A program made the translations under genes and the position numbers. The notes under the pieces are model-generated. The model saw only the letters and a list, made by a program, of their open reading frames with translations, made no database searches and was not told the origin of the DNA. DNA of 64,000 bases from Pseudomonas kribbensis (GTDB lineage: Bacteria; Pseudomonadota; Gammaproteobacteria; Pseudomonadales; Pseudomonadaceae): positions 1,364,001 to 1,428,000 of the forward strand of contig NZ_CP029608.1 of the NCBI RefSeq assembly GCF_003352185.1. The letters run 5' to 3'. Below, piece by piece: positions 1 through 64,000 of the stretch (position 1 is its first letter; the number at the start of each line of letters is the position of its first letter).

Positions 1-70
1 GCTGTTTTGTTGCGGCTTAATCTATTTGTGGGTGTCTAATGTTGTGAAAAAAGTCTGAAATGTTATTTTT

Positions 71-91
71 AGAAAACGCCTAACGTTTTCT
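71..91. other. Perfect 8-bp inverted repeat over the end of ginD
   Basis: AGAAAACG and CGTTTTCT form a perfect 8-bp stem with a 5-nt loop, spanning the last codons and stop of the ginD-like gene. No T-run follows on the minus strand, so it is a poor intrinsic terminator for that gene. It could be a recombinase or GinD binding site, or chance in AT-rich DNA. Confidence 0.35.
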
Positions 92-469
92 AAAGTGAAC
101 AATTTTTGGATCGTGGAGGCTTGCTAGTTCAGCCTCTAAGTCATATATTTTTCTTTCCAGCATTATTTCTCTACCTAATGATGCTTCGAGTAGTTTTCGA
201 TATTTCGAAGCTTCTGCTTTATAGTCTAATTTGCTCGTCAAGGGCTTTGTTTTTCTTGATGAAAGCGTTTGTACCGCTCTTGCTTCATTGATCGCTGCAA
301 TCAAGTTGACGAAGGACGTCCTACCACTTTTGATAGAGCCTTTTTGGCGTCCGGCCTCGAGAGCAACACTATCATTGTTTATAACTGTGCCCTTTTCTAC
401 AACCAGAGGGCTGTTCGCGAGCAATCTAGTTATGGCAAGGTAATAGTGTTTGTGTTTTTCTTCATTCAT
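80..469 (-). CDS. ginD: GinD-like small coiled-coil protein of the recombinase operon
   Basis: A 129-residue basic protein, the last gene of the four-gene operon. Its start overlaps the preceding gene's stop by 4 nt (ATGA), indicating translational coupling. The N-terminal half (about 30-60) looks like a small DNA-binding segment with a run of Gly, Lys, Arg and Ser. The C-terminal half (about 80-120) is a heptad-like Leu/Glu/Lys-rich coiled coil. In Tn554 the equivalent third protein TnpC (about 125 aa) is an accessory factor that sets transposition frequency and orientation. By analogy this would be a DNA-binding helper of the recombinases. Family assignment rests on size, position and architecture. 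Confidence 0.65.
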   Translation of the reverse strand: MNEEKHKHYYLAITRLLANSPLVVEKGTVINNDSVALEAGRQKGSIKSGRTSFVNLIAAINEARAVQTLSSRKTKPLTSKLDYKAEASKYRKLLEASLGREIMLERKIYDLEAELASLHDPKIVHFRKR

Positions 470-2442
470 GCCGTTATCTCTAAATAAATACGGTTGAGGT
501 CTTCAAGTTGAGCTATTTCAGTTCGATACTCGACCGAATTGATTTCCAGGGAAGATATTAGCCTATTTCCTGTGTCAATTGCATGTTTGAGATTGCTGGG
601 CTTAATGGCGGCCTCGGGACATCCCTGTACGCAGGTTGTCATTGACAAATGTGCTGATTTGCTGCATCCGCTTATACTGGTGCACCCTCCTACCGGAGTT
701 GGTCGATATGCTTTAAGTCCGTTGGTGAAGTCTTGGAGAATAATGGTTTTTTCTTCCATTGAGATGTTTTTGTTAGAGATTGATTGTATATTGCGATTTT
801 TCTTTCCAAAGCCATCATAGATACTTTCTTTGCTGTTAAGAATGTCTCTGATATAAATTATCGAATCAAGCTCACTCAGTTTTTCAGGAGTAAAGTCATG
901 AATGATGTGGTGCGCATCGGGTGAAAATATGCTTTTTGCTCTAGATGATCCGCGAGCATAATACAATGACATTTCAACTGATAAGTGTTTGAGTTGTCGT
1001 CTCAAAGAAGAGTGCCTTACGAGACCGCTACGGGCGGCGTAAACGGCAAGTGATCGACGTAGTTGATGACAGGTGATAGGCCAGCTTGCACCTACTGAAT
1101 ATCTATCGTCAGCGCTCCAATCCTGGAATGGCGCTACATCCTTAAGTTCATAAAGATCTTCCTCTTCAATAAACGTTTGTCTAAAGAACGGTTCCCAGAC
1201 TAATGGTATAAGTTTGGCAGTTTCATAGTGTCCAGGGTTTTTTTCTATAAGGCTATAATTCTGCTGTGAGAATGAGTTGTACTTTCTGCTGATGAATAAA
1301 GGTATCGTCTCAATTTCAGTTTCATTAAGGTTCAGTGATGTAAGGCAAATCCTTGCAATTGATTTGGCGGCATTTACAGCTGGCTCAATTTCTTTAGATG
1401 TCACCCAGCTGGTCTCATATCGCTTTCTAGAAAATTTAGTGGTGATACCAATGAGGCGACGGATTTTTCCGTATTTCTTTTTTTTAATTTTTAGGCAGTT
1501 ATATTTAAGTGAGAGCGCCTCCGAGTATCTCATTCCTGAATAGGTTAAAATAGTCATCATCGACGCGTACTGAACTTGACCAAGAAATCGCGAGAACTGA
1601 GTAATAGAGTCAATTTTGTATTTTTCCATCAGCTCATTAAGACCTAGCTCCAGCGAGACTCGTTGAAATGCTTGGTTGCTCTTCATTACACCCGTTGGTA
1701 CTTCATATTTAAAGTCTGCGCCTACCAAGTAGGAGTGGCATAGCCAAGAGAGATGTGTGATTTTTTTAATGTTGACTTCGTTATTGAGATAGTCGTAAAT
1801 TATTTCACTATAGACTTTAAGCCTTTCAAATAGAATGCGAGACGGTATTACCGGGTGCTGTCTTGATTCGCTGCGTTTGCCACTTAAGATCGGAAGTAAG
1901 GTATCCAGGCTGAATGAAGCACCAAAATTATTAACATTTGCGCGAACAAGTTTTTTCAAAAGGCCGCGAAGTAGTGATTTTTCCCCTTCCTTCATATTCT
2001 TCGAGAGGTGTGTTATGAGTTCAGTTGAAGTGAGTACATCAAATGGATATTTTTTATTTTGAACGCAAAATTTTATTACGATTCCCATTACACGATGTGT
2101 GGACATCATAGTGGCGCTCGAAGGGGTGTCGAACCACGAGGCAAATGCAGAAAACTGTACGGCAGCAAGAATTAATTTATGCTGAACGATTAATTTCTCC
2201 TGATCAATCGCTTTATTGTTGAAGTTGTCATCAAATTTTGCTATGGAGTTTTGGGTCGAGCGGAGGTTGTAAGAATTATAGTTCCATTGATCTTGTCCAA
2301 ATCGAGAGCGAGGGAGCCCATTTCGATCGTATGACATTATAAAGTTTGGATCTGGATTGAGAAAGTCGAAACCGACGCCCATTGGGAAGATGAGTTCAGG
2401 AGACTCATTTTGAATTTTTTGCGTATTGGAGTTTGATGTCAT
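466..2442 (-). CDS. ginC: GinC-like tyrosine recombinase
   Basis: A 658-residue protein with a complete tyrosine-recombinase active-site pattern near the middle and C-terminal half: Arg305 in SGMRYSEAL, His459-x-x-Arg462 in CHQLRRS, His486 and Tyr494 or Tyr495 in HLSVEMSLYYARG. The reaction would be strand cleavage and ligation through a 3'-phosphotyrosine. The length is about twice that of a phage integrase, the extra part being a long N-terminal region. After the catalytic domain, around residues 590-620, lies a cluster of Cys residues (GGC, SGC, TTC, QGC) that could bind a metal ion. It overlaps ginB by 4 nt and ginD by 4 nt, so the proteins are probably made together. Confidence 0.75.
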   Translation of the reverse strand: MTSNSNTQKIQNESPELIFPMGVGFDFLNPDPNFIMSYDRNGLPRSRFGQDQWNYNSYNLRSTQNSIAKFDDNFNNKAIDQEKLIVQHKLILAAVQFSAFASWFDTPSSATMMSTHRVMGIVIKFCVQNKKYPFDVLTSTELITHLSKNMKEGEKSLLRGLLKKLVRANVNNFGASFSLDTLLPILSGKRSESRQHPVIPSRILFERLKVYSEIIYDYLNNEVNIKKITHLSWLCHSYLVGADFKYEVPTGVMKSNQAFQRVSLELGLNELMEKYKIDSITQFSRFLGQVQYASMMTILTYSGMRYSEALSLKYNCLKIKKKKYGKIRRLIGITTKFSRKRYETSWVTSKEIEPAVNAAKSIARICLTSLNLNETEIETIPLFISRKYNSFSQQNYSLIEKNPGHYETAKLIPLVWEPFFRQTFIEEEDLYELKDVAPFQDWSADDRYSVGASWPITCHQLRRSLAVYAARSGLVRHSSLRRQLKHLSVEMSLYYARGSSRAKSIFSPDAHHIIHDFTPEKLSELDSIIYIRDILNSKESIYDGFGKKNRNIQSISNKNISMEEKTIILQDFTNGLKAYRPTPVGGCTSISGCSKSAHLSMTTCVQGCPEAAIKPSNLKHAIDTGNRLISSLEINSVEYRTEIAQLEDLNRIYLEITA

Positions 2443-4358
2443 TGGATTAAGTCTAGTTCAATTAAAAGCTCTAGTTTTTGTTGCCAGTATTCAGTAAGGT
2501 TTTCATTTTCGAAAATGTCTTCTTGAATGCGCTTGATTAGATTCTTTTTATCTTCATCTATGCTTGAAATTTCTTTGATAATTGATTCAATTTGGTCGAG
2601 AGTTGCTTTGAACGCTATGTTAAAGTGTTCTTGTGTTCTTGCAGTAGGCATGGACTGATGAATTACATATTGCATGCTTAAAATTTTTCGCAAATCTTCT
2701 TCATCGCAATGTATGAGGAACTTTGAACAGTGTAAGCATCCTTCAAGGCTGCGGCAGTCTGGTACAAATTCAGCATTCTGAATCAGGCTTTCGGGGTTCT
2801 CGGCATCTGCGCAGCGTCCAATTGCGGTAATCTCAACTCTTGAATTATGATGCTTTTTTACTGTTTCGGAAAAAGCATTGAAATAAACATGTAGGTCTTT
2901 TTCCCATTTTTCAATGGTACCTTTTGAATAGCTATTGATGATGCTTTTTTCGCTGGTTTGTAATATTGCGGATGCAGCTTTAATATTTGACTCGTCAAAT
3001 GCTACAGTGCCTAAATTTGCTCTCCATTTTTTGTATGAAATGATAGGATAATCTTTGTAAAGCTGTGCTTGGATGCGGAGGGAGTGGATTCTAATAGTGC
3101 TTTTTCTAAGTTTTCCTATTTCGTTTTGTACGCTTTGAGACAGGAAAAGGAAACGATGCTGACGACCGTCGAGAATATATTTTCGCAACTCAATGAATCG
3201 TTCAAAGAGTGAGATGCTGTTAGCTCTCAGCTCAAACTCTACCTCTTTGCCATGTGCTCGATACTTAATAGTTCTGAATTTGTGGCGTATCTTTTTGATT
3301 GAAGATTTAATGTCAATTGAGTCGTCCCATGTGAAATTTCTTATCGACTCTTCGTTTGCGCCTGTGATCGCGGAGAATATGACCAAGTAAGCGTCATGTG
3401 CCCATTGCATAAGAATAATGCGCTCGCGGCAAAACAGTGTTGAATTAATGAGTGCAAGTCTTTTCCTTTCACGCACGAGTCGCTCTTTACTTCTTGAACG
3501 AGTTTTATCATTTTGTGTCGAGGAAAAGCTTGCTATTTCATCAGCTGAATACAACTCTCCAGTGCGATGATTCCAAATTTGGCTCTTTCCCCATGTAGGC
3601 GAGTTCTCTAAAGCCTCATTACTAGCGCACCAGGATTTTGTAGGTAAAATCCAGATGTTTTCCTTTTGCAGGCGGATCTGATGAGGGAATGCATACCTAC
3701 CGAGCAAAAAATCTGTTAGGCCACGAAATAGATACCCATTCAAACCATAAGCAAATTTAATTTCCTCAGCAGTAGGGGGCTCAGTGGCTGAGTCGGGATT
3801 CTTAGATCTCCGGATAGTTGTCATTTTTTGTTTGAAGAACATTTGTGTAAGGTCAAATGCCCATTGTCCTGATTGGATGCAGTGGCCAATAACCACTGCC
3901 CCTGAGTGTTTCGAAAAATCCTGATTCGTGATTCGTTGTTTGATATGTGCGTCGTAGTTAAGAAGAGCAGATAAATAACTTTCTTGACTGTGAAGACAAT
4001 CAGCATGCCCGTTGGTATCGCTCCAGCGCACAAAGCTTCTAAAGTTTGTAAATATCGAGGATATATATATTCCTCGGTGAGTACCGATTTTATAAGAAAC
4101 AGCTGCCGCTATAAGCCACTTGCGAAGGCTGGCGATGCGTGTCAGATCAAAATCTTCTGCAAAGCTAATTTTGTTTTTGGGCTTTACGGTTTGATCTGGT
4201 TTGAAGTAGGAAAGTTCGCCAATGTCAATTGTTGATTCGTCAAATTTCACGCGAACCGAACGGATATCGATTTGTTCAATATAATTTTCAATTTCAGTGT
4301 CGCTGAATTGATCCAGGTTGAGCACGTTATTTTTTTTTGGTTTTTCGAGGCTTTTCAA
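2439..4358 (-). CDS. ginB: GinB-like recombinase-related protein with altered catalytic residues
   Basis: A 639-residue protein whose position and length match the second member of recombinase trios (Tn554 TnpB, GinB). The catalytic fold can be traced, but key residues differ. The first Arg position reads TGANEES, with Asn335 where Arg is expected. The HxxR box reads K443-K-W-R446. The C-terminal Tyr477 (INSYSKG) is kept. A Cys cluster follows (C535, C541, C544, C551). It may therefore be a structural partner in a synaptic complex rather than an independent recombinase, though other alignments of the active site are possible. The likely start is TTG at 4358, one base after the ginA stop, and the 3' end overlaps ginC by 4 nt. 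Confidence 0.68.
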   Translation of the reverse strand: MKSLEKPKKNNVLNLDQFSDTEIENYIEQIDIRSVRVKFDESTIDIGELSYFKPDQTVKPKNKISFAEDFDLTRIASLRKWLIAAAVSYKIGTHRGIYISSIFTNFRSFVRWSDTNGHADCLHSQESYLSALLNYDAHIKQRITNQDFSKHSGAVVIGHCIQSGQWAFDLTQMFFKQKMTTIRRSKNPDSATEPPTAEEIKFAYGLNGYLFRGLTDFLLGRYAFPHQIRLQKENIWILPTKSWCASNEALENSPTWGKSQIWNHRTGELYSADEIASFSSTQNDKTRSRSKERLVRERKRLALINSTLFCRERIILMQWAHDAYLVIFSAITGANEESIRNFTWDDSIDIKSSIKKIRHKFRTIKYRAHGKEVEFELRANSISLFERFIELRKYILDGRQHRFLFLSQSVQNEIGKLRKSTIRIHSLRIQAQLYKDYPIISYKKWRANLGTVAFDESNIKAASAILQTSEKSIINSYSKGTIEKWEKDLHVYFNAFSETVKKHHNSRVEITAIGRCADAENPESLIQNAEFVPDCRSLEGCLHCSKFLIHCDEEDLRKILSMQYVIHQSMPTARTQEHFNIAFKATLDQIESIIKEISSIDEDKKNLIKRIQEDIFENENLTEYWQQKLELLIELDLIQ

Positions 4359-4359
4359 C

Positions 4360-5781
4360 TTAAATTATTTCCTGCAAATAAGAGTCGAAACTCGTGCATG
4401 TGTGGAAAATATCGTGCATTTGGTTTTTGTAGTTAAAGTATTGCAATGTAGTGATCAACTTGGAGTGCCCCATTCGCTCCTGCACCGCCGTTATCGCTTG
4501 CATAAAGGAAATATCATTCTTGTTGTCAATACGCCCCCATATGTCATTGACTAGATTCATGCCAAAAGTGGCGCGTAAATCATGAAAGCGAAAGTCAAAT
4601 GGAGTTTCAGAGGCATTGAGTAAAGGTTGCAACTCTCTGCGAACTGCTTGTCGCATCGCATCGCCAGTAGGAGGAGTTAAATAGCTGGCTTTTGCGGGGT
4701 CGTTTTTAGCCATATAGAATGGGTTGCCATCTGACGTTAAAAAAACGTAGTTGCCTTTCCTCACATCCTCTGAAGCTTTAGCCTCTCGGGAGGCATATCT
4801 TGGTGAGTTGATATAAACGAAAAGTTTTTTGTGCAGCCAGTCAGGGACTAACAGCTGAAGCGGTTTGCCGCCCTTTGTGTCTATGTTTGTGCCGGGGCCA
4901 ACTATGAGTCTAATGTTTCTCCCATTGACTTCCCCATGAGTGACAATATTCTCTTTTCGAAGCGTTAGCACTGTCTGAAGACGAGCGCCCGTGACAAGGG
5001 CAAAAACACACATTAATAACAATTCAGTGTTTTTACAGTTTATGAGGCAGTTAATTAATGCTGTTTGTTCATCTTTGGTGTGAGGTCTTAATTTTCCTCC
5101 ATCGCTTATGTGTCCATCTAAGCCCGTTTGTGAGGCATGACGGATTGGTTTTCTTAAGCTGTTCTTGCGGATTATTTTTGTGTGAGTAAATCCCTTCTCG
5201 TCAATGTAGTTTATGATTTTCGTTGTTTCGTCCCAAAGGCTGTGTTCGGGCTTAAAGTCGTGCTGGTTTTTTAGCCAGCTATAAAATCCGAATACACAGC
5301 CCAGTTTTTTATCTTCCGTATTCGAAGTGATTTGGCCGGCCTCGACCAATTTCTTGAGCCTTGATTTGTAGAAGTAGGTAGGGCGCTGAAGCTTCCTAGT
5401 TGGGAAGGTTAAGTAATCTAGCCCGGCTTCATTCAGGGCATTTATAAAATGCTTAAGTTCTGAGGCGATGCTTCGCAGCGTTTCACTATCCACTAAAGTG
5501 CGATTATCACTCTCTGAGATCTTGCTCAGAAGGTACAAGTTTCCGTGCCGCCAGGGAGAACCATCCGCCAACAGGAGGGATGGAAAATGCATGTATGCCA
5601 TCGTTTCCGAGTTCAGTAATGGACGAGTGCCGTAAGGCTCGCCCTCTTTTCTAGTTATTGGGTTGCCCTCGGCATCGCGTGATTCGACGGTGGTAAGGGG
5701 GAGATGTCGAATTTTGAATACTTCCAATGCAGATGGCTTAAGCAACGCGTGGTACTCGGGAGGCTGTAATGAGGTGTCCAT
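4360..5781 (-). CDS. ginA: GinA-like tyrosine recombinase
   Basis: A 473-residue protein, first gene of the operon and closest to the island edge. The tyrosine recombinase signature is complete: Arg267 in TGARLQTVLTL, His400-x-x-Arg403 in FHDLRATF, His439 in RMGHSKL, and Tyr448 as nucleophile in TTLQYF. The N-terminal 200 residues are the likely arm or core-binding part. The ATG at 5781 lies only about 45-55 bp from the interrupted antiporter sequence, so its promoter must sit in the 50 bp at the junction or in the neighbouring chromosomal DNA. A role in integration and excision of the island is inferred from family and location. Confidence 0.78.
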   Translation of the reverse strand: MDTSLQPPEYHALLKPSALEVFKIRHLPLTTVESRDAEGNPITRKEGEPYGTRPLLNSETMAYMHFPSLLLADGSPWRHGNLYLLSKISESDNRTLVDSETLRSIASELKHFINALNEAGLDYLTFPTRKLQRPTYFYKSRLKKLVEAGQITSNTEDKKLGCVFGFYSWLKNQHDFKPEHSLWDETTKIINYIDEKGFTHTKIIRKNSLRKPIRHASQTGLDGHISDGGKLRPHTKDEQTALINCLINCKNTELLLMCVFALVTGARLQTVLTLRKENIVTHGEVNGRNIRLIVGPGTNIDTKGGKPLQLLVPDWLHKKLFVYINSPRYASREAKASEDVRKGNYVFLTSDGNPFYMAKNDPAKASYLTPPTGDAMRQAVRRELQPLLNASETPFDFRFHDLRATFGMNLVNDIWGRIDNKNDISFMQAITAVQERMGHSKLITTLQYFNYKNQMHDIFHTCTSFDSYLQEII

Positions 5782-5839
5782 TATGGCCTATGGGCGCGGG
5801 TGGATTTCAAGATGCTTATGACTTGGGTATGGCTGGCGC
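5782..5839. other. Island-chromosome junction
   Basis: Reading upstream from the antiporter fragment, the frame is open back to an in-frame TGA at 5819-5821 and decodes LGYGWRMPKREL. The WRMPKREL part fits antiporter sequence, while the residues before it look foreign. The junction is therefore about 5822-5834. I see no clear long direct or inverted repeat here. The second junction needed to define the target duplication or core site is outside the window. Confidence 0.6.
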
Positions 5840-7261
5840 ATGCCCAAGCGCGAATTGTGGCGTCTGCGCGGGCCGGTGCTGACGCTGGCGGTCGGGTTGG
5901 TGCTGTTTACCGTGGTCGGTGCCGGCTACTTCATTCACTGGCTGCTACCGACGATTCCATTGCCGGTGGCGTTCGCGCTGGCGGCGGTGCTGTCGCCCAC
6001 CGACGCCGTAGCAGTGTCGGCCATATCGCAGAACCGTTTGCCCACGCCGCTGATGCACATGCTGCAAGGCGAAGCGTTGATGAATGATGCTTCGGGTCTG
6101 GTGACTTTCAAGTTCGCCCTGGTGGCGGCGGTCACCGGTGCGTTTTCTTTGGCTAACGCCAGTCTGACGTTCGTGCTGGTGGCGGTTGGCGGGCTGGCGG
6201 TCGGTGTTGCGCTGAGCTGGCTGGTGGGCCGCTTGCGCGCATGGATGATCGCCCGGGGCTGGGACGATCCGGCGACCCATGTGGTGTTCATGTTGCTCCT
6301 GCCGTTTGCCGCTTACGTGCTGGCCGAACGGCTTGGCGCCTCGGGCATTCTCTCGGCGGTGGCGGCGGGGATGATGCAGAGCTGGCTCGATCTGCTGCCG
6401 CGCCAGACCAGCACCCGTTTGCTTAACCGCAGCGTCTGGTCGTTGCTGGAGTTTGCTTTCAACGGTTTGATCTTCCTGCTGCTCGGTCTGCAACTGCCGG
6501 ACATCATCAAGGCTGTCGTCAGCCACGAAACCTCATTGTGGCCGACCCTGTTCTATCGCTGCCTCGACGTGGTGGCGATTTTCCTGGCACTGGTGTTGTT
6601 GCGTTTCATCTGGGTGCAAAGCATCTGGCGTCTGTCGGTCCTGCTGCGTCGCTTGCGCGGCAAGGGCGACCTCACGCAAGTGCCAACGGCCCGATCCTGC
6701 TGGCTGTTGACGGTTGGCGGGGTGCGCGGTGCGGTGACCCTGGCCGGCGTGATGTCGGTGCCGATGCTGATGGGCAGCGAGGCCTTTCCCGAACGGGATC
6801 TGCTGATCTTCATTGCTGCCGGGGTGATCCTGATGTCGCTGGTGGCAGCCTGCATCGCCTTGCCGTTGCTGCTGCGCGGGATCCAGAAAAGCCCCGACGA
6901 CAAGCGTCGCCAGGAAGTCCGCGACGCTTGGCGCAAGACGGCCGAAGCGGCGATCCATGCGCTGGAAATCGAAGAGGTCAACCCGCAGGACGCCGCGCAA
7001 GCCGCACTGGCAGCGGAGCTCAAGGCGCGGATCATGTCCGAGTATCGCCATCAACTGGAAGTCTTCAACGATTCGGCGGAAGCCCAGGCGCTGGCATTCC
7101 AGATGGATCTGCTTGAACGCCGCCTGCGTCTCAAGGCGCTGCGGGCGCAACGCCTTGAGTTGTATAGCCTGAGTCGTCAGCACCAGATTGGCGATGATGT
7201 GCTGCGTGAAGTGTTGGGCGAGCTGGATTTGAGTGAGGCGAATCTGGGGCAGGTCAAATAG
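5825..7261 (+). pseudogene. Na+/H+ antiporter (CPA1 family), 5' end removed by island insertion
   Basis: The remaining 473 residues carry many hydrophobic segments and the CPA1 exchanger signature SPTDAVAV (about residues 51-58 of the fragment), followed by GEALMNDASGLV, which holds the conserved Asn-Asp ion-binding region. The C-terminal 130 residues are hydrophilic and cytosolic. Bacterial CPA1 antiporters are usually about 520-600 residues and start with several membrane segments before this point, so roughly the first 80-100 residues are absent. The frame is closed just upstream by a TGA at 5819. The ATG at 5840 has no convincing ribosome binding site, so this is probably a broken gene. 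In P. aeruginosa an antiporter gene lies at the same place beside dapC and glnD. Confidence 0.8.
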
Positions 7262-7269
7262 GAAAAGCG

Positions 7270-8004
7270 TTACTTGGGATAGAGCAATCTCATCAGACGT
7301 TTGTCTTTTCTACTGATCCGGCGGTTGATCGGTACCTCCCAGTTTCCCACCGTCAATGTGTTTGCCACTGGGTGGTGCATAATCGATTTCCGGTCGTAGG
7401 AAGTGTAGATCGCGTCCAGTGTGTCGAATGACGCGAACAGGTTTCTGTCGACCTGCTCTTCGGTCAGGGGATTCATTTCCCGGGTTCTGTAGAACTCATA
7501 CACTTTCGGTTTATCCCACGGAATATTGGCCTTGGGATGCTGGTGCTCATGCATTGCGCCCAATGCGTGGCCGAATTCGTGAATCACGATTACCTCGAAG
7601 TCTTCGTGTTCCGGCTTCACTCCAAGATTCATGGTGGGATGGTCGGGGTGAATCAATAAAGCGTCAGTGCCCAGCATCGAACTGTTGTTATTGTTCTTTG
7701 TTGCAATCCGGATGTCGCCTTTCAAATCGTCGACAAATTCAAACTTCAGGTTGATGTACGGCAGCCATTGCCTGGCCGCAGCGATAATCCTGTTCTTGTG
7801 ATCGGTATCGGGTGAATCCATGAAGGCAACTTTCAGGGTGCGGCCGTTGGCCCAGAGTTTTGAATAGTGAACGATGGAGCGTTTACGTCGAGTGCCGGAA
7901 CTTGTACCGGCATTGGCGGGGTTTTCATTGATGGCTGCCGTATAAGCGGCTTGATCATCGGGCCATTGAATGAGTTGGCAATCCAGCAGATCGTTCATTT
8001 GCAC
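7270..8004 (-). CDS. Astacin-like (M12-type) zinc metalloprotease, no evident signal peptide
   Basis: A 244-residue protein with the extended zinc-binding motif HEFGHALGAMHE (His142, Glu143, His146, Gly149, His152), typical of metzincins, and a downstream Tyr203 and Met-turn (SIMHHP, Met209). The spacing and the acid residue after the third His resemble the astacin M12A family. The N-terminus lacks a hydrophobic signal, and a basic RRKR run at 39-42 could mark a propeptide boundary. The substrate is unknown. It is convergent with the broken antiporter (8-bp gap) and lies between antiporter and dapC, which are neighbours in P. aeruginosa, so it is an accessory insertion. A role as toxin or effector protease is possible but not shown. 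Confidence 0.75.
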   Translation of the reverse strand: MQMNDLLDCQLIQWPDDQAAYTAAINENPANAGTSSGTRRKRSIVHYSKLWANGRTLKVAFMDSPDTDHKNRIIAAARQWLPYINLKFEFVDDLKGDIRIATKNNNNSSMLGTDALLIHPDHPTMNLGVKPEHEDFEVIVIHEFGHALGAMHEHQHPKANIPWDKPKVYEFYRTREMNPLTEEQVDRNLFASFDTLDAIYTSYDRKSIMHHPVANTLTVGNWEVPINRRISRKDKRLMRLLYPK

Positions 8005-8129
8005 TTCTTCCTTGAAGTTAAAGTTTTGAGTTTGTTTGTGCGCAGGGACAGGCGCGGCTCAAGACTAACGTCTGGCCGGAGGGCAAGTGAGATAAATAGC
8101 TGGAGGATCTGTAACCCGATATATGAGGC

Positions 8130-8156
8130 GCCCGTGCCGGATTGCCCGGCACGGGC
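8130..8156 (-). terminator. Hairpin after dapC
   Basis: A perfect 11-bp stem (GCCCGTGCCGG with CCGGCACGGGC) and 5-nt loop lie 9 bp beyond the dapC stop, between dapC and the metalloprotease gene. The following T-run on the minus strand is weak. It is the likely end of the map-glnD-dapC transcript. Confidence 0.6.
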
Positions 8157-8165
8157 GTTCAGGCG

Positions 8166-9365
8166 TTACTTGTGGCGCAGGACGAAATCGCGGATGCGTT
8201 CGGCCGCCTCGACGCATTCAGCCAGCGGCGCAACCAGTGCCATGCGCACGCGGCCGGCACCCGGGTTGACCCCGTCGACATCCCGGGACAGATACGAACC
8301 CGGCACCACGGTCACGTGCTCTTCGGCAAACAGATCCCGGCAGAACGCGGCGTCATCACCTTGAACGTTCGGCCACAGGTAGAAGCTGCCATCCGGACGC
8401 TGCACATCCATCACCGGGCTGAGGATCGCCAGTACGGCGTCGAACTTCTCGCGATACAGCGCACGGTTGGCGCGTACATGCACTTCATCATTCCACGCAG
8501 CAACGCTGGCCAGTTGGGTCTGAACCGGCATCGCGCAGCCGTGGTAGGTGCGGTACAGCAGGAAGCCTTTGAGGATGTCTGCATCACCGGCAACAAAGCC
8601 CGATCGCAGACCCGGCAGGTTCGAGCGCTTGGACAGGCTGTGGAACACCACGCAGCGCTTGAAGTCCTTGCGACCCAGTTCGGCGCAGGCGCTGAGCAGG
8701 CCTGGCGGTGGCGTCTGTTCGTCGAAGTACAGTTCGCTGTAGCACTCGTCGGCGGCGATCACGAAGTCGTATTCGTCGGCCAGGGCGATCAGCTTTTTCA
8801 GCACGTCGACCGGAATCAGCGCGCCGGTCGGGTTGCCCGGCGAACACAGGAACAGGATCTGGCAGCGTTTCCAGATGTCCGGCGATACCGCGTCGAAGTC
8901 CGGGTTGAAGCCGTTCTCGTCCAGGCATGGCAGGTAGTGCGGCTTGGCGCCGGCGAGGAACGCCGCGCCTTCGTAGATCTGATAGAACGGGTTCGGGCTG
9001 ACCACCAGTGCGTCGTCGCCACGGTTGACCACGGTCTGGGTAAACGCAAACAGCGCTTCACGGGTGCCGTTGACCGGCAGCACGTTGCGCGCCGGGTCGA
9101 TCCAGCCGCTCGGCACGTTGAAACGACGCTCGCACCAGGCGGCGATGGCTTCGCGAAGGGCAGGGATGCCGAGAGTGGTCGGGTACACCGCCATCTGCTC
9201 CAGATTGTTGGCCAGGGCTTCGGCGACAAAGCTTGGCGAACGGTGTTTCGGCTCGCCGATGGACAGCGCGATCGGGCGCTTGTCCGGGTTCGGCGTGACG
9301 CTGCCGAGCAGGGCGCGGAGCTTTTCGAACGGGTAGGGCTGCAACTGGGTCAGAGCGTTGTTCAT
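8166..9365 (-). CDS. dapC: Succinyldiaminopimelate transaminase
   Basis: A 399-residue class I/II PLP-dependent aminotransferase. It converts N-succinyl-2-amino-6-ketopimelate and glutamate to N-succinyl-LL-diaminopimelate in lysine and peptidoglycan precursor synthesis. Visible features are the PLP-phosphate and aspartate region (VIAADECYSELY) and the Schiff-base Lys in SLSKRSNLPGLRSGF. The start chosen is the ATG at 9365 (MNNALTQLQP), because the frame is open further upstream only as spurious sequence overlapping the glnD end. It lies 43 bp after glnD in the map-glnD-dapC operon. The related name argD-like is possible, but position and sequence style fit dapC. Confidence 0.9.
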   Translation of the reverse strand: MNNALTQLQPYPFEKLRALLGSVTPNPDKRPIALSIGEPKHRSPSFVAEALANNLEQMAVYPTTLGIPALREAIAAWCERRFNVPSGWIDPARNVLPVNGTREALFAFTQTVVNRGDDALVVSPNPFYQIYEGAAFLAGAKPHYLPCLDENGFNPDFDAVSPDIWKRCQILFLCSPGNPTGALIPVDVLKKLIALADEYDFVIAADECYSELYFDEQTPPPGLLSACAELGRKDFKRCVVFHSLSKRSNLPGLRSGFVAGDADILKGFLLYRTYHGCAMPVQTQLASVAAWNDEVHVRANRALYREKFDAVLAILSPVMDVQRPDGSFYLWPNVQGDDAAFCRDLFAEEHVTVVPGSYLSRDVDGVNPGAGRVRMALVAPLAECVEAAERIRDFVLRHK

Positions 9366-9408
9366 CGGTGCGGGGTCTCGTGCAAAGCGATTGAATCCGG
9401 GCGCGCAA

Positions 9409-12111
9409 TCAAATGCTGATGCGCGACAGTTTGATATCGGGTTCCTGATTGACGCTGAGCTGCTCGACGATGGCATCCTGCAAACGGCTGCACAGCAGCG
9501 GATCGGACAGCGGCTGATTGTGGGCGTCGGTGATGAAGAACACGTCTTCCACCCGCTCGCCCAGGGTGGCGATCTTGGCGTTCTGCAGCGACAGATCGAA
9601 CTCCAGGAAAATCCCGCCGATCCGTGCCAGCAGACCAGGCCGGTCGGGCGCTGTGAGTTCCAGAACCGTTACCGGACGCTGGGCGTCGTTGTGGATCGTG
9701 ACCTGCGGGGCAAAGGCAAAGTGTTTGAGCTGGCGCGGCACCCGACGCTGAATGATGGTCGGGTAGTCGTCCGGGTTGCGCAGGGCTTCGGTCAGGCCGT
9801 CGCGGATCTGCTTGATCCGCAGCGGATTGTCGCCGATCGAATCGCCATCGGTGTCGAGCACGATATAGGTGTCGAGGGTGAACTGGCTGCTGGAGGTAAT
9901 GACCCGGGCATCGTGAATGTTCAGGTTGAGCTGGTCCATCGCGGCCACGGTCACGGCAAAGAAATCATGCTGGTCCGGGGCGTAGATGAAGATCTGCGTA
10001 CCGCCCTCGAATTCGCGCTGGGTGGTTTCCTTGATCAGCACCAGCGGGCCGCCGTCGGCCGGCTGCTGGAGAATCGCATCGCTGTGCCAGGCCACGTCGC
10101 CTGCGGTGTGGCGCAGGAAGTAGTCATCGCCCAGTTGTGCCCACAACTGTTCGACATCGTCCGGATCGGTACCGCCGCGCACCAGAATATCCAGCGCTGC
10201 GCTCTGGGTCTGGCGGATCTGTTCTTCGCGATCCACCGGGTTTTCCAGGCCACGACGCAGGGCGCGCTTGGTCTCGGTGTAGAGCTGGCGCAGCAGGCTG
10301 GCGCGCCAGGAGTTCCACAGGGTCGGGTTGGTTGCGTTGATGTCGGCCACGGTCAGCACGTACAGATAGTCAAGGCGGGTTTCATCGCCGACGATCTGGG
10401 CGAAGTCATGGATCACCTGCGGGTCGGACAAATCCTTGCGCTGGGCGGTGGTCGACATCACCAGATGGTTCTGCACCAGCCAGACGATCAGGCGGCTGTC
10501 CCACACCGGCAGCTGATGGCGCTGGCAGAACGCCTCGGCATCCACTGCGCCGATATCCGAGTGGTCGCCGTGCCGGCCCTTGCCGATATCGTGATACAGG
10601 CCCGCCATGTAGATCAGTTCGGGTTTCGGCAGCTTGGCCATGAGCTTGGCGGCCAGCGGGAATTTTTCCGACACCTGCGAGTACTGCAATTTGCGCAGAT
10701 GTTTGATCAGGTTCAGCGTGTGGGCATCGACGGTATAGATGTGGAACAGGTCGTGCTGCATCTGTCCGACGATGAAACCGAATTCCGGCAGGTAACGCCC
10801 GAGAATGCCGTAGCGGTTCATCCGCCGCAGGTTGCGGTGAATGCCGATCTTGCACTTGAACAATTCGATGAACAGGCTGGTGTTGCGGATGTCGTTGCGG
10901 AAATTGTCGTCGATCAGGTGACGGTTTTCCCGCAGCAGGCGAATGGTATCGGCGCGCACGCCCTTGATTTCCGGCTGCTGGGCCATCAGCACGAAGATCT
11001 CGAGCATGGCGAACGGCGTGCGGCGGAAGACGTTGTCGTTACGTGCCTCGATGTAACCGTCGTGCAGCTGGAAGCGCGAGTTGATCGGCTGCGGCGGGGC
11101 TTCGTCTTCCGGGGCGAGGATGACTTCCTCGAAGTGCTGGATGATCAGGTCGCTGAGCTGGGCGATGCTCATCACCACGCGGAAGTACTGCTGCATGAAG
11201 TTTTCGACGGCCTGCTTGGCGTCGTCGCCTTCAAATCCCAGCAGCCCCGCGATGGTGCGCTGGTGATCGAACAACAGGCGATCTTCGGAGCGACCGGCCA
11301 GCATGTGCAGTGCGTAGCGCACTTTCCAGAGGAATTCCTGGGACGACGCCAGCAGGGCGTTTTCACTCTCGACCAGGAAGCCTTCGCCGGCCAGGGCGCG
11401 CAGATTCAGGGTGCCGTACTGGCGACGGGCGACCCACAGAATCGTCTGAATATCCCGTAGTCCGCCGGGCGAGCCTTTGACGTTGGGTTCCAGGTTGTAT
11501 TCGGTGTCGTTGTACTTGTGGTGACGGGCCTTCTGCTCGGAGCGTTTGGCCAGGAAGAATTCCTTGCTCGGCCACATGTGGGCGGTACTGGTGACATCGA
11601 GCATGCGCTGGCGCAAACGCTCGGGGCCGCAGATTGTGCGGCTTTCCATCAGGTTGGTAACCACCGTCAGGTCGGCGCGGGCCTCTTCGGCGCACTCATC
11701 CACCGAGCGAACGCTCTGACCGACTTCCAGGCCGATGTCCCACAACAGCGTCAGAAAGCGCTCGATGGAATCACGGAAGATTTCGTGGTCGGCGCTGTCC
11801 AGCAGAATCAGCAGGTCGATATCGGAATAGGGATGCAACTCACCGCGACCGTAGCCGCCGACCGCGACCAGCGCGATGTCGGCGTCTTCGCTCCAGTTGA
11901 ACTGGTCCCAGGCCTTTTGCAGGATGTTGTCGACGAACCAGGCGCGATCCTCGATCAGTCGCCGGATGTCGCGGCCGCCGCGAAAGCGTGCATCGAGCAC
12001 TTCGCGGGCCTGGCGGATCGCCTTCTTGAACGCCGCGATGGGACTCGCTTTCAGGGCCAGTTCAGCCTGGAACTGGCCGCGGTCGAAGAGTTCGGGATCC
12101 ACCTGCGGCAT
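9409..12111 (-). CDS. glnD: Bifunctional PII uridylyltransferase/uridylyl-removing enzyme
   Basis: A 900-residue nitrogen sensor that adds UMP to PII proteins when glutamine is low and removes it when glutamine is high. Domains in order: nucleotidyltransferase with [16 protein letters not shown] at 85-100; a PII-UTase linker; an HD hydrolase domain with [16 protein letters not shown] near 510-525; and two C-terminal ACT domains that sense glutamine. Length equals that of Pseudomonas GlnD. It lies 40 bp after map and 43 bp before dapC, all on the minus strand. Confidence 0.97.
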
Positions 12112-12151
12112 CGATTGGCTTTCCTTCTATAGGCTGGGAGCGGTGTCTGGA

Positions 12152-12934
12152 TCAGGCCGAGATGCGCGGGATGGTGTCGTCGCTGCGCAGGGTGAAGATC
12201 TCGTAGCCGGTGTCAGTGACAAGCAAAGTATGTTCCCACTGTGCCGACAGCTTGCGATCCTTGGTGATCGCGGTCCAGCCGTCGCCCAGTACCTTGGTGT
12301 CGGCCTTGCCCTGGTTGATCATCGGCTCGATGGTGAAGGTCATGCCGGCCTTCAGTTCCATGCCGGTGCCGGCGCGGCCGTAGTGCAGGATCTGCGGCTC
12401 TTCGTGGAACACCTTGCCGATGCCGTGACCGCAGAATTCGCGCACCACGGAGAAACCGTTCTTTTCAGCGTGCTTCTGGATGATCTCGCCGATGTCGCCG
12501 AGGCGGCAGCCGGGTTTGACGATCTCGATCGCCTTGTACATGCACTCCTGGGTGACCTGGGACAGGCGCTCGGCCCAGACCGGCACGGTGCCGACGTGGA
12601 ACATGCGGCTGGTGTCGCCGTGGTAGCCGTCCTTGATCACCGTGACATCGATGTTCAGGGTGTCGCCGTTTTTCAGCGGTTTGTCGTTCGGGATGCCGTG
12701 GCAGACGACGTGGTTGATCGAGGTGCAGATCGACTTCGGGTAGCCCTTGTAGTTGAGCGGGGCAGGGATGGCTTTCTGCACGTCGACGATATAGTCATGG
12801 CAGATCTGGTTCAGCTCATCGGTGGTCACGCCCGGCTTGACGTGTTCGGCAATCATTTCCAGCACATCGGCGGCCAGTTTGCCGGCGACACGCATGCCAG
12901 CGATGTCCTCGGGAGTTTTGAGGGTGACGGTCAT
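12152..12934 (-). CDS. map: Type I methionine aminopeptidase
   Basis: A 260-residue cytosolic metalloenzyme that removes the initiator Met from nascent proteins. The pita-bread metal ligands are visible: Asp in NIDVTVIKDGYHGDTSRMF, His in GHGIGKVFHEEP, and Glu in FTIEPMI. The start is the ATG at 12934 (MTVTLKTPEDI), and the frame extends further upstream without homology. The gene is divergent from rpsB, as in other proteobacteria, and heads map-glnD-dapC. Confidence 0.96.
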   Translation of the reverse strand: MTVTLKTPEDIAGMRVAGKLAADVLEMIAEHVKPGVTTDELNQICHDYIVDVQKAIPAPLNYKGYPKSICTSINHVVCHGIPNDKPLKNGDTLNIDVTVIKDGYHGDTSRMFHVGTVPVWAERLSQVTQECMYKAIEIVKPGCRLGDIGEIIQKHAEKNGFSVVREFCGHGIGKVFHEEPQILHYGRAGTGMELKAGMTFTIEPMINQGKADTKVLGDGWTAITKDRKLSAQWEHTLLVTDTGYEIFTLRSDDTIPRISA

Positions 12935-13307
12935 ACAGGCTCTCTCTGCGCTCGGCGGCGCTTGCTGATACGAACAGGGCGGCGGTTTTCGCCAGATGGC
13001 CCTGAAAAACGCGATTCTAACAGACCAAAGGCGCAAATCCGCGCCGGCGTGCATCGCTTCTCTCTATACAATAGTGCGCGCAAGGCCGATTCCAAGGGGT
13101 CGGCATCCATGTCCCTGACGGGATTAAAGATTCCGGGTTCCGTTTGCGGCCTTGCTGTGGTATAAAATGCGCCGCTTTCCGGGGATAGCTCCGGGAGCAT
13201 TAACCCACACACGTGTCGACACGATGGCCTGGGTGCCTTTGATCCTCGGATCAGGGGTTGGTCATTGGGATACGTGGAGGCCCAACCCGACTTATCAAGG
13301 AACTATC
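12935..13307. promoter_or_regulatory. map/rpsB divergent intergenic region with rpsB promoter and leader
   Basis: 373 bp without a gene. On the plus strand TATAAA at 13161-13166 is a good -10 with a weak upstream -35 (about 13138-13143), giving an rpsB leader of about 135 nt. A second -10-like TACAAT lies at 13067-13072. The leader is long enough for the S2-dependent autoregulation known for rpsB-tsf in gamma-proteobacteria, but I did not fold it. Confidence 0.5.
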
Positions 13308-14045
13308 ATGTCCCAAGTCAATATGCGCGATATGCTGAAGGCCGGTGTGCACTTCGGTCACCAAACCCGTTACTGGAATCCGAAAATGGGCAAGTACATT
13401 TTCGGCGCGCGTAACAAGATTCACATCATCAACCTTGAAAAAACCCTGCCAATGTTCAACGAAGCTCTGACTTTCGTAGAGCGTCTGGCCCAGGGCAAAA
13501 ACAAGATTCTGTTCGTCGGCACCAAGCGTTCCGCTGGCAAGATCGTTGCTGAAGAAGCAGCACGTTGCGGTTCGCCGTACGTCGATCACCGCTGGTTGGG
13601 CGGCATGCTGACCAACTTCAAGACCATCCGCGCTTCCATCAAGCGTCTGCGTGACCTTGAAGTACAAGCCGAAGACGGTACTTTCGCCAAGCTGACCAAG
13701 AAAGAAGCGCTGATGCGCTCCCGTGATCTTGAGAAGCTGGATCGCTCCCTGGGCGGCATCAAGGACATGGGCGGTCTGCCAGACGCACTGTTCGTGATCG
13801 ACGTTGACCACGAGCGCATCGCGATCACCGAAGCCAACAAGCTGGGCATCCCGGTCATCGGCGTTGTCGATACCAACAGCAGCCCGGAAGGCGTTGACTA
13901 CATCATCCCAGGCAACGATGACGCAATCCGCGCTATCCAGCTGTACATGGGTTCGATGGCTGACGCAGTTATCCGTGGTCGCAACAATGTTGCTGGCGGT
14001 ACTGTTGAATTCGCAGCTGAAGAAACTCAGGCTGCAGCTGAGTAA
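13308..14045 (+). CDS. rpsB: 30S ribosomal protein S2
   Basis: A 245-residue S2 protein that joins the small subunit late and is needed for mRNA binding together with S1. Typical S2 sequence is present: [19 protein letters not shown] at the N-terminus, [12 protein letters not shown] in the centre, and [14 protein letters not shown] with [14 protein letters not shown] near the C-terminus. The start is the ATG at 13308 with a GGA-type ribosome site (AAGGAA). It is followed by tsf across a hairpin, the usual rpsB-tsf pair. Confidence 0.98.
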
Positions 14046-14071
14046 TTGACGCCCTGGCGTTGACTCAGTAA

Positions 14072-14105
14072 GCAAAAAGGGGGCTTGGCCCCCTTTTTGC
14101 CACCT
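14072..14105 (+). terminator. rpsB-tsf intergenic terminator/attenuator
   Basis: A 13-bp stem, GCAAAAAGGGGGC against GCCCCCTTTTTGC with a TTG loop, begins 26 bp after the rpsB stop. The stem's own T-run gives a partial intrinsic terminator. This position between rpsB and tsf is a known place for partial termination that sets the S2 to EF-Ts ratio. Confidence 0.8.
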
Positions 14106-14248
14106 CGAAAACCATCTGTCGGCGCCCACTTGTGGCAGCGCTCGCCCTGTATCTGTAACGTGCAGCGGCTACAAGGTGGTTCGGGAAGAATTGAACGCCC
14201 GTTCGATCGGGTGGAATGGTTGAAAACCTATCCAAGAGGAATTTGAAA

Positions 14249-15112
14249 ATGGCAGCAATTACTGCAGCGTTGGTCAAAGAACTGCGCGAGCGTACCGGCG
14301 AAGGCATGATGGATTGCAAGAAGGCCCTGGAAAAGGCTGGCGGCGACATCGAAAAAGCCATTGATGACATGCGTGCTTCGGGCGCGATCAAGGCTGCCAA
14401 GAAAGCCGGCAACGTTGCCGCTGAAGGCGCTATCGCTGTCAAGGCTGACGGCAAGTCCGCCGTTCTGCTGGAAGTGAACTCGCAGACCGACTTCCTGGCC
14501 CTGCAGGACGACTTCAAGAACTTCGTCAGCGAAAGCCTGGAAGAAGCCTTCGCTCAGAAGCTGACCGACGCGGCTCCGCTGATCGCTTCGCGTGAAGCTG
14601 CTCGTGAAGCCCTGGTTGCCAAGTGTGGCGAAAACGTCAACATCCGTCGTCTGGCGCGTGTTGAGGGTGACGTTGTAGGCGCTTACCTGCACGGCAACAA
14701 GATTGGTGCAGTGGTTGTTCTGAAGGGCGGCGACGTCGACCTGGCCAAGAACATCGCCATGCACGTTGCAGCTTCGAACCCAGAGTTCCTGGACGCGTCG
14801 GAAATCTCCGCCGAGGCCATCGAGCGCGAGAAGAACGTATTCCTGCAGCTGAATGCCGACAAGATTGCCGGCAAGCCGGAAAACATCGTTGAGAACATGA
14901 TCAACGGTCGTATCACCAAGTTCAAGGCCGAAGCCTCGCTGAAAGAGCAAGCCTTTGTCATGAACCCTGAAGTCAAGGTTGGCGAGCTGGCCAAGAAAGC
15001 CGGCGCCGAAATCGTTTCCTTCACCTACTTCAAAGTAGGCGAAGGCATCGAGAAGCCAGTTGACGACTTCGCTGCCGAAGTTGCCGCTCAAGTGGCTGCC
15101 GCCAAGCAGTAA
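14249..15112 (+). CDS. tsf: Translation elongation factor Ts
   Basis: A 287-residue nucleotide exchange factor for EF-Tu. The N-terminal UBA-like domain with RTGEGMMDCKKAL and the signature VLLEVNSQTDFL are present, followed by the two core dimerisation-type repeats. The start is the ATG at 14249 with AAGAGGA upstream; an in-frame ATG at 14216 lacks a site. Very regular codon use typical of highly expressed genes. Confidence 0.98.
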   Translation: MAAITAALVKELRERTGEGMMDCKKALEKAGGDIEKAIDDMRASGAIKAAKKAGNVAAEGAIAVKADGKSAVLLEVNSQTDFLALQDDFKNFVSESLEEAFAQKLTDAAPLIASREAAREALVAKCGENVNIRRLARVEGDVVGAYLHGNKIGAVVVLKGGDVDLAKNIAMHVAASNPEFLDASEISAEAIEREKNVFLQLNADKIAGKPENIVENMINGRITKFKAEASLKEQAFVMNPEVKVGELAKKAGAEIVSFTYFKVGEGIEKPVDDFAAEVAAQVAAAKQ

Positions 15113-15135
15113 GACGGTTTTTCAACTGTCGCCCG

Positions 15136-15170
15136 AAAGAGGCTGCCCGCTCACGCGCGCAGCCTCTTTT
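15136..15170 (+). terminator. Terminator after tsf
   Basis: Stem AAAGAGGCTGC with GCAGCCTCTTT separated by a 12-nt loop, ending in TTTT, 24 bp after the tsf stop. It separates the rpsB-tsf unit from pyrH, which then needs its own promoter in 15171-15321. Confidence 0.8.
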
Positions 15171-15321
15171 CAGATAGGGTTACCAGTTTTTAATTGGTTT
15201 CCCCTTGGAACTGACTTACAAAGCCATGTTCCGATGGCGCTGAAGCAGCGCCACGCTAGAGTGAACGCAGCTGCAAACAGCTCGCAAAGAATTTTTAAAT
15301 ACGCCGCAGGAGAGATTCGCA

Positions 15322-16065
15322 ATGGCTCAGCAGGGCAGTGGTTATCAGGCTCGCTATAAACGCATTCTACTCAAGCTTAGCGGCGAGGCCCTGATGGGCT
15401 CGGAAGAGTTCGGGATCGATCCGAAAGTGCTGGATCGCATGGCGCTGGAAGTCGGCCAGTTGGTAGGCATCGGCGTTCAGGTCGGTCTGGTGATCGGCGG
15501 CGGCAACCTGTTCCGCGGTGAAGCGCTGAGCAAGGCCGGCATGGATCGGGTCACCGGCGACCACATGGGCATGCTGGCCACTGTGATGAACGCCCTGGCC
15601 ATGCGCGATGCGCTGGAACGTGCCAATATCTCGGCCATCGTGATGTCGGCCATTTCCATGGTCGGTGTGACCGATCACTATGATCGTCGCAAGGCCATGC
15701 GCCACCTGAACTCCAAGGACGTGGTGATTTTCGCGGCCGGTACCGGCAATCCGTTCTTTACCACGGATTCGGCAGCCTGCCTGCGTGCCATCGAGATCGA
15801 CGCGGACGTCGTACTCAAGGCAACCAAGGTCGATGGCGTCTACACCGCCGACCCGTTCAAAGACCCGCATGCCGAGAAGTTCGATCATCTGACTTACGAT
15901 GAAGTACTGGATCGCAAGCTGGGCGTAATGGATCTGACGGCCATCTGCCTGTGCCGCGACCACAAGATGCCATTGCGCGTATTCAACATGAACAAGCCCG
16001 GCGCCCTGCTGAACATCGTGCACGGCGGCGCTGAAGGAACCCTGATCGAGGAAGTTCAACAATGA
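15322..16065 (+). CDS. pyrH: UMP kinase
   Basis: A 247-residue hexameric UMP kinase of the amino acid kinase fold, making UDP from UMP and ATP in pyrimidine synthesis. Features: [14 protein letters not shown] near the N-terminus (phosphate-binding Lys), [12 protein letters not shown], and the [13 protein letters not shown] loop. The ribosome site is GGAG (15309-15312). The stop overlaps the frr start by 4 nt. Confidence 0.98.
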
Positions 16066-16619
16066 TCAACGAAATCAAGAAAGACGCCCAAGAGCGCATG
16101 AAGAAGTCGATCGAGTCGCTGAGTCATGCATTCGGCCAGATTCGTACCGGCAAGGCTCACCCGAGCATTCTGGGTAGCGTGATGGTGCCTTACTACGGTG
16201 CCGATACGCCTTTGAGCGGTGTCGCGAACGTTACGGTGAAAGACTCCCGGACCCTGCAGGTCGTACCGTTCGAGCGCAACATGCTCACGGCGGTCGACAA
16301 GGCGATCATGAACGCCGGTCTGAACCTCAATCCGACCAACCTTGGCGAGCTGCTGCTGGTTTCCATGCCGGCGCTGACCGAAGAAACCCGTAAGGGCTTC
16401 ACCAAGCAGGCGCGCGCAGCGGCTGAAGATGCTCGCGTTGCCGTGCGCAACATTCGTCGCGATGCACTGGGTGACCTGAAGAAGCTGGTCAAGGACAAGG
16501 AAATCAGCGAAGACGAAGAGCGCCGTGCGGCGGCTGATATCCAGAAGCTGACCGACAAGGCTGAAGCTGATATCGACGCGGCTACCAAGGAAAAAGAAGC
16601 GGATCTGATGGCCGTATAA
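16062..16619 (+). CDS. frr: Ribosome recycling factor
   Basis: A 185-residue tRNA-shaped protein that, with EF-G, splits post-termination ribosomes. Characteristic [10 protein letters not shown] near the N-terminus and the conserved [26 protein letters not shown] segment in the C-terminal half are present. It overlaps pyrH by 4 nt (ATGA) and is followed 14 bp later by uppS, so the whole run is probably one operon. Confidence 0.98.
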
Positions 16620-16633
16620 GGGTCGAGCTTTAA

Positions 16634-17389
16634 ATGGAAAAGACCAAGCAGACTGCGCCGTCCGCGGTGCCGCGCCATGTCGCGATCATCATGGATGGCA
16701 ACAATCGCTGGGCGAAAAAACGCTTTATGCCGGGTGTCGCCGGGCATAAAGCGGGTGTAGATGCTGTGCGGGCGGTGATCGAGGTGTGTGCCGAGGCCGG
16801 TGTCGAGGTGCTGACGCTGTTTGCCTTTTCCAGCGAGAACTGGCAGCGCCCGGCCGATGAGGTCAGTGCCCTGATGGATCTGTTCTTCAAGGCACTGCGT
16901 CGTGAGGCCAAGCGCCTCAATGACAACAACATCAGCCTGCGCATCATTGGCGACCGTTCGCGTTTCCATCCCGAGCTTCAGGCTGCCATGCGCGAGGCTG
17001 AGGCCATGACGGCGGGCAGCAATCGTTTCATCCTGCAGATCGCCGCCAACTACGGCGGCCAGTGGGATATCGCGCAAGCTGCGCAGCGCCTGGCTCGTGA
17101 AGTTCAGGCCGGGCACCTGCGGCCGGAAGACATCACCCCGGATCTGCTGCAAACCTGTCTGGCGACCGGCGACCTGCCATTGCCGGACCTGTGCATCCGT
17201 ACGGGCGGCGAGCACCGCATCAGCAACTTCCTGCTGTGGCAACTGGCCTACGCCGAGTTGTACTTCTCCGACCTGTTCTGGCCGGACTTCAAACACGATG
17301 CCATGCGTAATGCACTGGCCGATTTCGCTTCGCGTCAGCGTCGTTTCGGTAAAACGAGCGAGCAGATCGAAGCTGGAGCCCGGATTTAA
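16634..17389 (+). CDS. uppS: Undecaprenyl diphosphate synthase
   Basis: A 251-residue cis-prenyltransferase that adds eight isoprenes to farnesyl-PP, giving the lipid carrier for peptidoglycan and O-antigen. The catalytic Asp21 is in IMDGNNRWA. RTGGEHRISNFLLWQ and AYAELYF near the C-terminus bind the isopentenyl-PP and form the dimer. The gene's last base overlaps the cdsA start region, so translation is coupled. Also known as ispU. Confidence 0.97.
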   Translation: MEKTKQTAPSAVPRHVAIIMDGNNRWAKKRFMPGVAGHKAGVDAVRAVIEVCAEAGVEVLTLFAFSSENWQRPADEVSALMDLFFKALRREAKRLNDNNISLRIIGDRSRFHPELQAAMREAEAMTAGSNRFILQIAANYGGQWDIAQAAQRLAREVQAGHLRPEDITPDLLQTCLATGDLPLPDLCIRTGGEHRISNFLLWQLAYAELYFSDLFWPDFKHDAMRNALADFASRQRRFGKTSEQIEAGARI

Positions 17390-18195
17390 TGCTTAAACAA
17401 CGAATCATCACTGCGCTGATCCTGCTGCCGATCGCACTGGGCGGATTTTTCCTGCTCGAGGGTTCCGGTTTTGCGCTGTTCATCGGTCTGGTGGTCAGTC
17501 TGGGTGCCTGGGAATGGGCGCGCCTGGCCGGTTTCACCGCGCAATCGTTTCGCGTTGGTTATGCGGCAGTCGTCGCGCTGATGCTGTTCGTCATGTATAT
17601 CCTGCCGGGGCTGGCGCCCTGGGTGCTTGGTGCTTCGGTGATCTGGTGGGCGGTAGCGACCTGGCTGGTGCTGACCTATCCGCGCTCCAGCGAGCGCTGG
17701 GCCAGTGCCGCCAGCAAGCTGGTGATCGGCCTGCTGATTCTCCTGCCGGCCTGGCAAGGGCTGGTCCAGATCAAGCAATACCCGCTGGGTAACTGGTTGA
17801 TCATGGCGGTGATGGTGCTGGTCTGGGGCGCCGATATCGGGGCCTACTTTTCCGGTCGTGCATTCGGCAAGCGCAAGCTGGCCCCGCAAGTCAGCCCTGG
17901 CAAAAGCTGGGAAGGCGTGTATGGCGGTCTGGCGCTGAGCCTCGTCATCACCACGCTGGTCGCTCTGTTTCGTGACTGGACAGTGGCGCAACTGTTCAAA
18001 GGCCTGATTGGCGCTGCGCTGATCGTGTTCATCTCGGTGGTGGGCGATCTGACTGAAAGCATGTTCAAGCGCCAGTCCGGTATCAAGGACAGCAGCAATC
18101 TGCTGCCGGGCCATGGCGGCATACTGGACCGCATTGACAGCCTGACGGCCGCGATCCCGGTATTCGCCGTGCTGTTGTGGATGGCTGCACCGTGA
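17389..18195 (+). CDS. cdsA: Phosphatidate cytidylyltransferase (CDP-diacylglycerol synthase)
   Basis: A 268-residue inner-membrane protein with about eight hydrophobic segments that makes CDP-diacylglycerol from CTP and phosphatidate. The family signature near the C-terminus, [20 protein letters not shown] (about 229-248), carries the metal-binding Asp residues. Starts within the uppS stop and its own stop overlaps the dxr GTG start. Confidence 0.96.
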
Positions 18196-19382
18196 GCCGC
18201 CCACAACAGGTCACTGTTCTGGGGGCAACCGGCTCGATCGGTCTGAGCACTCTGGATGTCATCGCTCGTCACCCTGAGCGTTATCAGGTGTTTGCACTCA
18301 GTGGCTTTACGCGTCTGAGCGAGCTGTTTGCCTTGTGCGTACGCCATGTGCCGCAGTTTGCTGTGGTGCCGGAAGTCGCGGCAGCCCGTGGTTTGCAAGA
18401 CGATTTGCGTGCTGCCGGCCTGTCGACCCGGGTGCTGGTAGGTGAGGAGGGTCTGTGTCAGGTTGCAGCAGCCCCTGAGGTGGATGCCGTGATGGCGGCC
18501 ATCGTCGGCGCCGCCGGTCTGCGCCCGACCCTCGCCGCTGTCGAGGCAGGCAAGAAAATTCTCCTGGCGAACAAGGAGGCGCTGGTCATGTCCGGCGCCT
18601 TGTTCATGGAGGCGGTGCGCAAGAGCGGTTCGGTCCTGCTGCCCATCGACAGTGAGCACAACGCGATTTTCCAGTGCATGCCGCAGGATTTCGCTCGTGG
18701 ATTGAGCAATGTCGGCGTGCGTCGGATTTTGCTGACAGCCTCGGGTGGCCCTTTCCGGCAGACGCCGATGGCCGAACTGGCGCATGTTTCTCCCGATCAG
18801 GCCTGTGCTCATCCTAACTGGTCCATGGGGCGCAAGATTTCCGTGGATTCGGCCAGCATGATGAACAAGGGGCTCGAGTTGATCGAAGCCTGCTGGCTGT
18901 TCGATGCCCGGCCGTCGCAAGTCGAAGTGGTGATTCATCCACAGAGCGTGATTCACTCTCTGGTCGACTACGTAGATGGCTCGGTACTGGCGCAGCTGGG
19001 TAATCCCGACATGCGTACGCCGATCGCCAATGCACTGGCCTGGCCTGAGCGCATTGATTCGGGCGTGGCGCCACTGGACCTGTTTGCCATCGCACGCCTG
19101 GACTTCGAGGCGCCCGATGAGGAACGCTTCCCGTGCCTGCGGCTTGCCCGTCAGGCCGCCGAGGCCGGCAACAGTGCACCTGCCATGCTCAATGCCGCGA
19201 ATGAAGTCGCGGTGGCGGCGTTTCTCGACGGGCGGGTTCGCTATCTCGAAATCGCGAGTATCATCGAGGAAGTGTTGAATCTCGAGCCGGTGGTTGCGCT
19301 GAATGATCTCGATGCGGTGTTCACGGCGGACGCGGCAGCACGTACGCTCGCCGGGCAATGGCTGACTCGTCACGGTCGATAG
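18192..19382 (+). CDS. dxr: 1-deoxy-D-xylulose 5-phosphate reductoisomerase
   Basis: A 396-residue NADPH enzyme of the MEP isoprenoid pathway, converting DXP to MEP. Visible: NADPH-binding [13 protein letters not shown] at the N-terminus, [20 protein letters not shown] with metal-binding residues, the flexible-loop region LTASGGPFR, and [21 protein letters not shown]. The start is taken as GTG at 18192 (residues VSRPQQV), overlapping the cdsA stop; an in-frame start 15 bp upstream is less like the family. It feeds uppS in the same operon. Also called ispC. Confidence 0.96.
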
Positions 19383-19435
19383 ACCCTGCGGTACAAGGCT
19401 TCACGCGGCATAGAACAGGATTGCGGAGAAAGTAG

Positions 19436-20788
19436 ATGAGCGCGCTCTATATGATTGCCGGCACCCTGATCGCCCTGGGTGTGCTGGTCACCTTTCACGA
19501 ATTTGGCCACTTCTGGGTCGCGCGTCGCTGTGGCGTCAAGGTTCTGCGCTTTTCCGTGGGCTTCGGCATGCCGTTGCTGCGCTGGCATGACAAGCAGGGG
19601 ACCGAGTTTGTCGTCGCCGCCATTCCGTTGGGTGGCTACGTCAAGATGCTCGATGAGCGTGAAGGTGAAGTGCCCGCTGATCAGCTTCATTTGTCTTTCA
19701 ATCGCAAGTCCGTACGCCAGCGTATTGCTATCGTCGCTGCCGGCCCTGTCGCCAACTTCCTGCTGGCCATGGTGTTCTTCTGGGTGCTGGCCATGCTCGG
19801 CAGCGAACAGGTACGTCCGGTCATCGGTGCCGTCGAGTCCGGCAGTATCGCTGCGAAAGCCGGCCTGAATGCAGGTCAGGAAATCGTCGCGATCGACGGT
19901 GAGCCGACTTCTGGCTGGGCGGCGGTCAATCTGCAACTGGTGCGTCGCCTGGGGGAAAGCGGTTCCCTGCAGGTGCTGGTGCGTGAGCAGGGCTCTACGG
20001 CCGATTCGCCGCGTGAGCTTGCACTGGATCACTGGCTCAAAGGTGCTGATGAGCCGGATCCGATTCGCTCTCTGGGTATTCGTCCATGGCGTCCTGCGTT
20101 GCCGCCGATTCTCGCTGAGCTCGATCCGAAAGGCCCGGCCCAGGCTGCCGGTTTGAAGACCGGTGACCGTCTGCTGGCGCTGGACGGCAAGGCGCTGGAT
20201 GACTGGCAGCAAGTGGTCGACACCGTTCGTACGCGTCCTGATACCAAAATCATGCTGCACGTCGAGCGCGACGGTGCTCAAATCGACGTCCCCGTAACGC
20301 TGGCGGCGCGTGGTGAAAGCAAGTCGCCAAGTGGTTATCTGGGGGCGGGAGTGAAAGCTGTCGACTGGCCACCGGAGATGATCCGCGAGGTCAGTTATGG
20401 TCCTTTGGCCGCGATTGGCGAGGGTGCCCGTCGTACCTGGACCATGAGCGTGCTGACGCTGGATTCACTGAAGAAAATGCTGTTCGGCGAGCTCTCGGTA
20501 AAAAACTTGAGTGGACCGATAACCATTGCTAAAGTGGCGGGCGCTTCTGCCCAGTCGGGCGTTGCTGATTTCCTGAATTTCCTTGCTTATCTGAGTATTA
20601 GCCTGGGGGTTCTGAATTTGCTGCCTATTCCTGTACTGGATGGGGGGCATTTGTTGTTTTATCTGATCGAGTGGGCGCGTGGTCGTCCCTTGTCGGATCG
20701 GGTGCAAGGTTGGGGGATACAGATCGGTATCAGTTTGGTGGTCGGGGTGATGTTGCTTGCTCTGGTCAACGATCTGGGTCGACTGTAA
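19436..20788 (+). CDS. rseP: Site-2 intramembrane zinc protease RseP (MucP)
   Basis: A 450-residue inner-membrane protease that cuts the anti-sigma factor (MucA/RseA type) after a first periplasmic cut, releasing AlgU/sigma-E. HEFGH at 21-25 in the first membrane segment binds zinc; two PDZ domains occupy about residues 110-310; the LDGGH motif (PVLDGGHLLFYL) near residue 400 gives the third ligand. Ribosome site GGAGAAAG. It sits directly upstream of bamA, linking envelope stress sensing to outer-membrane assembly. Confidence 0.96.
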   Translation: MSALYMIAGTLIALGVLVTFHEFGHFWVARRCGVKVLRFSVGFGMPLLRWHDKQGTEFVVAAIPLGGYVKMLDEREGEVPADQLHLSFNRKSVRQRIAIVAAGPVANFLLAMVFFWVLAMLGSEQVRPVIGAVESGSIAAKAGLNAGQEIVAIDGEPTSGWAAVNLQLVRRLGESGSLQVLVREQGSTADSPRELALDHWLKGADEPDPIRSLGIRPWRPALPPILAELDPKGPAQAAGLKTGDRLLALDGKALDDWQQVVDTVRTRPDTKIMLHVERDGAQIDVPVTLAARGESKSPSGYLGAGVKAVDWPPEMIREVSYGPLAAIGEGARRTWTMSVLTLDSLKKMLFGELSVKNLSGPITIAKVAGASAQSGVADFLNFLAYLSISLGVLNLLPIPVLDGGHLLFYLIEWARGRPLSDRVQGWGIQIGISLVVGVMLLALVNDLGRL

Positions 20789-20862
20789 CGCTTCGCTGAA
20801 TTGCGAATCTGCCGCATTTTGCGGCAGTTTGTTTATTGCCAGTTGGAATAAGAAAGGACTTC

Positions 20863-23250
20863 ATGAAACGTCTGCTGCTAACTGCGGTTCTCACCGTATT
20901 GATGATCGCCGAAGTTCACGCCGAGTCCTTCACTATCTCTGATATTCGCGTCAATGGCCTCCAGCGGGTCTCCGCGGGTAGCGTCTTTGGTGCCTTGCCG
21001 TTGAACGTCGGCGAGCAGGCGGATGATCGTCGCCTGGTGGAATCCACTCGTGCGTTGTTCAAAACCGGTTTCTTTCAAGATATCCAGCTGGGCCGCGAAG
21101 GCAACGTTCTGGTGATCACGGTCGTTGAACGTCCATCGGTCGCGAGCATCGAGATCGAAGGCAACAAGGCGATCTCCACCGAAGACCTGATGAAGGGCCT
21201 CAAGCAATCCGGTCTGGCCGAAGGCGAGATCTTCCAGCGTGCGACCCTCGAAGGCGTGCGTAACGAACTGCAACGCCAGTACGTTGCGCAAGGTCGTTAC
21301 TCGGCTACCGTCGATACCGAAGTGGTATCGCAGCCGCGCAACCGTGTCGGCCTGAAAGTGAAGATCAACGAAGGCACCGTCGCTGCCATTCAGCACATCA
21401 ACGTGGTGGGCAACACGGTTTTCCCTGAGGAAGACCTGACCGACCTGTTCGAACTGAAGACCACCAACTGGCTGTCGTTCTTCAAGAACGATGACAAGTA
21501 CGCCCGTGAAAAGCTTTCCGGTGACCTGGAGCGTCTGCGTTCCTATTACCTGGACCGCGGCTATATCAACATGGATATCGCTTCGACCCAGGTGTCCATC
21601 ACTCCGGATAAAAAACACGTCTACATCACCGTCAACGTGAACGAAGGCGAGAAGTACACCGTTCGTGACGTCAAGCTCAGCGGTGACCTGAAAGTCCCTG
21701 AAGACCAGGTCAAGTCGCTGCTGCTGGTGCAAAAGGGCCAGGTGTTCTCGCGCAAGCTGATGACCACCACCTCGGAACTGATCACCCGTCGTCTGGGTAA
21801 CGAGGGCTACACCTTCGCCAACGTCAATGGCGTTCCGCAGCCGCACGATGATGACCACACCGTGGACATCCTGTTCGCTGTCGATCCGGGCAAGCGTGCC
21901 TATGTCAATCGCATCAACTTCCGTGGCAACACCAAGTCCGAAGACGAAGTGCTGCGCCGCGAAATGCGTCAGATGGAAGGTGGCTGGGCTTCGACTTACC
22001 TGATCGACCAGTCCAAGACTCGTCTTGAGCGTCTGGGCTTCTTCAAGGAAGTGAACGTCGAGACTCCGGCTGTTCCGGGCGTCGACGATCAGGTAGACGT
22101 GAACTATGCGGTTGAAGAGCAGGCTTCCGGTTCCATCACCGCCAGCGTCGGTTTTGCCCAGAGTGCCGGTCTGATCCTCGGTGGTTCGATCACCCAGAAC
22201 AACTTCCTCGGTACCGGTAACCGCGTCAGCGTCGGCCTGACCCGTAGCCAATACCAGAGCCGTTACAACTTCGGCTACGTTGACCCCTACTGGACCGCCG
22301 ATGGCGTGAGCCTGGGCTATAACGCGTTCTATCGCACCACCGACTACAAAGACCTCGACGTCGACGTAGCAAGCTATGCGGTAGACAGCCTGGGCGCCGG
22401 CGTGAACGTCGGTTACCCGATCAGCGAGACTTCGCGTCTGACCTTCGGCCTGTCCGCTCAACAGGACAAGATCAAGACCGGTACCTACACCGTTGACGAG
22501 ATTTTCGACTTCGTTAAGCGCGAAGGTGACCAGTACCTGAACTTCAAGGCGTCGGCCGGCTGGTCCGAGTCCACTTTGAACAAGGGCGTGTTGCCAACCC
22601 GCGGTCGTTCGCAGAGCCTGACCCTGGAAACGACGATTCCTGGCAGTGACCTGTCGTTCTACAAACTGGATTACCGTGGCCAGCTGTTCCAGCCACTGAC
22701 CGAAAACTACACCCTGCGTCTGCACACCGAGTTGGGTTATGGCGACGGTTACGGTTCGACGGACGGCTTGCCGTTCTATGAAAACTACTATGCTGGTGGT
22801 TTCAACTCGGTACGTGGTTTCAAAGACAGTACCCTGGGTCCGCGCAGTACGCCGAGCCGTGGTCAGGCGGTCACCGGTAACGCCGGTACGCTTGCCGACC
22901 CGGACCAGGATCCGCTGCCATTCGGTGGTAACGTGTTGATCCAGGGTGGTGTCGAGGTGCTGTTCCCGCTGCCGTTCGTGAAGGATCAGCGTTCGTTGCG
23001 TACATCGGTATTCTGGGACGTCGGTAACGTGTTCGACTCGACTTGCAAGTCGACCACAAACGCCGATGGTTCCAAGGCCAATACACAGTGCAACGACATC
23101 AGTCTGAGCAACATGGCCAGTTCCGTCGGTGTCGGCGTGACCTGGGTTACCGCACTGGGTCCTTTGAGCTTCGCGTTGGCCACACCGATCAAGAAACCGG
23201 ATAACGCTGAAACTCAAGTGTTCCAATTCTCCCTCGGCCAGACGTTCTAA
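20863..23250 (+). CDS. bamA: Outer membrane protein assembly factor BamA
   Basis: A 795-residue Omp85 protein that inserts beta-barrel proteins. A signal peptide of about 20 residues (start 20863, cleavage after EVHA) is followed by five POTRA domains (about 22-420) and a 16-strand barrel with the conserved VRGF motif (NSVRGFKDSTLG, about residue 650). It ends in Phe, the usual outer-membrane terminal residue. The start was placed at MKRLLL because the nine residues before it do not fit a signal sequence. A long minus-strand open frame opposite this gene is only a codon-bias shadow. Confidence 0.97.
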   Translation: MKRLLLTAVLTVLMIAEVHAESFTISDIRVNGLQRVSAGSVFGALPLNVGEQADDRRLVESTRALFKTGFFQDIQLGREGNVLVITVVERPSVASIEIEGNKAISTEDLMKGLKQSGLAEGEIFQRATLEGVRNELQRQYVAQGRYSATVDTEVVSQPRNRVGLKVKINEGTVAAIQHINVVGNTVFPEEDLTDLFELKTTNWLSFFKNDDKYAREKLSGDLERLRSYYLDRGYINMDIASTQVSITPDKKHVYITVNVNEGEKYTVRDVKLSGDLKVPEDQVKSLLLVQKGQVFSRKLMTTTSELITRRLGNEGYTFANVNGVPQPHDDDHTVDILFAVDPGKRAYVNRINFRGNTKSEDEVLRREMRQMEGGWASTYLIDQSKTRLERLGFFKEVNVETPAVPGVDDQVDVNYAVEEQASGSITASVGFAQSAGLILGGSITQNNFLGTGNRVSVGLTRSQYQSRYNFGYVDPYWTADGVSLGYNAFYRTTDYKDLDVDVASYAVDSLGAGVNVGYPISETSRLTFGLSAQQDKIKTGTYTVDEIFDFVKREGDQYLNFKASAGWSESTLNKGVLPTRGRSQSLTLETTIPGSDLSFYKLDYRGQLFQPLTENYTLRLHTELGYGDGYGSTDGLPFYENYYAGGFNSVRGFKDSTLGPRSTPSRGQAVTGNAGTLADPDQDPLPFGGNVLIQGGVEVLFPLPFVKDQRSLRTSVFWDVGNVFDSTCKSTTNADGSKANTQCNDISLSNMASSVGVGVTWVTALGPLSFALATPIKKPDNAETQVFQFSLGQTF

Positions 23251-23295
23251 GCGTCTGACCCAAGATAACGACAATGGATTTTGTAGGAGTGCATC

Positions 23296-23799
23296 GTGCG
23301 TAAGTTGACTCAATTGGTTCTCCTGGCCTCCGTACTGGTGGCAGGCCCGGCATTTGCCGACATGAAAATCGCTGTTCTGAACTATCAGATGGCTCTGCTG
23401 GAGTCCGATGCGGCCAAGAAGTACGCCGTGGATGCCGAGAAGAAGTTCGGTCCTCAACTGACCAAACTGAAGACGCTGGAAAGCAGCGCCAAGGGTATCC
23501 AGGATCGTCTGATGGCTGGCGGCGACAAGATGCAGCAGGGTGAGCGTGAGCGTCTGGAGCTGGAATTCAAGCAAAAGGCCCGCGACTTCCAGTTCCAGTC
23601 CAAGGAACTGAACGAAGCCAAGGCTGTTGCTGACCGTGAAATGCTCAAGCAGCTCAAGCCGAAACTGGATAGCGCAGTGGAAGAAGTCATCAAGAAAGGT
23701 GGTTTTGACCTGGTGTTCGAGCGTGGCGCAGTGATCGATGTCAAACCTCAGTACGACATCACGCGCCAGGTTATCGAGCGCATGAATCAGCTGAAGTAA
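23296..23799 (+). CDS. skp: Periplasmic chaperone Skp (OmpH)
   Basis: A 167-residue protein with a clear signal peptide (cleavage after about residue 21, AFA) followed by a Lys/Glu/Gln-rich helical tentacle region (about 45-125), typical of the trimeric Skp jellyfish chaperone. It holds unfolded outer-membrane proteins for BamA, encoded just upstream. Ribosome site GGAG. lpxD starts 3 bp after its stop. Confidence 0.94.
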   Translation: MRKLTQLVLLASVLVAGPAFADMKIAVLNYQMALLESDAAKKYAVDAEKKFGPQLTKLKTLESSAKGIQDRLMAGGDKMQQGERERLELEFKQKARDFQFQSKELNEAKAVADREMLKQLKPKLDSAVEEVIKKGGFDLVFERGAVIDVKPQYDITRQVIERMNQLK

Positions 23800-23802
23800 C
23801 CC

Positions 23803-24858
23803 ATGACCGTGACTATCAAACTCGGCCAGTTGGCCGAGTTCCTCGGTGCCACCCTGAGTGGCGATCCCGAGAAGCAAATTACTGGGCTAGCCACCTTGCA
23901 GGAGGCTGGCCCAGCTCAGTTGAGCTTTCTGGCAAACCCTCAATACCGCAAATACCTGGCTGGCTCGCAAGCGGCAGCATTGCTGCTCAAGGCGGCTGAT
24001 GCCGAAGGTTATGCGGGTAATGCGTTGGTGGTGCCGGATCCTTATCTGGCTTACGCACGCATTTCTCACCTGTTCGATCCGAAGCCGAAAGCTGCAGCCG
24101 GTATCCATCCGTCGGCAGTGATCGCTCCGGATGCCGTGGTCGATCCGACTGCCAGCATCGGTCCCTTTGTGGTGATCGAGGCAGGTGCACGGATCGGGGC
24201 GGGCGTGACGCTTGGCGCGCATTGCGTTGTCGGTGCCCGCAGCGAAATCGGCGAGGGCGGCTGGCTGGCTCCGCGTGTCACGCTGTATCACGATGTACGC
24301 ATCGGCAAGCGGGTGGTGATTCAGTCAGGTGCAGTGCTTGGTGGTGAGGGCTTCGGCTTTGCCAACGAGAAAGGCATCTGGCAGAAAATCGCCCAGATCG
24401 GTGGCGTGACCATCGGCGACGATGTGGAGATCGGCGTGAATACCGCCATCGACCGCGGTGCGTTGGCCGATACCGTGATCGGTAACGGTGTAAAGCTCGA
24501 CAACCAGATTCAGATCGCCCACAACGTTCAGGTCGGTGATCACACCGCCATGGCTGCGTGCGTGGGGATTTCCGGCAGCACCAAAATCGGCAAGCACTGC
24601 ATGCTCGCCGGTGGTGTCGGCCTGGTAGGGCACATCGATATTTGCGACAACGTATTCCTGACCGGGATGACCATGGTGACTCACTCGATTACCGAGCCGG
24701 GTGCCTATTCTTCCGGTACGGCCATGCAGCCGGCTGCCGAGTGGCGCAAAAGCGCGGCACGCATCCGTCAGCTCGATGACATCGCGCGACGCTTGCGACA
24801 GCTGGAAAAGCAGGCAGGGGAAGTGACCCCTGGCGGTAACGCTTCATCTGAAGGCTGA
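23803..24858 (+). CDS. lpxD: UDP-3-O-(3-hydroxyacyl)glucosamine N-acyltransferase
   Basis: A 351-residue left-handed beta-helix enzyme adding the second 3-hydroxyacyl chain (N-linked) in lipid A synthesis. The N-terminal uridine-binding domain (1-100) is followed by many hexapeptide repeats and the catalytic His region ([19 protein letters not shown], about 235-253). A C-terminal helix of about 30 residues ends the protein. Co-transcribed with skp and fabZ-lpxA-lpxB. Confidence 0.96.
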
Positions 24859-24964
24859 TACCATTTCCATATCAAGTGTGCACAGCCTCTGGACTGCCTC
24901 CTTGATTTGCTAGAGGAGTGCGCGTCAGTCGCGCTCCCAATCTTTACATAGGCTTCCCCCCGAA

Positions 24965-25405
24965 ATGATGGACATCAACGAGATTCGCGAATACCTGCCT
25001 CACCGTTACCCGTTCCTGCTGGTGGACCGGGTGGTGGAACTGGATACGGAAGGCAAGCGCATTCGCGCCTACAAGAATGTCAGCATCAACGAACCGTTCT
25101 TCAATGGCCACTTCCCTGCGCACCCGATCATGCCGGGCGTGTTGATCATCGAAGCGATGGCTCAGGCTGCCGGGATCCTCGGTTTCAAGATGCTGGACGT
25201 GAAGCCGGCCGATGGCACCCTCTACTATTTCGTCGGTTCCGACAAACTGCGTTTCCGTCAGCCAGTGCTGCCGGGTGACCAGTTGATCCTCGAAGCCAAG
25301 TTCATCAGCTGCAAGCGTCAGATCTGGAAGTTCGAATGCCAGGCTTCGGTCGATGGCAAGCCGGTCTGCTCCGCTGAAATCATCTGTGCGGAACGCAAGC
25401 TATGA
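24965..25405 (+). CDS. fabZ: 3-hydroxyacyl-ACP dehydratase FabZ
   Basis: A 146-residue hot-dog-fold enzyme dehydrating 3-hydroxyacyl-ACP in fatty acid elongation, competing with LpxA and LpxD for the same substrates. The active-site His49 ([13 protein letters not shown]) and Glu63 (IIEAMAQ) are present. Two adjacent ATG codons (24965 and 24968) could start it; the first gives the length usual for Pseudomonas. Its stop overlaps lpxA by 4 nt. The 106-bp gap before it contains an imperfect GC-rich hairpin near 24914-24938. Confidence 0.97.
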
Positions 25406-26178
25406 GTTTGATTGACCCTCGCGCAATCATCGATCCTTCGGCCGTACTGGCCGAAGGTGTCGAGGTCGGCCCGTGGTCGATCATCGGCGCAGGTGTGGAA
25501 ATCGGCGAGGGAACAGTGATCGGGCCACACGTGATCCTCAAAGGTCCGACCCGAATCGGCAAGCACAATCGCATCTACCAGTTTTCCTCGGTAGGCGAAG
25601 ACACGCCTGATCTCAAGTACAAGGGTGAAGAAACCCGTCTGGTGATCGGTGACCATAACGTTATCCGTGAAGGCGTGACGATTCACCGTGGCACGGTTCA
25701 GGATCGTTCCGAAACCACGCTGGGTGATCACAACCTGATCATGGCTTACGCCCACATCGGTCACGACAGTGTCATCGGCAACCATTGCATCCTGGTCAAC
25801 AACACGGCATTGGCCGGGCATGTGCACGTCGAAGACTGGGCGATCCTGTCCGGCTTCACGCTGGTGCACCAGTATTGCCACATTGGCGCCCACAGCTTTT
25901 CCGGCATGGGAACGGCCATCGGCAAGGACGTCCCGGCGTTCGTCACAGTGTTCGGCAACCCGGCTGAAGCGCGCAGCATGAACTTTGAAGGCATGCGTCG
26001 TCGCGGTTTCAGCGAGGATGCGATTCACGCGCTACGCCGCGCCTACAAAACCGTTTATCGTCAGGGGCTGACTGTCGAGCAAGCGCTGGCCGAACTGGCC
26101 GAGCCTGCCGCCCAGTTCCCGGAAGTCGCGGTGTTCCGTGACTCCATCCAGTCGTCGTCTCGCGGCATCACTCGCTGA
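25402..26178 (+). CDS. lpxA: UDP-N-acetylglucosamine acyltransferase
   Basis: A 258-residue hexapeptide beta-helix trimer catalysing the first, reversible step of lipid A synthesis. The catalytic His is in the [16 protein letters not shown] region (about 115-130). The C-terminal 70 residues form the helical domain with [18 protein letters not shown]. The start overlaps fabZ (ATGA). Confidence 0.97.
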
Positions 26179-26180
26179 TC

Positions 26181-27311
26181 ATGGCCAATCTGCGTATTGC
26201 GCTGGTGGCGGGTGAGGCTTCCGGCGATATTCTGGGCGCCGGCCTGATGCGTGCCCTCAAGGCACAGTATCCGGCGGTCGAGTTCATTGGCGTCGGCGGC
26301 CCCCTGATGCAGGCCGAGGGCCTGAATTCCTACTTCCCCATGGAGCGGTTGTCGGTCATGGGGCTGGTGGAAGTCCTCGGTCGGCTGCGTGAGCTGCTCA
26401 AGCGCCGCAAGGACCTGATCGCCACCCTGATCGCCCAGAAGCCGGATGTGTTCATCGGCATCGATGCGCCGGATTTCAACCTCAACATCGAACTCAAGCT
26501 GCGTCAGGCCGGGATCAAGACCGTGCACTACGTCAGCCCTTCGGTGTGGGCGTGGCGGCAGAAGCGGGTGCTGAAGATCCGCGAAGGCTGCGACCTGATG
26601 CTCACGCTGCTGCCGTTCGAAGCCAGGTTTTACGAAGAGAAGGGCGTACCGGTGCGGTTCGTCGGCCATACGCTGGCCGATACCATTCCACTGGAGGCTG
26701 ATCGCGTCGCCGCACGTGCCGAGCTGGGTCTGCCTGACTGTCCGCTGGTGGCTTTGATGCCGGGCAGCCGGGGCGGCGAAGTCAGTCGTCTGGGTGCGCT
26801 GTTTCTCGATACCGCCGAACGCCTGCGCGCCATGCGTCCGGGTTTGCGCTTCGTCATTCCATGTGCCAACCCGGAGCGTCGAGCCCAGCTTGAAGAGCTG
26901 CTGGCCGGTCGCGATTTGCCAGTGACTCTGCTCGACGGCAAGTCCCATCTGGCGCTGGCAGCGTGCAACGCGGTCCTGATTGCGTCGGGCACGGCGACCC
27001 TTGAGGCGTTGCTCTACAAGCGCCCGATGGTCGTGGCCTACCGCCTTGCGCCGCTGACGTTCTGGATTCTCAAACGCATGGTCAAGAGCCCGTACGTCTC
27101 CCTGCCGAACCTGCTGGCCCAGCGGTTGCTGGTGCCGGAATTGTTGCAGGATGATGCGACGGTCGAGGCGCTGGCCCAGACCCTGTCGCCGCTGATCGAC
27201 GGCGGTGAAGAACAGACTCGCGGCTTCGATGAAATCCACCGCACCCTGCGCCTGGACGCCTCCAATCAGGCGGCTGACGCCGTTCTGAACCTGATCGGTC
27301 AAACTCGATGA
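26181..27311 (+). CDS. lpxB: Lipid A disaccharide synthase
   Basis: A 376-residue family 19 glycosyltransferase that joins UDP-2,3-diacylglucosamine and lipid X. Features are [15 protein letters not shown] at the N-terminus, GIDAPDFN (about 93-100), [23 protein letters not shown] phosphate region (MPGSRGGEV), and [11 protein letters not shown] near residue 275 binding the nucleotide. Only 2 bp after lpxA; overlaps rnhB by 4 nt. Confidence 0.97.
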
Positions 27312-27949
27312 GCAAGACAAGCATGCAGATGGGCCTGGATTTCACCCTGGTCGCCGAAGTCGAAGAATTGGTGGCTGGCGTAGATGAAGTCGGTCGCGGC
27401 CCGTTGTGCGGCGCGGTCGTCACGGCGGCGGTGATCCTCGATCCGAACCGGCCGATTCTTGGTCTCAACGACTCGAAGAAACTCACTGAAGCCAAGCGTG
27501 AAAAGCTCTACGACGAAATCTGCGAAAAGGCTTTGAGCTGGTGCATCGCCCGCGCCGAAGTCGAAGAAATCGACGAGCTGAACATCCTGCACGCCACCAT
27601 GCTGGCGATGCAGCGCGCCGTCGCGGGTCTGCATATCCAGCCGAAACTGGCGATGATCGACGGCAACCGCTGCCCGAAACTGCCGATGCGTTCCGAAGCG
27701 GTGGTCAAGGGCGATAGCAAGGTCCCGGCCATCGCCGCCGCATCGATTCTGGCCAAGGTCAGCCGCGACCGCGAGATGGCGGCGTTCGAGTTGATCTACC
27801 CGGGTTACGGCATCGGTGGTCATAAAGGCTATCCGACGCCCGTTCATCTGGAAGCGCTGGTGCGCCTCGGGCCGACACCGATTCACCGGCGTTCGTTTGC
27901 CCCCGTGCGGCAGGCTTACGAGGCGCTTGAAGGTCTCACGCAGGTTTAG
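27308..27949 (+). CDS. rnhB: Ribonuclease HII
   Basis: A 213-residue nuclease that cuts RNA in RNA-DNA hybrids and removes single ribonucleotides. The metal-binding acidic residues are in [12 protein letters not shown] (Asp-Glu), MIDGN and a later Asp in KVSRDREM. The ATG at 27308 overlaps lpxB; an internal ATG at 27323 (MQMGLDF) is nearer to the conserved domain and could be the true start. Confidence 0.96.
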
Positions 27950-27973
27950 CGGCGAGGCTGATGTTTTATTCGG

Positions 27974-27999
27974 GGCCCGGTACAATCCGGGCCTTGTTG
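27974..27999 (+). promoter_or_regulatory. Hairpin with a -10-like loop before dnaE
   Basis: GGCCCGG and CCGGGCC form a 7-bp stem whose 6-nt loop is TACAAT, followed by TTGTTGT. It could act as a weak terminator for the lpx-rnhB transcript or as a dnaE promoter -10, with a poor -35 at about 27958-27963. The two uses would exclude each other on the same DNA copy. Confidence 0.4.
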
Positions 28000-28025
28000 T
28001 CTCTATGTAACTGGACAGGATCACT

Positions 28026-31547
<3,522 letters not shown>

Positions 31548-31687
31548 CCGGCAGGTGAGACCGAACCGCCTGCCCACAACCTGAATTTTTAATCTCGACC
31601 TCAGCGCGCCTCTCCCTTAAGGTAGGGCGCGAATAGACAACCGGCCGGCCCCAAGCTCACTTGGGACACGACCCAAGACGGACGCCT

Positions 31688-32635
31688 ATGAACCCGAATT
31701 TCCTGGATTTCGAACAGCCGATCGCCGACCTGCAAGCCAAGATCGAAGAGTTGCGCTTGGTCGGTAATGACAATTCGCTGAATATCGGCGATGAGATCTC
31801 CCGCCTGCAGGACAAGAGCAAGACGCTCACCGAAGACATCTTCGGCAAGCTGACCAGCTGGCAGATCGCACGTCTGGCACGTCACCCGAAACGTCCATAC
31901 ACCCTGGACTACATCGAGCACATCTTCACCGAGTTCGACGAACTGCACGGTGACCGTCACTTCTCCGACGACGCGGCCATTGTGGGCGGCGTGGCACGTC
32001 TGGAAGACCAGCCAGTGATGGTGATCGGTCACCAGAAGGGCCGTGAAGTACGTGAAAAGGTACGCCGCAACTTCGGCATGCCGCGTCCGGAAGGCTACCG
32101 CAAGGCGTGCCGCCTGATGGAAATGGCCGAGCGTTTCAAAATGCCGATCCTGACCTTCATCGACACCCCGGGCGCCTACCCTGGCATCGACGCCGAAGAG
32201 CGCAACCAGAGCGAAGCGATCGCCTGGAACCTGCGCGTCATGGCTCGTCTGAAAACCCCGATCATCGCCACCGTGATTGGTGAAGGTGGTTCCGGCGGCG
32301 CACTGGCAATCGGTGTCTGCGACCAGCTGAACATGCTGCAGTACTCGACTTACGCGGTGATCTCGCCGGAAGGCTGCGCTTCGATTCTGTGGAAAACCGC
32401 AGAAAAGGCGCCGGATGCCGCTGAAGCAATGGGCATCACCGCCGAGCGTCTGAAAGGCCTGGGCATCGTCGACAAAGTGATCGGCGAGCCTCTGGGCGGC
32501 GCCCACCGCGATCCGGCGGCTGCAGCTGCCTCGATCCGCGCCGAGCTGAGCTCGCAACTGGCGATGCTGAAGAAGCTCGACAACGAAGCGCTGCTCAAGC
32601 GTCGTTACGATCGTCTGATGAGCTACGGTCTCTAA
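31688..32635 (+). CDS. accA: Acetyl-CoA carboxylase carboxyltransferase subunit alpha
   Basis: A 315-residue subunit that, with AccD, transfers CO2 from biotin to acetyl-CoA, giving malonyl-CoA. Conserved [33 protein letters not shown], and [11 protein letters not shown] form the crotonase-type active site and oxyanion loops. The start is ATG 31688 (MNPNFLDFE); the frame runs upstream without support. Confidence 0.98.
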
Positions 32636-32653
32636 GTCGACCGCGCAATACCC

Positions 32654-32747
32654 AATGTGGGAGCGAGCCTGCTCGCGATGAGGGGTAACATTCAACCAAT
32701 GAGTTGGCTGTTGCGCCGCTATCGCGAGCAGGCTCGCTCCCACATTT
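32654..32747. repeat. Pseudomonas REP pair (inverted)
   Basis: Two copies of the GTGGGAGCGAGCCTGCTCGC-type repetitive extragenic palindrome lie in opposite orientation (32654-32679 and 32721-32747), separated by about 41 bp, forming a long hairpin between accA and tilS. This sequence family is very common in P. fluorescens genomes and is thought to be spread by RAYT transposases. It could protect the accA mRNA 3' end or block transcription. Confidence 0.9.
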
Positions 32748-32767
32748 GATTTGTGCCAAGGAAAAAA

Positions 32768-34096
32768 ATGGATCAGTCGACGATTGATTTGCCTTCCAGG
32801 CTTTTGCGCAATCTCAAGCCCTGGCTCGATGCGGCCAATTGGCGTATCGCTTTCTCGGGTGGCCTCGACTCCACCGTCCTGCTGCACCTTCTGGCAACGC
32901 TCGCCAAATCCGAATCCCTTCCGGCGTTAAGCGCCATCCATGTCCATCACGGCCTTCAGGCCGTGGCCGACGCGTGGCCGGCGCATTGCCAGGCTGTCTG
33001 TGACGCCTTGGGCATTTCATTGCAGATCGTTCACGTGACCGTGCAACAGGGCGCCAGCCTTGAGCGTGCGGCGCGGGATGCGCGTTACGCGGCATTCACT
33101 TCAGCGACCCGGATCAATGATGTGTTGATGACGGGCCAGCACCGCGACGATCAGGCAGAAACCCTGTTGTTCCGGTTGCTGCGTGGCGCCGGAGTGCGCG
33201 GCCTGTCCGGCATGCCGGCGCAACGAGCGCTGGGGCAGGGCAGCCTGGTTCGGCCGTTGCTCGACATCTCGCGTGCCGAACTGGAAGCCTATGCGCGGGA
33301 TCATGATCTGCGTTGGGTCGAGGATCCGTCGAATCAGAATCGACAGTTTTCGCGCAACTACCTGCGTCATCAGGTCATGCCGCTGCTGACCGGTCGCTGG
33401 CCGCAGGCACACGCCAGCACGGCCCGCAGTGCGGCGCATTTGCGGGAGGCGCAAGGTTTGCTCGATGAGCTGGCGCAGATCGATCTGGCTCAAGCGAGCT
33501 TGCCCGGTGAGTTCGAATGGTCGGGATTGCCATCACTGGACTTCGCGGCCATCGCCGGGTTATCCGATGCGCGCCAGCGCAATGCACTCAGTCACTGGCT
33601 TGAACCGCTCACCCGACTGCCGGATACCGACCATTGGTCGGGTTGGGTCGATCTGCGCGATGCCGGTAACGATGCCGCTCCGGTCTGGCGTCTGGCGGAT
33701 GGCGAGTTGCACCGCAGCGCCGGTCGCCTGTGGTGGCTCAACGGCCACTGGCTGCGCACGCCGGTGGTCAGTGGCGACTGGCACGAGACGTCGCTGGCGC
33801 TACGCTTGCCCGATAACGGGCGTGTCATGTTCAGCGGTCAGACTCCCGCAGGGCCGCTGCAGATCCGCTATCGACAGGGCGGCGAGGTGATGCATCTGGC
33901 GGATCGCGGACATCGCGATCTCAAGCGTCTGCTCAATGAGCGCGCGGTGCCGGCCTTTGTGCGTGGCAGATTGCCGCTGCTGTTTCGCGGTGAAGAATTG
34001 CTCGCCGTGGCGAACCTGCCGGGGCTCGACAGCAATGCGCTGGAAGGCTGGCGATTGCATTGGCAGCCTTCTGACGAAGATCAAGGTTTGAGATGA
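32768..34096 (+). CDS. tilS: tRNA(Ile)-lysidine synthase
   Basis: A 442-residue N-type ATP pyrophosphatase that puts lysine on C34 of the CAU-anticodon tRNA-Ile so that it reads AUA. The PP-loop SGGLDS is at 30-35, with GQHRDDQAETLLFRLLRGAG near 120-140. The C-terminal TilS domain carries GPLQIRYRQGG and a KRLLNERAVP segment. The start is ATG 32768 after a purine-rich stretch; a GTG 15 bp upstream is in frame but less likely. Confidence 0.95.
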   Translation: MDQSTIDLPSRLLRNLKPWLDAANWRIAFSGGLDSTVLLHLLATLAKSESLPALSAIHVHHGLQAVADAWPAHCQAVCDALGISLQIVHVTVQQGASLERAARDARYAAFTSATRINDVLMTGQHRDDQAETLLFRLLRGAGVRGLSGMPAQRALGQGSLVRPLLDISRAELEAYARDHDLRWVEDPSNQNRQFSRNYLRHQVMPLLTGRWPQAHASTARSAAHLREAQGLLDELAQIDLAQASLPGEFEWSGLPSLDFAAIAGLSDARQRNALSHWLEPLTRLPDTDHWSGWVDLRDAGNDAAPVWRLADGELHRSAGRLWWLNGHWLRTPVVSGDWHETSLALRLPDNGRVMFSGQTPAGPLQIRYRQGGEVMHLADRGHRDLKRLLNERAVPAFVRGRLPLLFRGEELLAVANLPGLDSNALEGWRLHWQPSDEDQGLR

Positions 34097-34116
34097 AGGG
34101 GGCATTCCGGTAGACT
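34088..34116 (+). promoter_or_regulatory. Likely pyrG promoter
   Basis: TTGAGA (34088-34093), a 17-bp spacer and TAGACT (34111-34116) form a good sigma-70 match overlapping the tilS stop. Transcription would start near 34123 and leave a leader of about 248 nt before the pyrG ATG. Confidence 0.55.
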
Positions 34117-34281
34117 ACGCTCCCTTCTTGATACAACTTCTGTGGATTCGCCTGAATTGCAGGAGTTGCCGATTACCAAGCAGTCTTTGCTGGGCGATTC
34201 CAAAAAATGTGTAGCGAGCAACGTACCGGTGTTTTCACTTCCGGTCTGTCCCAACGCGGCGGTTTTTTTGAAAGGTGCACT

Positions 34282-36852
<2,571 letters not shown>

Positions 36853-36870
36853 ACCTCAATTCTCCGGTAA

Positions 36871-38298
<1,428 letters not shown>

Positions 38299-38469
38299 TC
38301 GCTACATGTTAAAAAGACACCGGATTGTGTCGGAAAAGTCGTGACAGCGATGGATTTGCCACTAATCTGATGCCTTATATGCACAAGCCTGGATATTCCA
38401 GGCTTCGTGCTATCAGATGCTTCAAAGTTTTTGCGTGGCTGTCTTTTTTCACTGGATACCTGATATTCG

Positions 38470-38748
38470 ATGCGCAGTCCTTACTGGTTGTTTCTCGTCT
38501 TGCTCTTGCTGCTGGCCGGTCTGCAGTACCGCCTGTGGGTGGGCAATGGCAGTCTGGCGCAGGTCGCCGAACTGAATCAGCAGATCGCTGATCAACACGC
38601 CGAGAACGAAGCCCTGCTGGAGCGCAACCGGGTGATGGACGCTGAAGTCAGCGAGTTGAAGAAAGGCATGGAGACCGTTGAAGAGCGGGCTCGTCACGAA
38701 CTGGGCATGGTCAAGGACGGCGAAACCCTTTACCAGTTGGCCCAATGA
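38470..38748 (+). CDS. ftsB: Cell division protein FtsB
   Basis: A 92-residue single-pass inner-membrane protein: a short cytosolic N-terminus, a hydrophobic segment at about 4-20 (YWLFLVLLLLLAGLQY), then a periplasmic coiled coil (about 30-75) with regular Leu/Glu heptads. It forms the FtsQLB complex that activates septal wall synthesis. Its stop overlaps the ispD ATG by 4 nt, the usual ftsB-ispD pair. Confidence 0.94.
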   Translation: MRSPYWLFLVLLLLLAGLQYRLWVGNGSLAQVAELNQQIADQHAENEALLERNRVMDAEVSELKKGMETVEERARHELGMVKDGETLYQLAQ

Positions 38749-39448
38749 TCGATTCCCTGCCGGCCTTCTGGGCCGTGATTCCTGCCGCGGGCGTTGGTGC
38801 CCGTATGGCCGCGGACCGTCCCAAGCAATACCTGCAACTGGGCGGGCGCACAATTCTCGAACACAGCCTCGGCTGTTTCCTCGATCACCCGAGCCTCAAG
38901 GGGCTGGTGGTCAGTCTTGCCTCTGATGATCCTTATTGGCCGACCCTGGCCAGCGCCAGCGATCCGCGAATTCAACGGGTCGAGGGCGGCGCCGAGCGTT
39001 CCGGTTCGGTGCTCAACGCCTTGCTGCATTTGCATGCGCAAGGTGCCGACGATGAGGATTGGGTGCTGGTGCACGATGCGGCACGGCCCAATCTGAGCCG
39101 TGACGATCTCGATAAATTACTTTCAGAACTTGCCGACGATTCAGTGGGCGGCCTGCTGGCCGTGCCGGCGCGCGACACCCTCAAGCGGGTCGACAAGCAC
39201 GGTCGTGTTGTCGAAACCGTCGATCGCAGCGTGATCTGGCAAGCCTATACGCCGCAGATGTTCCGCCTCGGCGCACTGCACCGCGCGCTGGCGGACAGTC
39301 TGGTGGCCGACGCGCTGATCACTGATGAAGCTTCGGCCATGGAGTGGGCCGGTATGGCGCCGCGTCTGATCGAGGGCCGTGCGGATAACCTGAAAGTCAC
39401 CCGCCCGGAAGACTTGGAATGGTTGCGCCAGCGCTGGGCCAACCGTCG

Positions 39449-39452
<4 letters not shown>
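38745..39452 (+). CDS. ispD: 2-C-methyl-D-erythritol 4-phosphate cytidylyltransferase
   Basis: A 235-residue MEP pathway enzyme forming CDP-methylerythritol from MEP and CTP. The nucleotide-binding N-terminus reads VIPAAGVGARMAADRPKQYL, followed by VHDAARPNL (about 110-118) and NLKVTRPEDL near the C-terminus. The other MEP genes in the window are dxr and ispF; here ispD and ispF are separated by the formaldehyde locus. It converges on gfnR with stop codons overlapping by 4 bp. Confidence 0.96.
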
Positions 39453-41574
<2,122 letters not shown>

Positions 41575-41629
41575 TCAATCGCGATGCCACGGCTGCCAAT
41601 GCGCAGCCGTGGTTGCGTAGGAGTCCTAC

Positions 41630-42475
41630 ATGAGTCTGGAAAACATCTCCTGTCAGAAGAGTTTCGGCGGCTGGCACAAGCGCTATCGCCATCGCTCCGA
41701 TGTGCTGGGCTGCGACATGGTGTTTGCCGTGTATCTGCCGCCGCAGGCAGAGCAGGGCGGCAAGCTGCCGGTGCTGTACTGGCTGTCGGGCCTGACCTGC
41801 ACGGACGAGAATTTCATGCAGAAGGCCGGCGCCATGCGCATGGCAGCCGAACTGGGGTTGATCATCGTGGCGCCGGACACCAGCCCTCGTGGCGCCGATG
41901 TACCGGGTGACCCTGATGGCGCGTGGGATTTCGGCCTCGGTGCCGGGTTCTACCTGAATGCCACGCAGGAACCGTGGTCGCGGCACTATCGGATGCATGA
42001 CTACGTCGTGCAGGAATTGCCTTCACTGGTTGAAGCGCATTTCCCGGCGTCGGACAAACGCAGCATCAGCGGCCACTCCATGGGCGGTCACGGCGCATTG
42101 GTCTGTGCGTTGCGCAATCCGGGGCGTTACCAGTCGGTTTCGGCGTTTTCGCCGATCAACAATCCGATGGATTGCCCGTGGGGCCAGAAGGCGTTCTCCC
42201 GTTATCTGGGCGAAGACCGTTCGAAGTGGCGCGAGTGGGATGCCTGTGCGCTGATCGCCGAGGCCGACGAGAAACTGCCATTGCTGGTCGATCAGGGTGA
42301 CCGCGACGATTTCCTCGCCACCCAGCTCAAACCCGAAGCCCTGCAACAAGCGGCAAAACAGGCGGGCCATCCGCTGACGTTGCGCCTGCAACCGGGCTAC
42401 GACCACAGCTATTTCTTCATCGCCAGCTTCATAGACGACCACTTGCAGCATCACGCACGCGCTCTGAAGGGCTAA
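41630..42475 (+). CDS. fghA: S-formylglutathione hydrolase
   Basis: A 281-residue alpha/beta-hydrolase (esterase D type) that splits S-formylglutathione into formate and glutathione, the second step after FrmA. Nucleophile Ser in [11 protein letters not shown] (about 146-156), Asp in [11 protein letters not shown], and His in [17 protein letters not shown] forms the oxyanion region. 55 bp after frmA, ribosome site AGGAG. Confidence 0.96.
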
Positions 42476-42518
42476 TGCAGGTAGAATCACGCCCTGACAA
42501 AATTCGGGGCGTTTTTTT

Positions 42519-42992
42519 ATGCGTATTGGCCACGGCTATGATGTGCACCGTTTCGCTGAAGGCGATTTCATTACTCTGGGCGGCGTGCGAATCGCACACG
42601 GCTTCGGGCTGCTCGCTCACTCCGACGGTGACGTCCTGCTGCATGCCTTGAGCGATGCCCTGCTCGGCGCGGCGGCGCTGGGTGATATCGGCAAGCATTT
42701 CCCGGACACCGACCCGCAATTCAAGGGCGCCGACAGCCGAGTGCTGTTGCGTCATGTGGTCAGCCTGATCCACGCCAACGGCTGGAAAGTCGGCAACGTC
42801 GACAACACCATCGTTGCCCAGGCCCCGAAAATGGCCCCTCATATCGAATCGATGCGCGCGCTGATTGCCGCGGATCTGCAAGTAGAACTGGATCAAGTGA
42901 ACGTGAAAGCCACCACCACCGAGAAGCTCGGCTTCGTCGGTCGCGAAGAAGGCATTGCCGTGCATTCCGTTGCCTTGTTGCTGCGCGCATGA
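42519..42992 (+). CDS. ispF: 2-C-methyl-D-erythritol 2,4-cyclodiphosphate synthase
   Basis: A 157-residue trimeric MEP pathway enzyme. Zinc ligands Asp8 and His10 are in [11 protein letters not shown], the third in the [14 protein letters not shown] region. [13 protein letters not shown] and the C-terminal [16 protein letters not shown] are conserved. Overlaps truD by 4 nt. A small GC hairpin with a T-run lies just before it (about 42491-42518), and may end the fghA transcript. Confidence 0.97.
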
Positions 42993-44034
42993 ACGAACTG
43001 CAACTGCTCGGCCCGCGGGCCTATGGCGACGCCCTCGGCACCGCGGTACTGAAAGCCATTGCCGAAGATTTTCAGGTCGATGAAGTCCTCGACATTCCAT
43101 TCAGCGGTGACGGCGAGCACCTGTGGATCTGGGTGGAAAAGCGCGGTCTGAACACCGAAGAAGCGGCTCGACGCATTGCCAAGGCGGCCGGCGTGCCGCT
43201 GCGCACGGTCAGTTACGCCGGTCTCAAAGACCGTCAGGCGCTGACCCGCCAGTGGTTCAGCGTGCAATTGCCGGGCAAGGCTGACCCGGATCTGTCGGCG
43301 GCGGAAAACGACACGCTGAAGATCCTCAAGACCACCCGCCACAAGCGCAAGCTGCAACGCGGCGCGCATTCGGCCAACGGTTTCACCTTGCGCCTGACTC
43401 AATTCAATGGCGACAAAGCCGCCATCGACGAGCGTCTGCAACTGATTGCCAAACAAGGTATACCGAACTACTTCGGCGCCCAGCGTTTCGGCCATGACGG
43501 TGGCAACGTGGTCGATGCCCGTTCATGGGCGGCGCGCAAGGCTCTGCCGGAGCAGCGCAATGTGCGTTCGCGCCTGCTGTCGACCGCTCGCAGCTTTCTG
43601 TTCAATCAGGTACTGGCGGCGCGTGTTGCCGATGGTACCTGGCAGCGCGCCCAGGTCGGCGATCTGCTGGCGTTCACCGACAGCCGCAGCTTTTTCCCGG
43701 CAGGTGTTGCCGAGTGCAGCGACCCGCGCCTGGCAATTCTCGATCTGCATCCGACCGGCCCGCAGTGGGGCGAAGGTGACTCACCGGCCGCCGGCGCTGT
43801 CCATGATCTGGAGCAGGCAATCGCCGCACGCGAGGCGGATCTGCGCGATTGGTTGATTAATGCCGGTATGAGCCACGAACGTCGTATCCTGCGGCTGCCC
43901 ATTGGCGGGTTGACGTGGCATTATCCCGAGCCTGACATTCTGCAACTGGAATTCGTCCTCCCGGCCGGATGCTTCGCCACCGTATTGGTGCGCGAACTCG
44001 TTGATCTGGTGCCGGTGGGGCAGACGGACAGCCC

Positions 44035-44047
<13 letters not shown>
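42989..44047 (+). CDS. truD: tRNA pseudouridine(13) synthase
   Basis: A 352-residue pseudouridine synthase modifying U13 of tRNA-Glu. The catalytic Asp is in [17 protein letters not shown] (about 75-91), and [14 protein letters not shown] (about 158-171) is a family signature, followed by the TruD-specific insertion. Overlaps ispF by 4 nt and surE by 13 nt, so ispF-truD-surE-pcm are coupled. Confidence 0.96.
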
Positions 44048-45461
<1,414 letters not shown>

Positions 45462-45672
45462 GCATTTGTTTTTCGGCGCTGAATTCCTTGCGAGTGCACC
45501 TGTCTTACAGCGGCACCGATTGTTTAAACAGAATTCATCGTCCATGAGCAAACGTGTGCGCCGAGCGATAACGCTTCATTAAAGGTAAAGCCGGATTCGC
45601 CCGTTATACTTGCGAAGCTACACGCCGAAATCGGCATTCCACATTTTTCAGCCACCACAAAGGGAGCGGCGG

Positions 45673-46554
45673 GTGAGTCTCACAGTCATTGCGCAGCGTA
45701 TGGGTAACACGAGCTTTCAGCGCCTGGTGACTGGCCTTGTCTTGAGCACCTTGCTGGTCGGTTGCTCCAGCACCAAATCGAACAACGTTCGGGTGGTCGA
45801 TCGCAACAATGCGGTCGCCCAGCGTCCTACAGTGACGACCGGACAGTATGTAGTCCGTCCGGGTGACACGATGTTTTCCATCGCGTTTCGCTACGGCTGG
45901 GACTACAAAGCCCTCGCTGCCCGGAACAATATTCCTACGCCGTACACGATCCACCCGGGTCAGACGATTCGCTTCGATGGACGCCCGGGGTCAACGTCGA
46001 CAGCGGTGGTGAGCAACAGCAGTTCTGCGCCGTCCTCGTCGAGCAAAACCACGATAATCCGGCGCCAGGCGAATGGCACGACGACCACCACAACCACGGG
46101 TTCTGGGGCGGCTGCCACGACCGTTGTACCGTCCGTCGCCAACAAGCCGGCACCGGCTCCATTGCCTCCACCGGGCCCGGCCCCGACCGGCTGGGGATGG
46201 CCATCTAATGGCATTCTGATTGGTAAATTCTCTTCAAACGGTAGTTTGAATAAAGGAATTGATATCGCCGGAGATTTGGGACAGCCTGTTTTAGCTGCGT
46301 CTGATGGGACGGTGGTTTACGCCGGGAGTGGCTTAAGGGGCTACGGCGAATTAGTCATCATCAAACACAGCGAAACCTACGTCAGTGCTTACGGACACAA
46401 CCGTCGGCTGTTGGTACGGGAGGGGCAGCAGGTCAAAGTCGGACAGACAATTGCCGAAATGGGGTCAACGGGTACAGACCGGGTGAAACTGCATTTTGAG
46501 ATTCGCCGACAAGGTAAACCTGTAGATCCGCTGCAGTTCCTGCCAAGACGTTGA
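45673..46554 (+). CDS. nlpD: Lipoprotein NlpD, amidase activator
   Basis: A 293-residue lipoprotein. A signal segment ends in the lipobox LLVGC (Cys about 36), then come a LysM peptidoglycan-binding domain (about 60-105), a Ser/Thr/Pro-rich linker, and a C-terminal LytM/M23 domain. The zinc-binding HxxxD is replaced (NKGIDIAG), as in E. coli NlpD, so it should be an inactive peptidase that activates the amidase AmiC at the septum. Start taken as GTG 45673 with AGGGAG upstream. The stretch 46205-46345 is locally AT-rich, and rpoS promoters commonly lie inside nlpD. Confidence 0.94.
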   Translation: MSLTVIAQRMGNTSFQRLVTGLVLSTLLVGCSSTKSNNVRVVDRNNAVAQRPTVTTGQYVVRPGDTMFSIAFRYGWDYKALAARNNIPTPYTIHPGQTIRFDGRPGSTSTAVVSNSSSAPSSSSKTTIIRRQANGTTTTTTTGSGAAATTVVPSVANKPAPAPLPPPGPAPTGWGWPSNGILIGKFSSNGSLNKGIDIAGDLGQPVLAASDGTVVYAGSGLRGYGELVIIKHSETYVSAYGHNRRLLVREGQQVKVGQTIAEMGSTGTDRVKLHFEIRRQGKPVDPLQFLPRR

Positions 46555-46660
46555 TTTGCAGACCAGCCTGTTCTTTCACGTAGAGGGGACAGGCTCCAGC
46601 GTTGCCAAGGATAAAGGCGTCGCTTGAGCTTGGGGTCGAACTCACCAAAGGACTATAACA

Positions 46661-47668
46661 ATGGCTCTCAGTAAAGAAGTGCCGGAGTTTGACATCGACG
46701 ATGAGGTTCTCCTGATGGAGACCGGCATCGATTCGGATTCGATGTCGAATGATGAAGGGGCTGCTCCACCTTCCGTTCGTGCCAAATCCAAACACTCCGC
46801 TTCACTTAAGCAACACAAGTACATCGACTACACTCGGGCACTCGATGCCACGCAGCTGTACCTCAACGAAATCGGCTTTTCCCCATTGCTCTCCCCGGAG
46901 GAAGAAGTTCATTTTGCGCGTCTGTCGCAAAGTGGCGACCCCGCCGGGCGCAAGCGCATGATTGAAAGTAACCTGCGGCTGGTGGTCAAAATCGCCCGGC
47001 GTTACGTCAATCGGGGGCTGTCGCTGCTGGATTTGATCGAAGAGGGCAACCTCGGGCTGATCCGCGCGGTGGAAAAGTTCGATCCCGAGCGCGGCTTCCG
47101 CTTCTCGACCTACGCGACCTGGTGGATCCGTCAGACCATCGAGCGCGCGATCATGAATCAGACCCGGACCATCCGGCTGCCGATCCATGTGGTCAAGGAA
47201 CTCAACGTGTACCTGCGGGCCGCACGGGAGCTGACGCAAAAACTCGATCACGAACCTTCACCCGAAGAAATCGCCAACCTGCTGGAAAAACCGGTGGGCG
47301 AGGTCAAGCGCATGCTGGGCCTGAACGAGCGGGTTTCTTCGGTCGACGTCTCGCTGGGTCCGGATTCGGATAAAACCCTGCTGGACACCCTCACGGATGA
47401 CCGTCCGACCGATCCATGCGAACTGCTGCAGGATGACGATCTGTCGCAGAGCATCGATCAATGGCTCTCGGAGCTGACCGACAAGCAACGCGAGGTGGTG
47501 GTCCGCCGCTTCGGCCTGCGCGGTCACGAGAGCAGCACGCTGGAAGATGTAGGCCTGGAGATCGGCCTGACCCGGGAACGGGTGAGACAGATCCAGGTGG
47601 AAGGCCTCAAGCGCCTGCGTGAAATCCTCGAGAAAAACGGCCTGTCGAGCGAGTCGCTGTTTCAGTAA
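46661..47668 (+). CDS. rpoS: RNA polymerase sigma factor RpoS
   Basis: A 335-residue stationary-phase sigma factor with sigma regions 1.2 ([16 protein letters not shown]), 2 ([45 protein letters not shown]), 3 and 4 ([17 protein letters not shown] helix-turn-helix). The acidic N-terminus (about 1-50) is typical of Pseudomonas RpoS. The 106-bp gap after nlpD ends in a weak AAGGAC site. It controls stress and stationary-phase genes and stands beside rsmZ. Confidence 0.98.
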
Positions 47669-47688
47669 GCGTCCTGCATGACCGCCCG

Positions 47689-47722
47689 CAAAAAGCCCCG
47701 ACTGGTTCGGGGCTTTTTGTTG
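47689..47722 (+). terminator. Terminator after rpoS
   Basis: CAAAAAGCCCCGA and TCGGGGCTTTTTG form a 13-bp stem with a 5-nt loop, ending in a T-rich tail, 20 bp after the rpoS stop. Confidence 0.9.
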
Positions 47723-47789
47723 TCTGGCTTTGGCAATCTGTTTGGAACCTGACGACCGGTCGTCGTTTCCCGGGTTTGTAGTCTCGCGG

Positions 47790-47807
47790 TGTAAGCCCTG
47801 GCTTACT
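47790..47807 (+). promoter_or_regulatory. GacA upstream activating box for rsmZ
   Basis: TGTAAG, six bases, then CTTACT matches the palindromic GacA box (consensus TGTAAG-N6-CTTACA) with one mismatch. It lies about 175 bp upstream of the predicted rsmZ start, the usual distance in P. fluorescens. The sequence between it and rsmZ (47808-47979) is AT-rich and holds no gene I can support. Confidence 0.8.
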
Positions 47808-47979
47808 CTTTCGTAAGTGTTCGTTATTTTTACACTGCGGAAGACATCCATTGGGCTGTGGGCCTATGGATAAGTTTTTGATTTATATGAATATTTATAA
47901 ATATTAAATGCTTATGACAGGAGGTTTTACCGGAATGGGCCGGTTGCCCGAACCGGGGAACTCTTTAGTATCTGGGTTG

Positions 47980-48109
47980 TGTCGACGGATAGACACGCCC
48001 TTCAAGGAGGAAGGGAATGGACATCGCAGGACGCGATTCATCAGGACGATGAAAAGGAACACAGGGAATAGGGAAAAAATGTGGGCGGGTCAAACCGCCC
48101 CTTTTTTTT
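47980..48109 (+). ncRNA. rsmZ: RsmZ small regulatory RNA
   Basis: An RNA of about 129 nt beginning TGTCGACGGATAGACACG and ending in the terminator GGGCGGgtcaaaCCGCCCC plus eight T. Its position between rpoS and fdxA is that of rsmZ (PrrB) in Pseudomonas. I count about ten GGA motifs, several in predicted loops (CAGGAC, TGGAC, AGGAA). These sequester the translational repressors RsmA and RsmE, relieving repression of secondary metabolism and biofilm genes under GacS/GacA control. Confidence 0.92.
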
Positions 48110-48141
48110 GCCCGCAGAAATGCAAAACCCGGAAAAACAAA

Positions 48142-48160
48142 AAGGCCCGCAAGGGGCCTT
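48142..48160 (-). terminator. Terminator after fdxA
   Basis: On the minus strand AAGGCCC and GGGCCTT form a stem followed by TTTTGTTTTT, 20 bp past the fdxA stop. It sits between the convergent rsmZ and fdxA ends. Confidence 0.8.
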
Positions 48161-48180
48161 TTCTTCAAACGCGGGACAGA

Positions 48181-48504
48181 TCAGCGTTCGAGGTCTTTGA
48201 TCTTGCCTTTGACGCCATCCCACTCTTCGGCGTCCGGCAGCGATTCTTTCTTCTCGGTGATGTTCGGCCAGATCTCGGCCAGCTCAACGTTCAGCTGAAT
48301 GAATTCCTGCATTTCTTCCGGAACTTCGTCCTCGGAGAAAATCGCGACGGCCGGGCATTCCGGTTCGCACAGGGCGCAGTCGATGCACTCATCCGGGTGA
48401 ATCACCAGGAAGTTCGGGCCTTCGTAAAAGCAGTCCACCGGACAGACTTCTACGCAGTCGGTGTACTTGCACTTGATGCAGTTGTCGGTGACGACGAAGG
48501 TCAT
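48181..48504 (-). CDS. fdxA: Ferredoxin FdxA (7Fe type)
   Basis: A 107-residue ferredoxin carrying the N-terminal Cys pattern [17 protein letters not shown] and the second pattern [12 protein letters not shown], giving one [3Fe-4S] and one [4Fe-4S] cluster. The C-terminal 50 residues match the Azotobacter-type FdI extension. Start is ATG 48504 ([10 protein letters not shown]) with GAGGAGAAAA upstream. Electron partner not evident from context. Confidence 0.95.
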
Positions 48505-48667
48505 TTCTAATTTTCTCCTCAGGCGGCGGCAGCGTTGCCCCTTCACGGTTGGGGTCGCCAGGTTCGGGAGCGATGTCTGCCAGCCAGGCTAATAGCCAGC
48601 AGCATCCCGAACCGCGCGAGATTCTAACAGCTTGAAGCCGTTTGCGTTATATCCGGTTCTTCGGTGC

Positions 48668-51250
48668 TTAGATCCGGTTCTTAAGTGCATATAACATTTC
48701 GAGTGCCCGACGCGGCGTCACGTCATCGAGATCCAGCTTGGCCAGTTCGTCCAGTACCGGGTGCGGCAGGCTGGCAAACATGTCGCTTTGCTGCGGCGTA
48801 GCCGGTTTGCCTTTGGCGGCAGGCTTTGGCGCCTCATGGGGCAGTGCGGTGTCCTCCAGGCGGCTCAAGTGCTCGCGGGCGCGCACGATCACTTCACTCG
48901 GCACACCGGCCAGTTGCGCCACGGCCAAGCCATAGCTTTGGCTGGCCGGCCCCGGCAACACATGGTGCAGGAACACAATGCGTTCGTTGTGCTCGGTGGC
49001 GTTGAGGTGCACGTTGGCTACCAGAGGCTCGGCTTCCGGCAACACGGTCAGTTCGAAATAGTGCGTTGCAAATAGAGTATAGGCACGCAAATGTGCCAGT
49101 CGCTCAGCCGCCGCCCATGCCAGCGACAAACCGTCGAAGGTGCTGGTGCCGCGACCGACTTCGTCCATCAACACCAGGCTGCGTTCGGTGGCGTTGTGCA
49201 GGATGTTGGCGGTTTCGCTCATTTCCACCATGAAGGTCGAGCGTCCGCCGGCCAGGTCGTCGCTGGAGCCGATCCGGGTGAAAATCCGGTCTACCAGCGA
49301 CAGCTCGCAACTGGCCGCCGGCACGAAGCTGCCGATATGCGCCAGCAGCACGATCAATGCCGTCTGGCGCATATAGGTGGATTTACCGCCCATGTTCGGA
49401 CCGGTGATCACCAGCATCCGGGTGTTGTCGTCCAGGCTAAGATCGTTGGCCACGAACGGCGTCGTCAGCACTTGCTCGACCACCGGGTGACGGCCCTGGG
49501 TGATGCGCATGCACGGTTCGCTGACAAAGGTCGGGCAATTCAGGTCGAGATTCAGGGCTCGTTCGGCAAGGTTGCTCAGCACATCCAGTTCAGCCAGCGC
49601 GCCAGCGGTATCCTGCAAGGGCGGCAACTGGCTTATCAGATCTTCCAGAAGCGCCTCGTAAAGCATCTTCTCGCGAGCCAGGGCACGGCTCTTGGCCGAC
49701 AGCGCCTTGTCTTCGAATTCTTTCAGCTCAGGGGTGATAAAGCGCTCGGCGCCCTTGAGGGTCTGACGGCGAATGTAGTCTGCCGGTGCCGATTCGGCCT
49801 GCTTGCTCGGCAGTTCGATGAAGTAGCCGTGGATACGGTTGTAGCCGACTTTCAGGTTGGCCAGGCCGGTACGGGCCTTTTCCCGGGCTTCCAGATCGAT
49901 CAGGAACTGGCCGGCGTTTTCGCTCAGCGATTGCAGCTCGTCGAGCTCGCTGTCGTAGCCGGTTTTCAGGACGCCGCCGTCACGGATCACTGCCGGTGGG
50001 TTGTCGATAATGGCTTTTTCCAGCAGCGCCGCCAGTTCCGGGTAAGTGCTGGTGGTGGTGGCCAGACGTTGCAGGTGTGGCGCTTCCAGGTCGGTCATCG
50101 CCACTTGCAGTTCCGGCAGGGCGCCGAGTGCGTCACGCAGGCGGGCGAGGTCGCGAGGGCGGGCATTGCGCAGACCGATCCGCGCCAGAATCCGCTCGAT
50201 GTCGCCGATTTCCTTGAGCTGCGGTTGCAGGCTTTCAAAGCGATAGCGGTCGAGCAGGCAAGTGATCGAGCTCTGGCGAGCCAGCAGCACAGTCAGATCG
50301 CGCAGCGGTCGGTTCAGCCAGCGAGTCAGCAAGCGGCTGCCCATGGCGGTCTGGCAACGGTCGACCACCGATTGCAGGGTGTTGTCGCGGCCACCGGCCA
50401 GGTTGGTGTCGAGTTCCAGGTTGCGGCGGCTGGCGCCGTCCAGCACCACGGTGTCGTCCAGACGTTCGTGGCGCAGGCTGCGCAGGTGGGGCAGGGCGGT
50501 ACGCTGGGTTTCCTTGGCGTAGGCCAGCAGGCAACCGGCAGCGCCGATGGCCAGGGTCAACGTTTCGCAGCCGAAGCCTTTGAGGTCCTGGGTCGAAAAC
50601 TGCTGGCAAAGACTTTTCAGCGCCGAGTCGCGCTCGAAATCCCACGGCGCACGGCGACGAACGCCACGGCGTTTTTCCGCCGGCAGGTCCTTCGGCCAGT
50701 CATCCGGGATCAACAGCTCGACCGGGTTGACCCGCTCCAGCTCCGCCAGCAGATTCTCCCAGCCCTTGATCTCCAGCACGGTGAAGTTGCCGCTGGTGAT
50801 GTCCAGCACCGCCAGACCGAACAGACGCTCATCCCCCAGCACCGCCGCGATCAGGTTGTCGCGACGCTCATCCAGCAGTGCCTCATCGCTGACCGTGCCC
50901 GGGGTGATGATCCGCACCACCTGACGCTCTACTGGCCCTTTACTGGTGGCCGGGTCGCCGACCTGCTCGCAGATCACAACCGACTCGCCGAGCTTGACCA
51001 GCTTCGCCAGATAGCCTTCCGCCGCGTGATACGGAATCCCGCACATCGGAATCGCCTGCCCCGCCGACTGCCCGCGAGCGGTCAGGGTGATGTCCAGCAA
51101 CTTGGCCGCTTTCTTCGCGTCTTCGTAGAAGATCTCGTAGAAGTCGCCCATGCGGTAGAACATCAGCTGGTCCGGGTGCTGATTCTTCAGGCGCCAGTAC
51201 TGCTGCATCATCGGAGTGTGGGAGGACAGGTCGGAGACGGCTTTATTCAT
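48668..51250 (-). CDS. mutS: DNA mismatch repair protein MutS
   Basis: An 860-residue mismatch-binding ATPase. The mismatch-probing Phe37-x-Glu39 is in GDFYEIF. The connector, lever and clamp domains follow. Walker A is [13 protein letters not shown] (about 617-629), Walker [17 protein letters not shown], with [14 protein letters not shown] and a C-terminal tetramerisation tail. The stop lies in a small duplicated segment (ATCCGGTTCTT twice, 48650-48681). In P. fluorescens tailocin and prophage clusters are known to sit between mutS and cinA, which fits the genes that follow. Confidence 0.98.
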
Positions 51251-51397
51251 CGGATTGTCAGGTAACTCGTTGGAAGGTGTGGGGCAAAAGCGGGGCAGTC
51301 GCCCGGCTTTTCCGCGATGGGCGCAAGGTTACCATGGGCGGTCTGTCGGACGCAGGCATCGCGGCCGGGTGACATCTATCTGGCGCAAAAAGGTCGA

Positions 51398-51418
51398 TTA
51401 TGCACGATTTATGCAAAT
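51398..51418 (+). promoter_or_regulatory. Candidate operator sites upstream of prtR
   Basis: Two TTATGCA elements (51398-51404 and 51409-51415) lie about 45-55 bp upstream of the prtR start, and a further TTATGCA overlaps its second ATG (51459-51465). The same half-site occurs at the tailocin promoter near 52335-52350. This suggests that PrtR represses both units. No good -10/-35 pair was found with certainty. Confidence 0.45.
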
Positions 51419-51460
51419 CAGCATTTGTCTTCCCGAAAAACTTCAAGCACTATGCGCGTT

Positions 51461-52195
51461 ATGCAAAAACGCAACGTATCCTCCGTCTTAAGAGCACTGC
51501 TCGATCAGCACGGGATCTCCCCCACGGAGCTCCACCGTCGCACCGGCGTGCCTCAATCCACTCTCTCGCGGATTCTCAGCGGGAAGATCGTCGATCCTTC
51601 GGATAAACACATCTCGAAGATCGCCGAGTACTTCGCCGTGAGTACCGATCAGTTGCGCGGGCGCGCGGATGTTGCGCCGGTCGCGGGCGGCGGGCGCGAG
51701 GAGTTGCATTCCGAACTCAAGGACATAAGCCTGTGGGACGATGACACGCCCGTCGATGACGACGAGGTGTCGGTGCCCTTCCTTCGCGAGGTTGAATTGG
51801 CTGCTGGATCAGGAAGATTCGTCATCGAAGAGAGCGAACGCTCTAGCCTGCGTTTCGGCAAGCGCAGCCTGCGCCATAACGGCGTGCAGTTCGACCAGGC
51901 CAAATGCGTGACCGTGCGGGGCAACAGCATGTTGCCGGTGTTGCGCGACGGCGCCACTGTCGGTGTCAACGCGGGCAAGTGCGGGATCGGCGACATCATC
52001 GATGGCGACCTTTATGCGATCAACCACAACGGTCAGTTGCGAGTGAAGCAGCTCTATCGCCTGCCAACCGGTATTCGCCTGCGCAGCTTCAATCGCGACG
52101 AACATCCGGACGAGGACTACAGCTTCCAGGACATGCAGGAAGAGCAGATCGTCATCCTCGGTCACGTCTTCTGGTGGGGCATGTACGCCCGGTAA
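51461..52195 (+). CDS. prtR: PrtR-like tailocin repressor (HTH plus S24/LexA-type domain)
   Basis: A 244-residue repressor. N-terminal helix-turn-helix at about 20-45 (SPTELHRRTGVPQSTLSRIL) and C-terminal peptidase S24 domain with Ser156 (GNSMLP) and Lys196 (VKQLYR). The pair AAG at 114-116 provides an Ala115-Gly116 bond, the usual RecA-stimulated self-cleavage site. After DNA damage it should cleave itself and release tailocin genes, as PrtR does for P. aeruginosa pyocins. ATG 51461 is preferred; ATG 51452 is also possible. It lies next to mutS, in the same direction as the tail genes. No PrtN-type activator gene is visible. Confidence 0.85.
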   Translation: MQKRNVSSVLRALLDQHGISPTELHRRTGVPQSTLSRILSGKIVDPSDKHISKIAEYFAVSTDQLRGRADVAPVAGGGREELHSELKDISLWDDDTPVDDDEVSVPFLREVELAAGSGRFVIEESERSSLRFGKRSLRHNGVQFDQAKCVTVRGNSMLPVLRDGATVGVNAGKCGIGDIIDGDLYAINHNGQLRVKQLYRLPTGIRLRSFNRDEHPDEDYSFQDMQEEQIVILGHVFWWGMYAR

Positions 52196-52212
52196 CGATC
52201 CCTCTCTCAGAT

Positions 52213-52240
52213 AAAACCCGCCCACGGCGGGTTTTTTTTC
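52213..52240 (+). terminator. Terminator after prtR
   Basis: AAAACCCGCC and GGCGGGTTTT with a CAC loop, followed by further T, 17 bp after the prtR stop. It isolates the repressor gene from the tailocin promoter. Confidence 0.88.
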
Positions 52241-52300
52241 GCCTGTAGAAAACCGGACAACCCTTGATTGGCGGGGCTTCCATGCGCCTGCGCAATTTTC

Positions 52301-52354
52301 ATGCATAAATAAATGCATTTGCGCATTGACTGGATATGCATACATGCATATTCT
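52301..52354 (+). promoter_or_regulatory. Tailocin promoter with palindromic operator-like sites
   Basis: TTGACT (52326-52331), exactly 17 bp, then TATTCT (52349-52354) is a strong sigma-70 promoter. The spacer holds the palindrome TATGCATACATGCATA (52335-52350). A second set of ATGCAT elements lies at 52301-52318. A dimeric repressor bound there would block polymerase. PrtR is the obvious candidate. Confidence 0.75.
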
Positions 52355-52360
52355 TGCCAC

Positions 52361-52648
52361 CAAGCCGCTCGACAAAGCGGCTGGCAACAACAGCTCTTTA
52401 GTTCCACAAGAACAGGCAGCGATGAACCGGCCTCAACGGTTCAGAGGGTTGGCAACTGACCCGGGTGTGCAGCGTAAAGCACCAGAAGCAGTTATCCGGC
52501 GGGCAGGGACCGCGGTCGGAAAAACAATTTGAACGGACTCGTACCGCGCCAGTAGCGCCGAAAAGTCAGCTTCCTTCACGTACACAGGATTGAAGGAAGG
52601 CAAAGGAGTGCATTACTGAAAAGCCCGGCGCATTGCCGGGCTTTTTGG
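52361..52648 (+). ncRNA. Structured leader or stand-alone RNA ending in an intrinsic terminator
   Basis: Downstream of the promoter are about 285 nt in which I find no credible gene. I see ordered hairpins: AGCCGCT/AGCGGCT (52363-52382), GAACCG/CGGTTC (52424-52442), CTTCCTTCA/TGAAGGAAG (52570-52599) and the terminator AAAAGCCCGGC/GCCGGGCTTTT with T-run (52619-52646). Whether it is a small RNA or a leader controlling read-through into the tail genes cannot be told from sequence. Confidence 0.45.
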
Positions 52649-52650
52649 AA
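52619..52650 (+). terminator. Intrinsic terminator, hairpin copy 1 of 4
   Basis: An 11-bp stem AAAAGCCCGGC/GCCGGGCTTTT, loop GCATT, then TTGGAATGC. Nearly the same sequence, including the flank GGAGTGCATTACTG, recurs at 54312-54361. Related hairpins stand after each of the following small genes. Confidence 0.85.
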
Positions 52651-52726
52651 TGCTCCTCTGAGCAGATCACCTGCAATGAATATTGTGCAGAGCAGGGCCT
52701 GGTTGAATAGACAAAGGGAAATTGGA

Positions 52727-53158
52727 ATGAATCGTTATGCATTTATGGAGTTGATCTCTGGGTACAGCTTTTATCTGGTCAACCAAATCGTGGAGGCTGA
52801 AAGTCAGCCGCCATTTCCTGCACAGGGAGGACCGATGGACTACTGGATGGATATCACCGCAAATCCAGAGGTTCACGTTGGCTTGATATACAGGTACTCC
52901 GGCTCGGCCCCGGGCTTTTTTGAACCCGTTTACGCGGACTACCTGGCCATTGCCGTTGCACGCAAAAAGCAGCGTTTTCTTATCGCAGCCGAATGGCTGA
53001 CGTATAACCCGCTGCAATACCGGGTAGAGCTGGGTGCCGCAACCCCGGCAGAGGTCACGCAATGGCAAGCCTACAAACAGTACATCGTCGACCTGACCGA
53101 GATTAACAATCAGCCCGGTTATCCAACGGCGCTCAACTGGCCGGTTGCTCCTTTCTGA
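52727..53158 (+). CDS. Tail fibre assembly-like protein, copy 1
   Basis: 143 residues. The C-terminal box YKQYIVDLTEINNQPGYP..LNWP resembles phage tail fibre assembly (chaperone) proteins, and the N-terminus MNRYAFMELISG...LVNQ follows the same pattern as the two genes after it. Start at ATG 52727 behind a weak purine-rich site; the frame extends upstream into the hairpin region. It is lower in GC than the tail structural genes and is flanked by hairpins on both sides. No fibre gene is adjacent, so its client is unclear; it may serve the fibre at 57943-61212 or be a relic. Confidence 0.6.
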   Translation: MNRYAFMELISGYSFYLVNQIVEAESQPPFPAQGGPMDYWMDITANPEVHVGLIYRYSGSAPGFFEPVYADYLAIAVARKKQRFLIAAEWLTYNPLQYRVELGAATPAEVTQWQAYKQYIVDLTEINNQPGYPTALNWPVAPF

Positions 53159-53201
53159 GTCACTCGCCTCACAAGACTTCCACAGCGCGTGCGCGATTGA
53201 A

Positions 53202-53226
53202 GAGCCCGGCGTAATGCCGGGCTGTT
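53202..53226 (+). terminator. Hairpin copy 2 of 4
   Basis: AGCCCGGC and GCCGGGCT with loop GTAAT, followed by GTTTGAAGTGC, 43 bp after the first small gene. The T-run is interrupted by a G, so termination should be weaker than at copies 1 and 4. Confidence 0.65.
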
Positions 53227-53310
53227 TGAAGTGCATGCGGATGCAATCGCTGTGGCAGTACCTCTGGAGATGAACGCATCTTCGTGAAATATCAAACCAA
53301 GGAGCAGGGA

Positions 53311-53712
53311 ATGAAGTTGTTTGCGCTAGTAGAAGGATCGAAGGTTACCCGTCTGGTGGAAAGTGAAGAGATGCCGATTTCAACTTCACCCTTTGGTAAC
53401 TGGATCGATGTAACCGGAAACACTGAAATCGCAGTGAATGACCGCGCGTCTTTCAATGGCGGCTGGACGTTCACAAAACCAAGCGATGCGGAGCTGATCA
53501 GCGAGATCGAATATGACGCACTGTTGCGATTGAGAGACATTGAAAATCGTCTGTTGAGGAAGTCTTTGCAGTTCAAGGTTGATCTTGGCGTAGCCGAACC
53601 TGCCGAAGCGGCGTTGTTGCTGGTTTATAAGCAGTACTCCATTGCCATCAGCGATCTCAATAAACAACCAGGTTATCCACGGACTGTTGTTTGGCCCGTT
53701 GTGCCTCAGTAA
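53311..53712 (+). CDS. Tail fibre assembly-like protein, copy 2
   Basis: 133 residues from ATG 53311, which has AAGGAG at good spacing; an in-frame GTG at 53284 lacks one. Domain pattern: N-terminal MKLFALVEGSKVTRLVES...W.DVT with GGWTFTKP (about 40-55), then a helical segment and the C-terminal YKQYSIAISDLNKQPGYPRTVVWP box. Clearly a paralogue of its two neighbours and, in the N-terminal half, of the fibre chaperone at 61212. Low GC compared with the tail genes suggests separate acquisition. Confidence 0.62.
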   Translation: MKLFALVEGSKVTRLVESEEMPISTSPFGNWIDVTGNTEIAVNDRASFNGGWTFTKPSDAELISEIEYDALLRLRDIENRLLRKSLQFKVDLGVAEPAEAALLLVYKQYSIAISDLNKQPGYPRTVVWPVVPQ

Positions 53713-53756
53713 GCCGGTTTAACCACTCAATGAATCGTTCAGGATCGCATGACTGA

Positions 53757-53789
53757 TAAGCCTTGCCTAAGCGCCGGGCTTTTTTGAAT
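53757..53789 (+). terminator. Hairpin copy 3 of 4, diverged
   Basis: AAGCC and GGGCTT pair around a longer, changed loop and run into TTTTTTGAATGCC. The 3' half and tail match the other copies, while the 5' half has decayed. 45 bp after the second small gene. Confidence 0.5.
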
Positions 53790-53853
53790 GCCTTGACTGA
53801 TTCAGACAGATTTTCAGGCAAGTCCGGGATTCCGGCAGATCAAGGTAATAGTG

Positions 53854-54273
53854 ATGAAAAAGTACGCACGCATTGTCGGCGGTAAGGTCGACAACCTTTT
53901 TGAAACCAATAACCCGATTCAAGAAGAGTTCCCTGCCGATCAACTTTGGGTGGATGTTACAAGTCTTTCCATTAACCAGATCGACTATGACTCGACGGCA
54001 GTCAATAACGACGGCGTCTGGACGTTCAGCGCTCCGGACCCAGCGATGCCGAGCTGGTTGTCACTGCGATTGAACAACGAACGAAACACCCGCCTCGCCA
54101 AGTTGAACGATCGCCTGACCGCGACCGCGCTGCCATTCAAGGTCGAGTTGGGTATCGCGACAGACGCCGACAAGGCTTATCTGCGGGCTCACAAGCAGTT
54201 CTGCATCGACCTGAGTAATGTAAACAAACAGCCTGGCTACCCACTGACCGTTGTCTGGCCGCCATTGCCATAA
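53854..54273 (+). CDS. Tail fibre assembly-like protein, copy 3
   Basis: 139 residues from ATG 53854 (a GTG at 53851 is adjacent), with AAGG upstream. The N-terminus MKKYARIVGGKVDNLFETN is strikingly like MKKYALLYMGKAAQLFETD of the chaperone encoded after the tail fibre. The C-terminal HKQFCIDLSNVNKQPGYPLTVVWP box is shared with copies 1 and 2. So the N-terminal module is common to all four, and the C-terminal module to these three. Function as fibre chaperone is inferred. Confidence 0.65.
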   Translation: MKKYARIVGGKVDNLFETNNPIQEEFPADQLWVDVTSLSINQIDYDSTAVNNDGVWTFSAPDPAMPSWLSLRLNNERNTRLAKLNDRLTATALPFKVELGIATDADKAYLRAHKQFCIDLSNVNKQPGYPLTVVWPPLP

Positions 54274-54311
54274 ATGCAATTGCGGTACTTGCTCCAGCAG
54301 TATCGTAAACC

Positions 54312-54361
54312 GGAGTGCATTACTGAAAAGCCCGGCGAGATGCCGGGCTTTTTGGAATGCC
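54312..54361 (+). terminator. Intrinsic terminator, hairpin copy 4 of 4
   Basis: AAAAGCCCGGC/GCCGGGCTTTT with loop GAGAT and TTTTT, flanked by GGAGTGCATTACTG and GGAATGC as in copy 1. It lies directly before the holin gene, so the lytic and structural genes must be reached by read-through or by an internal promoter. Confidence 0.82.
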
Positions 54362-54425
54362 TGCCTCGAGAGAAAACGTTTGAACCCAACACACACCACT
54401 CATCCATCACACCAGGAGGCGTGAC

Positions 54426-54764
54426 ATGACAAACGAGCAACAAGCGTTGGCGGACATGCCGATCTGGCTGGTCATCCTGCTTGCCGTGGCGGGCGGGGTC
54501 TCCGGCGAAATGTGGCGCGCCGACAAGGACGGCGCCCGCGGCTGGCCGCTGTTGCGCCGGCTGGCCCTGCGCTCCGGCGCCTGCATGATCTGCGGCGTCT
54601 CGGCGATCATGCTGCTGTACGCAGCCGGTATGTCGATCTGGGCCGCCGGCGCTTTTGGCTGCCTGACCGCAATGGCCGGTGCCGACGTGGCCATCGGTCT
54701 GTATGAACGCTGGGCCGCCAAACGCATCGGCGTCTGCGAAGTTCCTCCGCGCGACCCGCAGTAA
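54426..54764 (+). CDS. Phage-type holin
   Basis: A 112-residue membrane protein with three hydrophobic segments (about 13-26, 46-64 and 66-84) and a charged C-terminus. The strong ribosome site AGGAGG precedes ATG 54426. It matches the R-pyocin holin in size and position (first gene before the conserved 173-residue protein and baseplate V). It would make the inner-membrane lesion for release of tailocin particles by lysis; the endolysin should lie beyond the window. Confidence 0.83.
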   Translation: MTNEQQALADMPIWLVILLAVAGGVSGEMWRADKDGARGWPLLRRLALRSGACMICGVSAIMLLYAAGMSIWAAGAFGCLTAMAGADVAIGLYERWAAKRIGVCEVPPRDPQ

Positions 54765-54837
54765 CCCCTTCACTTTCCTGTCTCGTTGCATGCCATGCGG
54801 CGGGACTGCGCGTGGACATTCGAAAAGGAGGTCATGC

Positions 54838-55359
54838 ATGCCCGCACCGATCCGGCAGCCATCGCAGCTGTTCACGGCGATGGCGACAGCCTTGCGCAAC
54901 AACGCCGACCTGAACGTGCAGGTCGGCACTCACGACGACTTCACGGCCCCCGGCGACAAAGCCTGGGTGTTGATCGACATCGAACGAAATGCACCGGGAG
55001 AGCGCGCCGCCAATGGGCGCATTGCCCACGCATTGACGCTGTCCCTTCAGGTTATTCCGGCCATATCCGCCACCGCGTTTGCCGCGTGTGACCTGATCGC
55101 CGCCCTGAAAAACCTGATCACCGACAACCGCTGGGGCCTGCCAGGCGATCAGTGCGATCTGCCGATGAATCTCGATGGTTTGTCGTCACTGGCGATTCGC
55201 GCCGATCAGCCCAACAAGGCCTGGACCCTGACATTCAACCAGACCCTCTACCTGGGCCCGACCTTGCTCGACGACCCGCTCGGCACACCGAAATTCGCCC
55301 GAACCTGGGAAGTCAGCGACATCGACGACCCCGACCAATACACCTCGCTGGAGGCCTGA
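54838..55359 (+). CDS. Conserved R-type tailocin/phage protein of unknown function
   Basis: 173 residues, no signal peptide. ATG 54838 has the strong site AAGGAGG; the frame is open upstream, but those residues are unsupported. In the P. aeruginosa R-pyocin cluster a protein of similar size occupies the same place between holin and baseplate V. The mixed alpha/beta sequence (VLIDIERNAPGERAANGRIAHALTLSLQV) is reminiscent of tail completion or terminator proteins, but I cannot confirm this. It is 3 bp before baseplate V. Confidence 0.65.
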   Translation: MPAPIRQPSQLFTAMATALRNNADLNVQVGTHDDFTAPGDKAWVLIDIERNAPGERAANGRIAHALTLSLQVIPAISATAFAACDLIAALKNLITDNRWGLPGDQCDLPMNLDGLSSLAIRADQPNKAWTLTFNQTLYLGPTLLDDPLGTPKFARTWEVSDIDDPDQYTSLEA

Positions 55360-55362
55360 CCG

Positions 55363-55971
55363 ATGTTCGACGCATTACTGCGTATGCAACTGGGCCCGAT
55401 CATCGAGCGCCTGGCCGAGATGGAAGCAGAGATCGAAGACCTGCACCGACGCGCCGAAAGCTATTGCCGCATCGGCATTTGTCAGGAAGTCGATGCGGCG
55501 AGCAATACCTGCAAGGTCAGTCACGGAGGATTGCTCACCCCGGCGATCAAGTTCTTCAACCCGAGCGCCGGCGCCCAGAGCGAATCGCGGATTCCCAGCG
55601 TGGGCGAACAGTGTCTGCTGTTCAACTACGGCAGCGGCGAAAGCGGTGCGCAAAGTGTGGCGTTGTTCGGCTTGAACAGTGACCGTTTTCCACCCGTTGC
55701 AACCATTCCCACGCTGACGCGACGGGTGCATGCCGATGGCAGCGAAAGCGGCTACGACGACGCCTCGCACACCTTGCACTGGCAAAACGGTCCTGCGGCT
55801 TTCAGCGGTTCCCGTGAAGCGCTTGAGCTGAGCATCGGCCCGGCGCGACTGGCGATAACGCCGCAAGCGATCAACCTGCAACTGGGCGCCGTCGGCCTGA
55901 CGATCGACGCCTCGGGCGTGCACTTCAGCGGCCCGTTGGTGGATCACCAGGGTCGCGTCATCAGCCCCTGA
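55363..55971 (+). CDS. Baseplate assembly protein V (central spike)
   Basis: 202 residues. An N-terminal coiled coil (about 10-32) and an OB-fold domain (about 33-110, RIGICQEVDAASNTCKVSHGG...PSVGEQCLLFNYG) are followed by a C-terminal beta-helical repeat part (ELSIGPARLAITPQAINLQLGAVGLTI), the P2 gpV pattern. It would form the membrane-piercing spike of the contractile tail. Confidence 0.88.
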   Translation: MFDALLRMQLGPIIERLAEMEAEIEDLHRRAESYCRIGICQEVDAASNTCKVSHGGLLTPAIKFFNPSAGAQSESRIPSVGEQCLLFNYGSGESGAQSVALFGLNSDRFPPVATIPTLTRRVHADGSESGYDDASHTLHWQNGPAAFSGSREALELSIGPARLAITPQAINLQLGAVGLTIDASGVHFSGPLVDHQGRVISP

Positions 55972-55985
55972 ATCAAGAGCCTCCC

Positions 55986-56318
55986 ATGATCGGAATCGAT
56001 AGAGACACCGGGGCCACGGTCGACGACTGGCTGCAATTCGTGCAGCGCGCGACACGAGCCCTGACCACGCCGCTGGGCACCCGGCAAAAAAGGCCCCTTT
56101 ATGGTTCGTTGATCCCCACGCTGCTGGGGCAAAACCTCGGCGATGACGTTCTGCTTCTGGCCCAGAGCCACGCCGCGCAGGCGTTCTACAACCCGCAGAA
56201 CGGCATAGGCGATTTCCAGCCCGGCGTGATCGTCGCCACCCGACAGGGCGCCGGCCTGCTGCTGCGGTTCGCCGGCACCTGGAAAAACCGCCAACAGACT
56301 TTCGAGGTCGTGACATGA
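55986..56318 (+). CDS. Baseplate protein W (gpW/gp25 family)
   Basis: 110 residues with the gp25-like pattern: IGIDRDTGATVDDWLQFVQRATRALTTPLGTRQKRPLYGSLIPTLLG. It forms part of the inner baseplate wedge. Overlaps gene J by 4 nt. Confidence 0.88.
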   Translation: MIGIDRDTGATVDDWLQFVQRATRALTTPLGTRQKRPLYGSLIPTLLGQNLGDDVLLLAQSHAAQAFYNPQNGIGDFQPGVIVATRQGAGLLLRFAGTWKNRQQTFEVVT

Positions 56319-57310
56319 GCATGTTGATCCCTGGCCAGAACCAACTGGCCGAACCTTCGCTGATCAAGGTCGAAGCCCTCGAGGATTTGCTGGCCGAGTT
56401 CAAGACCTTCGTCCTGGAATACGTCGGATCCCGCTCGCCGCAGAGTGCTGCGAAACTCAAGACCAGCCTGGAAAACGAAAGCGAACTACTGACCATGGCG
56501 CTCGAAGCGTTTTGCGTTCGCCTGCAGACCCACGAACGCAAATACAACGCCCGCATCAAGCAGATGCTGGCGTGGTGGGCCACCGGCAGCAACCTCGATG
56601 CGCGGCTGGCGGACATGGGCCTGGAGCGACAGTTGCTCGATCCGGGCGACCCGGCGGCATTCCCGCCGGTGCCGGCGATTTACGAAAGCGACGATGACGC
56701 CCGGTTGCGCTACTACCTGGCGCCCCATGCGCCGGCGGCGGGTTCGCGGATGCAGTACCGCCGCGAGGTGTTCACCCTCGGCGAGCGGCCGTCAGTGAAA
56801 GTCGAATCCACCGATGCCGGCGTCGTCGACGTTACCTACACCTTTGCCCCGGACGGCCTCGCCGCACAGGTCAAGGATGGCAATGGCCGTCGCACAGCCC
56901 CCGGAGAAGTGCAGGTGACTGTGCTGTCCCGCGATGCCGACGGCACACCGTCCGCCGCATTGCTCGACGGCGTGCGCCAACATTTCGCCCGGCCCGATGT
57001 CTGCCCGGAAACCGACAAGGTCACGGTCAAGGGCGCCGAGATTCAGCGCTACAAGATCCGTGTCGTGGCGAAGATCAATTCCGGCCCGGATTCGGGCCTG
57101 ACCAAAGTCGCCGCCGAGCAACATCTGCAAGCCTACGCCGACAGTTGCCATCGTCTGGAAGGCCGGGTCGATCCGAGCTGGATCGACTACACGCTGCACA
57201 GCGCCGGCGCCGTGCAGTTGCAGATTCTTGAACCGTTGACACCCATCGTGTGCACCGCGTTTCAAGCGCCGTACTGCACGGCGGTCGAGGTCGAGGTGCA
57301 GACACTATGA
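56315..57310 (+). CDS. Baseplate protein J
   Basis: 331 residues of the P2 gpJ/T4 gp6 family. Typical blocks are an N-terminal helix region, MLAWWATGSNLDARLADMGLER (about 88-110), the DDDARLRYYLAPHAPAAGSRMQYRREVF segment and the C-terminal domain with repeated beta-alpha units. It connects wedge subunits of the baseplate. Overlaps W and I by 4 nt each. Confidence 0.88.
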   Translation: MSMLIPGQNQLAEPSLIKVEALEDLLAEFKTFVLEYVGSRSPQSAAKLKTSLENESELLTMALEAFCVRLQTHERKYNARIKQMLAWWATGSNLDARLADMGLERQLLDPGDPAAFPPVPAIYESDDDARLRYYLAPHAPAAGSRMQYRREVFTLGERPSVKVESTDAGVVDVTYTFAPDGLAAQVKDGNGRRTAPGEVQVTVLSRDADGTPSAALLDGVRQHFARPDVCPETDKVTVKGAEIQRYKIRVVAKINSGPDSGLTKVAAEQHLQAYADSCHRLEGRVDPSWIDYTLHSAGAVQLQILEPLTPIVCTAFQAPYCTAVEVEVQTL

Positions 57311-57942
57311 CGGACCAGACACCGCGTCCGACCCTGCTGCCGGCCAACAGCTCGGCGCTGGAACGGGCGCTCGATATCGGCTTCGGCACCTTGCTTGACC
57401 GCATAGCGCCGCCGTTTCCCGAATTGATGAACCCAAGCGCTACGCCGGTCGCGTTCCTGCCGTATCTCGCCGCGGATCGCGGCGTGGCCGAATGGAGCAC
57501 CGACGCACCGGAGGCGGAAAAGCGCCTGACTGTCGAACTGGCGTGGCCCACTGCGCGCCAGGCCGGCACTCGCAAGGCGCTGGAGAACGCCGCCAAGGGA
57601 TTGCAACTAAGGCCGGAAGTCCGCGCCTGGTACGAACAGACACCGCCCGGCGAACCCTACAGTTTTTCCGTGCGGGCCTTCAGCGAACAACCCTACAGCG
57701 AAGAAATCGACGCCCGTCTCGACCGACGCCTGGCCGATGCCAAGAGCGAGCGGGACGTGCTGTCGGTGTCGGTCGGCCTCAGCGCCTTTGGCTCTCATGT
57801 GATCGGCGCCGCGACCTTCTGCGGCGAACTGACCACGGTCTATCCGGTGTTCCTCGAAGGCCTCGAAACCTCCGGTGAAGCCTTCATGGCGGCCGGTCTC
57901 TACACCGTCGAAACATCCACTATTTATCCTCAGGGGGCCTGA
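57307..57942 (+). CDS. Tail protein I (baseplate-fibre connector)
   Basis: 211 residues from ATG 57307 inside the gene J stop (ATGA). P2 gpI features are LLPANSSALERALDIGFGTLLDRI near the N-terminus and FLPYLAADRGVAEWSTDAPEAEKR. It should anchor the tail fibre to the baseplate. The tail fibre gene begins at the next base after its stop. Confidence 0.87.
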   Translation: MTDQTPRPTLLPANSSALERALDIGFGTLLDRIAPPFPELMNPSATPVAFLPYLAADRGVAEWSTDAPEAEKRLTVELAWPTARQAGTRKALENAAKGLQLRPEVRAWYEQTPPGEPYSFSVRAFSEQPYSEEIDARLDRRLADAKSERDVLSVSVGLSAFGSHVIGAATFCGELTTVYPVFLEGLETSGEAFMAAGLYTVETSTIYPQGA

Positions 57943-60900
57943 ATGGCTGACTATTACACCCTGCTCACCAACGCAGGGATTGCCTACGAAACCGCCTGCA
58001 AGGCCGCGGGCGTACCGATCAAGCTGACGCAGATTTCCGTCGGTGATGGCGGCGGCGCGGTCTACAACCCGGCCGCGACAGCTACCGCGCTCAAGCGCGA
58101 AGTCTGGCGCGGACCGCTCAATGCGCTGTTCCAGGACGAGAAAAATCCGAGCTGGCTGCTTGCCGAAGTGACCATTCCGCCGGATGTCGGCGGCTGGTAC
58201 GTGCGTGAAGCCGGGCTGTGGACCGACACCGGCATTCTCTACGCCATCGTCAAATACCCGGAGTCGTTCAAACCGGTTCTGGCCACGTCCGGCTCGGGCA
58301 AAGAGTTCTACATCCGCTCGATTTTCGAAACCAGCAATGCCTCGCTGGTGACGCTGCTGATCGATGACACTGTGGTCAAGGCCACTCGCGCCTGGGTCAT
58401 GAGCTACCTCGCCGAAGAACTCGGCAAACTCGATGGCAAGCAATCGGTGCGCGTCGCCGCCACCGCCAACGTGGTGTTGAACGGTGCGCAGCAGATTGAC
58501 GGCGTTGCCGTGATTGCCGGCGACCGCGTGTTGCTGCCGAACCAGACCCTGGCGAAAGACAACGGCCTGTGGATCGTCGCCAACGGTGACTGGGTGCGGG
58601 CCAGCGATGCCAACGTCAGCGCCAAGGTCACACCGGGCCTGACGGTGATGGTGGAAGAGGGCACGCTCAACGGCGATTCGCTGTGGCACCTGACCACCAA
58701 CGCACCGATCACCCTCGGCACCACAGCGCTGACATTCAAGATGCTCGCGGGGCGTACCGGGATTGCCGCCGGGACTTACAAAAGTCTGAGCGTCGACGAA
58801 TATGGCCGTGCAACGGCCGGCTCGAATCCCGACACGCTGGCCGGGTTCGGCATCAAGGACTCCTACACCAAGGCTGAAGTCGAAGCGCTGATCGCCAAGG
58901 CCTCGGCGTTGCCGGTGGGGTCGATTGTGGCGTTCCCTGTCGATACGCCGCCACCGGGTTTTCTGGAGCTGGACAACAGCGTCAAGAGCAGCGCGACTTA
59001 CCCGGACTTGAGCGCTTATCTGGGCGGCAAGTTCAACAAGGGGGATGAGGGCGTCGGGAATTTCCGGTTGCCGGAAGCGCGCGGGGAGTTCTTGCGGGGT
59101 TGGGATCATGGGCGTGGGGTGGATGCCGGGCGTGGTGTAGGCAGTCGGCAGAAAGGTTCGCTCTCTGGTTATGACGCGGATTCGAACGGTCTCAGTGCCG
59201 CGATGGGGATGGGGTCAGCAAGTGGTAGCAAGGCTGACGATTTTGGGCTGGATGCATATTCAGCATCAGGGAATGCGTACTCCGTAACGATGGGTTACGC
59301 CACTTTGATTGGTTCCAGTACACCGAGCGATCTGTACGCTGGCATTGTCAGACCACGCAACATCGCCGTCATGTGGTGCATCAAAGCCTGGAACGCCCCG
59401 ATCAATCAGGGAAATATCGATGTAGCTGCACTGGTCAAGGAAGTCTCCCGCTTGGGATCTGCCGTTCCGGTGGGTGCTGTCATGGCGTTCCCGACGGGGA
59501 TCGTGCCGCCAGGTTTTCTTGAGCTGGATGGCAGTGTGCAAAACATTGCGACTTACCCGGATCTGGCGGCTTACCTGGGAACAACATTCAACAAGGGCGA
59601 TGAAGGAGTTGGTAACTTTCGGTTGCCGGAATCGCGTGGTGAGTTCCTGCGTGGCTGGGATCATGGTCGTGGTGTGGATAGCGGGCGAAATTTTGGCACG
59701 TATCAGGCTGACGATTTCAAGGCGCACAATCATCCGCCGGCAAATAATCGTCCGGGCTTCATGACTAATGAGTTTCCAACGGTTCAGGCATATCACGCAG
59801 CCGCTTCGGGGGGACCTCAATCCTACTCGGGTGAAGGGCAACAGATTGCTACGACGGGTAACCGGGGAGGCACGGAAACCCGCCCCCGCAACCTCGCCGT
59901 CATGTGGTGCATCAAGGCCTGGAACGCGCCGATCAATCAGGGAAACATCGACGTCGCCGCACTGGCCGCCGAGCTGGAGAAAATGAAATCGGCGGTACCG
60001 GTGGGCGCCCTGATGCCATTCCCGGCTGGCGTAGTGCCGCCCGGCTATCTGGAAGCGGACGGCAGTCTGTTTCAGGACGCGCTCTATCCGCACCTTGCTG
60101 CGCACCTGAGCAAGAAATTCAACATCACCGGTGACGATGCGAGCTATACGCGGCTACCAGATACCCGCGGCGAATTCCTGCGGGGCTGGGATCACAACCG
60201 CGGTATCGATCCTGGCCGAACGGTGGGCAGTTGGCAAAAAGGTTCAGGTCATAGTTTTGACCAAGGCGCATCAGCCGGGATAGTGGGGGATCGAACGCCT
60301 AGCACTGATGCGGTGGTTGGCCGTGCGGACTTGGGGTATGACCCGGCAGCGCTGTCGGATTACCCCGTGGCACAAAATATGTCGGCTTCCGGCATTGGCG
60401 CTCCCATTACGAGTGCTGGTGAAATTTCTTTCGGTTCGACCCGCCCGCGCAACTTGGCGGTGATGTGGTGCATCAAGGCCTGGATCACACCGGTTAACCA
60501 GGGAACGATTGATATCGCCGCGCTTGAGCAGCGGGTGATTAGAAACGAGTTTGGCCGCCTTCTGAATATTCAGAAATTCACGGATAACGGCACCTACATT
60601 CCGACGCCGGGGATGAAGAAGGTGCGGATTCGAATTGTGGGCGCTGGTGCAGGATCTGGCGGTGCGTCTGCTACGGCAGCTGGCCAAGTCTCAGCGTCTG
60701 GTGGTGGCGCGGCTGGTGGCTATGCGGAGGCGTTACTGACGGCAGCGGATATTGGCGCGAGTCAGTCGGTAATCGTAGGGCTCGGCGGGATCGCAGGAAC
60801 CGCTTCAGGCACAACAGGAACCGGTGGTGGTACAGGCGGCGCCTCATCGGTGGGGGCTCTGTTATCTGCCCCCGGTGGGCTGGGGTCAATCTTTTCCATT

Positions 60901-61212
60901 GCTGTTCCGACATCAGGTTATGCCTTGTACGTAGGCGGTTATCCGGGGGCGCCCGCCTCGGGGGGCAACTTGCTCAACATGCCCGGGGCACCTGGAGCTC
61001 CAGGCATATCCGTCAATGGTTCGACGTTGGCTGGCCATGGCGGTAGCGGGGCGCTTGGTGCGGGTGGAAGCGGCTACGGTATCGGCGCACCGATTCAGGT
61101 CGGTACAGGATACGGGGGCGGTGCTGGTGGTGTGGCCAACGGCCAGTCCAGTGCAGCTCGTAATGGCGCGCCGGGAGCTGGTGGTGTTGTTATTTTCGAG
61201 GAATACGCCTGA
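57943..61212 (+). CDS. Tail fibre protein with three tandem collar modules
   Basis: 1089 residues. The N-terminal 150 residues (MADYYTLLTNAGIAYE..., GGWYVREAGLW) are the conserved tail-attachment domain of P2-type fibres. A shaft follows (about 150-320). Three collar-like modules start near residues 322, 507 and 684, each with PPGFLELDGS, YPDLAAYLG, FNKGDEGVGNFRLPE, RGEFLRGWDHGRG, a variable stretch, and RPRNLAVMWCIKAWNAPINQG. The last 180 residues are glycine-rich (VGAGAGSGGA...), a common receptor-binding tip. It determines the target strain range. The variable parts have lower GC than the scaffold. Its stop overlaps the chaperone gene start. Confidence 0.9.
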   Translation: MADYYTLLTNAGIAYETACKAAGVPIKLTQISVGDGGGAVYNPAATATALKREVWRGPLNALFQDEKNPSWLLAEVTIPPDVGGWYVREAGLWTDTGILYAIVKYPESFKPVLATSGSGKEFYIRSIFETSNASLVTLLIDDTVVKATRAWVMSYLAEELGKLDGKQSVRVAATANVVLNGAQQIDGVAVIAGDRVLLPNQTLAKDNGLWIVANGDWVRASDANVSAKVTPGLTVMVEEGTLNGDSLWHLTTNAPITLGTTALTFKMLAGRTGIAAGTYKSLSVDEYGRATAGSNPDTLAGFGIKDSYTKAEVEALIAKASALPVGSIVAFPVDTPPPGFLELDNSVKSSATYPDLSAYLGGKFNKGDEGVGNFRLPEARGEFLRGWDHGRGVDAGRGVGSRQKGSLSGYDADSNGLSAAMGMGSASGSKADDFGLDAYSASGNAYSVTMGYATLIGSSTPSDLYAGIVRPRNIAVMWCIKAWNAPINQGNIDVAALVKEVSRLGSAVPVGAVMAFPTGIVPPGFLELDGSVQNIATYPDLAAYLGTTFNKGDEGVGNFRLPESRGEFLRGWDHGRGVDSGRNFGTYQADDFKAHNHPPANNRPGFMTNEFPTVQAYHAAASGGPQSYSGEGQQIATTGNRGGTETRPRNLAVMWCIKAWNAPINQGNIDVAALAAELEKMKSAVPVGALMPFPAGVVPPGYLEADGSLFQDALYPHLAAHLSKKFNITGDDASYTRLPDTRGEFLRGWDHNRGIDPGRTVGSWQKGSGHSFDQGASAGIVGDRTPSTDAVVGRADLGYDPAALSDYPVAQNMSASGIGAPITSAGEISFGSTRPRNLAVMWCIKAWITPVNQGTIDIAALEQRVIRNEFGRLLNIQKFTDNGTYIPTPGMKKVRIRIVGAGAGSGGASATAAGQVSASGGGAAGGYAEALLTAADIGASQSVIVGLGGIAGTASGTTGTGGGTGGASSVGALLSAPGGLGSIFSIAVPTSGYALYVGGYPGAPASGGNLLNMPGAPGAPGISVNGSTLAGHGGSGALGAGGSGYGIGAPIQVGTGYGGGAGGVANGQSSAARNGAPGAGGVVIFEEYA
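58907..60498 (+). repeat. Three tandem collar-module repeats in the tail fibre gene
   Basis: Periods of about 554 and 531 nt. The first and last parts of each unit are strongly alike at DNA level (for example the ATGTGGTGCATCAA segment at about 59371, 59902 and 60463). The stretch between GRG/GR-x-x-GS and RPRN differs completely in each unit. Confidence 0.85.
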
Positions 61213-61748
61213 TGAAGAAGTACGCACTCCTGTACATGGGCAAGGCTGCCCAGCTGTTCGAAACCGACGGCGACATAAAGACAATGTTTCACCCGGACAT
61301 GATCTGGATCGAATGCCCCAACGAGGTCGAGGAAGGCTGGCTGTATGACGGCAAGCAGTTTGCGCCACCGGGGGTTCCGGTCGAGTCGCTGGATGAACTC
61401 AAGGCATCGGTGGCGGATGAGCGCTTCGTGCGTGAGGGTGTTGGCATCGTCGTCGACGGCCTGAACATCGAAACAACCCGCGACAGCCAGGCGCTGATCG
61501 CCAGTACTGGCCTATCGGCTATCCTCGATCCGGAATACCGCTGCAATTTCAAAACAGCGAAGGGATTCGTCGAGATTGGCGCTGCGCAAATCATCGAAAT
61601 TGCGAAAGCCGTGCGAGCACACGTGCAGGCCTGCTTTGACCGCGAGCTGACGTTGTTACGTGCAATCGAGACCGGCGAATATCGCGACGAAATGCTTGCC
61701 GAAGGCTGGCCGGATTCATTGTCGCCCGATACCGCAAATCTCAAATAA
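61212..61748 (+). CDS. Tail fibre assembly chaperone
   Basis: 178 residues, starting one base inside the fibre gene. The N-terminal MKKYALLYMGKAAQLFETDGDIK...W.YDGKQFAPP module (1-57) is shared with the three small genes upstream of the holin. The C-terminal part, with LSAILDPEYRCNFKTAKGFVEIGAAQI, resembles the DUF4376-type domain seen behind many fibre genes. It should help the fibre trimer fold. Confidence 0.82.
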   Translation: MKKYALLYMGKAAQLFETDGDIKTMFHPDMIWIECPNEVEEGWLYDGKQFAPPGVPVESLDELKASVADERFVREGVGIVVDGLNIETTRDSQALIASTGLSAILDPEYRCNFKTAKGFVEIGAAQIIEIAKAVRAHVQACFDRELTLLRAIETGEYRDEMLAEGWPDSLSPDTANLK

Positions 61749-61776
61749 ACGCCCCGCACCCCGGGGCGTTTTCTTT
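61748..61776 (+). terminator. Terminator after the fibre chaperone
   Basis: ACGCCCCG and CGGGGCGT with a 5-nt loop, then TTTCTTT, directly after the chaperone stop. Termination here would split fibre genes from sheath and tube. Confidence 0.82.
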
Positions 61777-61801
61777 CCCCCAAAAAAACTCAACACCCGC
61801 C

Positions 61802-61830
61802 AAGCCCCTCCCCACGAGGGGCTTTCCCGT
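61802..61830 (+). terminator. Second hairpin before the sheath unit
   Basis: AAGCCCCTC and GAGGGGCTT with loop CCCAC and a short T/C tail, 18 bp before the small gene's ATG region. With the preceding hairpin it forms a double barrier or attenuator. Confidence 0.6.
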
Positions 61831-61847
61831 TTATGGAGAAACGAAAA

Positions 61848-62033
61848 ATGGCAACCCGCCAAACCTACACCGTGCTCGTTCCATTCCCCACCGGCGGTGG
61901 GCACTGGTCGAGCGTCGGCCAGGAACTCGATCTGCTCGATGTCGAGGCCAGTGCCCTGCACAGCGCCGGTCGACTGGAGCTGAAAACACCTACCACCAAG
62001 GCCGTGAAGGCCGCTGCCAAGAAGGCTGACTGA
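61848..62033 (+). CDS. Small tailocin protein preceding the sheath
   Basis: 61 residues from ATG 61848 with GGAG upstream; Lys/Ala-rich C-terminal tail (KAVKAAAKKAD). Small proteins of this size stand directly before the sheath gene in Mu-like and related contractile tails (DUF2635-type), but I cannot assign it to a family. It is 2 bp before the sheath gene. Confidence 0.6.
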   Translation: MATRQTYTVLVPFPTGGGHWSSVGQELDLLDVEASALHSAGRLELKTPTTKAVKAAAKKAD

Positions 62034-62035
62034 AT

Positions 62036-63202
62036 ATGGCTGAGGTTCTGAACTTCGAGCACAACGGCATTACCGTCAATGCCACCGAATCCCCCGAGGC
62101 CATGGGTGGCCTGGGTGACAACGTCATCGGTCTGGTCGGCACCGCGCCGAAAGCCGATCCGCTGATTCCGCGCAACGCACCGTTTCGCATCAACAGCTTT
62201 ACCACCCACGCGCTGCTCGATCCGACCGGCGCGGAAGAGGGCACCCTGTACCACGCGGTTTACCAGATCCTCAAAGTGGTCAAGGTGCCGGTGTACGTGG
62301 TGATCGTCGAAGCGGGCGCGACCCCGGCCGACACCGTCAACGCAGTGATCGGCGGCATCGAGCCAGCCACCGGCCGCAAACTCGGTCTGGCGGCACTGGG
62401 TAGCGTCCCGGAAGACCTGACCATCATCGGCGCGCCGGGCTTCACCGGCACCAAGGCTGTAGCCAGTGAGTTCGCCTCGTTCGGCAAGCGCATCAAGGCC
62501 CGTGTGGTGCTGGACGGCAAGGACGCTTCGGTCGCTGACCAGGTGACTTACAGCCAGGAACTGGGCGGCGCCGACCTCGGTTTCGACCGTTGTCTGGTGG
62601 TGCACAACATGCCCGCCGTGTACTCGAAAGCGGCGAAGAAAAACGTCTTCCTCGCGCCATCCAGTCTGGCAATCGCCGCGCTGGCCAAGGTCAAGCAATG
62701 GGAAAGCCCGGGCAACCAGGTGACCTACGCCGAAGACGTGTCCCGGGTCGTTGAGTACAACATCCTCGACACCTCCACCGAAGGCGATCTGCTCAACCGC
62801 TACGGCGTCAGCTACTACGCCCGCACCATCCTTGGCGGCTTCTCGCTGCTGGGCAACCGCTCGATCACCGGCAAGTTCATCAGCTACGTCGGTCTGGAAG
62901 ATGCCATCAGCCGCAAGCTGGTGAAGGCCGGCCAGAAAGCCATGGCCAAGAACCTGACCAAGTCGTTCATGGATCAGGAAGTCAAACGCATCAACGACTG
63001 GCTGCAGACCCTGGTCGCCGACGAAACCATTCCCGGCGGCAGCGTGTATCTGCACCCGGAACTCAACAGCGTCGAGAAGTACAAGAACGGCACCTGGTAC
63101 GTGGTCATCGACTACGGCCGCTACGCGCCGAACGAACACATGGTTTATCAACTCAACGCCCGCGATGAAATCATCGAGCAGTTCCTGGAGGACGTTCTCT
63201 AA
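62036..63202 (+). CDS. Contractile tail sheath protein
   Basis: 388 residues with the sheath pattern: VIGLVGTAPKADPLIPRNAPFRINSF near the N-terminus, a central variable domain with GKRIKARVVLDG, AALAKVKQWESPGNQ, and the C-terminal handshake region (SFMDQEVKRINDWLQTLVADETIPGG, VIDYGRYAPNEHMVYQL). It contracts to drive the tube through the target envelope. Its stop overlaps the tube gene start. Confidence 0.92.
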   Translation: MAEVLNFEHNGITVNATESPEAMGGLGDNVIGLVGTAPKADPLIPRNAPFRINSFTTHALLDPTGAEEGTLYHAVYQILKVVKVPVYVVIVEAGATPADTVNAVIGGIEPATGRKLGLAALGSVPEDLTIIGAPGFTGTKAVASEFASFGKRIKARVVLDGKDASVADQVTYSQELGGADLGFDRCLVVHNMPAVYSKAAKKNVFLAPSSLAIAALAKVKQWESPGNQVTYAEDVSRVVEYNILDTSTEGDLLNRYGVSYYARTILGGFSLLGNRSITGKFISYVGLEDAISRKLVKAGQKAMAKNLTKSFMDQEVKRINDWLQTLVADETIPGGSVYLHPELNSVEKYKNGTWYVVIDYGRYAPNEHMVYQLNARDEIIEQFLEDVL

Positions 63203-63708
63203 TGTTTACCAACCGCGTAAGACAGGCCATCGCGGCCACCCTGCAAGGCCTGCCGCTGTCGGCGACCGTGGAGGAATTCACTCCGCCGAAAATCGATTTC
63301 GATATGGAAAGCATGGCGGGCGGGCGCTTCATCGTCGAGGAAATGGCCAAGAGTGCCAAGCCGCTGAATGCCACGCTCAAGCTGCAAGGCACCGGCGCTG
63401 AAGTGCTGCTGGCGATGGGCGTGAAACTGGGCGACGACATTCTGCTGAACGTGCGTGAGGCCGGTCAGGATCAGGACGGCAACACCTGGTTCACCTATCA
63501 CACCATTGGCGGCAAGCTCAAAACCCTGGGTGAAGAAGCAATCAAAATGGGTAGCAAAGCCCTGACGACGCTTGAGTTCTCCTGCCGCACCTACAACCGC
63601 CTGGAAAACGGCATTCCGGTGATCGACATCGACGTGCGTACCCAGAAGTTCGTGCTCAGCGGCGTCGACATCCTTGGTGATGCCCGTCGTGCGGTGCTGA
63701 TGCCGTAA
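63202..63708 (+). CDS. Tail tube protein
   Basis: 168 residues of the P2 gpFII family, polymerising into the inner tube. Typical segments are the start with FTPPKIDFDMESMAGGRF, a middle LKLQGTGAEVLLAMG and the C-terminal ISGVDILGD-like end (LSGVDILGDARRAVLMP). Shares one base with the sheath stop. Confidence 0.92.
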   Translation: MFTNRVRQAIAATLQGLPLSATVEEFTPPKIDFDMESMAGGRFIVEEMAKSAKPLNATLKLQGTGAEVLLAMGVKLGDDILLNVREAGQDQDGNTWFTYHTIGGKLKTLGEEAIKMGSKALTTLEFSCRTYNRLENGIPVIDIDVRTQKFVLSGVDILGDARRAVLMP

Positions 63709-63788
63709 GGCTTTTTGGCGACCGTGCACAAACCCTGCGGGCGTTCATGCCCGCAGGGATCTTCAAGAACACCCAAGGAATTCCTTTC

Positions 63789-64000
63789 ATGTCGTGGATG
63801 CCACCCAAGCATGACCTGCTCTCGCCGATCACCGGCGACGACGGCTCGCAGATCGAATCGATCCAGCTCAAACCCCTGTTCTACGCCGCCCAGAAAGAAG
63901 CGCTGGAACGCGCCGGCGACGATGAAGACGATCAGTTCTTCGAGCTGGCGCTGCTGGCCACTGGGATGTCGGTCAAGGAACTCGACCAGCTCAAGCGCCC
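63789..64000 (+). CDS. Tail assembly protein (gpE type), 5' part only
   Basis: The first 70 residues, cut by the window edge. Sequence MSWMPPKHDLLSPITGDDGSQIESIQLKPLFYAAQ and position right after the tube fit the P2 gpE-type tail assembly chaperone, which in many phages has a frameshifted second product; the shift site is not within view. Confidence 0.72.
   Translation, partial: MSWMPPKHDLLSPITGDDGSQIESIQLKPLFYAAQKEALERAGDDEDDQFFELALLATGMSVKELDQLKR

Follow-up and report, generated by a model that had tools for sequence, protein, structure and literature searches.

The site between prtR and the holin gene of the mutS/cinA R-tailocin of Pseudomonas kribbensis is probably (we put this at about 0.6) a cargo slot for Tfa genes, embedded in an SOS-type tailocin operon behind a promoter and a leader RNA acting as antiterminator, whose content is swapped at a hairpin. 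The window, i.e., the whole stretch of DNA analysed, comprises 64,000 nt (assembly GCF_003352185.1, contig NZ_CP029608.1, positions 1,364,001-1,428,000, forward strand) and harbors at this site three Tfa-type genes and four copies of the hairpin (Table 1), in agreement with an earlier note that had described three fibre-chaperone-like genes flanked by copies of one hairpin. The comparison set included 59 prtR-hol gaps of close Pseudomonas relatives, with that of the window among them, and the surveys of fibres and terminators were performed on 61 loci.

Table 1. Features of the prtR-holin region and of the downstream fibre genes (positions in the window).
Feature	Position	Strand	Remarks
prtR, HTH_3 + Peptidase_S24 (LexA/CI-type) repressor	51452..52195	+	Pfam
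Terminator-like hairpin closing prtR	52213..52240	+	Script, sequence
Promoter-like TTGACT-17-TATTCT	52326..52354	+	Sole sigma70-like match in 51400-55400
boxA-like GCTCTTTAG	52393..52401	+	
Leader RNA core (model R1), pseudoknotted, with four helices	52412..52510	+	
Hairpin copy 1: outer stem GCATT/AATGC, loop ACTG/TGG, inner stem AAAAGCCCGGC/GCCGGGCTTTT	52605..52653	+	
Tfa cassette gene 1, 143 aa	52727..53158	+	PF02413 E=5.7e-6, above cut-off
Hairpin copy 2, decayed	53186..53234	+	76% identical to copy 1
Tfa cassette gene 2, 133 aa	53311..53712	+	PF02413 E=0.023, below cut-off alone
Hairpin copy 3, decayed	53747..53791	+	Covariance model R2, E=0.002
Tfa cassette gene 3, 139 aa	53854..54273	+	PF02413 E=3.5e-5, above cut-off
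Hairpin copy 4, immediately 5' of the holin gene	54312..54360	+	
Holin, PF16085 Phage_holin_3_5	54426..54764	+	Pfam
Tailocin 1 tail fibre, PF12571, three Collar domains	57943..61212	+	Pfam
Chaperone-like gene of tailocin 1 fibre, DUF4376 PF14301	61212..61748	+	PHROG 10508, tail fiber protein
Strong terminator-like hairpin CGCCCCG-CACCC-CGGGGCG-TTTTCTTT, within the operon, 5' of the sheath gene	61750..61768	+	

Judging from their sequences, the three cassette genes are members of the Tfa family PF02413, scoring 26.9 (gene 1), 24.4 (gene 3) and 15.3 bits (gene 2) at a curated cut-off of 22.1. All three proteins match PHROGs 188 and 105 (tail fiber assembly), their best PHROG being 5572, of function not known, and a profile (A7) of 13 cassette Tfas matches TfaMu (5yvq_B) with E=1.5e-5 in a sequence-only comparison, which bears out the assignment to a fibre-chaperone family made in the earlier note. 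NCBIfam holds no family for the three proteins, a tblastn search with gene 3 against phages gave no match, and the AF2 model of gene 3, built on a 20-row alignment, is poor (pLDDT 63, pTM 0.37). The ORF lengths and the low GC content (53.2, 48.5 and 53.3%, vs 56.6-67.8% in prtR, the holin gene and four tail genes) are as previously described, and so is the location apart from any fibre gene, the nearest fibre found in the window starting at 57943, 3.7 kb downstream. The C-terminal box reported for the three proteins is common to all of them, albeit loosely: YKQY is found in genes 1 and 2, with HKQF in gene 3, and NKQPGYP in genes 2 and 3, with NNQPGYP in gene 1. The duplication of genes that had been proposed is unsupported as a recent event and was rejected, since the BLASTP identity among the three is 32-39% (27-39% to gene 3 in the alignment, 39% between genes 2 and 3). 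The cassette proteins resemble the Tfa proteins of phage Mu (5YVQ) and lambda in profile, in the C-terminal box and in the variable N-terminal half, but they have no adjoining fibre gene and occur in up to three diverged tandem copies opening a tailocin operon. The modular build of Tfa and the presence of Mu Tfa in the particle are described in PMC9608196.

The content of the gap varies to a large extent. Twenty-six of the 59 gaps are empty, 32 contain cargo, and one (L021) has an insertion upstream of the leader only; the cargo consists of one to three Tfa genes, Com, DUF642 and two secreted proteins. The comparison among strains that the earlier note had called for gave a copy number of 0-3, and not a single invariant copy in all relatives, with cargo differing even between near-identical neighbours: L012, whose prtR and holin are 99.2% and 100% identical to those of the window, carries Tfa, com and DUF642, and L013 (98.0% and 100%) carries com and DUF642. 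When the gap of the window is aligned with the empty one of L036, its positions 2-458 and 2117-2230 match at 93.7% and 93.0%, respectively, and the hairpin of L036 (409-457) is the sole part of that gap covered by both blocks. The breakpoints thus fall on the hairpin, which is in line with the proposed cassette-like build and exchange at the hairpins. Among the 19 Tfa-bearing gaps, a second hairpin is clear in 15, weak in two and without a match in two.

The hairpin lies 3' of the leader and forms a composite stem interrupted by an internal loop, ACTG/TGG. Copies 1 and 4 are near-identical (94% over 49 nt) and copies 2 and 3 decayed, as previously claimed; copy 2 remained below the threshold of the covariance-model search (E 0.05) that recovered copy 3. 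With ≤3 mismatches allowed, the window contains the 20-nt flank GCATTACTGAAAAGCCCGGC two times, vs 0.01 expected from shuffles, and a 21-nt version four times in the 6.3-Mb genome (≤3 mismatches), both exact copies being in the array. Model R2 found two genome copies at E≤0.001, both in the array, so that a REP-like genome-wide repeat was rejected. Twelve of 15 pairs change on both sides, in sequences preselected for pairing. L070 and the second L040 copy have a perfect palindrome in which the internal loop is closed, and hence either the loop is not strictly required or those copies are broken. A T run follows the hairpin in the window, whereas other clades and prophage-type copies have a shortened one or none; the terminator scan called neither hairpin 1 nor hairpin 4, and a role as plain terminators is considered unlikely, because the composite fold is conserved and the U-tract is not. 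The hairpin is also present, 3' of the leader, in 25 of the 26 empty gaps, and it is more than a mere cassette border. The single hairpin of the empty sites and its link to the conserved leader RNA had been missed by the earlier note.

The leader is about 160 nt long and nearly invariant, its conservation extending to about 52562. The promoter candidate ahead of it is credible because of its position and conservation rather than because of the simple consensus scan, which found one sigma70-like site in 51400-55400, vs 1.9 expected in shuffles; the site is seen in all 12 aligned empty relatives, and its -10 box is variable in some other loci. The boxA-like motif GCTCTTYAG is present in 58/58 leaders of the fetched tailocin set and once in the 64-kb window; of the 22 leader copies that do not belong to the main set, 12 lack it, including L127 and L128, which belong to other clades and stand in front of tailocin holins. 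The predicted leader structure and its pseudoknot are supported by covariation: both sides change in 11 of 21 pairs, with 98.8% of the cells paired, and none of 500 shuffles was as high in any of five measures. This covariation needed the addition of phage and prophage-type copies to the tailocin leaders, which are too conserved on their own (RNAalifold gave none with both partners changed). In 7/33 sequences helix 1 of model R1 is interrupted at one pair, and a GGGK/MCCC helix took its place; the stability of the leader is no greater than that of mononucleotide shuffles, and a search of 51000-56000 against Rfam yielded nothing close to a gathering score.

The leader was found in 58 of the 59 prtR-hol gaps, the exception being L037, where prtR and the holin are present and both the leader core and the hairpin are absent. 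It occurs in 68/119 Pseudomonas genomes and in none of the 273 other genomes of the class. Homologous sequences are contained in ten phage records (temperate Pseudomonas phages); the leader adjoins the repressor gene in phages PseuP_224 and Orimi01 and lies 1.2 kb from cI in phage Medea1. The ORFs upstream of other leader copies were S24/HTH repressors in 7/7 cases tested, ten further loci being left out.

Strong + strand terminator-like hairpins are located downstream of the holin in 44 of the 61 loci (62 on the + strand vs 26 on the - strand). The one preceding the sheath gene in the window was not called by the simple terminator scan. Promoter-like sites are few: none in L135:1-17600 and one in 54300-64000, within the fibre gene. 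Taken together, the internal terminators and the scarcity of promoter-like sites point to a need for read-through. We infer control by PrtR at this locus and transcription as a single operon: PrtR would repress one promoter ahead of a structured leader made up of the boxA-like motif, the pseudoknotted core and the composite hairpin. The promoter-leader-hairpin unit, common to early operons of temperate Pseudomonas phages, would most likely be a cis antiterminator (put/nut-like), and the polymerase starting from the leader promoter might pass the hairpin copies and the internal terminators as far as the genes for holin, fibre and sheath. Cargo, situated between the hairpin of the leader and the holin, might be gained and lost via recombination at the ~49-bp hairpin, which would leave a hairpin copy behind most Tfa cassettes. 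With their genes at the head of the operon, the Tfas would be produced early and abundantly on induction, in trans to the fibres further down. A bolder version, according to which the unit represents a new class of cis antitermination RNA widespread in temperate Pseudomonas phages, captured as a master switch by the tailocin operon of the fluorescens group, with the hairpin doubling as the recombination site for gain and loss of fibre chaperones and secreted proteins, is tentative, and we give it slightly less than an even chance.

Other explanations must be weighed. The Tfas might be ordinary single-gene morons lying between bidirectional intrinsic terminators, with the leader as a plain 5' UTR; the inner stem does resemble a bidirectional terminator, and most Tfa-bearing gaps have the second hairpin. 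This is nevertheless unlikely, since the simple consensus scan of 51400-55400 found no promoter-like site ahead of any Tfa gene, since it is the fold (outer stem and ACTG/TGG loop) that is conserved and not the T run, and since the hairpin follows the leader in the empty gaps, too. Equally improbable, in our opinion, is that the hairpins are RNase III-type processing sites splitting a polycistronic message, the leader governing mRNA stability or translation. The composite covarying stem with its small asymmetric internal loop, which presumably resembles the processing sites of T7, and the second hairpin copy located several hundred bases downstream in L111 and L116 would fit such a role, but the closed loop of L070 and L040 would not, and the leader core, the boxA-like motif and the position behind repressor genes would be left unexplained.

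As for the Tfas themselves, their high turnover, the low identity within the array and the lack of an obvious partner might suggest relics or decoys, i.e., functionless or selfish copies, or genes interfering with the fibre maturation of superinfecting phages. However, 29 of 30 cassette Tfa ORFs of the ORF list have at least 131 aa (the exception, in L043, has 102 aa), the C-terminal box is kept in 13/13 aligned proteins, whose N-terminal half is variable, and the closest subfamily is seen only at the prtR-hol site: all 26 matches of the family profile at E<1e-29 sit in prtR-hol gaps (16/119 genomes), the profile itself being built from proteins of these gaps. ORF length, retained box and site-bound subfamily argue for selection, which makes relics or decoys improbable. 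The Tfas might instead serve in trans the fibre of the second tailocin (L135:15154-16314), a fibre with EARPMNTALLFVIKY at its end and without an adjoining chaperone gene. In G070, a Tfa-like ORF comes after a fibre whose tip is similar, a lysozyme-like gene stands directly behind the fibre in G000, and G150 and G033, with the closest fibre N-terminus, have cassette Tfas and no adjacent chaperone. This partnership was weakened by G112 and G037, which have the same tip type without a chaperone next to it and whose genomes give no PF02413 match at E≤0.001, and by a further, stronger PF02413 gene elsewhere in the genome of G150; we consider it rather unlikely.

A tailocin 1 fibre was recognised in 30/61 loci, in most of which a chaperone-like ORF lies directly behind it. 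In the window, the C end of this fibre has a Gly_rich_2 match just below the cut-off, and the ORF behind it is the DUF4376 gene, of a family different from that of the cassette Tfas; behind other types of fibre 1 there is an ORF with an RDWP-type box. The presence of cassettes did not follow the fibre type (assessed by eye on the 30/61 loci with a recognised fibre), and the idea that the Tfas replace a missing fibre-1 chaperone was rejected, as DUF4376-type genes are found behind fibre 1 with and without cassettes.

The nut sites of lambda consist of boxA and boxB and act with N. In tailocins and in some prophage-type copies, the leader resembles them in having a boxA-like sequence downstream of the promoter and ahead of the operon; no boxB-like element was identified in the leader. 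The put RNA of HK022 is about 70 nt long, forms two stem-loops and requires no dedicated protein (PMC9378689). By position, the leader may be compared to both: like put, it appears to be a cis RNA element behind a temperate-phage early promoter, lying between the repressor-side promoter and the operon. It differs from the published description of put in size and topology and does not match its fold: it is about 160 nt long and pseudoknotted, many of its copies contain a boxA-like motif, and the composite hairpin is a separate element. Antitermination in a prophage-derived, DNA-damage-induced lysis system is also known from AlpA of P. aeruginosa, which is a Q-like antiterminator protein of the lysis programme rather than a leader RNA (PMC7969949, whose available text lacks the word pyocin). 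The large conjugation operons of Gram-positive bacteria contain multiple terminators, with or without antitermination (PMC8955417), and rely on other components.

If the reading of an antiterminated cargo slot is true, one SOS-controlled promoter could drive a long tailocin operon past its internal terminators, and the leader would be a candidate antiterminator for temperate Pseudomonas phages, in at least one of which (YA3) no N gene is reported as found (PMC7326022). Strains would swap fibre-assembly factors at the slot, and near-identical strains might differ in killing range for this reason. In the mutS/cinA prophages of P. fluorescens, prtR and hol have been described as a highly conserved segment (Mavrodi 2009, PMC2647930), and the available part of that account includes no leader RNA, hairpin or variable slot. 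Strain Q8r1-96 (EU982300) has the same locus, with com and orf4 between prtR and hol. A coding role of the leader as Com was rejected, since the Zn_ribbon_Com portion is encoded 3' of the leader, whose conservation extends to loci that lack com; the annotation of EU982300 starts Com inside the leader.

The array of three genes with repeated hairpins described in the earlier note proved to be real, and better than first described. The window (G000:C1:1364001-1428000) comes from a Pseudomonas genome of 6.3 Mb in one contig. According to Pfam, the genes on either side of the three ORFs (143, 133 and 139 aa) encode a PrtR-type repressor (HTH_3 and Peptidase_S24 domains) and a holin of superfamily III (PF16085); the flanks of the tailocin cluster carry what we take, from their translations, to be mutS on one side and cinA/recA/recX-like genes (in L135, the second-tailocin region of the same strain). 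The GC content of the three genes (48.5-53.3%) is indeed lower than that of prtR, the holin and four tail genes (56.6-67.8%). Hairpins 1 and 4, which had been described as sharing a nearly identical flank, show 94% identity across 49 nt; copy 2, considered decayed, shows 76% identity and gave no covariance model match at E<=0.05, and copy 3 is matched at E=0.002. The hairpin flank occurs twice in the window, against 0.01 occurrences expected. Genome-wide, a 21-nt version of it is found at four sites with up to 3 mismatches, both exact copies being at this array, and the hairpin model R2 finds two copies at E<=0.001, both at this array.

Features of the window and of the loci compared with it
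Feature	Location	Strand
mutS (presumed, from its translation)	48668-51250	
Leader RNA core	52412..52510	
Hairpin 1	52605-52653	
Cassette gene 1	52727..53158	+
Hairpin 2	53186-53234	
Cassette gene 2	53311..53712	+
Hairpin 3	53747-53791	
Cassette gene 3	53854..54273	+
Hairpin 4	54312-54360	
Fibre 1	57943..61212	
Strong terminator-like hairpin	61750-61768	
Fibre 2 (second tailocin)	L135:15154-16314	
Acyltransferase-3 gene	L026, gap 303-1400	-
Leader between S24 repressor and SLT-domain genes	L126:1503-3198	
Com ORF of Q8r1-96, as annotated	EU982300.1 / L076:2025-2333	
Start of Com Zn-ribbon part	near L076:2151	
R2 matches outside the tailocin slot	G003:C1:3253726, G015:C1:3593386, G004:C2:127313	

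The proposal that the three proteins may be fibre chaperones is supported at the family level, where such a role is probable. Genes 1 and 3 score above the PF02413 cut-off, which gene 2 on its own does not reach. All three proteins match PHROG families 188 and 105, annotated as tail fiber assembly, the top family being 5572, of unknown function. A profile built on 13 cassette proteins (A7) reaches E=1.5e-5 against the structure of Mu Tfa, 5yvq_B. An AF2 model computed for gene 3 was of poor quality (mean pLDDT 63, pTM 0.37) and was left unused. Pairwise identity is 32-39% by BLASTP; in the alignment, gene 2 is 39% and gene 1 27% identical to gene 3. The 26 cassette-family matches at E<1e-29, in 16 of 119 genomes, all fall in a prtR-hol gap, partly because the profile was built on such proteins, and the weaker ones include Tfas adjoining second-tailocin fibres or located elsewhere in the genome. 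Fibre 1 has its own DUF4376 gene, and no chaperone gene precedes the lysozyme-like gene after fibre 2. It is possible that the cassette Tfas serve fibre 2 in trans, but such service would not be needed for this fibre type, since in two genomes (G112 and G037) a fibre with the tip type of fibre 2 has no adjacent chaperone, and neither genome has any PF02413 match at E<=0.001. Judged by eye and without statistics, the number of cassettes showed no match to fibre type in the compared loci. The second tailocin of genome G097 (L137) has five short fibres in an array beside the lysis genes, with four of them followed by a chaperone-like ORF, the type of which differs.

The holin is present in 135 of 199 Pseudomonas genomes, from which 60 places were fetched roughly in order of holin similarity (a few were skipped, two of them for being near contig ends), so that the survey is a census of close relatives. 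A prtR match was found in 58 of them (L061 and L066, without prtR, were excluded), giving, with the window, 59 prtR-hol gaps of 269-3299 bp: 26 are short and contain no cargo, 32 carry cargo between leader and holin, and one (L021) has nothing but an insertion upstream of the leader, with an ORF that by eye resembles a transposase. The cargo consists of Tfa genes only (one in 8 gaps, two in 5, three in 2), com+DUF642 (5 gaps), DUF642 (4), com+orf4 (2) or mixtures (six), for gene totals over the gaps of 30 Tfa, 12 DUF642, 12 com, 4 orf4, 3 sec142 and 1 acyltransferase. The names com, DUF642 and acyltransferase are those of Pfam, which gave no family for orf4 and a match for sec142 below threshold only. 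The acyltransferase-3 gene, possibly involved in surface-sugar modification, lies between prtR and the promoter, upstream of the leader and on the opposite strand. Tfa genes precede com in all three arrays containing both. The comparison of copy number and turnover suggested previously revealed that the cargo differs even where prtR and holin are almost the same: against the three Tfas of the window, L012 (prtR 99.2%, holin 100% identical) carries Tfa+com+DUF642 and L013 (98.0% and 100%) com+DUF642. The closest matches of genes 1, 2 and 3 in other loci show 80%, 51% and 61% identity, respectively.

Exchange at the hairpins, also proposed earlier, is supported at the breakpoint level. When the window gap is compared with the empty gap of L036, positions 2-458 align at 93.7% and 2117-2230 at 93.0%, and the two blocks overlap in L036 solely at 409-457, that is, at the hairpin; the array is thus inserted at the hairpin, with a copy on both sides. 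A single hairpin follows the leader in 25 of the 26 empty gaps (in altered form in L070), the remaining one, L037, having neither leader core nor hairpin. A search for a second hairpin, covering 57 sources and leaving out the empty loci, found it clearly in 15 of 19 Tfa-bearing gaps, weakly in two (L012, L059) and not in two (L027, L043), and in one of the 13 Tfa-free cargo gaps (L041, behind sec142). The hairpins of tailocins and prophage-type copies share the order outer stem, ACTG, inner stem, TGG, outer stem; in the prophage-type ones the loop is retained, the stems differ greatly and the T run is missing. Twelve of 15 pairs vary on both sides among 32 of the 52 distinct sequences, and the 99.4% pairing is so by construction, because the scan that chose them required pairing. 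In L070 (gap position ~473) and in the second hairpin of L040, the internal loop has closed to form a perfect palindrome, which speaks against the loop being strictly required; template switching at a quasi-palindrome would produce such a closure. Of 29 genomes searched, R2 matched 13, every one a Pseudomonas; the 10 from other genera gave no match. Two of the genomes with matches outside the slot, G003 and G015, gave no match to the leader model R1.

The most valuable part of the locus, a leader RNA also present in temperate phages, sits just outside the interval of the earlier note. Upstream of hairpin 1, a promoter-like site is present and the leader, starting with GCTCTTTAG, is almost invariant across ~160 nt (alignments of 37 of 58 leaders and of 42 of 45 distinct leaders). 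Of 119 Pseudomonas genomes, 68 gave a match of R1 to its core, against none of the 273 genomes from the rest of the class, stricter filters being used for more than 40 genomes. An alignment of 35 copies, 33 of them distinct, shows variation on both sides, in one sequence or more, for 11 of the 21 pairs, and 98.8% of its cells pair; it was fitted to R1 and is hence biased towards three of the helices. None of 500 shuffles attained the observed value on any of five measures, and slid controls lowered pairing to 20-43%. The GGGK/MCCC helix, not part of R1, covaries in 2 of 4 pairs and forms a pseudoknot with AACTG/CAGTT. One pair of R1 helix 1 is broken in 7 of 33 sequences, the tailocin leaders alone have no pair varying on both sides, and the predicted fold is not more stable than mononucleotide shuffles.

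BLAST retrieved the leader in 10 phage records. It directly follows the cI gene in PseuP_224, a lambdoid phage according to parts of its authors' report (PMC10305613); in Orimi01 it is flanked by a divergent repressor-like gene on one side and, on the other, by a row of genes extending to an ERF gene, and in Medea1 it lies 1.2 kb after cI, two opposite ORFs intervening. From gene order, we infer that the operons behind it in these three phages are early operons. Seven repressor-looking ORFs, picked from the largest upstream ORFs of 17 copies not preceding tailocin holins (L110-L126, putative prophage), all carry HTH and S24 domains. On the 5.6-kb contig of L126, the leader has an S24 repressor gene on one side and an SLT-domain (transglycosylase) gene on the other, a neighbourhood suggesting that the module may drive operons beyond those of phages.

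The location of the leader module is that of nut and put sites in lambdoid phages; HK022 put RNAs, as described in parts of PMC9378689, are located downstream of the early promoters and require no dedicated protein. That the leader might be an antiterminator RNA is the best-supported, but unproven, reading. Downstream of the holin, 44 of 61 loci have strong terminator-like hairpins on their coding strand (62, vs 26 on the other strand and 0 in one mononucleotide shuffle). A simpler scan of 54300-64000, which does not call the hairpin at 61750, gave 13 terminator-like sites vs 9.0 in shuffles. The same interval has one promoter-like site, within the fibre gene, vs 2.0 in shuffles, and L135:1-17600 has none vs 3.4. 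GCTCTTYAG, which we take to be boxA-like by comparison with rrn and lambda boxA, occurs no more than 70 nt from the core in all 58 leaders of the fetched set, and the 64-kb window contains it once. However, it is missing in 12 of the 22 other copies scanned (L116, a further copy, was not placed), including two before tailocin holins of other clades (L127, L128), and this counts against antitermination.

Among the best-ranked literature matches, titles and abstract openings, with subscription journals largely uncovered, held no account of the leader, the hairpin or the prtR-hol slot. In parts of Mavrodi 2009 (PMC2647930), prtR and hol form a conserved segment that adjoins a recombination hotspot; parts of PMC7815802 and PMC3390384 describe the mutS/cinA hotspot and mosaic prophages. 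The sequence record of Mavrodi 2009 (EU982300) places com and orf4 in the prtR-hol gap and annotates the Com ORF of Q8r1-96 with its start inside the leader.
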